Shown one piece after another: positions 1 to 64,000 of a stretch of DNA of 64,000 nt. Source of the DNA: Hymenochaete sp. R1 (Eukaryota; Basidiomycota; Agaricomycetes; Hymenochaetales; Hymenochaetaceae); the NCBI GenBank assembly GCA_019400425.1, contig JAFREE010000004.1, forward strand, positions 310,001-374,000, written 5' to 3'. The notes beneath the pieces are model-generated. The model had not been told where the DNA came from and did not search any database. It saw nothing but the letters and a program-made list of their open reading frames with translations. How positions within the stretch are numbered: the stretch's first letter is position 1; each line of letters opens with the position of its first letter. The translations under genes were made by a program, and so were the position numbers.

Positions 1-1790
1 CCTGAGGGGGCCCGTCTGCCCAGGTCTTCCAAGTCGATTCTACCGAAGCGTCAGCTCGCAGTCCTCTGTGCTATCAGGCTTGCCGATCCCATAGCTTTCA
101 CCCAAATCTTCCCCTACGTCAACGAGATGATGGAGCGCTTCGGCGTAGCAGAACCATCAAAAACGGGTTTCTATAGCGGGCTTGTTGTGAGTGACTGTAT
201 GCGCCGACCTTATGATTTTTCACTGATCATTCTTACAGGAAAGTGTTTTCGCTTTGGCACAATTGGTATCTATTTATCATTGGGCAAAATTATCCGATAT
301 TCATGGTAGGCGTCCGATCATCTTCATCGGCACTATTGGCATAGCAGTATCCACCATCTGGTTGGGCTTTTCAAGAACCTTGACCTGCGTAATGCTCTCG
401 AGAGCTCTGGGTACGTTCCTCTTTCTTAATTCAACGTCATGCAGGTCTAATCATGGGGCCATGAAAAGCCGGACTGTTTTCCGGGAACGTAGCCGTCATG
501 CACTCAGTGCTCGGTGAAATCACGAACGCCTCCAACCAAGCTGTTGCCTATCCGATCTATGGATTGTGCTGGCCTCTGGGCGTCATTATAGGGTACGTTC
601 CCCTCCTTTATGCACGTGTCACCATTAATTTTTTCTGTAGGCCGCTTATCGGTGGTTCTCTTTCCAATGCGGCAGAGAAATATCCCCATCTGTTCGGCAC
701 GTACTTCTTCGAGACTTATCCATACTTTATCCCCTGTTTTGTGGTGGCATGTGCAACTTTGATCACAGTCTTCGTAGGATTTCTTTTCTTGGAAGAGGTA
801 AGAAGTTTCCAATCCATTCGATTGCAAATCGAGTTCATAGTTCTCCAGTCCTTACCTAGCAAAGTTCGAAGAGCCCGTCTTCAGCGTGAATATTCGATCA
901 CGTACGGTATCTCGGAACACCAAGACAGACCTGCATGCAAAGACGAATCAAGCCCTTCCGCGTCCAATTTGTTGGCTCTTCCTGTTCTCCGTGCTCTTTG
1001 TCTATCTGGTTGCGCACTGAGCTTCGTCGGGTCCGCTTTCGACGTTGTCTTTGTCCTGTTTTGCTATTCGCCTATTAACTCTGGAGGAATAGCATTTTCG
1101 GTATGTTCTTGTCTTTAAATCGCTCCATCTACAATATTCAATCCTTACGGCGCTCTAGGTTTCCGAAATTGGATATGCACTTGCCGTTGCTGGCATATCA
1201 TCCGCATTTATCCAGATCGTATTCATGCCAATACTTCTTCGCCGTTTTTCTTGCGCCAGCTTGTACCGTGCTTGTATGGGCGCTTGGGCATTGGCTTTCG
1301 CTTTACTTCCACCATTGAATTGGCTTGCAAAGATCGGGGCTGAAACAGGAGACGGCGTAATAAGCTCGAGCGACATTTGGCTTATGCTATGGGCAGGTGT
1401 CGGGCTCGCTCTTGCCTTCAGTCGTGTTGCATGTCTCGCATTTTCGTACGTTATTTTTGCTATCTTGCTATCAATATCGCTCCATCTCATTAATCATTCA
1501 ATAGCTTGAACATGATACTAGTCAAGGATCATGCCCCGGGCCCCTCTTCTCTCGGCGCCGCCAACGGACTTGCACAGTTCTCCCAATGCTTCGCCCGTGC
1601 TATCGCTCCTGCCGTCGTTTCCTCCCTCTTTGCCTTTTCTGTCGACTACAACATCATTGGCGGCAATCTCTGGGTGCTCTTCATGCTCGGCGCATCTGTG
1701 CTGGCGTGGGTGCACTCTTACATCGTGCCAGACTCAGACGCACCTAGCTCAGGCAGCGAAGGCAATGCAGGTTTCTTTGCTTCTCACTAA
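1..1790 (+). CDS. MFS transporter, DHA1-like (5' end outside the window)
   Basis: This is a membrane transporter of the major facilitator superfamily, probably a proton-coupled exporter of small molecules; the substrate cannot be read. The first base is already in frame. The usual start of such proteins follows: a basic leader, transmembrane helix 1 with LADPIAFTQIFPYVNE, and the loop 2-3 signature with KLSDIHGRRPI. The SRALAGLFSGN segment of helix 4 and WPLGVIIGPLIGG of helix 5 come next. The intron at 411-468 must use the acceptor at 468; an earlier acceptor brings in a stop. Several further introns of about 50-60 bases follow, and the last exon ends in SDAPSSGSEGNAGFFASH. The last codons are uncertain, because an intron after GNA would extend the protein. 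The start codon lies left of position 1. Confidence 0.85.
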
Positions 1791-2628
1791 AATACTAATG
1801 ACCGATTTTATGACTTACGAACGGAATAGACGGAAGTGGTGGACACAGAACACTTTCGATATCGATTTTCTTACATATTCAACCGTCTCCCATACTTCAT
1901 GCCCTCTTTCCTTCCCTTGCAACTTTTCTGACGTTCTTTCTCTCACTCTTGGGGCATTCTTATCCTTATTCTGGGCTACTTACTCTGTTTCCGGCCCCCC
2001 TTCTGTTCGTTCTCGTTCTTCGTATAATTCTTTCGCCGCTTTTACTTCACATTGTTTTATTGAAAATCTTTACCGCCTTTTCGACACACAGTTCTCACAA
2101 TGTTTTGCAATACTTGTGTTTGTACATATACCTAATCTTATGTTGTTTTTGCGAGATGTCTCCTCATCAGAAGGCACCTTTATATTTCATTTACTTTAAG
2201 CTTGGATACGCATTCTATCGTCACGCCATCGGTTTTTTTTAAAAAATATAACTCAGTCGCGAATGTGAGCATAAAAGATGGTACGGAATGACCCTCGAGC
2301 TTGAGGGGGAGGGAACCTGCATTGAAGTGGCCGCAGCCGCAGCTCCTTGAGAAAGGGGTTCGATTAGATTACAGTCCGAATCTCCGATCGATACAACAAA
2401 GAACTGGAAAAGAATTTCACTTCCGAAAGGTTTATCCTGGATGACACCACTTCTAACCTAAACCTTCAGAATTCGGATCCATGGTGTTCTTGTCAGTCTG
2501 GCTCACTCATTTTTTTTAAAATTCAGGCGAAGAAAAAAAATAAGCCAATCGTTTGCTTTCGCTCAATAGTATACAAGGTCAATAGTGTCCGAACTTTCGA
2601 GTTCAATATGCACAGAGCCGAGAAAAAA
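1791..2628. other. Intergenic stretch between convergent genes
   Basis: This region holds the presumed 3' ends of the MFS gene and of the oxidoreductase transcribed towards it. It is T-rich at first, then A-rich around 2520-2540. I see no coding exon, RNA gene or repeat in it. Confidence 0.5.
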
Positions 2629-3940
2629 TTACGCCTCGAGTGGTCGAGCAATAAGCTTCAAGCCGCTCACTTTTCCAGACTGCAGGCGCTCCAAACCAGC
2701 AGGGATACCCGCTAGCCCGTTCGGGAGAACCTCAACGGGGTTCGGCTTTACACAAAGATAAAAAGGCAGATATGACCGTCAGCATCGACACGCTACAATT
2801 CTCCAGCAATAATTACGGAAGAAGACTTACCACAAGTGCGCCACTCTCCAGCAATTTCGTCAATTGGCTGTACAAGCTCACGCCAAGCTTCCTCAACTGC
2901 GGCGCATGCACGTTCCCGAAAACGTTGAAGATTGACTTGTCCGAGTATTTCGCGGTGTCGACCAATGTAGGCAAGACCAACGCCAGAGTACCACCGGGTG
3001 CCAGGACATCCCATGCGGCTTCCTGAGTTTCTTTCTCAGCGATGGCGTCGTAGACGATCTCGGGCTTAGAATCCGCCAGGGCTTTGTTGATCTCGGAGGT
3101 CAGGTCTGGGGCAGAACGGTTGACGATATGGGTGGCTCCCAGGGAGGTGAGGAGAGAAGCATTGTGTGGGGAGGCGGTAGTAATGATAGGTGAGAAGCCT
3201 GAGAGTTTGGCGAGCTGGATGACTGAACAGGGAAGTTAAGTCAATTAATTCAGGATGAAACTTGGAAAATGAAGATAATTGCTCACCGTATTGGCCGACG
3301 GAAGAGGATCCTCCGAAAATGACAATGGACTTCCCACTGTACTTATCCTTACCTCCTTCAACCCACGGCGGAGTGATCGTCGGGATTTTAGGAGACTCCC
3401 GCTCATTGTATAGTCCTGCTGCAGCTGTGGCCAGGCAGACGGGAATTGACGCACCCTCGTCGAACGATACATTCGGAGGGAGCTAGACCATACATTATTT
3501 AAATCCTTGCCTCTGATTGAATAGACTGAACATTTAAACTTACGTGCGTAACTATTTCAGCTGGAACGATGGTGTACTGCTGGAACGTCGCCTTGTCGTT
3601 CGTGAAGAATCCTTGGTGTAAGCTTTCAAAAATCGAGTGTCAGCACCAACTTCCAAAGGAGAAAAACCGCCGATCGAACTCACACTCTGTCGCCCTTCTG
3701 GAACCCCGTCACGTCCTTACCGAGCGCCTCAACGGTCCCAGCCGCATCCGTTCCCAGAATTGCTGGGTAGTCAGTGATGAAGTAGTTGTATTCCCGGATT
3801 TTCCAGTCGACGGGGTTCAAAGCGGTGGCGTGGATCTTGACGAGGACCTCGCCGGGGCCGGGCGTCTGGATATCGCGAGTGCGGACTTTCCACTCGCCCT
3901 TGCTTGGAGCCTCAAGGAAAAGAGCTTTCTGTTCTGCCAT
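2629..3940 (-). CDS. Medium-chain dehydrogenase/reductase (GroES-like, quinone-oxidoreductase/enoyl-reductase type)
   Basis: The protein belongs to the NAD(P)H-dependent medium-chain dehydrogenase/reductase superfamily. It starts MAEQKALFLEAPSKGEWKV, followed by the GroES-like fold with PGPGEVLVKIHATALNPVDWK and an ILGTDAAGTVEALG segment. The C-terminal exon reads LERLQSGKVSGLKLIARPLEA and stops at 2629. The NPVDWK motif in place of a catalytic zinc ligand places it with the zinc-independent toxD/enoyl-reductase-like branch rather than classical zinc alcohol dehydrogenases. Such enzymes reduce quinones or alpha,beta-unsaturated carbonyls. Several short introns interrupt it, at about 2755-2830, 3222-3287, 3485-3545 and 3615-3682. 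The substrate is unknown and nothing next to it points to a biosynthetic cluster. Confidence 0.85.
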
Positions 3941-4556
3941 TACTAGTGGTTTGGGGTGAGGGGCGGGAGTTTGTTTCTTGATGTACGAGTAGTTCAAATT
4001 GCTGGTAGGAAACTAGAGAAGGAGCAAATTTGGGCTGTGATGGGAAGGCAGCAGCTCGAGACCCGCCAGGTACTTATATGCACATAGCTCTAGCTCTTGA
4101 GGGCACCCTTAGCTAAGGATGATACCATCGATGAGATATTCTGCGCTATAAGGTGGCGAATGCATAATCTGAATCGGCTGACTGATTCTTGAGATGGCTT
4201 AATAATCCGAGCGCTCTAAAACTGTGCAAGCGACCTGTATCATTGGACCGAGTCGCACAGCATTGAGAATCAACTGGAAAGTCTCCTGAGCGGTCTGATG
4301 GGATAAAGGTGAGAGTATGAGAGAAAGAAATCATGGTGAGAGGGAGAAAATGGTGTACAAACGCAGGACTTGATCCTCACACTGGTGGCGAAGGAACGTG
4401 GTTACGTAAGCAACAAATACGCTTTAATAATAACATTGTATACTTAATTCTCTAAGATGCAAGACCAATGTACACATTATATGATTAACATATGAAAGCA
4501 ATCAGACAACAAGCACAAAAGGTATTCCGAGTCGGTAATTTTAATATTCACTACAG
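3941..4556. other. Promoter region of the oxidoreductase gene and 3' region of the peptidase gene
   Basis: This gap separates two genes on the minus strand. No conserved coding segment is visible on either strand. An open stretch on the minus strand near 4146-4334 has no recognisable protein character. Confidence 0.4.
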
Positions 4557-6488
4557 TCAAATTTTCCATGGAGTCTCCGCTTGGCCACCAACTCGCTCCG
4601 TCAAGAATACAGCTCTACCTCCTTCATTGATATAGAAAGGATCTTCAAGGCGGACCCCATATTCACCTAAAATATACACACCCGGTTCATCGCTGAAGAC
4701 GTGTCCCGAGAGGATCGTATCGGAAGAGCCCCCGACGAGATACGGAGACTCGTGCGTTTCAAGGCCCAGACCTGAAGTGCAACACTAATCAGTACGAAGT
4801 GAAAGAACAAAAACGGATAGGAGTTCGTACCATGTCCGAGCCGATGCGTAAAGTACTGTCCAAGACCATGCGCAGTAATTGTTCCGCGCGCCACCTCGTC
4901 TGCCTCGCGAGTGAGAGATCCGTTACGGACTGTCTCGATCACGGATGACTGAGCCCTGTGTACGAGGAACCACGTCGTAAGGTGCTCAGACGGGATCTTT
5001 GAGAAGTCCATGGCGAAAGTCTACTCATTTCGTCGATTATCAAACTAGAATAGTAACAAATATACCAAAAACACTCACCCGAGTGATGTCGCTCTGGTAA
5101 CCATGTAAGGAGCCACCAACATCGAAGAGGACAAAGTCATTGACACCAAGAACACGATCAGTCCCACTTCCATGGGGAAGGGCCGCATTTTCTGACAACG
5201 ACACGAACAAGGGATTTGATTAGTGTAAGATAAATTGATCAAGGTGGTAGAAGTGACATACCTCCAAAGAGCACCAGACCGAAGACGTCCGAAAGGCCGG
5301 CCGCCAACAGAGCTTCAGTGATAAGGATTTTTGCATGGGATTCTTTGATATCCTTGTAGCAAAGAATATTATGTCAGACAGAGTGCCTTAATGCCGACAA
5401 CTCTCGGACGAGACTTACAGAGAACATCTTATCCCTAACCGCTCGAATCGCAAGTAACGTGACCTAGTAGAATTGACTTCGGCATCGGTCAAACCGTCCT
5501 TCAAGAAATCATTTCATCACCCTCACACACCTCATTCACGCATTTCAGGATCTCCAACTCCGCTTCCGACTTCCTTTCCCGCAAAGTCGTGATCGCTTTC
5601 GGTGCTGTCTGGACCTCCAACCCCGTACTACGAGCAAGTCCATCGGCAACAAACTTGCGCATTGCACCATCCACGTAAATCGGCCCCTTCTTTCCACGGA
5701 ATGCAGCCGTCGCAACCTCGAACGGATCCTTATCCTCATCCCACTGCAAGAAGCTGATCTCATCCTCTAAGCGGGAAGGAATCGGAAGGAGTCGTGCGCG
5801 GGAGGCTTCGAACGTCGGGGTGATAACTGTGACATGTGGTGATACGTTTGCGCTGTGTTTACCCACGTTCGGGGAGATGACGAACAAGAGTGGTCTCTCG
5901 GAGAGATGCCACGCACTTGCAGAGACGTTCCAAAAGTACTGCGCAAACGCTCCTGGTTCCGCAACGTACGTCGCATTCCCGTTTTCATGAAGCACCTTGG
6001 CGAGCGCTTGTTGGCGCTGGAGGAACTCTTCACCTGGAATAGGCGAGATGTCTGCACAGTGTTTGTTTAGAGACTTGAATTGGAATCGTAGGTCGTTTTG
6101 CCACGAGTCGGGGAAGTTGAATGCGATGAGCCGTCGCCACCACTCGACGTCGAATAGCCCGCAGATGGCTATGGACAGAACTCCCAGCCAGAGACAGAAT
6201 CGAAGCTAGAGTGAAGAGTTTGGAAGTTCAAGTAGTTAGACATATTTTTGTTTCCATTTCACACGTCGTTGGCTTTTGAGAACGTACGCAAAAGAAAATC
6301 CAGTCAACCTTGTGAGGGTTCTCTCCATCGGGAGCAAGGAAGCGATGGACGCGCCGACGCTCAGGATCAGACGGTCGAGCATCGTCAGGTCCGGAATTGT
6401 CTTGCCTTGCTAATTCCAACGAGTTCGCTTCCAGACCACTATTATTGTCCCTGCTCAAGTAACGAGCCAACCTTTGCTTTTCAGACAT
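4557..6488 (-). CDS. Membrane-anchored M24 metallopeptidase (Xaa-Pro aminopeptidase/dipeptidase family)
   Basis: This is a pita-bread-fold metallopeptidase predicted to cleave Xaa-Pro bonds with two metal ions. The first exon (start at 6488) is polar and basic and ends in HKVDWIFFC. After an intron the protein continues with the hydrophobic LRFCLWLGVLSIAICGLF, a likely single signal-anchor. The lumenal or extracellular part starts SPIPGEEFLQRQQALAKVL. Metal ligands are visible as the Asp of FDVGGSLHGYQSDITR, the His of THRLGHG and the Glu of SDEPGVYILGEYGVRLED. The protein ends in GGQAETPWKI at 4557. The order, creatinase-like N-terminal domain then catalytic domain, is complete. About seven short introns are present. 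The family is sure; whether it is an aminopeptidase P or a prolidase is not. Confidence 0.9.
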
Positions 6489-6731
6489 AGCACGAGAAGT
6501 TTCCGTGCAATTTTGGAAGAGATGAGGATGTGGGGAGAGGGAGAGAGACCGAGTCTGCTAGTGTGCGAATGGCAAACATCATGATCATGCGTGTGCATAT
6601 AACTGCGTTCTATAGAAGGAGTATCGGACAAGGCGGCGCAAGCGTCAATCAATAATCTCATCCTTCTTTCTCCTCTCACTGCATCCCAGCTCTCCATTCA
6701 TCGTAAACCAAACTCTCGACACACTCAGAAG

Positions 6732-7142
6732 ATGTCCGGGAATGATTTGCAGGTATGTGCATGCTATGCCATCCAGTGCTCATTGTAGTTGCAATCGTAC
6801 TGATTAACGCCTGTTTTAGGACAGAGCCTGGAAGCTCAAGGAACAGGGCGATGAAGCCGTCTATGTACACCAAAAGGTCTGCTACAGTGCCTCGCTCCCT
6901 CCCTTCTTTCCCTTCCTCAACCAATGACTTGACTTTCCACTCCACCACGGACATTTTGAAAACAGGAACAAGAACAACTAAAGGCTCTCCGAGCCCAACA
7001 ACAGCAACAGCACCAGCAGAAAGACAACGGCAACGACGAAGCGAAGAAAGCTGCTGACAGCACGGGAAAGGACTTCGTAGGCGGACATGGTGGATTGGAA
7101 GAGCTCGAAGACCGCTATGCGACGACCAGCGGAGAGCATTGA
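6732..7142 (+). CDS. Small charged coiled-coil protein, possibly IATP (mitochondrial ATPase inhibitor)-like
   Basis: Three exons (6732-6752, 6820-6876, 6966-7142) join to an 84-residue protein starting MSGNDLQDRAWKLKEQGDE. The middle is one long predicted helix with VHQKEQEQLKALRAQQQ. The tail contains a Gly-rich FVGGHGGLEELEDRY. The helix pattern of Lys/Glu/Tyr followed by a heptad repeat recalls the IATP family, which inhibits reverse ATP hydrolysis by F1. The match is by eye and weak, and no mitochondrial presequence is obvious. Splice sites are consensus (GTATGT, GTCTGC; acceptors TTTTAG and AACAG), and all junctions keep frame. It is transcribed away from the M24 peptidase with only about 240 bases between the starts. 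Confidence 0.55.
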
Positions 7143-8048
7143 TGTCTTCGTCGATGGTCACTGATTTAACTAATGCTCGAATATTTATTCTCATGATATG
7201 TATGATAATTTGCGTTCTGACGGACTCGAAGGTGTATGTGTATACAGTGGGGTGGATGAATGACGTCATGTATGTGGCATTTCTTCCCCAAACACCAGTA
7301 CTACGATTCGATTCTGAGTCGAGGACAAGGAAAGACAAAGGATTGTGGTTAATTCTCTTCTTGAGTCCATACGCAAGAAAGGGGGTAAAGAAAGAAGAAA
7401 AAAACAATGTGTTCTCGTATAACAAAGTCAGAAAAGCCGATCTTCAGAACTACTGTAATCTCCAGCAGCCAGCCGCAACCAAGAAAAGAAAAACCAAACA
7501 AACAATCAACTGACGAACGTACACGCACTAAGAAGCCCGGGCAAGGAAGTTTGAGAAAGAAAGATAGAGAGTGCGAAGTAGAAAGGATAAAAGAGAGAAA
7601 AAAAGAAGCTACGCAACATCAACGCACCCAGGCTCATGTGGAAAGTCAATAAAAAGGGAATCATAGGTAGGTAGGACAAGGAACGAAAGTAGTAATGAGT
7701 GTCTGCGTCTTGTCGATGTCAATCTTGACCAACGTACTGAACCAAAAGAAAGGGAAATGTCCATTTGCCAAAGTTTAAGGAAGGAAAAAAGATCCAAAGT
7801 CGGCAGTAAGCGTGGCTAGTATACTTGCCATCTTGCTCTACAGATACGGAGCGTGCGTGCGTGTAGGATGTAGATTATGACTGGTGAAAAGGAGAGGGAG
7901 TGTCCGTATCGTACAAAACAAAGCGAATAAAAGTCGTTGTAGTGGATGAAAAGGTTTGTAGGCGTGAAGATTAAAAACAGTCGTAGCAACCCAAGCGCTA
8001 AAACACACTAAAGTCAAAGGAAAGAAATCGAAAGTCGGTCTTTCAGAC
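7143..8048. other. Intergenic stretch between convergent genes, A-rich on the plus strand
   Basis: This region lies between the stop of the small coiled-coil gene and the stop of the GH5 gene. It is rich in AAAG/GAAAA runs, and the open frames across it have low-complexity Lys/Arg content. I see no supported gene. Confidence 0.5.
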
Positions 8049-10810
8049 TCAGTAATCTCTTCTCCACATCGGCGTCCCAGTCAGAATGGCCCTCTTCGCT
8101 GCGTCCGTATTCGACGGGCACAACGGGCTGGGAGGATCCGCGCTCGGTCCAACCCACGGGTCCAAATAGCTGCACCCAGCAATGTCCGTCATCAATCCTG
8201 CGTTATCACCAGTGTTCGCCCATCCGCTTCCACCAGTAATCGTTGTTGTGCTTTTGTCGCTCGTGGCGGTGACGGTGACACCCGAGAGCGTGGGTATGGA
8301 TCCAGTCTGTGTGTACGTCGGGAGAAGGGATGCGGCGCCGGCGTTGGAGATGGTCGGAGGCGGCCAGGAGAGGGACGAAGAGACAGATGCGGGGATGCTG
8401 CCAGCACCATCACCACCGGTTGCGGATGCGGCGAGGGGTCCACTCCAGAGGTCCGAACCACCGCACGCGCCGATAGCTTCACGGGGATCAGCGGGGATCC
8501 AGCCATTGTCAAGTCCGAGCTTGTACGACCATTGTGGAGCCATTACCTTGCCAGTGAGTGAGGAGTTGCCAATCTTCCATGTCCAGAAGAACCAGTTCTG
8601 TGAAAAACAATAATAATAAGCATACCAGTCATGTTAACACCACATTCGTTTATTACCTGAAGAGAGTCCATGCTTGACATTGCATAAGATTTGAATTGCT
8701 CTTTCCTCTGGTCATCAAAGTTCTCATAATCGACCCACTCGTCGCAGCTACCGATCACTGGCCAATCCCCAGTGAAGGTACCCTCGTACCGCGTCCCGAG
8801 GTTGACACCGTTGACGTATTCGCCACAGTCATTGATAGCAAGACTGAACTCTCCTGCGCTGCTCAGTCCAAACGCTGACATAGATGTGTTCATGTTAGCT
8901 CCCCACGCCGTGCAGGGCGTGTTAATAAAACTTGAGAGGGGTGCCGAAGTCTGCGAGCTGAAGGCCAAGTAAGGGTGCAAGTCGAGGGCAATGCGGTCTG
9001 CGCCAGGCAAGAAGCCCGCCCAGCTCTGAAGCCCCTGGAATCCCTCGTGGAACGAGATCATCGGCCCGTTACCTTCACCCACACCGCTAGCCTTGCGAAC
9101 GAGATTATAGGCCTCAAGATAGTACCTCGACAATGCGTCTTTACCCATCACGCTTTCCTGAGGCTCGTTTGTAATGCCGAACATGGCGACAACATCCTTG
9201 TACTCTGGCTGAGAAATGAATTCGGCAAGAACACGGATATAGTCCAAAGAACGTTGTGCATTGGCGAGACCCATCGGCCCGTTCAACATGTTGATCGTTC
9301 CCAACCGACCCGAGTGGTTCCAGCCGTTTTGACTACCAGGGAGCGCATGCAGATCAAGGTTGATACGAATTCCGTATTTGCGAGCCCATTGAACTGCTTT
9401 TAGGAAGTATCTTGATCGAAAATAAATGAAAATGACCGTAATTGATTAGTTCGAGCACTTACGACCAGCACGTCTTTGCCAGGAAAGGCTCGTCTCCCCG
9501 TACCTCAATAGCCCACCAAGGCAAGGGAATCCGAACCCAGTTTAGACCCGCAGCTGCGATCTCCGCGAAATCTTGTTCGGTCTGAATACCCCGCATGAGA
9601 ACAAATTTTCAATGCCAGAAAAGAACGATTTGAAACATACGATAAACGTCTTGTAGTGGTTCTCCATCACCTTTTCGATCCCTCCGGCAGACGTGTTACT
9701 CCGCAAGTTTTCGCTGAGCGTCCATTCGTCGACAGCGGACGTGCTCGCATTCACGTACGGCTCATAGAGCGCTGGCGAACTAACAGAGAGAAAGAATCAG
9801 CTTCTTGTTACAGGAGGCGGCGTGTGCGCGGCCGAGTTCGGACATACATGAACTAAAAATAAAGTGTGTTAGAGACTAGCCGCGTTTACCCAAAAGCAAA
9901 AGATCAAACTCACAGGCTCAGTAGTCAACCAACCTCCCAGATTCACGCTAAAGAATAAGGGAAGTTAGTGAGCTTGTGGAAAGCCGAATATAATTTTAAA
10001 TGCCGCATACCCACGGATGGGGACGTCCCCAAAGTTGAAAGTCTCGTTCAGGGCCGGAGACCACGACTGCGGTTGGGCTGCGTTGTTGAAGGGGTCTTCC
10101 GGATCATAGTACCAGATACCGCCAAAGCTATTCTTGTAGGTGAATGTCGTCCCGTCCTCCATCGTGACCTCGCTCCCATCACCGCCAGTGACTACATTGC
10201 GATTGCCATTCGTGGTACCACCATTGCCACTACTTGACGTTGACCCAGAGTCAGAACTATCGTCCGTTGTACCCTTTGACTTCTTGGTACCGAAGACGAC
10301 TCCCAAGGCGACGGCAAGCGCGATGAGGGCTAGAGCGCCTCCGCCGAGAATCCACCACCTCTTGTTCTTGGCGGCTGGCGAAGCGTATGCTGAACGTTTT
10401 TCTGCCAAGTACTGGGGCGAGGTGCGTCCAGGGGAGTCGCTGGGCGAAACGACATCTTCCGCGTTCTCGGCGTCTGGGTCATCACGATATCCGCCTGCAA
10501 GGTATGCTGACGACCTGTTTGCAGCGCCGGCCGCACCTGCTGGGTTGAGTGCATAAACGGAGGAATTGAGGGAGCCCCCTGCACTTTGGAAGTTTGAGGA
10601 AGCGTAGGAGTCGCGGAGGCCTTCCTGCTGGAGAGCAGCGCCCTGGAATCGGGGACGAGCGGCGCCTGCGGGAAGCTCTTCCATGGGTATAGAGGCGGTC
10701 TCGTTGTGCGGGGTGGAGGGAGGAGAGAAGCCTTCGAATGGAGAGAGCGGAGGAAGGGGCTCGTACCTGGGGTCGGAAGACTGGGGGATACGGAGAGGGG
10801 AGTCGGCCAT
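8049..10810 (-). CDS. Membrane-anchored GH5 subfamily 9 exo-beta-1,3-glucanase
   Basis: This is a glycoside hydrolase that trims beta-1,3-glucan at the cell surface and is likely involved in wall remodelling. The N-terminal 150 residues are cytosolic, disordered and Ser/Pro-rich. NKRWWILGGGALALIALAVALGVVFG is the type II anchor, and a Ser/Thr/Gly linker follows. The catalytic domain has VNLGGWLTTEP, FGITNEPQES (acid/base Glu) and SSAGEFSLAIND (likely nucleophile Glu). The tail is Ser/Thr/Pro-rich and ends in MWRRDY. A 5-base exon (9848-9852) between introns 9853-9913 and 9780-9847 is needed to give TTEPFISPALYEPY; skipping it brings in a stop. The anchor and linker layout matches basidiomycete EXG-type enzymes. 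Confidence 0.92.
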
Positions 10811-12891
10811 GAGGATAGAAAGATGAAGCGTATTTATTCAAAGTCGGCAGAGAGAGTGGGCGGCGATTATTCAAATGAAAAAAAAACGGCGTGGAGACGC
10901 TAGCGCTGACCGGGTAGGAGGTGGCGGGCACAGGTGACTTTGTGAATCGATGAAGATGATATCGGAAATTTCCTGTTCAACACAAATCAAAGCATACAAA
11001 CAACACCGTATCGTCGACTTCGATAGTAGAAGTTGTGTAGGACGATGAAGAAGGAAGGGGAGAGCGACGAACACGAGAGGAACTCGAAGAGAAGGAGGAG
11101 GATGAATGCAAAAAGCAGCAAGGCGTTGTCCCTGCTCTGCCAATGGATTTAGATTATGTAATAATGAGAACCCACTCGGCGATCGTCGACCGTTCACCTG
11201 CTACTTATGGTAACTCTAACTTACCCGACCCGACTCCCGACTCCCGACACATCCAAGCCTTCCCTTCCCCTCGACGACGTTGAACTCTTCAACTCAAGAG
11301 TTCTTGTTCATTCTTTGCTCAGCCCTCAGCACCTTGTCCGCTCCGCATCCACTTTTTGTCTGCTTCCCTTTTTCAAGCGCATGAGTCCCACATGCTCAGC
11401 AATGATGATGATGGCAACATGCGCCCGATTTCTCTCAGGGCGCACGACGCCCGTCGGGATCTTCAGCACATCATTCTCAATTCACGTCTATTTTGTCCGT
11501 GTCCGTGGCAACCCTTCTGCCTTCTCCAGATCTTCTCCCGTCTCATGTTCATTCTGCTTCACTACAAAGATTTACCGTCTCGACAGCATCATGAACGCCT
11601 TCTCAACACAACTCAAACCTTACCATCTCGGCCTGTCTGCTATCCCATATGTCCTCCCATTGACACATATATGATCAAACAAAAGGTAAATCGGGACACT
11701 CCTCGCTCCATCCTCATGCCACATACCCACCAATGAAAGAAAGGATGAAGTAAGTTATCGATCCCACGTTTGACTCACGCTTTTGCCTCTTTTCTCTCGC
11801 ACGGTTCGCGCTCAAAGTCGCGTATCTAGCGTGGTCCACTCAGTTCGGACTCCCGTTCCGCAGATTGCTTTTATTAGCCACTGGCGCCGCGATGAAAAGA
11901 ACAACAGAAAACTTAACGTTCCTTCGCCTTCTTCTTGCGTGGACTGTACCGAACCCAAGTCAGTGTTAGTTTAAGTATCTATAACCTCGGGGCTTTCTCG
12001 CTCGTTCCTCTACCCCGCAAAAAAGCTTCCAAAGAGGGATTGCGAGAAGAACGACTCTTCTCCTTCCCCGTGCTTCTGGCTTAGCACTCCTCGAGTAACT
12101 AGACTTGTGGTGAAAGGTTAGCTCGACGGCCGAAACTGATCATGACGTGTCATGCTCGCTCCTCGTGCCACTGGCAGTCTGCGACGAAAAAAAAGCAAGG
12201 ACGACGACAGGTCAATTTGTGTGCACTGCATCCGCATGCAATCACGAGGAAAGGATGCGCTTCTGCCGTGGTTTAAATATGAGCCAGCTCCTGACGAGCT
12301 GCTGTGTGACTGTCGGAGTCTGAGGGCACTTCATATGTGGAACATATACTGTTCCGTTCGCAGACGAGCTTACCGCAAAGTCAATCACCACTTTGCAGTA
12401 GCCCGGAATGTCAGTGTGCGCTCGAGCTCTCAGTCTGCATAGCGAAGGAGGAAAGTCCTTCAACGGAACATCAAGGGGAGACCAACATTGACGAGTTCCG
12501 AGGTGGCAATTACGATGGCTCTGACTGTCTATTGAACGTATATTTCGACCGAGAATCGTCCTGATTTAGCCACCCGTCGCCATGTCCCGTCACTTCTTCC
12601 TCATCCCATCCAACTCGATGTGGTCTCTTCCCCTGCATTTTCCATTCCAGTTTCCTGCCAGCTGTACAACTTTCAACGCTCATTATTTTTTTTGTTCATA
12701 TATAAAATGCTTCTCTACTCAGATTCAAAAGATGCTCTGAGAGTTTCTGTCGACTTCCCCTCGCCCCGCTCTCCTCCCCTCGTCTACTCTTTCCTCGACG
12801 CTCTACTCCCATCCAAGGCCGAGATTCTCGGACGCATCCTTTTCATACCTCATCTAACGATCAGATAAATACTTAAGCGTCCAGCTCCGCC
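10811..12891. promoter_or_regulatory. Divergent intergenic region between GH5 and GH55 glucanase genes
   Basis: This gap of about 2.1 kb lies between two beta-1,3-glucanase genes transcribed outward. The parts close to each start are pyrimidine-rich in the direction of transcription, as is common for fungal core promoters and 5' leaders. Open frames near 11207-11736 have Ser/Pro/Leu-rich composition from CT-rich DNA and show no conserved motif. No RNA gene or repeat was recognised. Confidence 0.5.
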
Positions 12892-15800
12892 ATGCCGAGC
12901 CTCACAAGCTCAAGCTTAACTCCTCCCAAACCCTTCCTCCTCACACGCCTCCTGGGCCTCTTCCTCGCAGCCCTCGCGATCTTCATCTCCTCCACCATGC
13001 CTTCCGCTTATGCCCTCGGCACATCCTGCTCCGCACCCGTCACAACAGGGACCGCCGCTCCCAGCGACCCCTTCTGGCTTCAAAACATCCAGCACCAGGG
13101 GCTTGCAGCGTTTAATTCAGACCCGGCGGGGTACCAGGTCTTCCGGAACGTGAAGGACTTTGGGGCTGCTGGAGATGGAGTGACGGACGATACGGCCGCC
13201 ATCAAGTGTGTTCTTCCTTTCATTCGGATTTTATTTAAAGAAAATGGGTAGTGAGGTGGTTTACTGACATGTACGCATGGGTGCGTGTATGCGCATTTTC
13301 TTTTTGGATCATGATAAGCTCCGCCATGTCATCTGGGAATCGGTGCGGTAACGCCGAGTGTGATTCTACAACGTACGCAGGGTTCTCTTTTGCATCTCCG
13401 TGTCCCAGTCCGTAACGCCACCTCAATCCGCGCGTGCATGCTATTTATAGTACCGCGCCAGCGATCGTCTACTTCCCTCCTGGGTTCGTGCTTTCCTTTT
13501 TCTTCATTTCTATTCCCAAACACCTACCTCGGCCTCTGTCTTTTTTTAGAAACTATCTCGTCTCAGCGCCCATTGTTGCTTGGTACTACACCCAACTCAT
13601 CGGAGATGCGAGAAACCCTCCAACACTTACTGCTTCTGCTAACTTTGTCGGTATCGCGGTCATCGGTACGTCTTCTAAACATTTTGGACTCCTCCTCCCT
13701 GTATGGTTTGTGCTAAATTTATAAAATATTCACCATTCGCCGTGGTACTTTGCGTGGTGCATATAGATGCTGATCCGTACATTGACGGCGGGAACGGAGC
13801 GCAATGGTACGTTTCCAACTCACCATGATTCCTCATGAATTGTTCCTTATGTCAGAATATCGGTGTCGGGAACTAATCTTGCCATTCCACAGGTATATCA
13901 ACCAGAACAACTTCTACCGCTCCGTTAGGAACTTCGTCATCGACTTGACGAGGATGCCGGCTACGTCCTCGGCGACGGGATTGCATTGGCAGGTGTCCCA
14001 GGCGACGTCTCTCATGAATATCGTCGTGAATATGTCGACGGACCCGGCGACAGCTCATCAGGGTGCGTTAAGTAGTCGAATAGGGGACTATCTAGCTGGA
14101 GCTACAATTTTCTTCGGCAGGTATCTTTATGGAGAATGGGAGTGGTGGCTTCATGGGCGGTGAGTATATGCCCTTTTATACAACTTCTGTATACATCAAT
14201 ATATGAGTGACTTATTCAATACTTAGACCTAATTTTCAACGGCGGTACGTTTTATAAATGGATGGCCTGGTCCGAGGGCGCGTTAGGTCTCATTTGTGAA
14301 CTTTAGGAAAGTTTGGAATCTGGGTCGGGAATCAACAGTGAGTCGCCAAGTATATTTTCAAGAAATACAATTCGCTGCTAAGTAGGCGATTTCAGGTTCA
14401 CCGTTCGGAACATAACGGTCAACAATGCGCAGAGCGGTGAGTGATTTGAGTCTCGAAGTACGTTTTCATCGGCTCATTGTACTATTAGCTATATTTGGGC
14501 TCTGGAATTGGGGTCTGTCAAATACGCAACTCGGCTGGGACATTTGTTTAATGGTTCGAAATAGGCTGGACCTTCCAAGGCGTGACGATCAACAACTGTC
14601 AGGTCTGTGGTGGAATCACAGTGGTATCAGGCGGCGTAATACTCATTCATGATTGTTAGGTCGGATTTGATTTGATGACCGGGGGACTTACACAATCTGA
14701 CCAAGTAATGTCCACTTCGCTGTGGAACCGCAGCATTTCTAAAGTTATCTTCCTAGTCTGTTGGAGCCGAAGCTATTATTGACGCAGTCGCCACCAACAC
14801 TCCCATCTTTCTGCGTACCTCCCAGCCCAGTAACGGCATCCTCTCTGGCTCAATCGTCCTTAACAACATCGTCCTCAACAACGTCCCAACCGCCGTGGGC
14901 GTCGCAGATGGTTCCATCGTCCTGGCTGGCACCACAGGAAGCACTACGATCGCGCACTGGATCCAGGGCAACGTCTACTCCGGCTCGAGCTCCGCAGATT
15001 CTTTCGTCCAAGCCGCACAACCGCCTCCGAACAAGCCTGGCGTACTTCTAGACGGTTCAGGGAAGATCTTCGGGCGGACACACCCCCAGTACGAAGATTT
15101 TGCCGTGGACCAGTTCGTCAGCGTAAGGTCCCAAGGCGCCCGAGGGGACGGAAGCACAGACGACACGCAAGCGATTCAGAACACCCTGAACGAGTTCGCG
15201 GGGTGCAAGATCATCTTCTTCGACCATGGGACGTACATCGTTTCGTCGACGATTACCATCCCCGCCGGGACACAGATCGTGGGCGAGGCGTGGTCCGTCA
15301 TCATGGGCTCTGGGTCTGCGTTCGAGGATATGAATAATCCGGTGCCGGTTGTGAGGGTTGGGAATACGAACGAGCAGGGTGTGTTGGAGATTACGGATAC
15401 GATTTTCACGACTCGTGGACCTGGTGAGCTTTGTCGTGTCGGATTGCCTGACGGCTGAGGACAAGTGGTATTGATGAAATTTCAATCTTGTAGCGGCCGG
15501 TGCCATTGTCATTGAGTGGAACGTTCATGATCCTTCAGGCCAACAGGGTGCAGCAGGAATGTGGGATAGCCACATCAGGCTAGGTGGATGTGAGCAACCG
15601 GGCATTTTTGAGAAACAAAAGCGCGACTCTACAGCTTCTTCCCCCTCCCCTTTTTTCATTTCGTTTCATTTCAGCCCTAGGAACAAACCTGGACGGAAAC
15701 GCCTGTCCGAACACGACAACGACAGGATCGGAGTGTATGGCAGCATTCCTCGGCCTTCACCTCACGCCAGCTTCAAGCGCATACCTCGAAGTACGTGATC

Positions 15801-16683
15801 CTCTTCTTATTTTCCCCCATACATAAAATAGCTTTTCTTGCATATGATTGATTATAACATAGGGAACGTGGGTATGGACGGCAGATCACTCGCTCGACCC
15901 TCCTTTCAACGGCATGGAAGTCTACAGTGGCCGAGGGATCTACTCTCAATCGGCTGGACCAGTCTGGTTAATTGGGACTGCTTGTGCGTATTTTCCTTGG
16001 TGCGCTAGAAGCCACACACTGAATAAAAAGTTTGGACGTGTAGCGGAACATAATGTGTTGTATCAGTACAATCTCGTCGGTGCCAGCAACCACTTCATGG
16101 GCCTCATTCAGACCGAGACGGTGCGTAGCCAATTCGACCTCTATCTTCACCTGCACCAATCCTACGGTGGCAAAAGGCAAACGTTTCTTACACTTGGTTC
16201 TCACAGCCGTACTTCCAACCTGACCCAGCGCCACCTTCGCCATTTACGAGCAACGCGGCATTCAATGACCCGACTTTCTCTGCGAGCCAGACGATGTCGT
16301 GGGCCGTCCGAATCAACACCTCGAACGACATCCTCATCTTCGGGGCAGGCCTTTACAGTTTCTTCCAGGTAAGCAAAGCCTCGCAGTCCATACCGTTTCG
16401 CGTCACGACCGGTCATATTAGTCATCTTCATCTCTCGTACTCACTTACTTACGCTCACCCGCCCCGCCTCCTCTCACAGCACTTCAATCAAGCCTGCCTA
16501 GCCACGAACAACTGCCAAACGCAGATTCTCGACATCGACACCGCTTCGACAGCGATTTCCGTCTACAGCCTCTCGACCGTCGCGTCGCAGTTCCAGCTAA
16601 GCGTGAACGAGAACGGCGTGATTGACCAGGGCGCGAATCGGAATGGGCTGCAGTCGACAGTGTCAGCTTGGACGTCGGTGTGA
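12892..16683 (+). CDS. GH55 exo-beta-1,3-glucanase, secreted
   Basis: The product is a large extracellular beta-1,3-glucan exo-hydrolase built from two right-handed beta-helix (pectate-lyase-3-like) repeats. The start gives a hydrophobic signal segment with LLGLFLAALAIFISS followed by ALGTSCSAPV. The first repeat opens with VFRNVKDFGAAGDGVTDDTAAIK. The second opens with FVSVRSQGARGDGSTDDTQAIQN at about 15112-15180. Conserved pieces such as KFGIWVGN and TIPAGTQIVGEAW lie in order, and the protein ends VSAWTSV. The gene is cut by more than ten introns. Exon 14227-14244 has 18 bases and exon 14307-14337 has 31. It is transcribed away from the GH5 glucanase gene, so the two may be co-regulated. 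Confidence 0.92.
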
Positions 16684-17010
16684 GGATGTTGTGGAGAACA
16701 GAGGGAAGAGGGAGATGCTTTGTTTCGTTTATACCCAAATTCACGAGTATGGATAGTCCCGTAAAACAAGTAGGGACATTCGCAAATGTATCACATTGAT
16801 GATACCTCAGCCATCCATACGTAGTCTTGAAACCCTACGACACGATGGAAAGAAACCTTGATCGCGGACTGATTTCGGGAGTGAGCAGCACACGAGAATA
16901 GATTATTCCATTACACAAACACCCCGGAAACAAAGCAAGAAGAAACGTAGACGGCCAAAAAATACTTTGAGAACCGAGTCGTAACCGCAGATGAGCGTTC
17001 GGCGGCTTTA
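16684..17010. other. Short intergenic stretch between convergent genes
   Basis: This stretch of about 330 bases holds the 3' ends of the GH55 and SFT2 genes. Nothing else is recognised. Confidence 0.5.
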
Positions 17011-18015
17011 TTAGAAGATTGACTTGAACATGTTGATAGCAGCGGTATGGGCGTATGGGACGTAGGACATCGTGTACCAGATGTAAGCCAGGAACTGGAT
17101 GATGACGAAGACTACAGGTTTTGTTCGTTAGCCTTTGATCTGACAGTTTCTATGGTTTAATGTTGGACTCACTGATACAGAGGATCTAAAGATGAAGGCA
17201 AATTGTCAGCGACGAGTTGAGCCTATCCCAACCAAGGCAACAAGAAAAGAAAAGTCGACATACACCGCTGCCAATGACGAACGCACCCACGAAAATGAGG
17301 GCTATCGAGAGTATGAGAATGACTGAAGCGACGACACGCTTCAATTTGAACATCTATAGTGAATTCGTCAGCGCCGATTCTATTCATTTTATAGAGAAGC
17401 GGCATACGTTTTTGACTTGGTCCCATGGCTTTGTAGAGTGAACGAAGTGCGATATGGAGTTAGGCGCCACTACTCTACGTTAGCAACAGGAGAGAACGAC
17501 GCACTCCGACAATGAAAGCCGTTCCACAGAGTGAGACGATCGTGCCAATAGCATAGAGCACTGTTTCATGGCGGTTTCCGTAGAATCAGTGACCGGCCGT
17601 ATGCGGGATCGTATTGTTTAGGAAGAAGCCACTTACGGGCAAAAGTGACCAAGGAACCTAGAATCAGCATGATGACTCCAATGAGACTCAGTACGAAGCC
17701 TATCGCCGTACTAGAAAAACATGCAATGGCGGGACGTTAGCACAGTCTAGAGCAACAACGACCACAAACTAAACAGCCTCCGTCCCGCCCAATTTCTGAA
17801 CAGGACGGAGAGTAGCCACCAGAGAGTTTGAGGGCGGGGGAAGCACGGGTGACATACCAAGCGGCGAACCCGTACAGTCTGGCCATCCTGCTAAGGGTAA
17901 TACCACATGACTTGAAGGCATGGTCATGCTCGAAAACTTGGTTCTCCGGAATGATGTTCACAGCAGACTCGAGAGAGGGGTTCGTGCTATCGAGGTTGAA
18001 CCAGCCTTTGGACAT
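17011..18015 (-). CDS. SFT2: SFT2-like vesicle transport protein (Got1/Sft2 family)
   Basis: This is a four-helix Golgi membrane protein of the Got1/Sft2 family, which supports fusion of endosome-derived vesicles with the Golgi. The N-terminus is a cytosolic tail, MSKGWFNLDSTNPSLESA, ending in LSRMARLYGFAAW at the first helix. The later exons give hydrophobic segments FVLSLIGVIMLILG, LYAIGTIVSLCGTAFIVG and LKRVVASVILILSIALIFVG. The final helix is VFVIIQFLAYIWYTMSYVPYA, followed by INMFKSIF and the stop at 17011. The LYxxGTIVSLxGTxFIVGP pattern and the IQFLAYxWYxxSYVPYA end are typical of the family. Seven or so very short exons separate the helices. The assignment to SFT2 rather than GOT1 rests on the C-terminal pattern. 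Confidence 0.82.
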
Positions 18016-18340
18016 TGTGGCCTGATTTGAAGGTAATGCACAAGGTTACTTTGGGGATCCAGAGAGGTGAAGAGCTTGAGCGTTGAAGGAGTCTGAGGGA
18101 GCGCCGGGTGATGATTGGGAAGGGAAGGAAGAAGCAGGGATGAGAGCCGTGCCAGCAGCTGGTGTGTGTTGTATTGGGTCGTCGATGTGCTAAACAAGCC
18201 GAGACTGCGCACAGGCTTAAAGACGCGTCGTTCTCACGCAACACAACATGGTTCTTCTTTGCTTGCCCAATGGGTACAAACTACATTGATGAAACAGAAA
18301 CATTACAGAAATCTAGTATAAGAATGATATCATAATGCAA
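18016..18340. other. Intergenic stretch upstream of SFT2 and downstream of the SRP receptor gene
   Basis: About 325 bases hold the SFT2 promoter and the 3' end of the next minus-strand gene. No further feature is seen. Confidence 0.45.
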
Positions 18341-21007
18341 TCAATCGTTGAGTAACGCTTGGACAACATTCGAGACACGGAGCTGGCGCAAGTCTGTGTA
18401 CGTCTATGGAATAAAGGTCAATAACCAACAGTAAATGAAGACTTATTTTCCTACCTGGCCACAACCGACGAAAATAATAGGCTGTCCTGTAACGTAGGTC
18501 ATGGACAAGGCGGCACCAACCTATTGCATCTTTCAGTTAAAATGGCCATTGACAACAAAACGCGGTATGACAGACCTTGTCATCTACCGTGTCCCATTTC
18601 GTAACAAGCATGCCATCGATACCTCGGCCCTTTCCAGCAACTCCCGACATCGAGGAGAAGTCTTTCAACGCGCGATCAAACTTCGACAATTGATCAACTG
18701 CTTCGTTGCCAACTAACGCTTCTCCGACAAAGACTATCTTGTCCGGGTTGTTCGTGGAAACGAGCTGGAGAGAAGATCTTCAGAATAAACTTATTTCGTT
18801 AGAGAAGAAAAAATCTACTTTAGCCAGTGCTCGCATAAGAGGCTACAGAAACGTGAGCCTAGATAGATGCAAGTAGGACAGAACACATACCTCGTTGTCT
18901 TGCATTCGACCGGCTGTGTCGATTAGCACGACATCAAAATCATTGTCCTTAGCTATAACGCAGTTGAATGATCAATACCAGAAATGCGTTACAACACCAT
19001 GCAAGAAACTGACCGTAAGTGATGGCTTCCTTTGCGATTCCTGCGGCATCCTTGCCGTAGCCTCGTTCAAAGAGTTCGACGCCCCCTTTCTTGTCTGGAC
19101 CGCCTACGTCCAGCATACTGAGATTGCGAGTATGAACTCTTAGCTGTTCCACAGCTCCGCTCCTGTTAAATATATTTGAGCGAGGTAATGGTACGTATGC
19201 GGCGAAAAGAAAATCGTTACCGAAATGTATCACACGCAGCGATAAGAACTCTGAAACCGTTCTGGATGAGCCAGAAGCAGACCTTTGATAGATTTGTGCT
19301 CTTTCCGACTCCGTTCACACCAACGAACACAATACTATATGGAAGTCGTTGCTGGGTCGAAGCAAGAGGTGAGGACAGTTTTGTGCGAATGGAGAGAAGC
19401 AAATCGGTGGATGTGTTTGGAGTGAGAATGCGAGTGAGTGAGGTCGAAAGGGCCTGTCGTACGGTCGCATTTACAGCTGATTTTAACTTTCAGCACCAAC
19501 TTTGACGACATTTGAAAAAACACCCACTTTGGAAGCCACCAATTTTCTTACCAAGAAGACCTTCGCCCACCCCTTCGCAAATCTTCTCCGATATCTCCTT
19601 TGCAACATTCTTCTTCATAAGATGCTGCTTCATGTTTTCCAAACCCGGCTTGAGGTCGGAGTCAGTCAATGCCTTGGAGCCCGTCAAGCGAGCGAAGATA
19701 GAGCCGAGTGCGCCCAGAGAGCTGCCGGAGATCGCGTTTGCCTCACGCTGTGCTTGTTGCTCTTTTAACGTGCGTGAGACTAGATCTTTCGTCTCGTCCA
19801 CGTCTCTGCTGAATTCCCAGTCCTTGACCTCGTACAATCCATCCTTGCCGCGAGTACCCAATGAAGTCCTGTCGACTAAGGACGAGAGATCCAACGAAGT
19901 GGCACTCTTGTTAGACCCTCCTGAGTGCGCCGAGGCTTTATCTTCGCTGAAATCGAGAGAGCTCATGTCTGCTTCCGTGGGTGCTTCGGTACCCCACTTT
20001 CTTTGGGCTTTGCCCTTGTTATTTTTCTTCTTGGAGGGGGTGTCGGTGCTATTTGGATAGGTTAACGAAGGAATTGGGAACAAAGTTGAGTAAAATACAT
20101 ACTCTGACGCGGGAAGGCTATCTCTTCCACTGCCAGAATCGACGCGCCCCATGCCCCTGCGTTTTCCCTTACCACGCAAACGAGTCTTTAGGGCCTGTAC
20201 GTTCTTCGCTATCTGCTGTTCATCCAACGGATTCTCCGAGGAGAGCGCTGGCTCTGAGAAGCGGTAGTATTAATGGTATAGCAATTGCTCGTGAATATAG
20301 GAGATACTTACCTACGGAATCTTCCGTCACAGATATTATCGGAGTGTCGAAGTGAGCAGCGGGCCTGACCCTCGTTCTTCGTTCCTGCTATCAATGAGCA
20401 AGCAAACCGAAAAAGGTCCGGAGAAAGCGTACATGAGAATCTCTATCCTCCAAACCTCTTAATACTTTGTCAAAAATCTTATCCCATCCCTCGAATGCCT
20501 TCTCAAAGTCCCAAGTGTGCGGTAGACCAACTCGGGACGACGAATTACTCAATGCATGGAGCGAGGCCACGAACGACGTTAGAAATGGCTCGAAGGATTT
20601 CACAAAAAGGGCGCTGATGGCAGTGAGAAAGTCCTCGACGTATGTCAGTTGAAGAATACGTTGGTACGCAACCTAAGCATGCCAGCATGTGAATATAACA
20701 TAAACATATTTTCAAAAAGACAAACGAATCCAGCGCACCACAAAGATAAGTTCCAACTCATTGACAAATGTCCACCGAATAGCGTATCCGTCCTTTTCGT
20801 ACTTGTCGTCACCGCTGCGACCTTCGACCAGAACATCTCGAATCAGAGAATTCATGGGTGAAGTGGAGGGGTTGGCTACTGCCTGATGAGCGCTTGGTGT
20901 AAAGGAGCGAGACCATAAGACAAGGCCACCTATGAGCTGTGTAAGAGTGTGGTGATGCTCAGAAGTCAATGCGCACCCTTGTGAGATATCGAGCAGTGGT
21001 CGAGCAT
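18341..21007 (-). CDS. SRP101: Signal recognition particle receptor subunit alpha
   Basis: This GTPase docks SRP-ribosome complexes at the ER. Exon 1 (20977-21007) gives MLDHCSISHKG, and the next exon continues GLVLWSRSF, the canonical start of the SRX longin-like domain. SRX continues with NSLIRDVLVEGR and WTFVNELELIFV. A charged linker holds the segment KKKNNKGKAQRKWG. The NG GTPase domain has VFVGVNGVGKSTNL (P-loop G1), ACDTFRSGAVEQLRVH (the I-box with the DTFR motif) and, further on, the invariant glycine loop GQPIIFVGCGQTYTDLRQL. It ends NVVQALLND at 18341. Splicing at the first junction must skip from 20977 to the exon that begins at GTGGCC; other choices break the GGLVLW motif. All GTPase motifs are intact. 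Confidence 0.93.
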
Positions 21008-21109
21008 GGTGTGTTGAAGGCAAGGATGGAGGCAAGCAGAGCATCGGGATAGTGGAACTTTACTTTGCTCTTTATAATTACAAATAAAACTATTAAACGC
21101 AAGTACCTG

Positions 21110-21181
21110 TCTCTGGTAGTATATCGGCTAGTACACCCGCCTGTCACGCGGGAGAGCGGGGTTCGACTCCCCGCCAGAGAG
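21110..21181 (+). tRNA. tRNA-Asp (GTC)
   Basis: A full cloverleaf is visible. The acceptor arm pairs TCTCTGG (21110-21116) with CCAGAGA (21174-21180). The anticodon loop reads CTGTCAC between CCCGC and GCGGG. The T arm is CGGGG-TTCGACT-CCCCG. There is no intron, and the discriminator base is G. A run of five T's follows directly, as expected for a Pol III terminator. Confidence 0.96.
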
Positions 21182-21288
21182 CTTTTTAGCATGCTTGGGA
21201 TGTTTTCTGTACTCCATCTTAAAGCCATCAGGGGTTATTTAATGGTCTTTTTCATAACATAGAAATGATCGAAAGTTTTTTTTACCGC

Positions 21289-22350
21289 TTAATTACTAAC
21301 ACTTTCTAGCCATTTGCGTACATCTTTCTTTGATACTAAGCTCAAGGTACGAACAGTATCTACTTTGGTTCGCTTTCTATACAAACGCATGATATGGCCA
21401 CTGATACTCCAAACATCGTCCCAGTCCGCGTCAAACAACACCCACCAACAGACTGGCTGAGTAGACGGTAAGCTTATCTGCAACCGTCTGCACGTCAAAA
21501 AAATCGCTGCGCATACGATGGTGGGCACAGGATACAGAGCATATACCGGTGTTTGAAGGCTGCATGACATTGATTCGGCTTTAGCTCAATGCAATGTTTT
21601 TGTTTTATTTTTTAAAGAAAAAGAAAATACGTACGCATCATTGAGATATCCCCAAGCCGTTTGCGATACTTCTTCTTTTTCGACGAGGCTGAGAACACGC
21701 AGATAATTTACTAGCGTGCCGTACGGTAAGACAACTTGTACATTGAAGCCGAGTCGTTTCAGAATCTGCATCTCGGAAACGACTAACGCATCCTTGAGGT
21801 CGTAAAAGGACTGCGCAAAATAGCTCATAGGTGTGTACTTAAATGGCGGTAATTCAATCTCTTCCAGTATCTCCAGGTGTGATTTCTGAATGTGATGAAG
21901 TTGGTGGGCGGTGCGTTGCAGAAGAAGATCGTAGACGTTGATGAGGTCACGCATTCTTAGAGGGCATTCCTCCAGCTTCGATGCCAGGTATAAGGCACCC
22001 ATGCCGATAACCTAGATCACGGTTGTCAAGAGGGCGTGAATGCATGTTTCGACAACGAAGAGACGTACACCTATGCCGAATTGCTTCAATGACGAAACAT
22101 ACCAGAACCTTTGGAAAAGAATTTGTGCTGTAGACATCGCAACTTGTTTTCTAGGGACTTTGTCACCACTCTTCGTACCAAGGCCTATTTTGTGTACCAC
22201 TTACTGCTTGAGCAGAATACCGGCCTGTTGAATGAGTTTGCATCCGTATGCTCGAAGGTCTTCCTCCACGTCGGCTGGTATTCCATCGTTTCTTGATGGC
22301 GAGCACTTTATTTGCGCCAGCGATGCAAGGGGATATAATGCTGTTGCCAT
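21289..22350 (-). CDS. Cyclin L-type cyclin (transcription/splicing cyclin)
   Basis: This cyclin belongs to the L/K/T group that pairs with CDK10/11-type kinases and acts on transcription and splicing. The start MATALYPLASLAQI is followed by GIPADVEEDLRAYGCKLIQQAGILLK, a typical cyclin L entry. The first cyclin box has QVAMSTAQILFQRFWYVSSLKQFGI and MGALYLASKLEECPLRMRDLINVY. The second box has KRLGFNVQVVLPYGTLVNYLRVL and TAWGYLNDA. It then continues to VCAAIFLTCRRLQISLP and ends in KWLESVSN. An in-frame ATG upstream (22407) would add about 19 residues, but the start at 22350 matches the usual family start. No RS tail is present on this protein, while the divergent neighbour is RS-rich. Confidence 0.88.
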
Positions 22351-22649
22351 GAATTCTCTCCAGATTGACCTTAACGTTCGTTGATAAGAGAGAGAGTTGG
22401 CTCGCAAGCAAGCTTAAGCTTAAGGACCCTATCAGCAGCCGCCTAACGAAGCAGCAAAAAATCACGTGTACGAAAGCTAATGACTTAACCTTCTGTTCTC
22501 AAAACTCTGGACTTCGTTTTTACTTTGACCGAAACTCTCACTTTCCTGCATCAATGATTTTCTGACTAAAACAGTGGGTTTATCGCGATTTATACTTATA
22601 CATTATTCATGTAAGGCTGAGCTCTTTGATATTCAATACCCAGCTTGTT
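22351..22649. promoter_or_regulatory. Bidirectional promoter between cyclin L and the RS-domain protein
   Basis: A gap of about 300 bases separates two start codons facing outward. No TATA-type element is sure. The short shared space suggests joint expression. Confidence 0.5.
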
Positions 22650-24451
22650 ATGGCGATCCCTCATGAAGTGCGTTCAGAAAACGACATGGACGGACCTCCG
22701 CCTCCCTCTGGAGGAAGCGTGGCTTCGAACGACGGCAGAGAGCAAGGCGAACTCAAGGAAGAAAAAGAACCGCCTGCCTCCTACGAAAGACCGCGAGAGT
22801 ACTTCCGTAATCCTCGTCCTGTACGTGATCAAGATGCTGAAGTAGGGAGAAGTTATCCTCCCTACGACTCTCGCGGGTTTCCTTCGGAGAGACGCGAACG
22901 CCCTGAAGCACACTTACCCGAACGACCTCTGCGCTCGTCTTTCCCTCCTCTGAGACGGGATGATAGAGAATGGACTAGAGGTGGCAGAGATGATTGCGAA
23001 CGTGGAACTTGGAGAGACAGAGACAGGGATGATTATCGGCCTCGTGTGAGAGGGAGGGGTAGAGGTGGATACGATAGGCCTCGGGAGAGGGATTGGGAAA
23101 GGAGAGATGATTATAGGGACAGCCGACGTCCCCCGGATACATTTGCCAACTCTTCGTCGCAATCTCAAGGAGGTTTGCCTTTCGCTTCTTGCCCGATCCG
23201 CACCTTTCTTACTATACCTTTTTCCTTCAAGGTTATCGAAGACGGTCTCCACCCCGCTATACATCTCCATCACGTTATAGCCGAAAATCCCCCTCACCAA
23301 TTTCTTACCGAAGGCGATACTCTCCAACGCCGTCATTTCGAGACTATGACCGGTGTGGCCGCAGTCGAAGTCGCTCTCCGGAAGGCAGCGCTCCTTCGCG
23401 TTATCCCCGACGAGAGCGTGATGAAAGTGCAGATTCACGACGGTCAGAAGTATGGCGGCGCGATGACCGAGATCAGGTATACATAGCTCGACAAAAGCGA
23501 GATAGATCACGTTCACGTTCCCCTATGCATGATGAAGATCGAAGAATGCGGAGACGCAGGACGTCAAGCCCGAGCCCTCTTAGACATAACTTAAGGGCTC
23601 CCATTTTTCGTCGAGAGGAGATGAAACTTCCAGAGCGACCAGATCCTTTTCATGAGCGACCGGAGCACCAACCACGACCACCGACCATTTCAGCGAGCAC
23701 ACTCGATATTGACCACGCTGAACGTATACCTCCACCTCAACATGATGCTCAAATAACCACACAAAGACCTAGTCCCGTTCTTCCTAGCCACAGCCCTCAA
23801 CGCGAGGGCCAGAGCCCCCAGGCACTACAAGCTGAGAGACCCATCGAAAAAGCGCTCCCTGCTCTTCCAACACCAGCTGCTGCTTTAAACACCCCCGCTC
23901 CCGCACCTGTACGCCCACCGCCCCCTCTTCCGCCTATTATGCCTGAGCACGAGCGAGTACCATCACCAGCAACACCCATAATGCCGCCACCAAATCTTGA
24001 GAGCACTGTAAGTGCTATTAGACCCCCCGTTCTGCTTCCGCCACAAGTCAGAGTGCAGACGCCTTCCAATATGTCGCCATCTGGCTCGGGTCAATATTCT
24101 GCTGGACCCGGGCTCTTGACCTCTACTTCTACTTCCCCCGTAATGCCTTTCAGACGGCCCATCATACCAGAACGGGATCAACCGTTCTACGCTGCAGTAA
24201 GATCTTTTGTATTTTCTGTCTCGCATGAAATGCTTAAACAACACTCTTTCAAGCTTCGAGCCCAATCAAAACAAAGGGCGGATCTTGCACGCATTCGCGC
24301 CGGACTTTACAAGGAGATGGCAAAAACGAGCCTCGCTGTCATGCGCGCTGAGCATGAGGAAGACCTCGCAAAAATGGATTGCCGGCTTGCGGAGACAAGG
24401 CGGAAACAAGCGGAGAAGGCGAGGTTGGCTTTGGATAGTTTCGCACTTTGA
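22650..24451 (+). CDS. RS-domain (Arg/Ser-rich) nuclear protein of unknown function
   Basis: The protein is strongly enriched in Arg/Asp/Glu repeats (RDRDRDDYR, RGRGRGGYDRPRERDWERR) and then in SR dipeptides (RSRSRSPEGS, RDRSRSRSPMHDED). A Pro-rich central region and a C-terminal helix with the charged pattern LAETRRKQAEKARLALDS follow. The first intron is 23173-23231, which joins SQSQG to GYRRRSPPR in frame. A second likely intron starts with GTAAGA at 24197 and ends with CAAG at 24253; it can also be read through in frame. RS proteins act in pre-mRNA splicing. No RRM is visible. The head-to-head partner is cyclin L, a splicing cyclin, so a shared role is an inference. It could also be a linker or scaffold protein. 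Confidence 0.8.
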
Positions 24452-27400
24452 AGGTATCCCCCAAAGTTTCTTTCTTTCTCCTGAGCTCCGCGATAAGCGA
24501 TAAGCCATCGTGTTGAATCGCCCAGAGGCACATCGGTAGTGCGTAGCACCTCCGCATTGTTTCGAGAGGAGAAAGTGTCATCGACTCAGTAATATGACTG
24601 TCAGCCATTTGAAACCTTTACGTGCTCTCCGGTCCGATTGGACTGGAAGTGATTCAATACAAAGGGTCAAAGAAGCACGGAAGAATTCATTTTGAGCCTC
24701 AATAGATCGATTATGACTGAGACAAATTTCAGGTGGTCGGGGTCGGAGGCTCCACCTATCCCCCCTCTCCCGGTTGTGCGGTTCAGAAAAACATGTTTCT
24801 CAGAGCGGGTTTGAATAAAGAAGAAAAAGAAAACATTGAATTATCGTGGTTTTGGTGTACACTCGATGTGAGTCTTGGAGGGATCAAAGGGTAAGGCGCA
24901 AAAAAAGTCGAGATCCTGTTTACAAATGAAATTATTAACTGGAATCAGAAGCATCGATACGATACCGAAGCAGGGAGGCACGCTCGAATCATGAACTCAA
25001 AGAGAAAAAAAGGGCGATGAAATGTTGTGTTTCATTGGTGAGAAATGATCTTTTTATCTTCGAATGTTGTCGAAACAAAGAAGGCTGGATATAGTATGCC
25101 TACAAAAGCGGCTCGTTGGGGTTTGAAAGGACTTGGAACACCTGTAGGCGGCCCTCGTGCCAAATGAAAGAAGGACATCGAAGGTACTTAATAGCGCCGC
25201 ACTCACCTGCATCGCTTTGAAAAGTTTTGTACTCTGCATCTGGATCTAAGCCGCAGCCAGATGCAGACAGTGCCGAGAGTAAGAAGGGTCATGTTCTACG
25301 TTCATTTCACAAGATTCGGGAGCTAGAAGATTACAGAGCGTACCATGATGCACTCCTCTCTCCGGTTTCCGTCCATAGTGCGGCAGATCTCAGACTCAGG
25401 TGCTCCTCGCTCGCTATCAAACGTATACTTCGCCTCTGGCGCTTTCTAGAAGAACAAGGGTACATATGTTCAGATATGATACGTATTATCCACGTGTAAG
25501 ATGGGTCGATAATCAACACAAACGAGCATCGCGCAATAATCAGAAGAAAAGAGACGCACGCCGATGAAGTCCCTGAGGACGTCATTTGATTTGTTGGACA
25601 TCTTTTCACCGCTTACTTTGTCACTCTCGTAATGAGAGGCGCTGTTATCCTTGGTTCTGCAGATGAGCTTGCTGGCGAGACGCATGCCAGTGCGCTCGTA
25701 GGGGGCTTCGTGGATGAGAGTACAAAGTAGTGTTGTAACTGTTTCCCTTGCTGGGCGGTGACGTCGATCGAGCAAGCGCTTAGTACCCAGGCGCTAACCG
25801 CCCGGCTTCGACGGCTGCTAGGTTTTGCTTTTACAGCCACACTCAGGCTGAGGGTCCGAGTCACAGTAGGGCTTCCTTTACTTTTCACCCTTCTCTTAGT
25901 CGAGGTCTCTGTTACAGGAAACTGGAAAGGCCAGAAACCCTACCAAACTATTCAAAAGCTTCATTTGTCTTGAGTAGCAAGACGTTCTCTTGGGATTTCG
26001 CACTGAATATCTGATACCGAAGCTATCTCATTAGGCGTCACCTGCTAAAACGCTTGCAACTATGAAACGTGTCTGTCTGTGAGAGATCAACTCTCGCTGT
26101 TACTTGTAACCTATCTCATGTGCATCAGAACACGAGCCCTTACTTGATTTGTCTCCGAATTGGGCACTACGAGCCGTTCCAAGTCTGGATTCACTCCGCT
26201 TTTGGAAGCAACGTTGAAGCTCGGCTGCACCTTCGAATCTTCATCCTTGCACAGCTCGTATCCGATGTCTCTAAGGTCCTCAAAGTGACGAATAAGTTCT
26301 CGCATCAGTTTATATCAGGCGTCCAGGGAAGTACATCTAACAGCCTTGCACTCTGAGTTGATTGGCAGAGTGACAGAGTCAAGGTGAATGTGAGCCTAGG
26401 CTACGCTATGCTTATTCATTAAATGGCCTTCTCCCTCCCTCTATCCTACCTTAAAGCAGGGTTTGTCTCAATCATCTATTGGTGCTAAGTTTAACATTGT
26501 AATCCGTTTTGGAACTGTATTATTTTGTGCCATGAGTAAGATTCATCAATTGATATCTGTATAGTCTCACCTTTTGTACAGCATCGTCACCACGCCGAAG
26601 AGACGCAGACGCTCCCATGACTGCGCAATTGATTCGTTCTGCAGGTACTTAATTCTCCATCTGCATAGCATTCATACAGTATGATGGTTCCTCCGCGGGT
26701 CTTAACCCCGGAGGGGTATACTGGGAATCTTAGACATCCATGAGTTATCCTTGTGGAAGTCCGACCGGACTTAATAGAGGGTGAAGTGTGTTCGAGTCAT
26801 GAAATTTTTTCATCAACTGTTTCTGCTTCTTGGTTCGGAGTTCACGAGCAGTCTAAGTTTTCGTAATACACCCCTAACAAGCCTACTTTATCGCCACAGA
26901 ATATCAAGAAGAGGTGCGTTGGCCCTACGATCTATCACTGCATCACGCCATCGGCCTTCCTTTAGGTTCTTTATCGCCCCTCAGGCGGCGCCTCCCCGCC
27001 AATCAACCCCATGCAGTCCCTCAGACAAGCTTCTCGGGATTTCAATTACAGATTTTTGCGGACAGTCAACGAATATGGTCATTTGACGGATATGGCATCG
27101 CCCGGATGAAAGAGCACCAGCCGAAGCAAGCCGACGGCCCTGCCACCCTCTTCCGAGTCGGCCATGTTCAAACAGACCTTGCCACCGCATCTGTTCCGAG
27201 TTCTATTCTGCCACGGATTGGATACACGTTTGAGAGATTGTCTGTGTTCTCTGGAGATTGGGCTGTTCGTTCTGCGCCCTGTGTAACTCATTCGCGCACA
27301 CCCGAGGGAATTCCGTGCGGGATTTGCGGCGTGTTGTGTGAGCGATGGCATGGGTTTTTAAAGCTTGCAAACAGTCATTCCGAAACCTCATGGAACGTGA

Positions 27401-28519
27401 TGGAAACATGCACATGAGCTGCTTGATCGCCAAAACGCACTTTCCAAATCACATGAGAGGTGAATTCATTCCTTCGTAGCAATGAACAAGCAGCTCACCG
27501 GCAAGAAATTTCTCCCAAATTCTCTGCGCTTGGAATGAATGAATGTCTTCGCCTGGTCTCAGACGAAGCTCCTGCCTGAATTCTGAATGAAATGTACATG
27601 ACGTAGAAGGTCTACGCAACGGATGCGCGCACCGCAGAAGCGTTTGCCATAGCCGACGTTTAGGCGTATGGAGGATCAAGTGCGGAACACAGATAATCCA
27701 CCTTGAGCAAGGTTTAAGTGATATTACCCAGTGGCCATGGATGGTGTAGTGCCATATTTAAACAATATATTCTTGTTCCGTGTAAAAGTGCACTGACTAT
27801 CGGCCAATGCGCATAGAAGGAGTGCTTGATTTGATACTTCATGTTGGTAGGTAGACTGCAAAGGACTCAAATGTCAGTCAATTCTTGATATTGCCAAGGC
27901 ATGGAAAGCACCAACAGGAAGCATGTGTGTTCTGTTATAACACGTTCCAAGGATCCCACGAAGCAAACCCGGATAACGTCGATTAACATCCCCATCGCAG
28001 ATACAAATGGCGTCCACTTCACACCAGGCACATCGATTTTCAAGCCAAGAAGCCCTCGCGTCATCAGGTCATGATCACTCAGAGTAGTTGACGTTCTGTG
28101 CCCTGGGAAAACGACACGGAGACAAGGCACAATTGAACAGTCCAGAGATTCCGTTCGTAAGGGCTGATGGAAGTTGCGGAGGCGCATCAGGGCTAAAACA
28201 TGGGCTGAGACCGGAGCAGTTTTCGGGGAAACAGATGTAACCCAGATGAAACTAGCATATCTTTGCTCGATCGCCTAAGGTGACCGATGTACACCGATCC
28301 GTGTGGCTAGAAGAGTTACTTGAACTTTCTTCAGAGACAACCGAAGCGGAAAAGAAATCCATCAGGACAGAAGAGACAGAAAATAGTCCTGTAATAGGGC
28401 CTTGAGGGCGCATTTAGGTGTGAATGGATGATTAATTCATAATTTGGAATATGGAGAATCAAAACAGCGTCACTATGAAATAGGACGTGGGTGTATCCGC
28501 GGGATAGGTCGTGAGGAGG
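24452..28519. other. Gene-poor 4-kb region with no recognised gene
   Basis: Several open frames are present on both strands, but none has a recognisable domain. Two coding-looking scraps stand out on the minus strand. One at about 25470-25775 reads TLIHEAPYERTGMRLASKL. The other, at 27867-28187, begins with a true ATG and has a short hydrophobic segment, VSAMGMLIDVIRVCFVG. Neither can be extended with confidence. Two short hairpins lie at 26690-26714 and 26757-26772. I saw no terminal repeats, reverse-transcriptase or transposase motifs. Confidence 0.35.
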
Positions 28520-28888
28520 CTAGAAGCCCTTTGACTGTAACCAGTCTTCTACGTTGTGTTTCCAACGCCCGCCGGAGATGACCAGGGTACTGTTGTGCAC
28601 GGTCTCCATCTTTAAACGACTACCGTTCCCTGATGCGCTATCGAATAAGGACGACTGTAGGTCTTGTTTCAAAGCCTATGCAACAGTCAGTGATCACATT
28701 ACAATCGCAAGGTAGCCGTCACGCACCCCCATATCCCCCTTAACATTTTTGAGGAGTACAAGATATCGCGTGCCTCCATTGCGGATGTCAGAGTACACAG
28801 GTAGCGAGCCTCGGGAGTTCCTCTGAATATGGTAAGCGTAATTGACCGCTTTTTCTGGCCGGAGAGCTCTGAGATATGGATTCGGCAT
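28520..28888 (-). CDS. IMG2: Mitochondrial large ribosomal subunit protein mL49 (IMG2 family)
   Basis: This small mitoribosomal protein is needed for mitochondrial translation. The first exon starts MPNPYLRALRPEKAVNYAY and holds the conserved PVYSDIRNGGTRYLVLLKNVKGDMG. A single intron of about 52 bases (GTGCGT to CATAG) joins it to ALKQDLQSSLF. The second exon gives MKMETVHNSTLVI-like sequence, then GRWKHNVEDWLQSKGF and the stop at 28520. The PVY...GG...KxIxGD pattern and the C-terminal SGG-W-xxxxVxxWLxxKGF match mL49. At about 105 residues it is on the short side, and no clear mitochondrial targeting extension is seen before the first Met. Confidence 0.85.
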
Positions 28889-29940
28889 GGTCTCGAGGCA
28901 AACTTCGCTTGCTATCTAGCCTGTTTGAGCCCTCGGGGTTGTGCTAAGTAAGTCTTAAGTGAAGTGCTGTCGGTGGCGACGAGGCCGGAGAGGAAGACGA
29001 AAACGACGAATTGAGATGGAAAGGTGATCGACGGAAGAATGAACTGATCGGCGACGCCGGAGTGAGGAGGTATCGGCTAGTATTCGGCTCGGCTCGGACC
29101 AGTAAACCGGGGGCGGCTTTGGGTGCCGGGTAGATCAAGTCCGGATGAATGGATGAGTCCGGTTCGCTCGCCTGCCGCTGCTGTGTTCCACGCCTCCATC
29201 TCTTACAGTTGCAGCAGGCAGGTCGCTTAGGATTTGTTATTCTCTTCAGCCGACAATGAGCTGCGGTGACCCTACAGTAGACCTTTCTGGCCACCTGGCC
29301 TCACGTTCGGTCACCTCCTGTCTCTCGCGTAGGCGGTGTCGACAGTTTTTTGTGCTCATTCTTTATGAGGTGTATCGATGGACCGAGGAACAGTCCTCGA
29401 AACCGGGGTTATCGCAAAGGGGCGTCAGCTCTGCGTATCTTTGTATCTGATGCCACTGCCAACAACGCCAACGCCCAACCATCTCTAGTCTGTCTGCCGT
29501 GCTCCGTCTGGAACAGTCCTGGTTTGCCGCAGGCGCCGAGAGGAGAAGCACAACTGATCGCATGCACATCAATATAAAGGAATTTATAAATGCCCGCCGT
29601 TTCAATTCGCTTGTCGGACACGCACGAAACGAAACAATCGATTCGGTGATTCGATTTCTGTGATCTCCAAAACGGACGCTAAACTCAGACAAGAGCCGTG
29701 CGTTGCGTTGCTGGTTCCCTGGAGCTGCCCTAGTTCCCCTGCCCGCGCATTTGCCGAGTCCGATTCAATCTCTTTCAGTCTCGCCTTCTATTAGCCCCGC
29801 GTCTCCCCCCTCGTCTTTATATATCCCTCCTCTCCCTGCCTTTTCATCGCTCTTTCCCTCCCTCGCACCTCCCATTTCTTCCCTGCATGTGCATCTCAAC
29901 TCTTACCTACCGCCGTAGTCTTGATCTCAGACCGCCGCCA
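28889..29940. promoter_or_regulatory. Divergent upstream region of mL49 and the unknown plus-strand protein
   Basis: About 1 kb separates the two starts. The part at about 29755-29900 is strongly pyrimidine-rich on the plus strand with a TATATA at 29818, suggesting the core promoter and 5' leader of the plus-strand gene. I see no supported coding exon. Confidence 0.45.
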
Positions 29941-30999
29941 ATGCAACCTATCGCAAGCTCAAGCAAACTTATTCATACATCTAACGCATCCGCATACACC
30001 TCTGAACCCGTCTGGAACGCCCCCAATTCGAATATCGACCTGGAGTCATTCGCGTGGCCGTCTCTGTGGTTTGACGTCCCATCTATATCTCCTTACTCGG
30101 CTTCCTCGGACACTTCCCGTATGTCTCCATGTCGATGGGACCTTCCGTCAGAAGCTAGCCGCAATGCATTCCTCAATACAAATTTCAGCGAGCAAGTACC
30201 GGAGCTCATTCGTGCGTCTCTATTTTGATCCTTAGACTTTGATTCTGCATACTGAATTAAAGATTTTTCAGCTTCCGATTTAGAGTCAAAGACTCCCGAT
30301 TCTTCCCCTGCATCATGCACCACGCCTGCCCCATTGACCCTTCTATCATCTGCGCCTTCAAACACCGTCGTTTCCGTCGCACCGGACTTCCCGTTATATG
30401 CGCCTCGTCCAGTCCCCATCAATCCACCCCCGGTTCTTCAGTTCAAATTTGACGAGGATGAACCGCAAGACAAGAGTAGAGCATGCGTGAAAGAACCCCC
30501 ATCGTTAGGCTCACGCCACTTTGGCGACGAGCAATCGTCCTTTGGCGAGCACTTTGGTAGTGGAAACGTCTCGTCAAAAGGAGTATCAAATAAATCTGCA
30601 GGTCTGAAACGCGGCGGTGATGACTTCGGGCTCGAATGGGAAACGGGCCGGCTCTCAAGTGGCTCACAGTCGCAACTTCCGGTATCGGGTGTTCAACCAA
30701 AGAGGCGGAAACTTGACACTCATGAATATTCTTACGCGACTGTGCCAGGTTATGACATTTGGCCATCGCAGGGTCGAACCCCACTCAGACCGCATCGCAT
30801 CAGGGCATCTTATACATCTCCTCGGACATCGACTCAACCTCGCTCTCACAATCTTATTGGTCTCCCACAAGCTTTCAGTCATGATGAAGCGCACCGAAGA
30901 AGTCTTTTCGATGTATCAATGACTCCAGCATATCCGCTGTCCGGCTCGCATGTGCCCATGCAACAGCAGGTCTATCCACCTCGAACGGGCTGGATATGA
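29941..30999 (+). CDS. Unrecognised Ser/Pro-rich protein
   Basis: I do not recognise this protein. From MQPIASSSKLIHTSN it runs through a Ser/Pro/Thr-rich, probably disordered region. One intron of about 55 bases lies near 30215-30269. A bipartite-like basic patch, PKRRKLDTHEYSY, suggests nuclear location. The reading frame stops at 30999 right after PPRTGWI. In the +1-shifted frame the DNA goes on to encode YESYHALDYWDTRRSHLD and more, which looks like a continuation, so the true end may lie farther right. An upstream in-frame Met at 29887 is less likely because it falls in the pyrimidine-rich leader. Confidence 0.6.
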
Positions 31000-33900
31000 A
31001 AGCTATCATGCACTTGATTATTGGGATACGAGGCGCTCGCATTTGGATTCGCCAATCAACGACCATTGCTCATCCGACATGTATCATTGCAACTTTCCAA
31101 TGCGTGAAGATATCGTATTATACTGTGTACATCATATCACACGCCCGCTATCTTACTCTCGACCGCACTCGCACGCCAAATATATTTTTGCTGCGAAGTC
31201 TCCAAAAAACCTTACACGCGGTTACTCGCGTTCCTTCACACGCGCTCGGCCGAACTCTAACCGATCTGGTATGGATGTGGACGCGGGGAAAGGATTCACC
31301 GGCAAGACTTCTGTGCTATGACTTGGGTTCGCGGACAGTGAGCACCAATAGCAGGTACAAGAATCTTTGACACGGGTCTGGGGTGCTCAGAACGTTGTAC
31401 ATGTCGAATGAAACTGGCTCTATTTCGGACAATGTGGCAGAATGACGAAGCAATCGTTTCGAATTGACTTAGCAATGTCATTTTTTCAGGTGTTTTGGCC
31501 GTTACTCGCCGGTTATGGAATTACTTTCATTGGCAAGAAATGCGGTCGGTGGCACCCGTGTACACGTTTCGTCCTCTTTCTCTGAAGGTCCCTATTCTAT
31601 CCATTAGCCCTCAACGATATAGGAGATAGGGAGGGGAGGATTCAAGAGTTCCGGTTAGTGCATGGTCGTAAAGGCGGAGTTTATGCTGCGCGCGGTACTT
31701 TGCTGTGCATCCTAAGCATAAGCCAAGGAACGATGGAGCTTTTCAACCTTCCCCAATCTCCGATCTTTCCCAGCTGGACCGCAAATAAATATTGGCGCAT
31801 ATGTTCGCGTTCCATCGCTTTGCTGTTTGTCGACCATCATCGAGGAATGTCCGGCTCAAGAACTGCGACTATTTCCATTGCAATCTCACACTGTACATTT
31901 GTGTTGGATGCTCTCATGGAAGCGGAAGGGCTTGGTTTCTGCTGTGAAATCTCCGGGTGCCACCCCATTCATATGTGGAACTATTTGATCACCTGCAATC
32001 GATGTTCCGGTGACGCGTGCGCATCCGTCCAGACTACTGGAAGCGACTACTGCGCTCGCATTGAATGCGTTTGCAGCTGCATCGCGTTGACTTCGCGATA
32101 AGGATGTTCCTTTCCCCCACCCGAAATTGCTATCCTGGGCTACAAGCGCCGCGCATTTCCTCTTGCGAACAAATTCGCGAATAGCATTCAATAAGTCACA
32201 AGCGCGAACGACACGTATCATCATACAATCCGCCCTGGTCGCGCTTATTATGGTTGTGTATTCCTGTAGCTTTTGAGATCCTCGTCTCGATAAAACCTCC
32301 GATAGACCTTCGCTGGCCGAAGGACGCGAAACCTCCTTTCTCATGTGCTTCGAAGCATGGCGGTCCATTTAATCCTACCCGGTGCGCCCTCAACGACCGA
32401 TTCTGGCCATTGTTTTGTCCCAAGTCGAGTGCTAGAGACCGTCCATCGCCAACACTCTTTTCCTTCTCTCATGCATTGTTTTCTGATATCTTCCCGAATT
32501 TTTGCGGATGGCGACTGGGCCGCGAATATTTCTCTAGTAAAATCCGCTTTCGGCTGCATCTCATAAAAGTAAGCCTGGCAACGTCCCGTTGCTATTTTGG
32601 TGAATCCTAATCACTTCCTTCCTTTTGTGCATATCTTCTTATCAATGATACATCCACTTGCATTATAAATAACCATCTATACATCACTCTTACCCTTTCG
32701 CAATTTTCATCAACATCTATATGATCATCATCCATGTATATTTCACATTTTCGCCGAGTTCGTTTATCCGCATGAGCGCTCATAAGCACACGTATTAGAC
32801 TATAGCATCAAGTTCCGACTTTACCTCCATTCCGATCTTGCCGAGTTCAAAGGGTTTACATTGCATTTGGCTCCTTCAAGTTTCTGTGCTAAGAAATTTT
32901 GGTTTCCACCAGAACCGTTGGCATGTTTGAAGGCATCTGCGTCAAGATAATTGAGAGGGTTCTGATCTGGAAGGCCGAAGCGCTCGGGATCGATGAGATG
33001 TGGCGACCAATAGTCGAACGCCGAAGTGGCTACCTCGAAGCGTTTGCTCCTTTTCGTAGCCTTTGCATGATTGCATCTCGAGACACAAGCCGGACGGCTG
33101 TCAAATGAGCTCTTTTGCGTCAAGTGAGCGTTCCTCCTCTGGAACGTGCTGGGACAGTGACAAATTGACAGTGTTCCTTCCGTCTCTGAGTGTTGTTTTC
33201 GCCACCGGTTTGGATACTACTTTTTTATTACAAAGGGGTGATGAACCTATGGACCTCAACTCACTTTGACAAGTTGTTTTATAGTTTTACCCTAAGGGCC
33301 CGCAACACTTCAGATTGCGTGTACGTACCTTGTCTTTCTTGCCCCTCTCCTCCGTCGCCTACCTCTGATCCCTACCAGAGATCGGAACCGGCCGAGGTTC
33401 CTATCATCGTTCTCCAAGTTCTCGATCATTGAAGACGCCTTTTCGCTTGTTAATCAAACTCAGCCGCAACTTACCTAACAATAGCTATTTGTTTACTTGA
33501 AATTCTGGGTGCTGTAACCATTCTAAGCACCGGTGGCCATTGCTTCTTTCTTGGCCGAAATATAGTAGAATGGAATCGTCAACAGCTGCGTAACGATCGA
33601 CTCTTCACTAAGTTACGCTTGGGTTGTAGATGGCCCGCCGTCCTGTCCTTCACTGACCGGACTGGTACAAGCGAGTCGGCGCAAAAGCATCCGGTTGGCT
33701 TCGAATGATGCTATGAATTGCTCTGTGCGATTCCGTACCTTCTGGAACGTTTCACATTAGAACAAGATCCACCACTCGGGCCTCGCATCCTTGGAGCTTG
33801 CTCCGAATTGAGTCTTTATGAGGCCGAACATTTCGCGCGCTAAAATCATCTTCCAATTGCGACCCCGGAGCGCTTCGCTTGCGTCGGTACATATCTTTTT

Positions 33901-34868
33901 GGGTAGTGAAGTCTATCGGCAATACGGGGTGACTACTAAGCCTTGTAGGCGCGGTGAATGAACCAATAGTAGACTGGGTTGGCCGGTCCGCTCACTCTTT
34001 CTGGTTGTGGTGGCGAAACCTTCGGGCTCGGAGTTCTCAAAACCGGAGAAGCAGTAAAGCGTGATGATAAGTCAGGTTAAGTTGTGAGAGCACATACAAC
34101 TGGCCTCTTGCTACGATATACACGCCTGGTCTTATGTTGCGTTGCACCGCGACTTCATTGATGAATAGCGGGTGGAAGAGAGCAAGCTGGGAAGTCTACC
34201 GCTGAGAAGGGCTATCACAGCTTTATTCACGGTCGTTAGAGCAGACCTCAAGCAAGCTTATCTGATTAATTTGCGTACCTTGACTAACGAGTCTATCCTG
34301 GAGGTCTAGACTGCTGTTTACAATATGTATTGGGAGAGGGGGGGGGGGAGATCTCTTCAAACTGGCATCGGTTGATGGGTGATCGCTGAGTACCAAAAGA
34401 AGATCCTAACATAAGTCTTTCAGATGTCATAATGCGTAAGATTAAACACACACCCAGAATTCCAGTCGTGATCAAGCTGGTCAGACAATTTTTAACTTTC
34501 GGGTATGTTTTTGAGCTAATGCACCCGCTCTTGTTTGACTCTGAGACATGAAGCATTACTACGTTGTGAATGCCGGGGCCTGCATTGAAAAGATGATCAC
34601 GACAGAGCCAAGCTCGGTAGTGTTTGTTTTGCCATCTAAAAAGCTATCAGTGTCTATCCAAGCGTGTAGTCGTTGGAAAGTATAGAGACTTGAACATCTG
34701 AGTCGTTTGGACACAGATTTGGGCCTCACCAGCCTCACCCACAGCAGGTACTTGATTACATAAGGAGAACGGTGCACGTGATAAAAAGCAAACAAGGTCG
34801 GCACGTTTGAACCACACGGCGTTGTCGCTTGTCTGCGTTCATTTCATTCCCCCTCCTTCTCCCTAGAT
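31000..34868. other. Gene-poor 3.9-kb region
   Basis: Apart from the first few hundred bases, which may continue the gene on the left in another frame, I see no gene here. One minus-strand stretch at 32821-33123 has protein-like composition (DYWSPHLIDPERFGLPDQ) but lacks an ATG and any exon I could link. A run of about 12 G's lies at about 34338-34349. The last 100 bases before 34869 are the pyrimidine-rich leader of the next gene. Confidence 0.35.
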
Positions 34869-37800
34869 ATGACCTCTTCCTCCGCTGCAACGAAGGAGAA
34901 CTCGCGCACACGCATCATCTCGCATCCATCGTACAGCAGTCTCAACTTTAGTTCTACAACAGGCAACAACGACGATTTACCGAGTTTATTACTTTCTCCT
35001 GCAGCTTCAGAGCTCATGCTGGATGCACCACAAGGCGACGGATCGTGCTATGTGCGACAATCGGTGCGCCAACATATAATTTGCCACATCTGCGTGTATT
35101 CTAACCAAGCTATGACTTCATCTCATACCCTTGCATTCGTTCTCAGAGTAATGGGCTTCCTTCAGCATCCAAGCCACTCATCAGCTCTCTTCGTTCAAAT
35201 CAACAGCCTTCCACTGATTCTCAACGATCTACTCCAAATCCCAAACGCAAACGGACCATTACTCAACTACGCAATTCCCCAAGCCTGTTGTTTTCCTCTA
35301 CAGATTCATCACAAACGCAGCATACTCCAAACCCGCGCGTGCGGAAACAAGTTCGACAAGCACCTGACTCTCCTAGTCCAACTCCGGCGTCAAGCTTGCG
35401 AGCACAAACTCCGAGTCGCGCATCTATAAGTCCCACGCCTTGTACGCCCAGGCAGGGAGATGTGTTGCACTCACCAATGAAGAAAGGTCGCGGTACCCCC
35501 AGGCCTCTTGTGCCTCAGAGCCCACACGCTGCGAATCCAAATGCCAATTACATTCCTCCAGATCATGTCTACCTTGATCCGGCTAAGGGTGCCAGTGTCC
35601 GACGTAGGTCAGTTACGCCCATTCCAGCATACGAACCGCCACCAGAGAGGTACACTCCTCCGCGTGAAATTGTTATTTCTCCTACTTCTGGGAAGGAAAG
35701 GAAAGCTCCGGCGCGTCGCTCGACATCGAAAAGAAAAAGCGCCGGAAGTAAGGAAAAACCTCTTCCTCAAATGCGAATTAAGACAGAACCGCCAGAACTT
35801 GATTTGACTCCTGCGCCGCCTGCATCTCCTGGTGACGACCCAATATTACTTGTAGGTCCACCGGAATTGCGGATGCCTAAAGCGTCTGGTGTACCTTCAA
35901 GCCCCGCAAAGATAGTCGACTTTGCCATGGACCTTGATCTCCCCAAACGCGACCGTGACTCGCCCTTCAATGTCCCTGAATCTATTGCAGGCCCAAGTAA
36001 CGAACACACGTCTTCGTCAATTCCCCCTGCGTTTGACTTTAGCAACATAGAAGAAGGCGGTGAAGCAAACGTGTCTTGGACTGATTCGAGCAGCGATGCA
36101 CAATTCTACAACCCTGTTCAAGAAAACATCGATGCACGAAAAGCAGGAGACAACTGGTCAGACTCTGATGATTCAGACGAGGACGAGACTAAGAAAATCG
36201 AGCGAATATCAAGAGGGGAAGGGGATTTTACGGGAAGATTTACAGCTTATTTTTCGCCGATCAAAAGGGATCCGCCGACCAGTGCCACCCGCGAACGAAT
36301 GGAGCATTGGGGTAGACCCATCAGTCCTCATCCCAGACGACTTTCGTTTGGAGAGCCGGCAAAGGAAGAAGAGCAAGACCAGAATCAGATTTTAAATCGG
36401 GTTGTGCCCCGAGGAGAAATTGATAGTCACGACGCTTTGGAAAACGGTGACATTGACTCGCAGAAATCGAGCGAATTTGAAATGGAGACGCCGAGTCGTC
36501 TTGGGTATCAGGATGGACACGGCCGACGGCTTACTCTCAGCGATTTAGAGGCCAGGAAGTTTGGTCCGCGGATTGCAGATGCAGACAAGGACCAGAGTTT
36601 CAGCCAGGACCAGCAGTTGGAAGATGAGCAGATAGCTGGGAATCACCTTGAAGTATCAAATGTCCACAACAATTCCGTCATAGGAGAAGAGAGTCAAGTT
36701 CTGGAAAACGATTTCGATTTGAATAAGGGGCTGACAAATCAGTTAGACACAAGGATTTCGGATGGACAGGTGATATTCTCATTCAAGGAAACTTCTTATA
36801 ACTTACCTTCATCTGTTTTAAGTCTGGAGTGAAACAATTTAGAGACACGACGCTTGTCGATTCTGAAGAAAGTCGAAGCGGCGAGGAGTCTTCACAAACA
36901 CTCACTAATGTGGATGCGTCCGATCCAACCAGACCGGAGATTGAGTATGAAGACGTGCGTGTTGATGAGGTTCGTATCTGTCCACACAGATTCACATCTA
37001 AGAAGACTAACGAGCGTTATGCAAATCCACGAACTGCAGAAACGAAAACGGGCGGAATCTCAAAGACATCAATTCCTCATTCGTAAACCTGATGAACCCG
37101 CCGATAGTGATACGGGTGCAGAGACCGAACTAGAAGAGCCAGAGGAGCCGGACAATGACACTGATGAAGGAGGTGCAGACCTTAGTGTTGTTAAAATTAT
37201 GTCTGAAGATCCTATGGCTGCTGCACGGGCGGCTGCCATTCTCAAAATGGTAAGTTGTTGTTTTGACCTGTATAACGCTGAACACTCCTGATTCATGTCT
37301 TCCTTCCAGCATGATTACGATATGGTGGCTCGAAAACTCCGCCGGAGAAAGACAATCAATGGAAAAGTAGGGAAAGCATACAAACCACCCAAGGAAACTC
37401 AACTTTGGCGCAGAAGGACTGTAGCTGGCTTATCCGCAGAACAGGATCTAGATGTTAATGTCAGCCTCCCACGGCTGCTTGAAAGGGCAGAGGAAGAGTT
37501 GCGCAGTACACCATCGAGGAGCCGATCAAATAGTCTGGCTATTGGCTCTCTCGGGTCCCCTCAGAAAGGTCATACCAGCAGGTTTCTTTACGAGAACGCA
37601 GATCTCCTCGGCGTGAGAGAATGGTCAAAGGCAGATTGGAAGCTTCTTGACAGTTGCTTTACGGATGAAAGATACGAGATTGGCGAAGAGCAAGGTCTGA
37701 ACGGTAGTCCGGCTCCAGTGGACTGCATTTCATTGGATAATGTTGTTAATCGATTTGTCGAGCTTATGGGAGGTGCTGCGAAGGTTGAAGGACACGGGTC

Positions 37801-38826
37801 TTCATGGACTACGTAAGAACACTGTCTTTTAACCACATGCGCGCTTCATTGACGAAGCATTGTAGTGAAAAGATCATGACCCGTGTAAAGGCCCTGTGTA
37901 AACGCCAGCGGGCTGGTCAAGGCGCACCCCCTACCCCTGACGTATCGAGTAGGTTTGCTTCACCTTCGCGATTCCGTACTGTGAGTCCGGAATCCTCGAG
38001 CATGGTCATGCCGGACTTTACACCTCAGAGTATCGGCCGGATTCGAGATTTCAATAATGGGTCTGTATCACGGAAGGCTTCATTACCGGCCCCTTCTGCG
38101 GAACCCTTTTTCAGAGTCCCCGGTCTACCGGCGAGGCATTCACGACTCCGAGATGAAGTCACTGCTACGATGTTCGAAACGCCTCAACCTAGTCGCGCGC
38201 GGAGTCTCTTCGGATTCCCGACCCCTTCGAATCTCAATTTTCATCAATACGATGACGATAGCGATGAAGAATCCGTCGCTCTTGAGGTAGAGACAATGTT
38301 GACGCCGGTCGCCGCAAACCGTACTCAGAATTACCAGCATCCGTCGCAATCTCCATCAGCAGTCAAACGCTCCTTAACCTACATCACGTCGTGGTTGAAG
38401 CCCGATACAGGCAGGGTCAAATCCGAAAAGCCCATTGATACTGTTCCAGGATTACCTGTGCCGCCTGAGGACGTGCTGGCGCGTCCCCGAGGTCCCGTCG
38501 AAACCCCTTTACCCAAACCCACAGAAAAGGCCATTCCACACAAGGACCTCGTTGATTTAGACCACGTCGGATTACCTCCACCCCCGAAGATGCCCCAGCC
38601 TACGAAACCCGCGCGTCTGGTAGAGTTAAATCACGTCCCGACACCGGTGCCGAAAGAAGATAGGAGACGCCTTGCGAGGAGATCAAGTTCAAGTGTAAAG
38701 GATCTCGTTAAAGAATTCGAGCAGAAAGAAAAGACGAAGGCGCAGGTGCTACCGCCTCGAGTGCAAGAGCTTCGGAAGCAAGGCGTTGTGATAGCGAAGA
38801 AGGTAAAGCCCACCTGGAGACCATAA
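34869..38826 (+). CDS. Large disordered, probably nuclear protein of unknown function
   Basis: I do not recognise the family. The spliced product would exceed 1,150 residues. It begins MTSSSAATKENSRTRIISHP. After an intron at about 35065-35147 a Ser/Thr/Pro-rich region follows, with many minimal CDK sites (SPTP, TPSR, SPR) and KR-rich patches (RRSTSKRKSAGSKEK). Acidic stretches such as DSDDSDEDETKK come next. The most conserved-looking part is an Ala-rich helix, MAAARAAAILKM, spliced to HDYDMVARKLRRRKT, and a compact segment, LLGVREWSKADWKLLDSCF, followed by VVNRFVELMGG. The C-terminal third ends in KKVKPTWRP. At least six introns are needed. The one near 36955-37005 I could not place exactly, so that junction is open. 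A cell-cycle or chromatin role is a guess from composition only. Confidence 0.7.
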
Positions 38827-39098
38827 TTATATCTCTTCCTTCAGTACCTTATGATTTGATCATCCACGTTCCTTATTCATTGTTTATTTTCCCTTCTACT
38901 TTTCTTTAAATGATTGATTGGCCGTTTTTTGTTTTGATTTCATCACTTTTCGCATTGGTGATCTCGCCATAGGCGTGTTCCCAGTATGATATTGCGAAAG
39001 AGATTAGTATGTGAATAAGATTAAATGTTGTCAATATACATCACCGCAATGTCTAAGTTTTTATGAGGGGGAGCAAAATGCAATAGAATCTTCTATCC

Positions 39099-40251
39099 TT
39101 AGATATTTACCATCACAATTTTACCAAACCGACCGACCCCATCGCCTCCCAAAATTTGTTCGTCACTGATACTTTCAAGACGCACTAACTCTCGTCGGAT
39201 GTACGCTGACAAAGTTAACATCAATTCCGGATACCGAACGTAAAGCTGGGTTTCTTCCCCAATGAAGTCATATACACCAGACCCATCGTCCGATTCTTCG
39301 AGCGTCCTTAGACTGTCCTCTGGCTTATCCTTCGACAACTTCTCCTTCCCATACTCTCCGGAGATATTCACCGCGTGTCTCGTCTTTCCGGGATCCGCGA
39401 TTCCCTGCGCCCCTCTCGCCCCAAGGAAGTTTCGCCACACTGCCGCAGCCATCTCGGCATCAGCGTCGAGGGCCTTGGATCCTGCGATGGCTTGTACGGA
39501 TGGAGAAGAAAGACCAAGCGCGTAGTCGAAAGCCAGTGAGAGCCCTGCCCATTGCTCACGGAGAATTTTCATTTGACGCGTAACAAGTCTCGCAGGAGCT
39601 TTTTTAGATAGAGCCTGACGAATGCGGTCTTCGACGTCGAGAAAAAAATGGTCTATGATGCCTGTAAGAGTTGAGTGTTAAGGTGCTGGAAAGAGTCGAA
39701 TGCTTCCGTTAAATGACGAGCCTTGAATGAAGTTCTCGCCATAGGGAGATGGTAAAGAGCGAAAACGGACGGTTAAAAGCCAAACGTGTAAGTTGGTCAC
39801 AGTAAACCATGTCTGAAAAGTTGGGGGGAGTCGGCATTCTATAGCAAATATATGAGGTTGACTGTAAGACTATGAAACCAGATGGCAATGTACCTTTTTG
39901 CCAGAACTCGCGCTCCTCCAGCTCCCTCTGTACGCAAGCCTTTTGGTAATAGTGAAAGGATATTCGACCGGCGACTTGACGAGGATTATTGATACCCAAC
40001 GAGCCGGTGATGGCCTTGAAGGCTGACATCGCCTTCGGTGAGCTTCTTAGGTATGTTGCAAGCCATGTTTCGGGAGGGGTCGCTGGTTTTTTGTATTCGT
40101 ACGGTTTGGAAGGACCCTTATTGGCCTCATCTTTTGGTTCCTCGGTGGTCACCTTTTGGGCGTAACACCTCCTCAGTGCTAATACTGGTTCAGGCCATGA
40201 TCTCGGAAGGCTCCGAGAAAGTGAAAATGAGCGTGAAGCTGTTCTAAGCAT
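39099..40251 (-). CDS. CBP3: CBP3-like ubiquinol-cytochrome c reductase (complex III) assembly chaperone
   Basis: This mitochondrial chaperone binds newly made cytochrome b and starts complex III assembly. The N-terminus, MLRTASRSFSLSRSLPRSW, is a typical cleavable mitochondrial presequence rich in Arg and Ser. The ubiquinol-cyt-c-chaperone domain begins with GINNPRQVAGRISFHYYQKAC and REFWQKG, continues through short exons, and has ILREQWAGLSLAFDYALGL and DAEMAAAVWRNFLGARG. The C-terminus reads LYVRYPELMLTLSAYIRRELVRL and ends at 39099. Two or three introns split it. Domain order and length agree with the family. Confidence 0.88.
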
Positions 40252-40510
40252 GACGGCCGAAACTTAGACCATGAAAACGGAAAAGGATGAGGTGAGGCGC
40301 GTCCCGAGTCAGTGAACTACAAATAAGAATAAATAAAGACGCTCCGACCCCGAAAAGTCACATGACTGATTCTCCGCATATAGTCTGAGTCTCCCGGCTT
40401 AAAGTCCCGTTACACTGCTTCACCTCTTTTTCTCTCGTTCCTCTGACTCTGGTTCTCTTCCTCACTTCGGACTTCAGTACTCACTTTATATCCCTTCAAA
40501 ATACTAAAAT
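40252..40510. promoter_or_regulatory. Bidirectional promoter between CBP3 and PDX1
   Basis: About 260 bases separate two outward start codons. The plus-strand side is rich in TCTCTT and CT runs just before the PDX1 start. No specific site was identified. Confidence 0.45.
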
Positions 40511-42115
40511 ATGGCTACTCCACAAGAGTCCCACACGCCTGTTGTCAACGGCACACCTTCCACTCTGACGGCTCCTCAACGTCAGACAGGACGAGAAGCT
40601 GGGACGAGCAGCTTGGGCACTTTCGGTGTGAGTCACACGATCAATTTTGTAGCTTTGGAAAACTATGTCTCAGAGACTTTACGTGATCTAGGTCAAATCT
40701 GGGCTCGCTCAGATGCTGAAAGTAAGCCTAGTCTATATTTCTGAGGCAAACGGAAGGATCGATTGGACTTTGCTCTTGATCTTAGGGAGGCGTCATCATG
40801 GATGTGACAAATGCTGAGCAGGTCAGTAGAGCTCTCACCATCTACTTGCAAAGTCATTCACATCCATCACAGGCTAGGATAGCTGAGGAAGCTGGGGCTT
40901 GTGCTGTCATGGCTCTTGAGCGAGTTCCGGCGGATATCCGCAAGGAAGGAGGTGTGGCTCGCATGGTGAGTCATTTCCAAAAGGCCTCGGAAGCTTTTGA
41001 ACGAAAACTCAAACTTCGAAAGAGCGACCCAAAAATGATCAAAGATATCATAAACGCGGTAACGATTCCGGTTATGGCAAAAGTCCGCATAGGACACTTT
41101 GTGGAAGCTCAGGTAAGCTCTCAACAAGGTGCTGGAAAAAAATTCAACGGAAGAGAATTATAGATTATACAATCAATCGGAGTGGACTATATTGACGAGT
41201 CTGAAGTGCTCACGCCTGCCGACGAGCAGCATCATATCAACAAGCATACATTCAAGGTTCCCTTCGTTTGTGGAGCAAAGAACCTCGGAGAGGCGCTCCG
41301 GCGCATTTCAGAAGGCGCTGCCTTCATTCGCACAAAAGGTGAAGCTGGGACGGGAAACATCATAGAAGCAGTACGACACCAGCGAGCCGTAATGACGGAC
41401 ATTCGCCGCGCAAGTGCGATGAACGATGAGGAGCTATATGCGTTTGCGAAAGACCTTTCCGCTCCGTTTCACCTTATTAAGGAAGTTGCCCGTTTGAAGC
41501 GCCTACCTGTCGTCAGCTTCGCAGCAGGGGGTATAGCAACACCAGGTAAGAACAAAAAAAACCAATTTTATCAAACGTCTACTTTGAACTGAAACTTACT
41601 TTGAAAGCCGACGCTGCCTTGATGATGCAATTGGGCTGTGATGGAGGTAAGAGCTCGAATCCCTGCTATTTCTTCAAGTCAGTACTTAATATAATTAAAG
41701 TTTTTGTTGGATCTGGTATCTTCAACGTACGGAACATTTGTTCGCGCATCTGCTTCTATTCATCACTCAGTTTACTTTGTATTTTACAGTCCGGAGACCC
41801 GGCGAAGCGGGCTCGCGCCATCGTACAGGCTGTAAGTGCAGCGTAAGACAGTGGCGATCATAATGCTTATGACTCTCTGAAAGGTCACTCACTTCAACGA
41901 CCCTCAAATGCTTGCGGACGTATGTTTTTTTAAACTTTGACCTTTTGGTTTGTCTTTCGCTAAGAATGACTAGGTATCGGAGGATATTGGAGAAGCAATG
42001 GTTGGACTTACTATGTAAGCCTTGCTGTGGATTTTCTTTTTATATCGTTCAAATTAAATTGGACTCTAGTGACGACAATGTGAAAGGTGGGAGGCTCGCT
42101 AAACGTGGATGGTAG
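40511..42115 (+). CDS. PDX1: Pyridoxal 5'-phosphate synthase subunit PDX1/SNZ
   Basis: PDX1 makes pyridoxal phosphate from ribose 5-phosphate, glyceraldehyde 3-phosphate and ammonia supplied by PDX2. Exon 1 ends at ...LGTFG. A 30-base exon (40692-40721) encodes [10 protein letters not shown], followed by [12 protein letters not shown] and [19 protein letters not shown]. The beta-barrel core continues with [19 protein letters not shown] and RIGHFVEAQ, then [14 protein letters not shown]. The lysine region is [20 protein letters not shown], then [13 protein letters not shown]. The end is [24 protein letters not shown], and GGRLAKRGW. About ten introns split the gene, and all key segments are intact. 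Confidence 0.96.
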
Positions 42116-42334
42116 AGATAGGGTGCAGGTTGCAAATGATCTTTACATCGTCTCGTATGAGTAGAAGCGTTCAATATGGGTGTCATGGGTGGATCCGGTA
42201 GAGGTTAGATGCATCTTCAACAGGGCAAAGGCAATTGAATATAGGGAACATTTTGAGCAATGACATCGGACTGCTGCCATTCAAGACTTATGTTTTAAGC
42301 AGTCTATAAAACAAAACTTTGAATGAAACATAGG

Positions 42335-42408
42335 TGCCCCGTGGCTTAGTTGGCTAAAGCGTGTGACTGTTAATCACAAGATCGAGAGTTCGAGCCTCTC
42401 CGGGGCAG
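42335..42408 (+). tRNA. tRNA-Asn (GTT)
   Basis: The acceptor arm pairs TGCCCCG (42335-42341) with CGGGGCA (42401-42407). The anticodon stem TGTGA/TCACA encloses CTGTTAA with anticodon GTT. The T arm is GAGAG-TTCGAGC-CTCTC. There is no intron. A T5 run about 7 bases downstream serves as the likely Pol III terminator. Confidence 0.96.
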
Positions 42409-42521
42409 CTTAAAGTTTTTCTTCGCTTTATTTGTTTTCTCTTTCTTTATGATTCAAATCAATGGAATGTTATGAACGAGTGGTTCGCACATGTTTTTAA
42501 GTAAGCCTTGATATTTTGGCA

Positions 42522-43301
42522 CTAAGTATTCCGAGTTGAACGAGCAAGCCCTGCGAGGACTTCCACCCCAGCTTTGGCGCCATCAACGACCCGCACTTCG
42601 CCCAATCCTGCTTCGCGTACGCCTGCCTTCACTAGAGTCTCCATCCCGGCCATACCTGCGCAGCCCAGTATCAAGACATCTGCACCCAATCCAGCAGCCT
42701 TGGCCGATGTTTCTTTCATCAGCCTTTCCACCCGCGTCTGATCACCTTCACGCAGCTCAACCACGCCTATCCCACTCGTGACGACTCCCGCGAACCGTTC
42801 GGAATTCGCTCCAAGGAACGCACGCATGCCAGCGATGAGCGTGTTTTTGATGCCGTGTCCAGTACTTACGACGGCAAAACGGTGACCAATGACGAGCGAA
42901 TGTAGCACAGCGGCCTCGAAGATGCCAACGACTGGCTTAGAGGAGTGGTCAATTATGAGGTGCTCACGCAGCATATGCACGAGTGGATGATCGGAGACTG
43001 GGAGGACATTCTGAGTGAGTATCTTTGACGACTTCGTTCGCACGAAGAAAGACTTACAGCATGAAACGAGGAAACCGTCATATTTCTGTATCGCGCCAGA
43101 CTTGACCAGTGCCTCATAGCATGCTGTCGCCGTCTGGTTTGCCGTGATTACGTTGCTGATCGCCTTTGGAGCATGAGCGGGAGCTGTGAAGTACAAAAGC
43201 TGAGTCTCAGGGGGTGTTATGGCATCGAGCGATTCCTTCAGTCCATCCGTGATGCTTTTTGAAGAATTTGGATTTATGACGAGGAGTTGCATGACGCTCA
43301 T
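42522..43301 (-). CDS. Asp/Glu/hydantoin racemase (HyuA/DCG1-type)
   Basis: This is a cofactor-independent racemase that interconverts D- and L-5-substituted hydantoins or allantoin. It starts MSVMQLLVINPNSSKSITDGL, the signature start of the family. Splicing of 42998-43057 (GTAAGT to CCCAG) gives SCFSDHPLVHML with the first catalytic Cys (codon 43059-43061). Reading through this intron in frame gives an extra, meaningless segment. The second catalytic Cys sits in ILGCAGMAGM near 42660. The C-terminus is VVDGAKAGVEVLAGLARSTRNT. It opens the cluster and is transcribed away from the class II aldolase gene, with 458 bases between starts. Yeast DCG1, an allantoin-regulated relative, is the alternative functional reading. 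Confidence 0.9.
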   Translation of the reverse strand: MSVMQLLVINPNSSKSITDGLKESLDAITPPETQLLYFTAPAHAPKAISNVITANQTATACYEALVKSGAIQKYDGFLVSCCKSFFVRTKSSKILTQNVLPVSDHPLVHMLREHLIIDHSSKPVVGIFEAAVLHSLVIGHRFAVVSTGHGIKNTLIAGMRAFLGANSERFAGVVTSGIGVVELREGDQTRVERLMKETSAKAAGLGADVLILGCAGMAGMETLVKAGVREAGLGEVRVVDGAKAGVEVLAGLARSTRNT

Positions 43302-43759
43302 GGTGGCCCCGGACTTTGCGTATGTCTTTTTCCAGGATGAATCCGGATAGTCAACTAAACATCAACTATTAATCTTATAGGGCGCCGGCCAAAGAATAGT
43401 CTTCCTAAAAATGCATCTCGGCATGTAACACAAGGCACACGGGATCATTTCGAGTTCAACTTTGCCTCTCAGATTAAGCGTTCTTATCAGGCTATCTACG
43501 ACGGTGACAATCGGTCAACGGACCCGCCGCCGGGCAACCGGATAACGCGCTTTCGAATTGAAGGCCGGACGTTGGCCGGTGGCCCCTTTTTTTATTCATT
43601 TCCTGACCATGGATGTGGATGTAATGGGTGCAAACCATTCCACGATCCGGAATCTACCTGTAATCCAAGTCTACAAATAGCCCGGAAGTCTGTTGGCGTA
43701 TCGGAACGCAGCAGACGCATACCCTCTCGACCCGCCTCACTCATATACTTGGTTTCTCA
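43302..43759. promoter_or_regulatory. Divergent promoter of the racemase and aldolase genes
   Basis: The region contains GC-rich triplets, including GCCGCCGGGCAACCGG at about 43529-43545, and a copy of the motif TTGGCCGGTGGCC at 43572-43584. Zn2Cys6 regulators bind CGG triplets, so these are candidate sites for the regulator encoded in the cluster. Confidence 0.5.
43572..43584. promoter_or_regulatory. Cluster promoter motif, copy 1 (TTGGCCGGTGGCC)
   Basis: The 11-mer GGCCGGTGGCC occurs here and again at 56753-56763, in two divergent promoters of the same gene cluster. It holds a CGG triplet and its complement. It is a candidate binding site for the Zn2Cys6 protein at 51722-54933; this is inference. 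Confidence 0.4.
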
Positions 43760-44998
43760 ATGTCGCTTACTGCTACTGGAACTATTCATCTGAACGCTCC
43801 GAAGCTTGCGCATAAGGCTGCCGAACATGACTTCAAGCAGACCGTCGATGAACTGGCCAAGAATCCTCTGGAACGAACGTGGCGCAGCAACAAGGAAGGC
43901 ACTGTTCGCCTTCAGAGCGTCCCGGAATTCAAGGGCGACAAGTACGCTGAACGGGAATGGGTAAAGGTATGCGTGTTTCTCTCTTCAAATGCCATGGTAA
44001 TGTTGAGAAAACTCGTATCAAATGTAGCAACATCTTGCCGCTGCATTCAGGTTTTGGGGGAAGCTAGGATACGCTGAAGGTGTCTCTGGGCACATCACAG
44101 TACGCGACCCCGTGTGGCCAGACCATTACTGGATGTTAGCATTTTATTTAGGATAGCTCGATTTCATGCATTGAAGGCATTCGAATTTGTAGGAACCCAT
44201 TTGCAATCCACTTCTCGTCCATCAAGGTCTCAGATCTAGTGCTGGTGAGCCCCGAGGGCTACGTGACGGAACACGGAGCTCAACTTCCCATAAACATGGC
44301 GGGGTTTCATATTCACTCGGCTATTCACAAGGTATGCCTTGGGTCCCCAATTTCGCGAACTCCGAGGTTGCTCAATCGACGATAATATGGACAGGCTCGG
44401 CCGGAGATTCAAGCTGCAGCTCACTGTCACTCTCTCCATGGGAAGTCATGGTCGGTATTCGGGAAGCCTATCGACATTCTTACGCAAGATAGTTGCCTTT
44501 TTTACGATAATTTGGGCGTGTACAAGAACTTCGGTGGTATTGTTCTTGCACCAGAGGAGGGTAAAAATATTGCTGAAGCTCTCGGACCGAAATACAAGGC
44601 ATGCATTCTCCAAAACCATGGCTTACTGACCCGTCAGTAATTGATCCCGTTCTCTCCGATTGATGACCAACTCACTTTGAACTGCTTCCAGTTGGTACAA
44701 CCGTTGACGAGGCAGCGTACTTATTTTCCGCTCTGGAGAATCAATGCAAGTCCCAGCTTCTCGTTGAAGCCGCGGCGGCCAACGGGCTACAGAAACGTGT
44801 CATTGATAATGAGGTACACCCATCTCCTTTTTTGAAGTACTTCTCCTGGCTCATCATCGGATGGAAAAATCTATCTCCAATTGCTAGGACGCCGCTTTCA
44901 CAGCGGCTACGATTCAATTCTGTGAGAACACTTATATCAACTTTCAGCCAGAGTACCGCCTACTAGTCGAAGAGACAAACGGCGCCTTCCTGAAATGA
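43760..44998 (+). CDS. Class II aldolase/adducin-family protein
   Basis: The protein has the zinc-dependent class II aldolase/adducin fold. It starts [19 protein letters not shown]. After two introns it has [22 protein letters not shown], the usual entry to the domain. The zinc ligands are suggested by [21 protein letters not shown] and by [17 protein letters not shown]. The region between has [20 protein letters not shown]. It ends [10 protein letters not shown]. Fungal members of this family are widespread, and most have no known substrate. In bacteria the fold cleaves sugar phosphates or decarboxylates 2-oxo compounds. Its place in the cluster suggests it may act on a product downstream of D-amino-acid oxidation, but the sequence does not show this. 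Confidence 0.88.
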
Positions 44999-46343
44999 GC
45001 GCTAGCTTGCTTTCATTTGGGATGGATCGCGTTTGTTTCCTGACAAGGCTGCGAAAGCCTATCTAATGCTGATTATTTTATTCGGTGATTTCTTTATTGA
45101 CCCTGTAATTGTATCATTTACGCATATCCGTTGATAGCCAGCAGTTCGCACACTGGGTTTCTGAACTTGAAAATTTATCTTATGTCTCAAGAATCATCCC
45201 ATCGTGTTCACGATTTGGAGCATTGATCCCGTTGCAAAGGGAAAATCAAATTGCACCTGTGACTTCTATTCTTCCATGGGTCCTCAAGCTTCTCCGATTC
45301 TCCCGCGACCTCCGTCATTCGAACTCAATCCTCCCCTTTCCTATGCATCTTACCATTCAAACCGAACGTGGCACCAGATCGCAGATTCCGGGCCATGTCT
45401 CCAACTCTAGCCGCTGATGTCGCAGTGCTCTTCTTTTTTTCGTTTTGCAAAAGCCGCGGTGTTTGTAGTAGAGCTTGTTCCTTATACGTGTGCATACACA
45501 CGACGAGTCGGGTCGGGATTGTATGCGGGAAGACTTCTGGTGGTGGTTATGAAATTCGTGGAGATGGCTGACTGATGGCGTTTTGAATTGTCCTCCTCAA
45601 CGATCCGATTTGCTCAGTTTGCTCTGAAATAATTCGATGACTATTCTGTCTGTGTAATGAGAAATTGACTAGATCACGTTGTAGATGCAGTGAAACACAA
45701 TTTGTAAGTTCCCCGGGCTAACTACAACGCACTAGTATTTAGTGCGTTCCGATGTTCGTCCTTTCAGAATTTCACTGATCCAAGGAAACCGCCGTCTCAT
45801 CGAGCCTTTGTGTATATCCTCGCGCCACCTCTGGGTAGAGCGACATCACGGATCCAAGTGTGCACCGTAGTTTCGAATATTCATCCGGAAGTGAATGTCG
45901 GAACTGCTACACCCACGTTATTCGAGTTTAGTCGTCTTCTCATCGTAAGTGACATTTGAAAAGGATAAGCTTGAGGTGGCGCACTCTTTAGTTTACATTC
46001 TCTACGTCAGGAGGAGGCGTTGGTATTTCATAGATTGATGGGCTTGGTAATTCTCCTTTTCTGGATACAGCAATTCGCCAATACAGCCCAAAGATCACGT
46101 CGCAAGTCCATATTGGCCTTGAATAAAGAATGAAGCTACTATACAAGAATGGGTAAACAAAATAGTTGTAACATATATTTAAGACAAGGTCTGGAATAGA
46201 TGGCTTTGTGGAATCCAAGAACAAGCACAACAGAATGAGAATCTATATTGACGGGCGAAAATCAATAAACGACAGGAACTTAAGCGAGACTCCGACGAAA
46301 TGCGGCAGAGAAAAGAAAAAGGGGTCCAGTCAGCTTTTACAAT
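44999..46343. other. Intergenic stretch of 1.3 kb between convergent genes
   Basis: This lies between the aldolase stop and the permease stop. It holds a short perfect inverted repeat, ACGCACTAGTATTTAGTGCGT, at about 45728-45748, but no gene I can support. The pyrimidine-rich part at 45250-45400 gives open frames without domain features. Confidence 0.4.
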
Positions 46344-48318
46344 TCAAGGAGTCTGTACCGCTACGTGATAATCACTCTTCTCAAACCCCACCTTTTCATC
46401 GACAGTTGTACTGTCCGTTGAGGACGAAGCCGCTCGCTGCATTGCGCCGAGGGAAACAGGAGGCCTGAACAATTTCATGAGGGCCGTATACGTGGTAAAA
46501 GTAACCACGAAGCCCACGGGCCATACTACAGAATACACGTATGAAGCGCCAACGGGTATAGACTTGTAGCCTCCGACAGCCTTGACAAATCCAGGCAGAT
46601 TGGGGACGATACCGAACGTGAAGGCAACAACGGCGCGCCAGTTCCAACCCGCGGTGTACCAGTATGGTGTATTCCCCGCGCCCTTTCGGTACAAACCCGG
46701 AAGGTTGAGGAAGCGATTTGAAACGATCCAGTAGTGCGCGATGAGGATGCCGCATACGGGCCCAAGAAATATACTGTAGCCACCAAGGAAATTCGTGAAT
46801 GTCGTAGCTGAGTTCTGGATTTTCCATGGGACAGTGACAAGCCCAAGGATGGCACAAATGTATTGGCCCCTACGGATGTTGATATATTCGGGAAAGACTA
46901 TCATGAGGTCGTTTGCAACGGCTGTCGAGTTGGCTGAAATGTTCGTGGCAACCACGCTAAGGGCCCAACAAAATGCGCTGAAGAACTGAGCCGCTCGACT
47001 ATCGAAAAGTGCGCTCACTTGGAGGGGGGACCAGGTGCTGACACCGTAGATAACCTGGACGGCTGAAGTGACTACGACGCCCAAAATAGCGCAGAGGGTG
47101 ACAAGGATGGAGAGAGAGAAGATGTTGGTCCAAACGACTGTCCTCGAACTCTTTGCATATCGCGTGAAGTCGGGGATGTTGATGGCGAGAGTTGCTTTGG
47201 GCGCTATGGCAGATGACATGGCAGAAAAGAAGATGACAGCAGCAGGAGTACTGGAAGTGTCTGTTTCTTTATCAAAAATTGGACCGAAGCCGTGCGCTCG
47301 TCCCACTGCCCAGCCTATATTTGTATATCAACATGGAGGAATGCATATAAGCGGGACGGGGTGTCATACCGAAGAGTGTGAAACCAAAGATAGGCATAAT
47401 TATGACTTTGACGAGGAAAAGGTACCTGAGCTTTGACATGTGGATCCATAGTAAAGGTAGTTGAATGATGTAGAAGAGCTACAAAAGAAGATAATAAGCA
47501 AAATACCCACCATTGTGATCGAAATCGAAAGCTTACGAAGAAGCAGAGAAGCTCGGCAGACGTTACGCTTGCAGACTCAGACAAATGGTTTGGAAAGTGC
47601 TTGAAAGATGGCCATATAGCCTGGATCATGATTTGCAAGCACTGTCCGCCCTGATAAGTCTGAGTACCAAACCAGAAGATAGCAGCGATGGCACGACACA
47701 GGATGGCCAGATAAACACCACGGGTGCCAAAGCTAGCTCTCGCAAATATCGGAAACTTAAATTCAAGAAAATGTCAGAGAAACAATAAGGTAATATGTGC
47801 TCGGAATCATACATTTATACCGTAATGACACCCAACCCATCCATTCATAGCATTTGGAATGGAGATTAAAAAATGTCCAAGAAATACAGCACCACTGGAC
47901 ACAGGTCAGAACCTGACTATCTAGAGATAGCCGTTCGACTTACATCGTAGCGCCCGGTGAGAGTCCTTTCGTCACTGCTGATGAAGCAACTTGGTATTGA
48001 GAAACTCCAAAAGCCTCGGCGACCCAGTAGCCTTCATATAAACTGAGAACCGGGGTTTGAATGCTCAAAGACAAACAACGTACCTGTAAGGTGGAACCAA
48101 TGCCAACGTCTCAATTCACTTCCAGGTTCGCCTAGACGAGGAACGGGTGCTAGATCAGGTTCGCACTGAGAGACGGAAGTCAGCTTCACCTCGATCGCCA
48201 AAGACTCGAAAGACAGACGTACTTCAATTGGCTCACTTCGTCCTTCACAATCCGATGCAGCCGCCAAAAAGGTCGAGGTCTGCTTTGGGATTCGAGCACG
48301 TTGGATGAGGGAAGACAT
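46344..48318 (-). CDS. NCS1-family nucleobase/hydantoin/allantoin permease
   Basis: This is a proton- or sodium-coupled importer with 12 helices. Start MSSLIQRARIPKQTSTF is followed by CEPDLAPVPRLGE after one intron, then RRWHWFHLTG spliced to YWVAEAFGVSQYQVASS. That is the conserved helix 1 of NCS1 carriers. Later come MNGWVGCHYGINFPIFARAS, TYQGGQCLQIMIQAIWPSF and NIPDFTRYAKSS. The C-terminal half has a long uninterrupted exon with GGYSIFLGPVCGILIAHYW and NLPGLYRKG. The family covers uracil, allantoin, uric acid and hydantoin carriers (FUR4/DAL4/FurE and bacterial Mhp1). The neighbouring hydantoinase and racemase favour a hydantoin or ureide substrate. It is divergent from the hydantoinase. 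Confidence 0.93.
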
Positions 48319-49349
48319 GAGAACCAGATAAGTGCTCGGGTTCGCTAAGTCTCCAGGTGTATTGACAGACGCTTTATGAAGAACACTGCATCTGACTGGT
48401 CGGCCGGCGGCGTCTAGTTTTGGAGATTGTCGTTCGCCGTGAAGGCAGGTACAAATGAAGAGAAAGAGATAAGACGAGAGATAAAAGATATGGAAGAAAG
48501 TACGAGCGGAGAGGTAGCGGTAGCGTGTGCGTTCAAAAATTGGACACGGACTTTGTCGACGTTCACGGCTGAGAAACGAATCTGCGTCCCCTCCCCGAGC
48601 CTTCCGTCCTCCGTCGCGAGCGTCTTCGTCCACTACGGCTGTTCGTTCACGTTATCGGCCACGGCCACTGACCACATCTGCGGATCTGGCGTCTACACCG
48701 AAGGCACACTGTGTCTCAGTATCAGAAAGGGGCCGCTGATATCGACCAAAAGATAACCGCGTCTGAGAGCCATCTCTCTTGTGGTAACCTTGGCTGATTC
48801 ATCTCTACTTCTTCAACCAGAATATCTGCTGCAAGGGACTCGACTGCTACGGGAAGATTTTAAGTAGCCTCGAGCGGTCCACAGTGACCAGAATGGCAAT
48901 GTAATTGAAATTGATGGTGAGAAGCAGGCATGGGTGCTTCCTCAAATTTCTTCTCAAGCCCCTTAGACTTCGATCGCACCTCAGATCCAAACAAACAAAC
49001 AGACGCATGCCGGTGACGACGGTGACCACCAACACAGATGAGAGGCCGAGATGACGGAAGGAAAGAAGCGTGCTGAGATAGAAATAAGATGTATAGATAG
49101 AAATAATGGCGGCGGTCGATTGCGGCCAAATCTACCTCGCTCGTTCAGTAGCTGCAGCTAATTTCCCCGTCGGCCAGCAGCCGGTCCCATCTCTGGCTGG
49201 ACCTCCCTTCTCCCCTCCCTTCCCCCCAAGGTCTATTCTATATTTTCTAAAAATCTATTTCTGCCAAGGTCAATGTGCCTTTCAAAGACTTATCTTTCAC
49301 TTTCTTTACACCCTCATCTTGCGTCCCTTTTCCCTTGACACTTCTCGCG
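48319..49349. promoter_or_regulatory. Divergent promoter of the permease and hydantoinase genes
   Basis: About 1 kb separates the two starts. It contains TCGGCCGGCGGC at 48400-48411, a close match to the motif in the other two cluster promoters. A CGG-N7-CCG arrangement lies at about 49170-49182. The stretch before 49350 is strongly pyrimidine-rich with TCTATATTTT, a likely core promoter. No coding exon is seen. Confidence 0.5.
48400..48411. promoter_or_regulatory. Cluster promoter motif, copy 2 (TCGGCCGGCGGC)
   Basis: This differs at two positions from TTGGCCGGTGGC in the racemase/aldolase promoter. It is a candidate regulator site by position and similarity only. Confidence 0.35.
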
Positions 49350-51364
49350 ATGTTTACCTTCGACACTGTAGTCAAGAACGGCAAAATAGCCACCGCCTCC
49401 GACGAGTTCTACTGCGACATTGGTATCAAAGATGGTCTTATCAAAGCCCTTGCTCAGGACCTACCCGTGGGGAACACTACCATAGTCATTGATGCAGAGG
49501 GAGCATACATTACAGTGAGTAAAAGAAATTCTCGTCACATTCATCTCTGACAAACATGCTCTATTTTAGCCTGGGGGAATCGACTCGTACGTTCTATATA
49601 GCTTGAACTCATGCCAGATTTATTCTTAATTATTAATATTTGAGCCACGTACACATTGCGCAATCTGGTGAGTAACGAGAGTTAATGTTTACTCCTTCCC
49701 CTTCTTATCCGCATTGAAATGTTCAGGCTCAGGAAAGCATCTCGGAGCTCGCTCTGCAGATGACTGGTCGTCTGGAACACGCTCTGCTGTTGCAGGGGGC
49801 ACGACCACTGTTGTCGCCTTTGCAGTTCAATCTCGCGGGACCTCTATGAACGCTGCCGTGGATGAGTACCACGAGCTCGCGAACGATGCCGCGCACTGCG
49901 ATTATGGGTTTCATGTCATCGTAACGGATCCCACCGAAGAGCAGATGAAAGTTGAGCTTCCAAGACTCGTTAAGAGAGGAATCTCAAGCGTCAAGGTATT
50001 TAAACAGTAGCTCCTTGAGGCATGGCATTCAAACTCATTGTTTACTGTTGCACTTTAGATTTATATGACTTATCCTGCTCTAAAACTTACTGATGCTCAG
50101 ATTCTGGATACTCTATGTTCCGCCCGGAAGCAAGGAGTAACAACGATGGTCCACTGTGAGGTACGGAACGTGATTTCCGGCTCCTTTTTGATTTTTTGAA
50201 ATCTGACCTTGTTCCTAAGAACTCGGACATGATTGAGTTCATGTCTAACTCGCTGGTTGAACGGGGTATGACCGAGCCGTGGCATCATTTTACATCGCGC
50301 CCAAACATCGTGGAGACGGAAGCAACCTATCGCGCGATTGCTCTCGCCGAGCTCATGGACTCACCAATGCTTATCGTGCACGTCTCCGATCCCGCATCGA
50401 TGAAGACCATCCGCAAGGCTCAGACAAGACTTCTTCCAATTTATGCTGAGACTTGCCCGCAATACTTATTCCTGAGCGGTGATGCTACACACAAACCTGG
50501 TTTTGAAGGAGCAAAGGCATGAAATTTTTCTTTGTGTTTAGAGTTAACAATTGATTTTTCCTTTTGATGCAGTGCGTCTGTGCCCCTCCTCTTCGAGATG
50601 ACCCGAAAGACAAGGAACGCATTTGGGACGGACTCCGGAATGGAACATTCACTGTATATTCAAGTGACCACGCTCCAACGAACTTCTACGATGAGCGCGG
50701 CAAGCAGGTAATGCTTTTGCTTCTATTCCTGACTTTTTGTTTTGATAAGTCTGTTCCCGCAGCTCGGAATGATCCATAACCCAAAAAACAACCCTCATGG
50801 TAACTTCCGCACTACGCCCAACGGCCTTCCAGGCGTCGAGACCAGATCTCCATTGCTCTGGAGCGAGGGCGTCCTTAAGGGCAAGATCTCACCACAACGC
50901 TTCGTGGAACTGACAACCACCAACGCCGCCAAGCTTTGTGAGAAATCAAATTCCCCCCTCATCAGCTTTCCTTTATGGCTTACCATACACGCAACATTTT
51001 TTTTGATCATGAAGATGGCATGTACCCCCAGAAAGGCACCATCCAACCGGGCTCGGATGCCGACCTCGTCATCTGGCACAACGCAACGACCCGCAAGTCT
51101 TACACCATCTCCAACAACAAGCTTCATCACCAAGCCGATTACACCCCTTTTGAAGGTATGGAGGTTTTAGACTGGCCGCGTTTTACTCTCTTGAGGGGAA
51201 AGATCGTGTACGATGGCGATAAGAACTTGGTCATGAACGGTCCTGGTGAGGGGAAGTTCTTAGCTCGCGGGAAGAGCTCGCTCCCCGGTCCGAGGAACCA
51301 ATGGTTGAGTGCCTGGAGGCCTGACGAAGACTGGGAGGCTGAACAGGCAGCGAAGGATCTTTAA
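49350..51364 (+). CDS. Hydantoinase/dihydropyrimidinase (cyclic amidohydrolase)
   Basis: The enzyme opens the ring of 5-substituted hydantoins or dihydropyrimidines to N-carbamoyl amino acids. It starts MFTFDTVVKNGKIATASDEF. The first metal-binding motif, GGIDSHVHIAQS, is assembled across a 23-base exon (49645-49667) that carries the HxH histidines. AVAGGTTTVVAFAVQ follows. The carbamylated Lys is the last codon of an exon (49993-49995), in SSVK spliced to IYMTYPA. Further ligands are VHCEN, MLIVHVSDP and the Asp of YSSDHAP. The C-terminal region has GTIQPGSDADLVIWHN. All binuclear-zinc ligands are intact. It is full length for the family. The neighbours favour hydantoinase use over the classical pyrimidine-degradation role, because no dihydropyrimidine dehydrogenase is near. 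Confidence 0.95.
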
Positions 51365-51721
51365 GCTTGTGACTTAGCTTGTTTGTTTTTCTCTCCAATG
51401 AGCTTGCTTTCTTTGTTATCTCGGGCTTTAAAGATGCTCTGGAAGTTTTTGACCTGTCACTTTGAATGCGCCTCTGACGTTACTTTTCTTTGCTTGATTA
51501 TTTTTGCCACGGACGGCCTCTTCTAATGTAACTAGTTCCTTACTGTACAAAGTGTAAACATATTTAACAACAGCGGAATAATAAGGGACAAAAGCAGACA
51601 TCCTCTTATCCTCTCCTCCTTCCATTCTGAACGCCGCCTCCTTGATGACAGGTGCTTCTTCGTATCCAAGACTCTCAGACTTCGGCGCCAACAACACAGA
51701 ATAATCCAAAGAACCAATCAT
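51365..51721. other. Intergenic stretch between the convergent hydantoinase and regulator genes
   Basis: About 360 bases hold the two 3' ends. A minus-strand open stretch at 51428-51721 ends just at the regulator's stop and has no domain signature; it is more likely untranslated sequence. Confidence 0.4.
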
Positions 51722-54700
51722 TCACCATCCAGCTGGTCTCCCGAAGTTGTAATTGGTCAAAGTCTCGTCAATGTTTCCGTTTCCATCGATGCCGATGTTC
51801 GACATCCACGGCGTCCAGAACGTGACGCCATCCATCCCTAGCATATCCAAGTCTGGAGCGACTGCCTGCGTTTGCGTCGAGTTTACGTAGTCAGTCGACG
51901 ACGACGTCGGCGTGCCGTGTCCCTGCACGTGGGGGTGTTGGCCGGTGGCAGGGTCACTACCTACAGTAGCCATAGGAATTCCATCGGGATACTGGCCGTG
52001 GAGGAGGACCGGGATCTGGGCTGGTGTCGGCGAACGAGTGCTGCTAGTACCTCCGCTGCTACTTGCGATCGCAGAAGCCATTTGTACAGAGTTAGCCGTA
52101 GGGTTATACATCGACGGGGAGTGTTGCGAGGTGGCGTTCGTAGCCGGTAGAGGATGGTGGTGCATGACTTGCGCCGACGGCGAGTACTGATAACCAGAAG
52201 CATTCATAGTTAATTCTGGACTGATAGGTGTTCGAACATGTTGTGGCTGCGGATGAACTTGCCCCTGCATTTGCTGATGATGCTGCATTTCGTCCCATTG
52301 CATTGACTGAGATGGATGGGGGAACAGATTCCCTTCTAGCGCTAGAATCATATCATTATTCTCCGTGCTTTCCTCCCATGTCTTGAGACGACTAATAACT
52401 GAGGATGCCCGAGCCAAGGCCGGATCGGCCACATCCCATCTTGCCTGCTCTCGTGCTTTACGCAAAAAGGAAGTCATACGAGATAAGAGATGGAGTGTAA
52501 GTGCATGAGCGTAGGGTGTATCGAGGAGGGCCGCAGATGCCCGTGAAGATCTACTGGAGGTGACTCCATCATTCGACTGACCCATTGCGACGTCTACCTC
52601 ACCCGCCGATCCGAGAGAAGCGAGACAAATGCGTATGAGAGACGACAATAAAGAAGAAATGATATGTGACGAGTCTAGACAAGTCATCATCAGCATGTCA
52701 AACGCATACGCGAAGCCTTTGAACCCACAACATAACCAGAAACCATCAAGACTAGCTTCAGACAAATTTGTTATATAGTTCACGGCGTCCGTGAACAAAT
52801 TGAGCGTGTCTACGTCTGGACGAAATGGGCCACCAATTCCTGCTTCAGTCTCAATGTAAATTCGGCGAAGCATACAGCGGAAGCAGACGATATGAAGAAG
52901 CAAAGAGTCTGAACAACTGTATGTCAGCCAGAGAATAAAAAATTGGACTCTAATTAGCACTCACGAACGCCTGGCTTCCTTTCAGCATTGCTTGTGATCT
53001 CACTTTTCCATTGCATAGCCAGATCACGTGTTTCCTTTTCCAGGACAACAATCTCATCCATCTTTGCCTTCTTGGTCTTCTCCTGACTCTTGAGCGTACA
53101 GATCTCGTTCTGCAAGCGCGCAACAACCTCAGAAAGCCTACAAAGTGCAGCATACGCTTCGCAAGATACTGCCAAGTCGGCATTATCTATCGCATTCGCA
53201 AGGATAGTAGGTGATGGCGAGGGTACGTCTGAGTTGTGTACTTGCATATGCGATGGTCTTGAATTTAGAAAAGACATCCTTGAGCCGATTTCGTAAGCTC
53301 CCGAGTATGCACTACGCGATCTAGACTTACCACGCGTCATGGATCCTTAAACCCCACCATAATTGTATCCGTAGGTTTTTTTCCCATATTGGAATAGACC
53401 ATTTTGTAGGGTTTAAATGCAGCCCGAGCAACTGAGCGTGTGCAATAGCCTAGTATTTATTCGAATGAATACCCATCATTTCACAATATGATGGGAAGGG
53501 CACACCTTTGCTAATGTGAGATAGTTTCCTCTGGGATCAATGGCTGGCCGAGCGCCAATATCAAGGACTGCAGCCGCTACTGTTGAGAGTCTCGGACTAT
53601 CAAGGCCAGGTTCCGAAACGTTGGGTGCATGTACGAAGCTCCATGCCGCAGCTGCCATATCACGGAGGTCGTTCCGGTGATTGAAGGATGTGGCATAGAT
53701 GGCCGAAAGTAAATAGGGTGGAAACTCTCGCATGTTTTTCAAAAGAGGTAAGATTGGGAACGCAGGGTGCGCTTGCGCGAAGTAAATTTCAAGTAGTTCC
53801 TATGAGAGCTGTCAAAGGTGGATAAACAGCTGAATTACTAAGAGACTTGCCTCCTCTTTCGGATGGGAAGGCAGAGCCTGGAGTAGGGTTTTCACCCTGT
53901 AGAGCACCTGCACGCCCGGATCGTGAGCAGAGCGAACTGCAGCAAATGCCGTCACACTTCATCAAAGGCACAATAAATATATTACTCACCATCCGGTCGC
54001 GGCGCAAAGACGACATAGACCTAACATGCCGAAATAAGTTTATGATGCGTAATCCGGCTGGGGAAACTCACAGGCCTCTGGCTATTGGTCGATATCTGTT
54101 TAGCGTGTGCTACACCTGGACTGTTGGCGCCCGTGGAGATGGGGAGAAGGTCGTCTGTTAGCACGGCGGTGAGAACATGTGGTTCGTAGGATTCCGGTGC
54201 TGCAGAATCGAGAGAAGTGACAGAGTGCGGAGCAGGCTGATTTTGTTGTGCGTACATGACACACAGAAAGTCAGTGATCGAGTTCCGCACAAAGCTACAG
54301 AGGGACGTACGTGTATCATTCCTCCTGCAGCGTCCGGTGAGCCTGAGGAACGAAGACCGGTAGTATCGTGGTCGACATTAGTTGCCTTGCCGTGGCCAGG
54401 TATGACGGAATCTATGGCGGCAGTAGCGAGAGTTTGAAGGCCACTTGACTCCGGTGTTCTCCTAAGGAGCAGTGTCTTCTGCTTCCGCACTGGCGGACCC
54501 TCTTCAAAGGTACAGTTCTTGTGAGTTTGACTATTTGGAGAACAAGTGTGTATCAGAATAGGCAAGAACGGCGCGGGAGATGTCAGACAGCGGCGCACAT
54601 GCATTCGAAGCAAGGTGGACCTTCTACGCTGATTGTACATCTCGTTTTCGTCCTACGCTACTCAACCGATAAAATAAGTTTGTTGACACATTTAGTCACC

Positions 54701-54933
54701 CGGATGCTCATCGATGCTTAAAAAGACGACTCACACACGAGTCTGTATGAGTTTAAGGAACAAAAAGAAGGGACGGTGCGTAAGCCTCGAGGCGCGATGG
54801 AACTGGAGGACTCTGGAGCTAGAAAAATGTACTTGCCGCAGGGGCGATTCTTGCGGCTTCTGAACGGACGACCTCCAGGTTCAAAGAAATAGTGAGTTGT
54901 GTTTCTAGCGGGCGATGATTTTGACTCGTGCAT
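51722..54933 (-). CDS. Zn2Cys6 fungal transcription factor, candidate cluster regulator
   Basis: This DNA-binding regulator starts MHESKSSPARNTTHYFFEP. The zinc cluster is spread over four exons: 54837-54933, an 8-base exon 54735-54742, 54599-54657, and one starting at 54530. Together they give RPC-DSC-RRTKTRC-TISVEGPPC-FEC-IQTHKNC, i.e. C-x2-C-x6-C-x8-C-x2-C-x6-C. The first intron uses a GC donor (GCAAGT). After a disordered Ser-rich linker comes the fungal-specific TF domain with RPVYVVFAPRPDG, FAQAHPAFPILPLL, GLHLNPTKWSIPIWEKNLR, LWWGLRIHDAW and NSRPSHMQVHNSDVPSP. A coiled coil lies near TLKSQEKTKKAKM. The C-terminus is a Gln/His/Ser-rich, acidic activation-type tail. It lies in the middle of the catabolic cluster. 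Confidence 0.9.
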
Positions 54934-55259
54934 GGTGAGGATGATGATGCTAGGGGTCGAACATCTGAGTCTGAGCTGAACGGAAGAGCGTAAGTGCGAA
55001 GACTGGACTAGTCTAGCCAGTCCAGTCGACTCGACTTTGTGCCTGGCTGTAAATACTCGCACACAGGCGAACGCGTCAACAGCAGCGAACGGCTTCTCAT
55101 TCCGCTACACCGCCACTGCAACATCACAGCACAGTGAGCACACGCACAATCCATAAATTCCATAAATAATAGATATTATACGCCTATTCCAACCAATGAT
55201 AGCCAAAACTTATTTCAACTTAAGCGACCATATCCCGCCCCAATCTCCGAATCCATTCA
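54934..55259. promoter_or_regulatory. Upstream region of the regulator gene with an inverted repeat
   Basis: About 330 bases lie between this gene's start and the stop of the carbamoylase gene. It contains GACTGGACT (55001-55009) and its inverse AGTCCAGTC (55019-55027) about 70-95 bases upstream of the start codon. The repeat could be a regulatory site or a 5'-leader hairpin. No copy of the GGCCGGTGGC motif was seen here. Confidence 0.4.
55001..55027. repeat. Perfect 9-base inverted repeat upstream of the regulator
   Basis: GACTGGACT and AGTCCAGTC are separated by 9 bases. A second nested pairing, GACTGG/CCAGTC, is possible. It lies in the expected promoter or leader of the Zn2Cys6 gene. Confidence 0.55.
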
Positions 55260-56603
55260 CTACCCGACGGGCTCCGGTGGCTCAATGACCCCTTTCTGTT
55301 CAACGATCGCAGAATAATGCTCTGGTCGACGATGCTTCTCAAAGCAGAATGTTCGTTCCTTCCCCTGTCTGTTTTTTTTTTCAAGTTAATCCCTGTCCAG
55401 GTATACGCTAGCTGGACACTTACAAACAATCATCAAGGTCAATCTCAGAAACTACCAGCTCATCTCCTAATGTATTGCTTTCTGCGACAATGAACCCCTC
55501 AGGATTCACAATCATCGTGCCTGAAATGAGCTCGAAATGTCCGTCGTCCCATCCTGCGCGCGCGGATGTTATGCAAAATGTCGCATTCGTGTATGCGTGC
55601 GCTTGTACTACCACTAAACACCAGTCAGAAGTAAAGAAGATATTCGTTTCTCGACGTACGCTTATGGTGGAATAATGCATTCTCTCTCGCTTTCTCACGT
55701 GAAACATTTTGATCACCACCCCAGAGCTTGGGAGCGTATGCTGTCGTGTTCTAAGAGCTCTCTCAGAATGGGGCTGTAGAAAGAGCTCAAAGAACTCACG
55801 TAGCCTATGCACATGATCTCAACACCTTGTAGGCCATACACTCGCCATCCCTCTGCCCAGCGGCGATCGTTGCAGATAAGTTGCCCAATGATAGGCGACC
55901 CCGGACGTCGTGAGCTTACCATGCGCGGAGATAATGAAGGGGCACGGAATGCCACGAAACCGAGGTTTCCTGGTGTGAAATACCTGCTTGGTATGTACAT
56001 CGACCAATTCCAGAAAATAAAGATACTATCTACTCACCGTTTTTCAAGCTGATTGGTCGTCAAAGGATCTTCATCAAAAGGCTACTGCGGCATTTCATAA
56101 TACAGTCAACTTGATAAGAGGCTTGGAAGTTCTTACTTCTACAGTGCCTGGCAAATGAATCTTACGATATTTTCCTAGGACTTCCCCGGACTTCCCGCTC
56201 ACGTACACAGCAGTATTGTAAGGAACACCCTGAGGCGTCTTCTCGGCGTAACCAATGCTTACGTCTATGCCGAGTTTCCTAGCGTGTGCGAAGAAAGGTG
56301 CGACGTTGGGTGAGTTTACGATGCCCTCCTCTGTTTCGACTTCATAAAAGGACTCTAGCTCAGTCGGATCGCGGAAAATGTATCGAGGGAAGAAAGTCGT
56401 AAAAGTCGTCTCCGGGAAAACGACGAGTTGAACTCCTTGAGAAGATGCTTCATCCAGGAGAGCGATGAGGCGATCAACCACAGTTGAACGAGGAGTTGTT
56501 CGGTCTATAGCGCCAACCTGGTATGGTTGAGCAGGCACCTCATACCGATGACCGGGATAAATGCACTTACCTGCGCAGCTGCAACTTTGAGAAGACGAGG
56601 CAT
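55260..56603 (-). CDS. N-carbamoyl-D-amino-acid hydrolase (nitrilase superfamily)
   Basis: The enzyme hydrolyses N-carbamoyl-D-amino acids to D-amino acid, CO2 and ammonia. It starts MPRLLKVAAAQ, spliced to VGAIDRTTPRSTVV. The catalytic triad is visible: Glu in VVFPETTFTTFFPR (codon 56410-56412), Lys in GKYRKIHLPG (codon 56161-56163) and Cys in ICNDRRWAEGWRV (codon 55872-55874). CNDRRW is the hallmark of D-carbamoylases and separates them from beta-ureidopropionases. QLEKRYFTPGNLGF, FHHKLVVQAHAYTNATFCI and KHRRPEHYSAIVE also match the order of the bacterial enzyme. It ends GVIEPPEPVG. Six to eight introns split the gene. The product would feed the D-amino-acid oxidase on the other side of a shared promoter. 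Confidence 0.92.
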
Positions 56604-57101
56604 GATCACAGTTCTGACAAGTCACAATCGAGTACATCAAGTCCAGGTTTTAAAGCGCCGCTCTTGAACCAGAGAATAGATAGGAGATAAACGAAAGGCG
56701 GAGGCAGAGAGGCAGACCGGAAAGTTGTTGTTCATTTGGCTCTTGGCCGGTGGGCCGGTGGCCGAGAGGACAAGCGAATGAAAAGACCAAGGTTTCTGAT
56801 GCTGGGTCCCTTACGGTGTGTACAGTGCACCCGCTTCTAAATTCTCGGGCATTCTATGCAAATTTTGAACAAGAAGAAGGGGCGATGGTGGTAACTTCCA
56901 GAAATGCTCGGAAGAAGCAGAAGCAAAAGCAATGCAATGCCCGTGGAGACGATGGTTACCTTATTTGGATGATATGGACACTCAAAACGTCTCGCCGCGG
57001 CAATTTGAGCCTTTGGGATGTACACTCATGTAGCTCTTCAATAACGACGTCTGTCTGGTATAAATGCGCCGCTCGATGTTAGTATCAATAATTCCTCTAT
57101 A
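56604..57101. promoter_or_regulatory. Divergent promoter of the carbamoylase and D-amino-acid oxidase genes
   Basis: About 500 bases lie between the two starts. TTGGCCGGTGG (56743-56753) and GGCCGGTGGCC (56753-56763) overlap as a tandem pair. It is the densest cluster of the motif in the window. The rest holds no recognisable feature. Confidence 0.5.
56743..56763. promoter_or_regulatory. Cluster promoter motif, tandem copies 3 and 4
   Basis: Two overlapping copies of GGCCGGTGG occur here. They share 11 bases with the copy in the racemase/aldolase promoter. They are candidate sites for the cluster's Zn2Cys6 protein; binding is inferred only. Confidence 0.4.
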
Positions 57102-58394
57102 ATGGCTTCCAATAGGCCAGTTGTGATTATTGGATGCGGTGTCATCGGTTTAACGACCGGCATCCGGTGCGTGTTTATCCGTCCGCGTTCTTAAGTTATC
57201 TTGAAACCACGACTGATATCTCTGCTTAGGTTGCTTGAAGCTGACAGCCAAACTCCAGTACATATTCTAGCGAGCCGCTTCCCACTTGATCCTCTAAATC
57301 CAGAGTATGCGTCATCAGCAGCAGGAGCACATCATCTATCGTTCGCTGCCGACGATGATCTAATGCAACGCAGACTCGATGCACGTACCTTCGAAGTATT
57401 TTGGGACGAGCTAGAGGAAGAAGAAATGACTGGGGCCGAGCCGACGGGCCTATTGAAGCTCACTCAGACTGAATACTATGATGGAAATGAAAGGCATCTG
57501 CAATTTTTATCTGGTTTGCCTAACGTGAGTTCCTTCACTCCTTCTTTTACTCGGTTGTCTATTCGCTAATGAATCCCTCCCTTGAAGTTCAAAATCCTTC
57601 CAAAAGACTACCTCCCATCTTTCGCTACTCACAGTGTCTCGTTCACGTCCATGACAATCGCTACGTCCCATTACCTCCGTCGACTTATAGCGACATTCCA
57701 CAAACTCGGTGGCAAACTTCGACGAGTTCATTTGAACTCCATCCAAGAGGCCACCTCATGTATCGCCGGCCCTCCCCCCAAAGCTGTTGTAGTCTGTGCG
57801 GGTATTGGAGCTCTGAAGCTCACCGGCGTGCAAGACAGAGATGTATTTCCGACACGAGGCCAAGTCTTACTTCTGCGTGCGCCTTGGTGTCGTTCAGGGT
57901 GGACCTACCAAATAGGCAGCCTCAATGGAGGAGAAGGCGGTACGCGAACATACGTCATCCCACGCTTTAACGGCGAAGTCATCATCGGAGGCACACGAGA
58001 AGTCGGAGATTGGTATCGCGAGCCTCGACTGGAGACAACGCACGATATTTTGAAGCGTGCTTTAAATATTTGCCCGTTGCTCGCGCCGCCGTCTGTACGA
58101 CTGTCCGGCCGTGAGCCCAAAGCGGATGACTTGTTGCCACTCGTGGAGACAGAGATTGTCGGGTTTCGACCATCGAGGAAGCCTCATACCGCCTCTGGCT
58201 CAGGACTAAGAATTGAGAAAGGCTCGCCGATGTCGTCAGTTGTCGGCGACATTGAGGTTGTCTACAATTATGGTCATGGAGGATTCGGTTGGCAATCGTG
58301 TTGGGGATGTGCGGAAGTAGTCGTTGAACTTTTGGGAGGACCAAGGGTGAAGGATGTTTCATTTATGTTTAGAAGAGCGGCAGGCCTAGCATAA
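57102..58394 (+). CDS. D-amino-acid oxidase (FAD-dependent)
   Basis: This flavoenzyme turns D-amino acids into 2-oxo acids, ammonia and hydrogen peroxide. It starts MASNRPVVIIGCGVIGLTTGIR, the FAD-binding GxGxxG motif, and is then spliced to LLEADSQTPVHILA. The second exon has SSAAGAHHLSFA, matching the conserved AGA(H)W-type region. The C-terminal exon has VVCAGIGALKL, FPTRGQVLLLRAPW, TYVIPRFNGEVIIGGTRE, GFRPSR (substrate-carboxylate Arg) and VYNYGHGGFGWQS, the FAD-binding end motif. There is no clear C-terminal SKL-type peroxisomal signal; the protein ends RRAAGLA. Two introns are present. It is divergent from the D-carbamoylase, which would make its substrate. Confidence 0.93.
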
Positions 58395-58460
58395 TTTGTA
58401 TAAGACAGTCGTACATTTATTCAATACGCACAATATTAAGACTTTTGTGGGTGGGGCAAA

Positions 58461-61400
58461 CTACATGAAATACATCTTCGTCATCTGCAAGGCATTTATA
58501 TCTCGGAAGTTTCGTTTCCACTGCTCTAACTCGAAGTCTCCTCCACTCATCACCGACACATTCTCAATGTCACCCGCATAATGAAACGCGTCTCTCGAGC
58601 AAACGATCTGAAAAATTGATCATATGGTGAATCAAGGTAAACTTAAGACGAAATTTGCAAAGGAAGACTTGCATCCGCATAATAAACAGGAGCCGGTATA
58701 GAAACGGACCGAGTCGAGCGAGCATATGTATGGCACAAGTCATACGATAGTTGTTGGATTCTAAAAGGTGACCTTGTCAGTACTCCATAGAAACAAAAAA
58801 AATACTGGCATGTCTTACTGGTCGGGGGTCGCTCCGGCCTCGTCTCTCATCACGATGTAATGCGATGACCTTGACGCTTGTAGGATTACCACGTATGAGC
58901 AACTAACATTTGAATCAAATTTACTATCACTTACTTCCTTTCAATCCAGCTTGTGATTGCAGGTAATAATCGAACAAAGCGGGAGATGTGATCCCGGTAT
59001 CGACAACGAACCCTGCGGGGACGTTACCAGAGTTATCGGCCTCCTCTTGACGCCTTGGAATGAAACGGATGTGGTGCCGCTTCGAGACGACAATGAACGT
59101 GAGGGTCGACCCTTTCTTTGGATATCTCGTTAGTTCGTAAACTTCATCCATAGCCTCTGCAAACTAAATAAGCGAACAGAAGTGGAAAGGTTAAAGGAAC
59201 ACGTACTTCTGACCGCCTCCCACTCCTCCCTCACAACCGTGTGAAGCTCACCATCAGACACGCCGTCCCTGAAGAACACGATACGTTTCGGAACGAGGGG
59301 TATTTTCACTTTCTTCTCTTTCCCAAATTCCTTTCGATAGTCATAAAATGCCCTGAGCAGTTCCTGATGCAAAAATTCATTACATCGCTCGCCATTGCAG
59401 AATCAGAAATCTTGCCTTGACCATTTGTCCCATGTTCTGTGTAACACGATCAGATTAGCAAGTTGTATGAGGAGAGAGACAACATAACACCTGCCTCAAT
59501 GATCTCCTGTCGAGGCCTCTGAATGCCTATCCTTGCGACGTACTTTGACAACCACGGATCGACGGACCCAACAAGCGACACGACGGATGGGCGTTGTACA
59601 CCCGGTCCTGGGTGTGAAACGTCTGCCCCTTCATAAAGTTTGAATCACCAAAATTATCGCCCCAGGGGAGGGGAGGGGAGGCACATACCAATCACCATTG
59701 TTAAACCATCAGTGAAGGTGTTGAAGGCAGGAGAGTCCGGGTGCCTTCGTTAAAGAAAAGCCGGTCAGTCATCACGCTACATTGATGTAAACGAATGACA
59801 TCGTACATGTTTATGCCTCCTAGCTTTGCGTTAACCCTGTATTTATATTAGTATAAAGAGGTGCCAAGTATAGAACGTGTACTTACTTTAGTATAAGGTT
59901 ATTTAAGTATTGGTCTACGGAGTTCTTCAGTCTCCTGTCGCCACGGGAATGTGCTTCAACTGCACGTCGAACTTTTTCCAGTTTCTGTAACAATTGCTAT
60001 AATAAACGACGAATAGGACGAGGCGAGGGTGTTACTGACAACGCATTGTGTCGGGATCCCCGCCTCAACATCACCAAAATGTTTGACCTCTTTCCTAATC
60101 GCCGCCGCCTCGTCGGGAAGTATGATAAAGAACATATCAATTTTCGCTGGTGCATTTTGTGCTGCGTAACGAAGGACCTGGGAAACGATTAGAGTGTACT
60201 CGTTCTCACAAAAATTGCATCATTTACGCTCTTTGGGGCGAGTTGATTCTCCTCAATAAATATTTTCGGCTTGCTAGCAACAACTGTTGCAGTAATAAGC
60301 AGAGCTTCGACTCTTAATAATGTCTTTCGAATCACCTAAACCTGGATATGATGTTTTCAGATCTGACTTCGCGATGAGAACAATTACAAGTGCTAACCAA
60401 CAGCTACCATGGCATTCATAAGAGCCGGTGCGAATCGGTCCTCTATATCACTCTGCGAGAGTTCTTGCCGCCGAATGTACGATACTATAGCCCATGTCTT
60501 CAGCATGCCAGCTTCTTTCAGTCTTCGTCCCGTCATATTCCATGAACCAGACTTAGGCTAAAATATCGTGATTAAAAGAGATTAAAAGAGAAAAAATGAT
60601 GTAAGCAACGCATGCGAACGCGCCTTCTCGCACATGCCCTGGCCGAATTGGAGATTCGGTGGAAACAGCTGGCGTCCAGAAAGAGTCATCGGCCTCTGGG
60701 TCAAGTTGATTCCAGTTTGGATAACACTTGGGTTATCGTGAAGTTGCAATTCCTGAACAAATACAGTTAGAAGACTACACATTGTAGTAAGCCCATTTGA
60801 CTCCCCTGCACTCCTTTCTCGATATCAGTCAGCCTTTCATAAGGACGTGCCTTTGAGAAATTCAGCAATTCTGACATCATTCTAGGGCTTGGTATCTTTC
60901 GAAAGAATTGTCCCTCAACGATTTCACAAACTTCGAATGGCAGAACTTCGCCTTTATGGGTCTCAATGCCAGGCCATTCCGGATGCGAAAGTCGTTTGTT
61001 GTACTTGCTGAGAAAATAACTCTGCGGACAGTCAGAGGAACTGAGTGTGTACGGACGTGATAGGAACAAACCTGAATAGATGTCTGTAAACCATTAAGTT
61101 CGAAGTCGAAAAACCCAGCGCGATGAACGAGCGATTTGATGGTTTTTATCCTTTTCCTTGATGGATCGCCCGTTAATTGGTTGATTTGAACTTTTTTGAG
61201 AGCAGATTCCAGAGTTCGCCATCTAGAATCACCTTCTTGCATGGCCGCCAGGTCTCGATTGTCTCGCAGGTCAAGTAACCTTAATGCAAAGTCGGGTAAC
61301 AGGCACTTGGCGTAGCTTTGGGTATGGCCTCAGGAGAAAACCTCAGAAATGTCGTAGCAAACTCACAACACTCCAGTGACTGAATCAACGTTCAATATCA

Positions 61401-62464
61401 ATTGAGAAAGTGAAGGTCTGATATTCCTAGTACAGCAACGTGAGTTATCTTGCCACAAGAAAAGCAATAAACTTACAATGAAAAGCCGCGTCTTATCTCA
61501 AATGCCCCAAAGACCCTGAAATCACGATTCCCTGGCCTGTTAACGAAGAATTTGTTCCTCGTACTGTAGATAGCACGTCTGCATCCATACTGTTAGCGGA
61601 GACTCGTTCAATTAAGAAATAACAACTGACGACTTGGCAGCCTGGGAAACTAATACGTTCAAAGCCTGTCGGATTGTTGTTAGTCGACTTCAGGTGCTTT
61701 AAGGGTCAACATTTTTTTCTGTGAAATCGCACTTGGAGAACGACAGAATCCCACGGCATTCCGCCACCCTTTCCCTCCAATACTGAGTCTAATTCTCTGC
61801 ATACGGTGAGCATCGAATATGCATGGTATAACTCAAGTCGCTCTACCTTCTTGTGATCCTTGAGGCTTCGGTACAAACAACGTCGTAGCTTTTTGGTGGT
61901 CGTCCGGGCCCCGTCTCGAACTCGATTGGGAACTGGCGTATAAAGTTAGCCCTATTTCAGAGGGATAGAGAGAGCTAGCATTTTACATTACGGGAGTTAT
62001 CATTGAATAAAGGAGGTCCGGCGACAAAGAGATTCGCCATCCCGTCGTATCCCACAGCTCTTTGTGAGAAAACTTGTTCATAAGTGCTCTCAACCTTCGC
62101 AAAAACTCTTTGACGGGTTCTTTTTTTCATAATGAACAAAGGCTTAATAACAAGTTGTCAGAACGATTTGCTTACTTCTTGTAGGTCTTGGGTATTTCAG
62201 GAGAAATTGCTAATAAAGAAACCGCATTCGCTATAGTAAAGCGGAAGCATCAGAAAGGATACTCACAGACTGTAAAAGATTCACGTCAGCCCACGCGCTA
62301 GCAAAGGGAAGTTTCCACTCACTGTCATAGTGTGTAATGTTCAAGTCTTTCGGTACATTCACCAAAAAGGTATTGACGAGGACTTCAATTGGCTGGCCTT
62401 GTCGGCCATAGCCTGGCCGCTTTACGAGAACAGGCTCCAGACTAGAGCTATCCCCCGAGACCAT
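58461..62464 (-). CDS. Argonaute protein (PIWI domain, RNA silencing)
   Basis: This is the small-RNA-guided effector of RNA silencing. The start [20 protein letters not shown] is followed by the N domain segment [19 protein letters not shown]. More than fifteen short introns split the gene. The PIWI domain has [10 protein letters not shown] (catalytic Asp, codon 59621-59623), [10 protein letters not shown] (Glu finger, codon 59504-59506) and [11 protein letters not shown] (Asp, codon 59265-59267). [19 protein letters not shown] and [12 protein letters not shown] follow, and it ends QMTKMYFM. At the fourth catalytic position, where the His of an SHAG-type motif is expected, codon 58951-58953 is CAA (Gln). 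The protein is complete for N, PAZ, MID and PIWI by length, though PAZ exons were not traced one by one. Confidence 0.92.
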
Positions 62465-63001
62465 TGCCTTGAATAGCTGAGAGCAGAGAACTTTTGTTTT
62501 CCAGCTCTCCTTTTGAAGGTAAAAGAGTCAGAGGACGGGAGTGTTGATATGGGTGTAAAAGAGACTACGGCTCAGCGATCACAGCTAGGACTTATATACC
62601 AGTCGCCTTGAGGACAAAGATACGTAATCGACGGGGGCGAGGAGCCCACACAAAAGAAATCGATTTTTTTGAAAGAGAAAATTCAAACAGGCTGAGGAAA
62701 TGCGCCTGTTCAAAGAAGGGAATGCAGCGGCTGTCGGGTGTGTGCAGAGTCCAAAAAGAAAATTAAAAGAGGCCGGGCGGCTTGAGGCTTAGGTTCGAGA
62801 TCAATATTAATCAAGAAAGCGCGTCACCGTCACTGTCACGCGCTAGTCACGCGTACACATCACGTGTTGCTGGCTTTCCTAAAGCGTGTTAGGGCCGTTG
62901 TCTGCTCATCTCTCCTTCTCTCATTCATTACACTCCGTCTCCTTCCCTTCATCCATTATCCTCACCTACTCAGACCCTTTCACGCACCTTTGTACTCAAC
63001 A
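62465..63001. promoter_or_regulatory. Divergent promoter of Argonaute and YPT1
   Basis: About 540 bases separate the starts. On the YPT1 side are ACGCGT (62849-62854), the MBF/DSC1-type box, and CACGTG (62861-62866), the E-box for bHLH factors. Several TCACGCG repeats surround them. The part after 62900 is pyrimidine-rich, as for a 5' leader. Confidence 0.55.
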
Positions 63002-64000
63002 ATGCACGCTAGCGAGTACGACTATCTTTTCAAGCTCCTTCTTATTGGTGATTCTGGTGTTGGAAAGGTCCGTCATGACCGCATGCGTCATCATACTTCA
63101 ATTTAAACCAAGGCGCCCATACCTCTTTCCATCTACTTTTAGTCCTGCTTGTTGCTCCGTTTCGCGGACGATACATATACAGAGAGCTACATCAGCACCA
63201 TTGGCGTTGACTTCAAGATTCGGACCATCGAACTTGACGGAAAGACCGTGAAGCTCCAGATTGTAACTGGATTCGTATCGCTTTTGACGTTCAAAAGCGC
63301 AGCACTGACAAATTCTTTGAATTCACCCCTCCCATACAATCGGTACCGTGTCTCATGCGAACGCCTTTTGTAGTGGGACACTGCAGGCAAGCTATGCACC
63401 CCTATCGCTATGCACACGCGTCTCTGACCATGACTTTATCGTTCGTCTGCGCCAGGCCAAGAACGTTTCCGGACTATTACTTCCTCATACTACCGTGGTG
63501 CCCATGGAATCATCGTTGTCTACGACATAACTGACAGAGGTGAGGAGTTTTATACCTACGAAGCTTACAAAAACTATATATTCCCGTCAGACTCATACGA
63601 CAACGTAAAGCAATGGCTCCAAGAAATCGACCGTTACGCTTCAGAGGGCGTCAACAAACTTCTAGTTGGCAACAAGTCCGACCTCAAGGAGAAGAAAGCG
63701 GTGGAGTACGATGACGCGAACGTGAGTTCTTGGTATGCGTAAAATCACTCAATAATCTAAATGTGATTTTGCCGTCCAGGACTTCGCGAAATCGCTTGGT
63801 ATCAACTTGCTCGAAACATCAGCGAAGGACGCTATTAACGTTGAGCAAGCTTTCATGGCTATGGCGAGGGAGATTAAAGAACGGTGAGTACTTTGTAGAA
63901 CAGTAGACTAGCGAATAACAGTAACAAATTTCGAACAGTATGGGTTCGAGTACGTCCACTGGTACTGGGAAGCAGACCACAGTCACGCCCGGAAAGGGTG
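63002..64000 (+). CDS. YPT1: YPT1/Rab1-type small GTPase (3' end outside the window)
   Basis: This Rab GTPase directs ER-to-Golgi transport. It starts [22 protein letters not shown] (G1), then [21 protein letters not shown] (effector loop). G3 is formed by joining KLQI, a 13-base exon (63374-63386) coding WDTAG, and [14 protein letters not shown]. The intron after the 13-base exon has a GC donor (GCAAGC). Then come [31 protein letters not shown] (G4) and LLETSAKDA (G5). The last readable exon is [20 protein letters not shown], the hypervariable tail; the prenylated Cys end lies to the right. The start MHASEYDY differs slightly from the usual MNPEYDY. Confidence 0.95.

Follow-up and report, generated by a model that had tools for sequence, protein, structure and literature searches.

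In the accounts given in PMC7431475 and PMC7247363, bacterial hydantoin racemase, D-hydantoinase and D-carbamoylase underlie the industrial hydantoinase process. Among 80 bacterial loci picked by their hydantoinase, the fetched flanks contained a racemase-family gene in 33 and a D-carbamoylase gene in 12, and an oxidase of the kind reported below in none (0/80). To our knowledge, the natural role of these three workhorse enzymes has long been unclear, bacteria included. In yeast, the DAL cluster for allantoin combines an NCS1 permease, a cyclic amidohydrolase and the racemase-like DCG1. The literature searched contained no account of a hydantoin pathway of the bacterial type in fungi, consistent with the original prediction that a eukaryotic version is undescribed; in the passages that name hydantoinase, three fungal-context papers refer just to hydantoinase/oxoprolinase domains or to bare annotation entries.

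Here we describe a cluster in Hymenochaete sp. R1 that has its racemase, D-hydantoinase and D-carbamoylase families in common with the bacterial system. Unlike that system, it contains introns, an NCS1 permease, a Zn2Cys6 regulator and a FAD oxidase, and unlike in the yeast DAL cluster, allantoinase and allantoicase are encoded on other contigs. The three shared enzyme families are already known; new here are a conserved core in fungi, racemase-carbamoylase fusions, the clade of the oxidase and a rare shared promoter word.

A seven-gene cluster in Hymenochaete sp. R1

Within the window (a stretch of 64,000 nucleotides), positions 42522-58394 carry seven intact, intron-bearing genes as predicted by splicing from sequence, flanked by a PDX1/SNZ gene and a tRNA-Asn on one side and by an Argonaute-like gene on the other (Table 1). 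Since a small home-made gene-finding model returned fragments of most genes, splice sites were placed manually; six genes were fully hand-spliced, and the regulator was modelled as two separate parts. The predicted order of racemase, class II aldolase-type protein, NCS1 permease, hydantoinase, Zn2Cys6 regulator, N-carbamoyl-D-amino-acid hydrolase (carbamoylase) and FAD oxidase was borne out, for six genes by Pfam matches of the spliced proteins (Asp_Glu_race, Aldolase_II, Transp_cyt_pur, Amidohydro_1, CN_hydrolase and DAO; all E <= 4e-25) and for the two parts of the regulator by Zn_clus (25.8 bits; cut-off, 21) and Fungal_trans (26.4 bits; cut-off, 23). Three predicted splice sites were unusual: the donor is GC in intron 6 of the hydantoinase and in intron 1 of the regulator, and the second hydantoinase intron ends in a GAG acceptor. 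A further five acceptors were AAG; reading frame and conserved motifs were kept across all of them. The permease has one optional intron of 57 bases, which is in frame.

Table 1. Predicted genes and copies of the shared word in the cluster (positions in the window)
Feature	Position	Strand	Details
Asp/Glu/hydantoin racemase family protein	42522..43301	-	239 aa, 2 exons (43301-43058, 42997-42522); Pfam PF01177
TTGGCCGGTGG	43572..43582	+	divergent racemase/aldolase-type promoter
Class II aldolase/adducin-fold protein	43760..44998	+	307 aa, 6 exons; PF00596
NCS1 permease	46344..48318	-	548 aa, 7 exons; PF02133, TIGR00800
D-hydantoinase/dihydropyrimidinase-type amidohydrolase	49350..51364	+	510 aa, 9 exons; TIGR02033
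Zn2Cys6 transcription factor	51722..54933	-	first exons 54933-54837, 54742-54735, 54657-54599 bear zinc motif
TTGGCCGGTGG, third copy	51938..51948	+	within coding sequence of regulator
N-carbamoyl-D-amino-acid hydrolase family protein	55260..56603	-	343 aa, 7 exons; nitrilase superfamily
TTGGCCGGTGG and overlapping one-mismatch copy	56743..56761	+	divergent carbamoylase/oxidase promoter
FAD oxidase, D-aspartate-oxidase clade	57102..58394	+	388 aa, 3 exons; PDB match, tree

A check of residue positions confirmed that the motifs of the four key enzymes are intact: the two-cysteine signature of the racemase (C81 and C194), the metal site of the hydantoinase (HxH, Lys, His, His, Asp: H62, H64, K158, H190, H246 and D323; invariant in an 11-sequence alignment), E47, K130 and C190 of the carbamoylase, the last within ICNDRRW, and the GxGxxG motif of the oxidase (GCGVIG). 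We take the catalytic roles of these residues to be those familiar from their enzyme families. The racemase scored 150.6 bits against PF01177, of which it is the single match in the genome. Its closest solved relative in the PDB is a distant one, an allantoin racemase (60 bits), and an NCBIfam search at E 1e-10 assigned it no family.

The core recurs in other fungi

The cluster is not confined to Hymenochaete sp. R1. Among the matches listed, carbamoylase and hydantoinase were encoded on the same contig in 15 of 19 species, carbamoylase and oxidase in 16 of 21, and hydantoinase and oxidase in 14 of 19, the last count including Suillus ampliporus, whose two genes lie on contigs that differ in length. 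These counts are based on hand-entered rows (42, 37 and 44 of 120 from three protein listings) and leave out rows lacking an organism name as well as many species found in just one list. Co-located core genes, often 1-5 genes apart, came from several basidiomycete groups, and co-location of hydantoinase and carbamoylase was also seen in ascomycetes (both among the matches listed); the core recurs in yeasts, e.g., Rhodotorula and Kwoniella. Among the matches listed, a racemase domain was fused to the carbamoylase relative in 22 of 120, and the racemase halves of these 22 fungal fusion proteins were 32-39% identical to the cluster racemase. Of the neighbours originally proposed for a search in other basidiomycetes, hydantoinase, carbamoylase and oxidase were recovered in fungi by co-location and the racemase by fusions. 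Because co-location is conserved and racemase-carbamoylase fusions exist, chance is excluded as an explanation.

Proposed pathway and the extent of the functional unit

Judged from sequence, the cluster probably serves the catabolism of 5-substituted hydantoins and/or N-carbamoyl-D-amino acids (probability, about 0.68), and it is best read as the counterpart, in a fungus, of the D-hydantoin system of bacteria, here with oxidation as the final step. The NCS1 permease would import a ring compound, whose enantiomers the racemase would interconvert. The hydantoinase, of known family and with a presumed hydantoin substrate, would ring-open the D enantiomer and yield an N-carbamoyl-D-amino acid, from which a D-carbamoylase, also of a known family, would release the D-amino acid, CO2 and ammonia; the FAD oxidase, by its family, would convert the D-amino acid to a 2-oxo acid, ammonia and H2O2. 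The aldolase-type protein may, more speculatively, process the oxo acid, and the Zn2Cys6 protein is the likely regulator of the pathway. The joint core pathway of the original prediction gained strength from co-location in other fungi, from the fusions, from a genome lacking a detected dihydropyrimidine dehydrogenase and from allantoin genes located elsewhere; its last enzyme turned out to belong to the D-aspartate-oxidase clade, and permease, aldolase-type protein and regulator have putative roles. Also in favour of the proposal are the enzyme families with their motif residues, the grouping of the linked oxidases and of the linked basidiomycete hydantoinases each in a single clade, and the shared promoter word. 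Counted against the proposal were the distance of the racemase from solved racemases, the dihydropyrimidinase as best solved relative of the hydantoinase, Tyr227 of the oxidase, the 80 bacterial hydantoinase loci, none with such an oxidase and only 12 with a D-carbamoylase in the flank, the three further nitrilase-superfamily loci described below, and the permease/hydantoinase promoter without an exact copy of the shared word.

This word, the 11-base TTGGCCGGTGG, is present in 3 copies in the cluster and 11 in the 27.8-Mb genome. It was found as a shared word and selected after inspection; 3 copies observed versus 0.0063 expected corresponds to P = 4e-8, or 6.5e-4 when multiplied by the cluster's 11-base word count. 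The promoter between permease and hydantoinase contains no exact copy, its closest version being one with two mismatches at 48400, and a search of the cluster promoters for Zn2Cys6 half-site pairs yielded nothing convincing.

The permease scored 344 bits against PF02133 and 366 bits against TIGR00800 (ncs1; cut-off, 353). That the NCS1 family includes the hydantoin carrier Mhp1 had been taken to point to hydantoin uptake; this argument is weak, as Mhp1 is the only solved match of the permease at all (68 bits). The aldolase-type protein, a putative aldolase, has the predicted class II aldolase fold (PF00596, 151.3 bits); its PDB matches were TqaM (9m0a, 227 bits), 4xxf, labelled "fuculose-1-phosphate aldolase" (219 bits), 9n43 (216 bits) and the decarboxylase NovR (9ryg, 167 bits), and 1fua-type fuculose aldolases reached about 37 bits. 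It is conceivable, as a minority view that overlaps with the main proposal and does not exclude it, that racemase, hydantoinase, carbamoylase and oxidase form one pathway, and that permease, aldolase-type gene and regulator are separate. Linkage or fusion elsewhere was seen for the core genes, the part of the cluster that the searches covered, which fits this narrower unit; against it, racemase and aldolase-type gene diverge from one promoter bearing the rare word, and permease and hydantoinase from another, albeit without the exact word.

Pyrimidine, allantoin and biosynthetic alternatives

The hydantoinase matched TIGR02033 with 491.6 bits (cut-off, 393), a family name that leaves its substrate undecided because the best solved relative is the Lachancea kluyveri dihydropyrimidinase (2fty, 449 bits); the bacterial D-hydantoinase 1nfg scored 350 bits. 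The enzyme could accordingly be a fungal dihydropyrimidinase (Pyd2) of reductive pyrimidine breakdown, with its neighbours incidental or handling side products, and in line with this it is the only such gene found, a genome search having detected no second close copy. Outside the cluster, an M20-family gene (contig C83) matches both carbamoylases and N-carbamoyl-beta-alanine amidohydrolases, and besides the cluster carbamoylase the genome has three further nitrilase-superfamily loci, so that a beta-ureidopropionase might be encoded there. However, an exon-wise search of the draft genome found no dihydropyrimidine dehydrogenase, the sole Fer4_20 match being glutamate synthase, and neither a beta-ureidopropionase nor an M20 beta-alanine synthase is present within the cluster. 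The clustered carbamoylase is instead of the D-carbamoylase type, with 240 bits against D-carbamoylases in the PDB versus 24 bits against beta-ureidopropionase (no D-carbamoylase model of NCBIfam matched at E 1e-10), and pyrimidine breakdown has no role for a racemase or a D-oxidase. In the hydantoinase tree, the 18 rows marked as linked basidiomycete enzymes formed one clade (support, 100/100), and L. kluyveri PYD2, although the best solved match, was a long branch outside it. We consider this alternative improbable.

Still less credit is due to a role in allantoin use, in which racemase, NCS1 permease and ring-opening enzyme would act on allantoin, itself a hydantoin. The best solved relative of the racemase and the presence of allantoin permeases in the NCS1 family agree with it; the cluster permease, however, falls far under the cut-offs of both allantoin models, and the hydantoinase scored 225.6 bits against the allantoinase model (cut-off, 357.85). 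Neither allantoinase nor allantoicase is encoded within the cluster; a separate gene of the allantoinase type is found on contig C116 and one for allantoicase on C304, and a D-carbamoylase and a D-oxidase would be superfluous for allantoin. A biosynthetic cluster supplying a D-amino acid or oxo acid for a secondary metabolite, with a TqaM-like tailoring enzyme, is equally hard to credit: TqaM, the closest solved relative of the aldolase-type protein, is presumably a member of a fungal natural-product pathway, but neither the seven cluster genes nor the two flanking genes gave a Pfam match to a synthetase, a synthase or a prenyltransferase, and yeasts, Rhodotorula and Kwoniella among them, also have the core.

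The oxidase belongs to a D-aspartate oxidase clade

The last gene had been predicted to encode a D-amino-acid oxidase; that it is a generic one was not sustained by PDB scores or by the tree. Its product scored 362 bits against the D-aspartate oxidase of Vanrija (Cryptococcus) humicola (9vpf; 51% identity) and 120 bits against the runner-up, which is a D-amino acid oxidase. Linked oxidases from four taxonomic groups fell inside one clade of 66 rows that includes the Vanrija enzyme. The latter is reported to be required for D-Asp use and to be produced solely with D-Asp present (PMC8708985); cluster-type genes are absent from the main text of a data paper on RNA-seq of Vanrija grown on D-Asp.

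By alignment, Tyr227 of the Hymenochaete oxidase occupies the position of the lid Arg (human Arg216), which is Arg in the Vanrija enzyme, in 49 of the 66 clade members and in 21 of 24 linked oxidases; for Rhodotorula toruloides, where the tree has P0262 marked as linked, these counts are equal whether the co-located row (P0288) or its sister P0262 is taken as linked. Tyr227 speaks against strict D-Asp specificity, and R240, close to this position and invariant in the clade (66/66 rows), could stand in as binder of the side-chain carboxylate. R314 is the counterpart of human Arg278, which binds the alpha-carboxylate (PMC8260693); it is conserved in 66/66 clade rows and in 7/7 others and is hence not diagnostic of D-aspartate oxidases.

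Since the linked oxidases share a clade with the Vanrija enzyme, the ancestral product of the pathway was probably an acidic D-amino acid, formed, e.g., on a route from hydantoin-5-acetate to N-carbamoyl-D-aspartate, and specificity may have widened in Hymenochaetales. In a tentative scenario, the common ancestor of basidiomycetes would have had a dedicated pathway that converted a naturally occurring hydantoin or ureide derived from an acidic amino acid (hydantoin-5-acetate via N-carbamoyl-D-aspartate being one example) to D-Asp and then oxaloacetate. The D-aspartate oxidases of fungi would have originated as the final enzyme of this pathway, some lineages would have retained the oxidase alone, and Hymenochaetales would have broadened its specificity. 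If true, this would account for the existence in fungi of an enzyme acting on an amino acid as rare as D-Asp. A conserved eukaryotic cluster ending in an oxidase makes the natural role of these enzymes testable via nitrogen-source assays in yeasts like R. toruloides. Should the main proposal hold, it would give fungal D-aspartate oxidases a place in metabolism and would represent an overlooked fungal nitrogen/nutrient pathway and a potential source of stereoselective biocatalysts, natural racemase-carbamoylase fusions among them.

The Hymenochaete and Vanrija oxidases also differ at their C-termini, AGLA, which is no peroxisome-type ending, versus ARL, and at the gate Arg (human Arg237), where the Hymenochaete oxidase has R257 and the Vanrija enzyme Met.

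Organization and borders of the cluster

The seven-gene cluster is real and its core is conserved; the favored reading is a fungal pathway for the utilization of D-hydantoins and N-carbamoyl-D-amino acids, in which an oxidase of the D-aspartate-oxidase clade would catalyze the last step. It lies in a genome of 27.8 Mb, of which the window covers 310001-374000 of contig C271, and is bounded by a SOR/SNZ (PDX1) gene and a tRNA-Asn gene on the left and by an Argonaute-like gene on the right. Complete models were obtained for six genes, coding for a racemase (239 amino acids [aa]), a class II aldolase-type protein (307 aa), an NCS1 permease (548 aa), a hydantoinase (510 aa), a carbamoylase (343 aa), and an FAD oxidase (388 aa), while the Zn2Cys6 regulator was modeled in two parts. 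The genes and their motifs are present, and all labels agreed with Pfam. Six genes are arranged divergently in pairs: the racemase and the aldolase-type gene are separated by 458 bases, the permease and the hydantoinase by 1031, and the carbamoylase and the oxidase by 498. In two introns, at 54743-54836 (regulator) and 50517-50572 (hydantoinase), a GC donor site was demanded by frame and motifs. Beyond the Argonaute-like gene, an apparent Rab/YPT GTPase, judged by eye, is encoded from 63003.

Coordinates of the cluster, its borders, and the aldolase-type protein in the window
Feature	Position	Strand	Match	Location
SOR/SNZ (PDX1) gene	40511 to about 42000		Pfam, 332.8 bits	left border
tRNA-Asn	42335-42409			left border
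Cluster	42522-58394
Class II aldolase-type protein	43760-44998		nearest solved protein TqaM, 227 bits	within cluster
Argonaute-like gene	58460-62480 (approximate)	-	Piwi domain in two pieces, 54 and 30 bits	right border

Identity of the enzymes

The carbamoylase scored 240 bits against solved N-carbamoyl-D-amino-acid hydrolases versus 24 bits against beta-ureidopropionase, and by its sequence is clearly of the D-carbamoylase kind. The hydantoinase exceeded the cut-off of the D-hydantoinase model TIGR02033 (491.6 versus 393.25 bits), fell slightly under that of PRK13404, a subfamily named dihydropyrimidinase (621.2 versus 647), and stayed well under that of the allantoinase model (225.6 versus 357.85). 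Its top solved match was the Lachancea kluyveri dihydropyrimidinase Pyd2 (449 bits), followed by bacterial D-hydantoinases (350 bits). Matches of the racemase to solved allantoin and hydantoin racemases were weak (60 and 52 bits). The oxidase matched the Vanrija D-aspartate oxidase (PDB 9vpf) with 362 bits, the next match being a D-amino acid oxidase with 120. For the aldolase-type protein, the matches after TqaM were a deposited fuculose-1-phosphate aldolase (219 bits), an unnamed protein of the class II aldolases (216), and NovR, a decarboxylase (167); its similarity to 1fua-type fuculose aldolases was remote (about 37 bits). For the pathway we infer a reaction order, substrate, transport, and regulation, as well as a part for the TqaM-like protein, which may act on the oxidase product.

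Co-location and gene fusions in other fungi

Among the matches listed, the closest protein relatives of the cluster enzymes were from Phellopilus, Coniferiporia, and Phellinidium, which suggests that the host fungus belongs to the Hymenochaetales. Genes were scored as co-located if their contigs were of identical size within one species or their locus tags were at most 10 apart, using the best 120 of 8000 carbamoylase, 7998 hydantoinase, and 257 oxidase matches. Among these, carbamoylase and hydantoinase were together in 15 of 19 species having both (basidiomycetes, 10/13; ascomycetes, 5/6), as were carbamoylase and oxidase (16/21) and hydantoinase and oxidase (14/19). Where tags were comparable among the matches listed, they were 1 to 3 apart for carbamoylase-oxidase in 9 of 10 species (2241 in the remaining one), 1 to 5 for carbamoylase-hydantoinase (5/5), and 1 to 4 for hydantoinase-oxidase (5/5), leaving out a second Coleophoma hydantoinase sited on another contig. 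Cases without co-location among the same matches include Kwoniella shivajii (oxidase), Meredithblackwellia, Neolentinus, Gloeophyllum, Pseudohyphozyma (hydantoinase), and Thozetella. The rows of Rhodotorula toruloides and those of Sporobolomyces pararoseus were poorly comparable, carbamoylase coming from a different assembly or strain than the rest.

Carbamoylase and racemase domains were joined in one protein in 22 of the best 120 carbamoylase relatives, and all 22 racemase halves aligned to the window's racemase (32 to 39% identity). Named carriers among the matches listed were ascomycetes, with the basidiomycete Neolentinus as the sole exception. These fusions, possibly natural bifunctional enzymes, are about 600 aa long (search rows P0034 to P0115; Colletotrichum, Aspergillus, Diplodia, Phyllosticta, Neolentinus, and others). 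In Diplodia seriata, the tag of the fusion gene adjoins that of a hydantoinase relative.

Phylogeny and oxidase residues

Linked oxidases, i.e., those whose gene is co-located with another core gene, occurred in what we take to be Agaricales, Microbotryomycetes, Hymenochaetales, and Tremellomycetes, and all fell into one 66-row clade (support, 100/100; 73-row tree). The Vanrija enzyme was placed inside the Tremellomycete part of this clade. The pattern fits an old linkage with a D-aspartate-type oxidase, inherited from a basidiomycete ancestor. The 18 basidiomycete hydantoinases marked as linked shared one clade (26 rows; 100/100; 73-row tree), five linked ascomycete ones lay in a different part of the fungal rows, and 13 bacterial loci were separate from the fungal rows. 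Pyd2 joined other fungal rows via a branch of length 1.2 with support of 86/85, which makes its placement unsure. A grouping with pyrimidine-degradation enzymes, which the original prediction had named as evidence against its reading, was absent for the carbamoylase and not clear for the hydantoinase.

Equivalent oxidase residues were set by alignment of the Vanrija and human enzymes. In the human enzyme, Arg216 is the ligand for the D-Asp side-chain carboxylate (PMC8260693). Arg occupies this position in 21/24 linked oxidases and 49/66 clade rows, with Lys in nine of the latter; Tyr takes its place in the window's oxidase and two linked relatives, and His in a third relative. The window's oxidase retains the equivalents of Arg237, where the Vanrija enzyme has Met, and of Arg278, which the outgroup retains also. 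R240 is present in 66/66 clade rows against Trp or Gln in the outgroup (seven rows), so that this Arg, too, is a candidate for side-chain binding in the clade. A C-terminal KL, mostly as KAKL, ended 12 of 13 Microbotryomycete oxidases checked and looks like a peroxisome signal; the window's oxidase lacks it, and so do its three close relatives. For Cryptococcus gattii, the oxidase with activity on D-Asp is Dao1 (PMC4489021).

Related genes elsewhere in the genome

Genome-wide searches were run exon-wise on the draft assembly, and at this sensitivity rival genes were absent. Such searches found no second close hydantoinase copy and one match for the racemase family. With the Fer4_20 domain as marker of dihydropyrimidine dehydrogenase, the sole match in the exon-wise search of the draft was glutamate synthase. 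An allantoinase-type gene (contig C116) and an allantoicase gene (C304) lie outside the cluster. An M20-family gene on C83 scored 65 to 74 bits against bacterial amidases and carbamoylases, including N-carbamoyl-beta-alanine amidohydrolase (68), and 47 bits against yeast beta-alanine synthase. Further relatives comprised three nitrilase-superfamily loci (C246, C313, and C284), a second oxidase relative (C280; 42% identity), and a second NCS1 gene (C317).

Comparison with bacterial loci

Two reviews describe the bacterial system as a racemase/D-hydantoinase/D-carbamoylase cascade (PMC7431475, PMC7247363). Our bacterial set consisted of the best 80 of 595 confirmed hydantoinase relatives, and since some flanks were short, counts are lower bounds. 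A D-carbamoylase gene was present in the flanks of at least 12 loci, a racemase-family gene in at least 33, and a permease, searched with a single query sequence, in at least one. Three enzyme families are common to both systems, whereas the FAD oxidase is a feature of the cluster, none like it occurring within the fetched flanks, some short, of these 80 loci. Hydantoinase and D-carbamoylase genes were close together in L098, L099, L106, L107, L109, L114, L115, and L118, these eight of 12 also with a racemase-family gene, and in L060, L093, L105, and L121. In the open-access literature, with the broader queries judged by top-ranked matches and subscription journals mostly outside the scope, we found no description of a fungal hydantoinase/D-carbamoylase gene cluster.

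A repeated promoter word

The 11-base word TTGGCCGGTGG occurs three times in the window, always within the cluster: twice in divergent promoters (two of the three) and once inside the regulator gene. The permease/hydantoinase promoter had no exact copy, just a two-mismatch version at 48400. Genome-wide there were 11 copies, and three of the word read backwards. Three copies in 15.9 kb correspond to a P value of 4e-8, or 6.5e-4 when corrected for all words in the cluster; as a guess, the Zn2Cys6 protein might bind this word.
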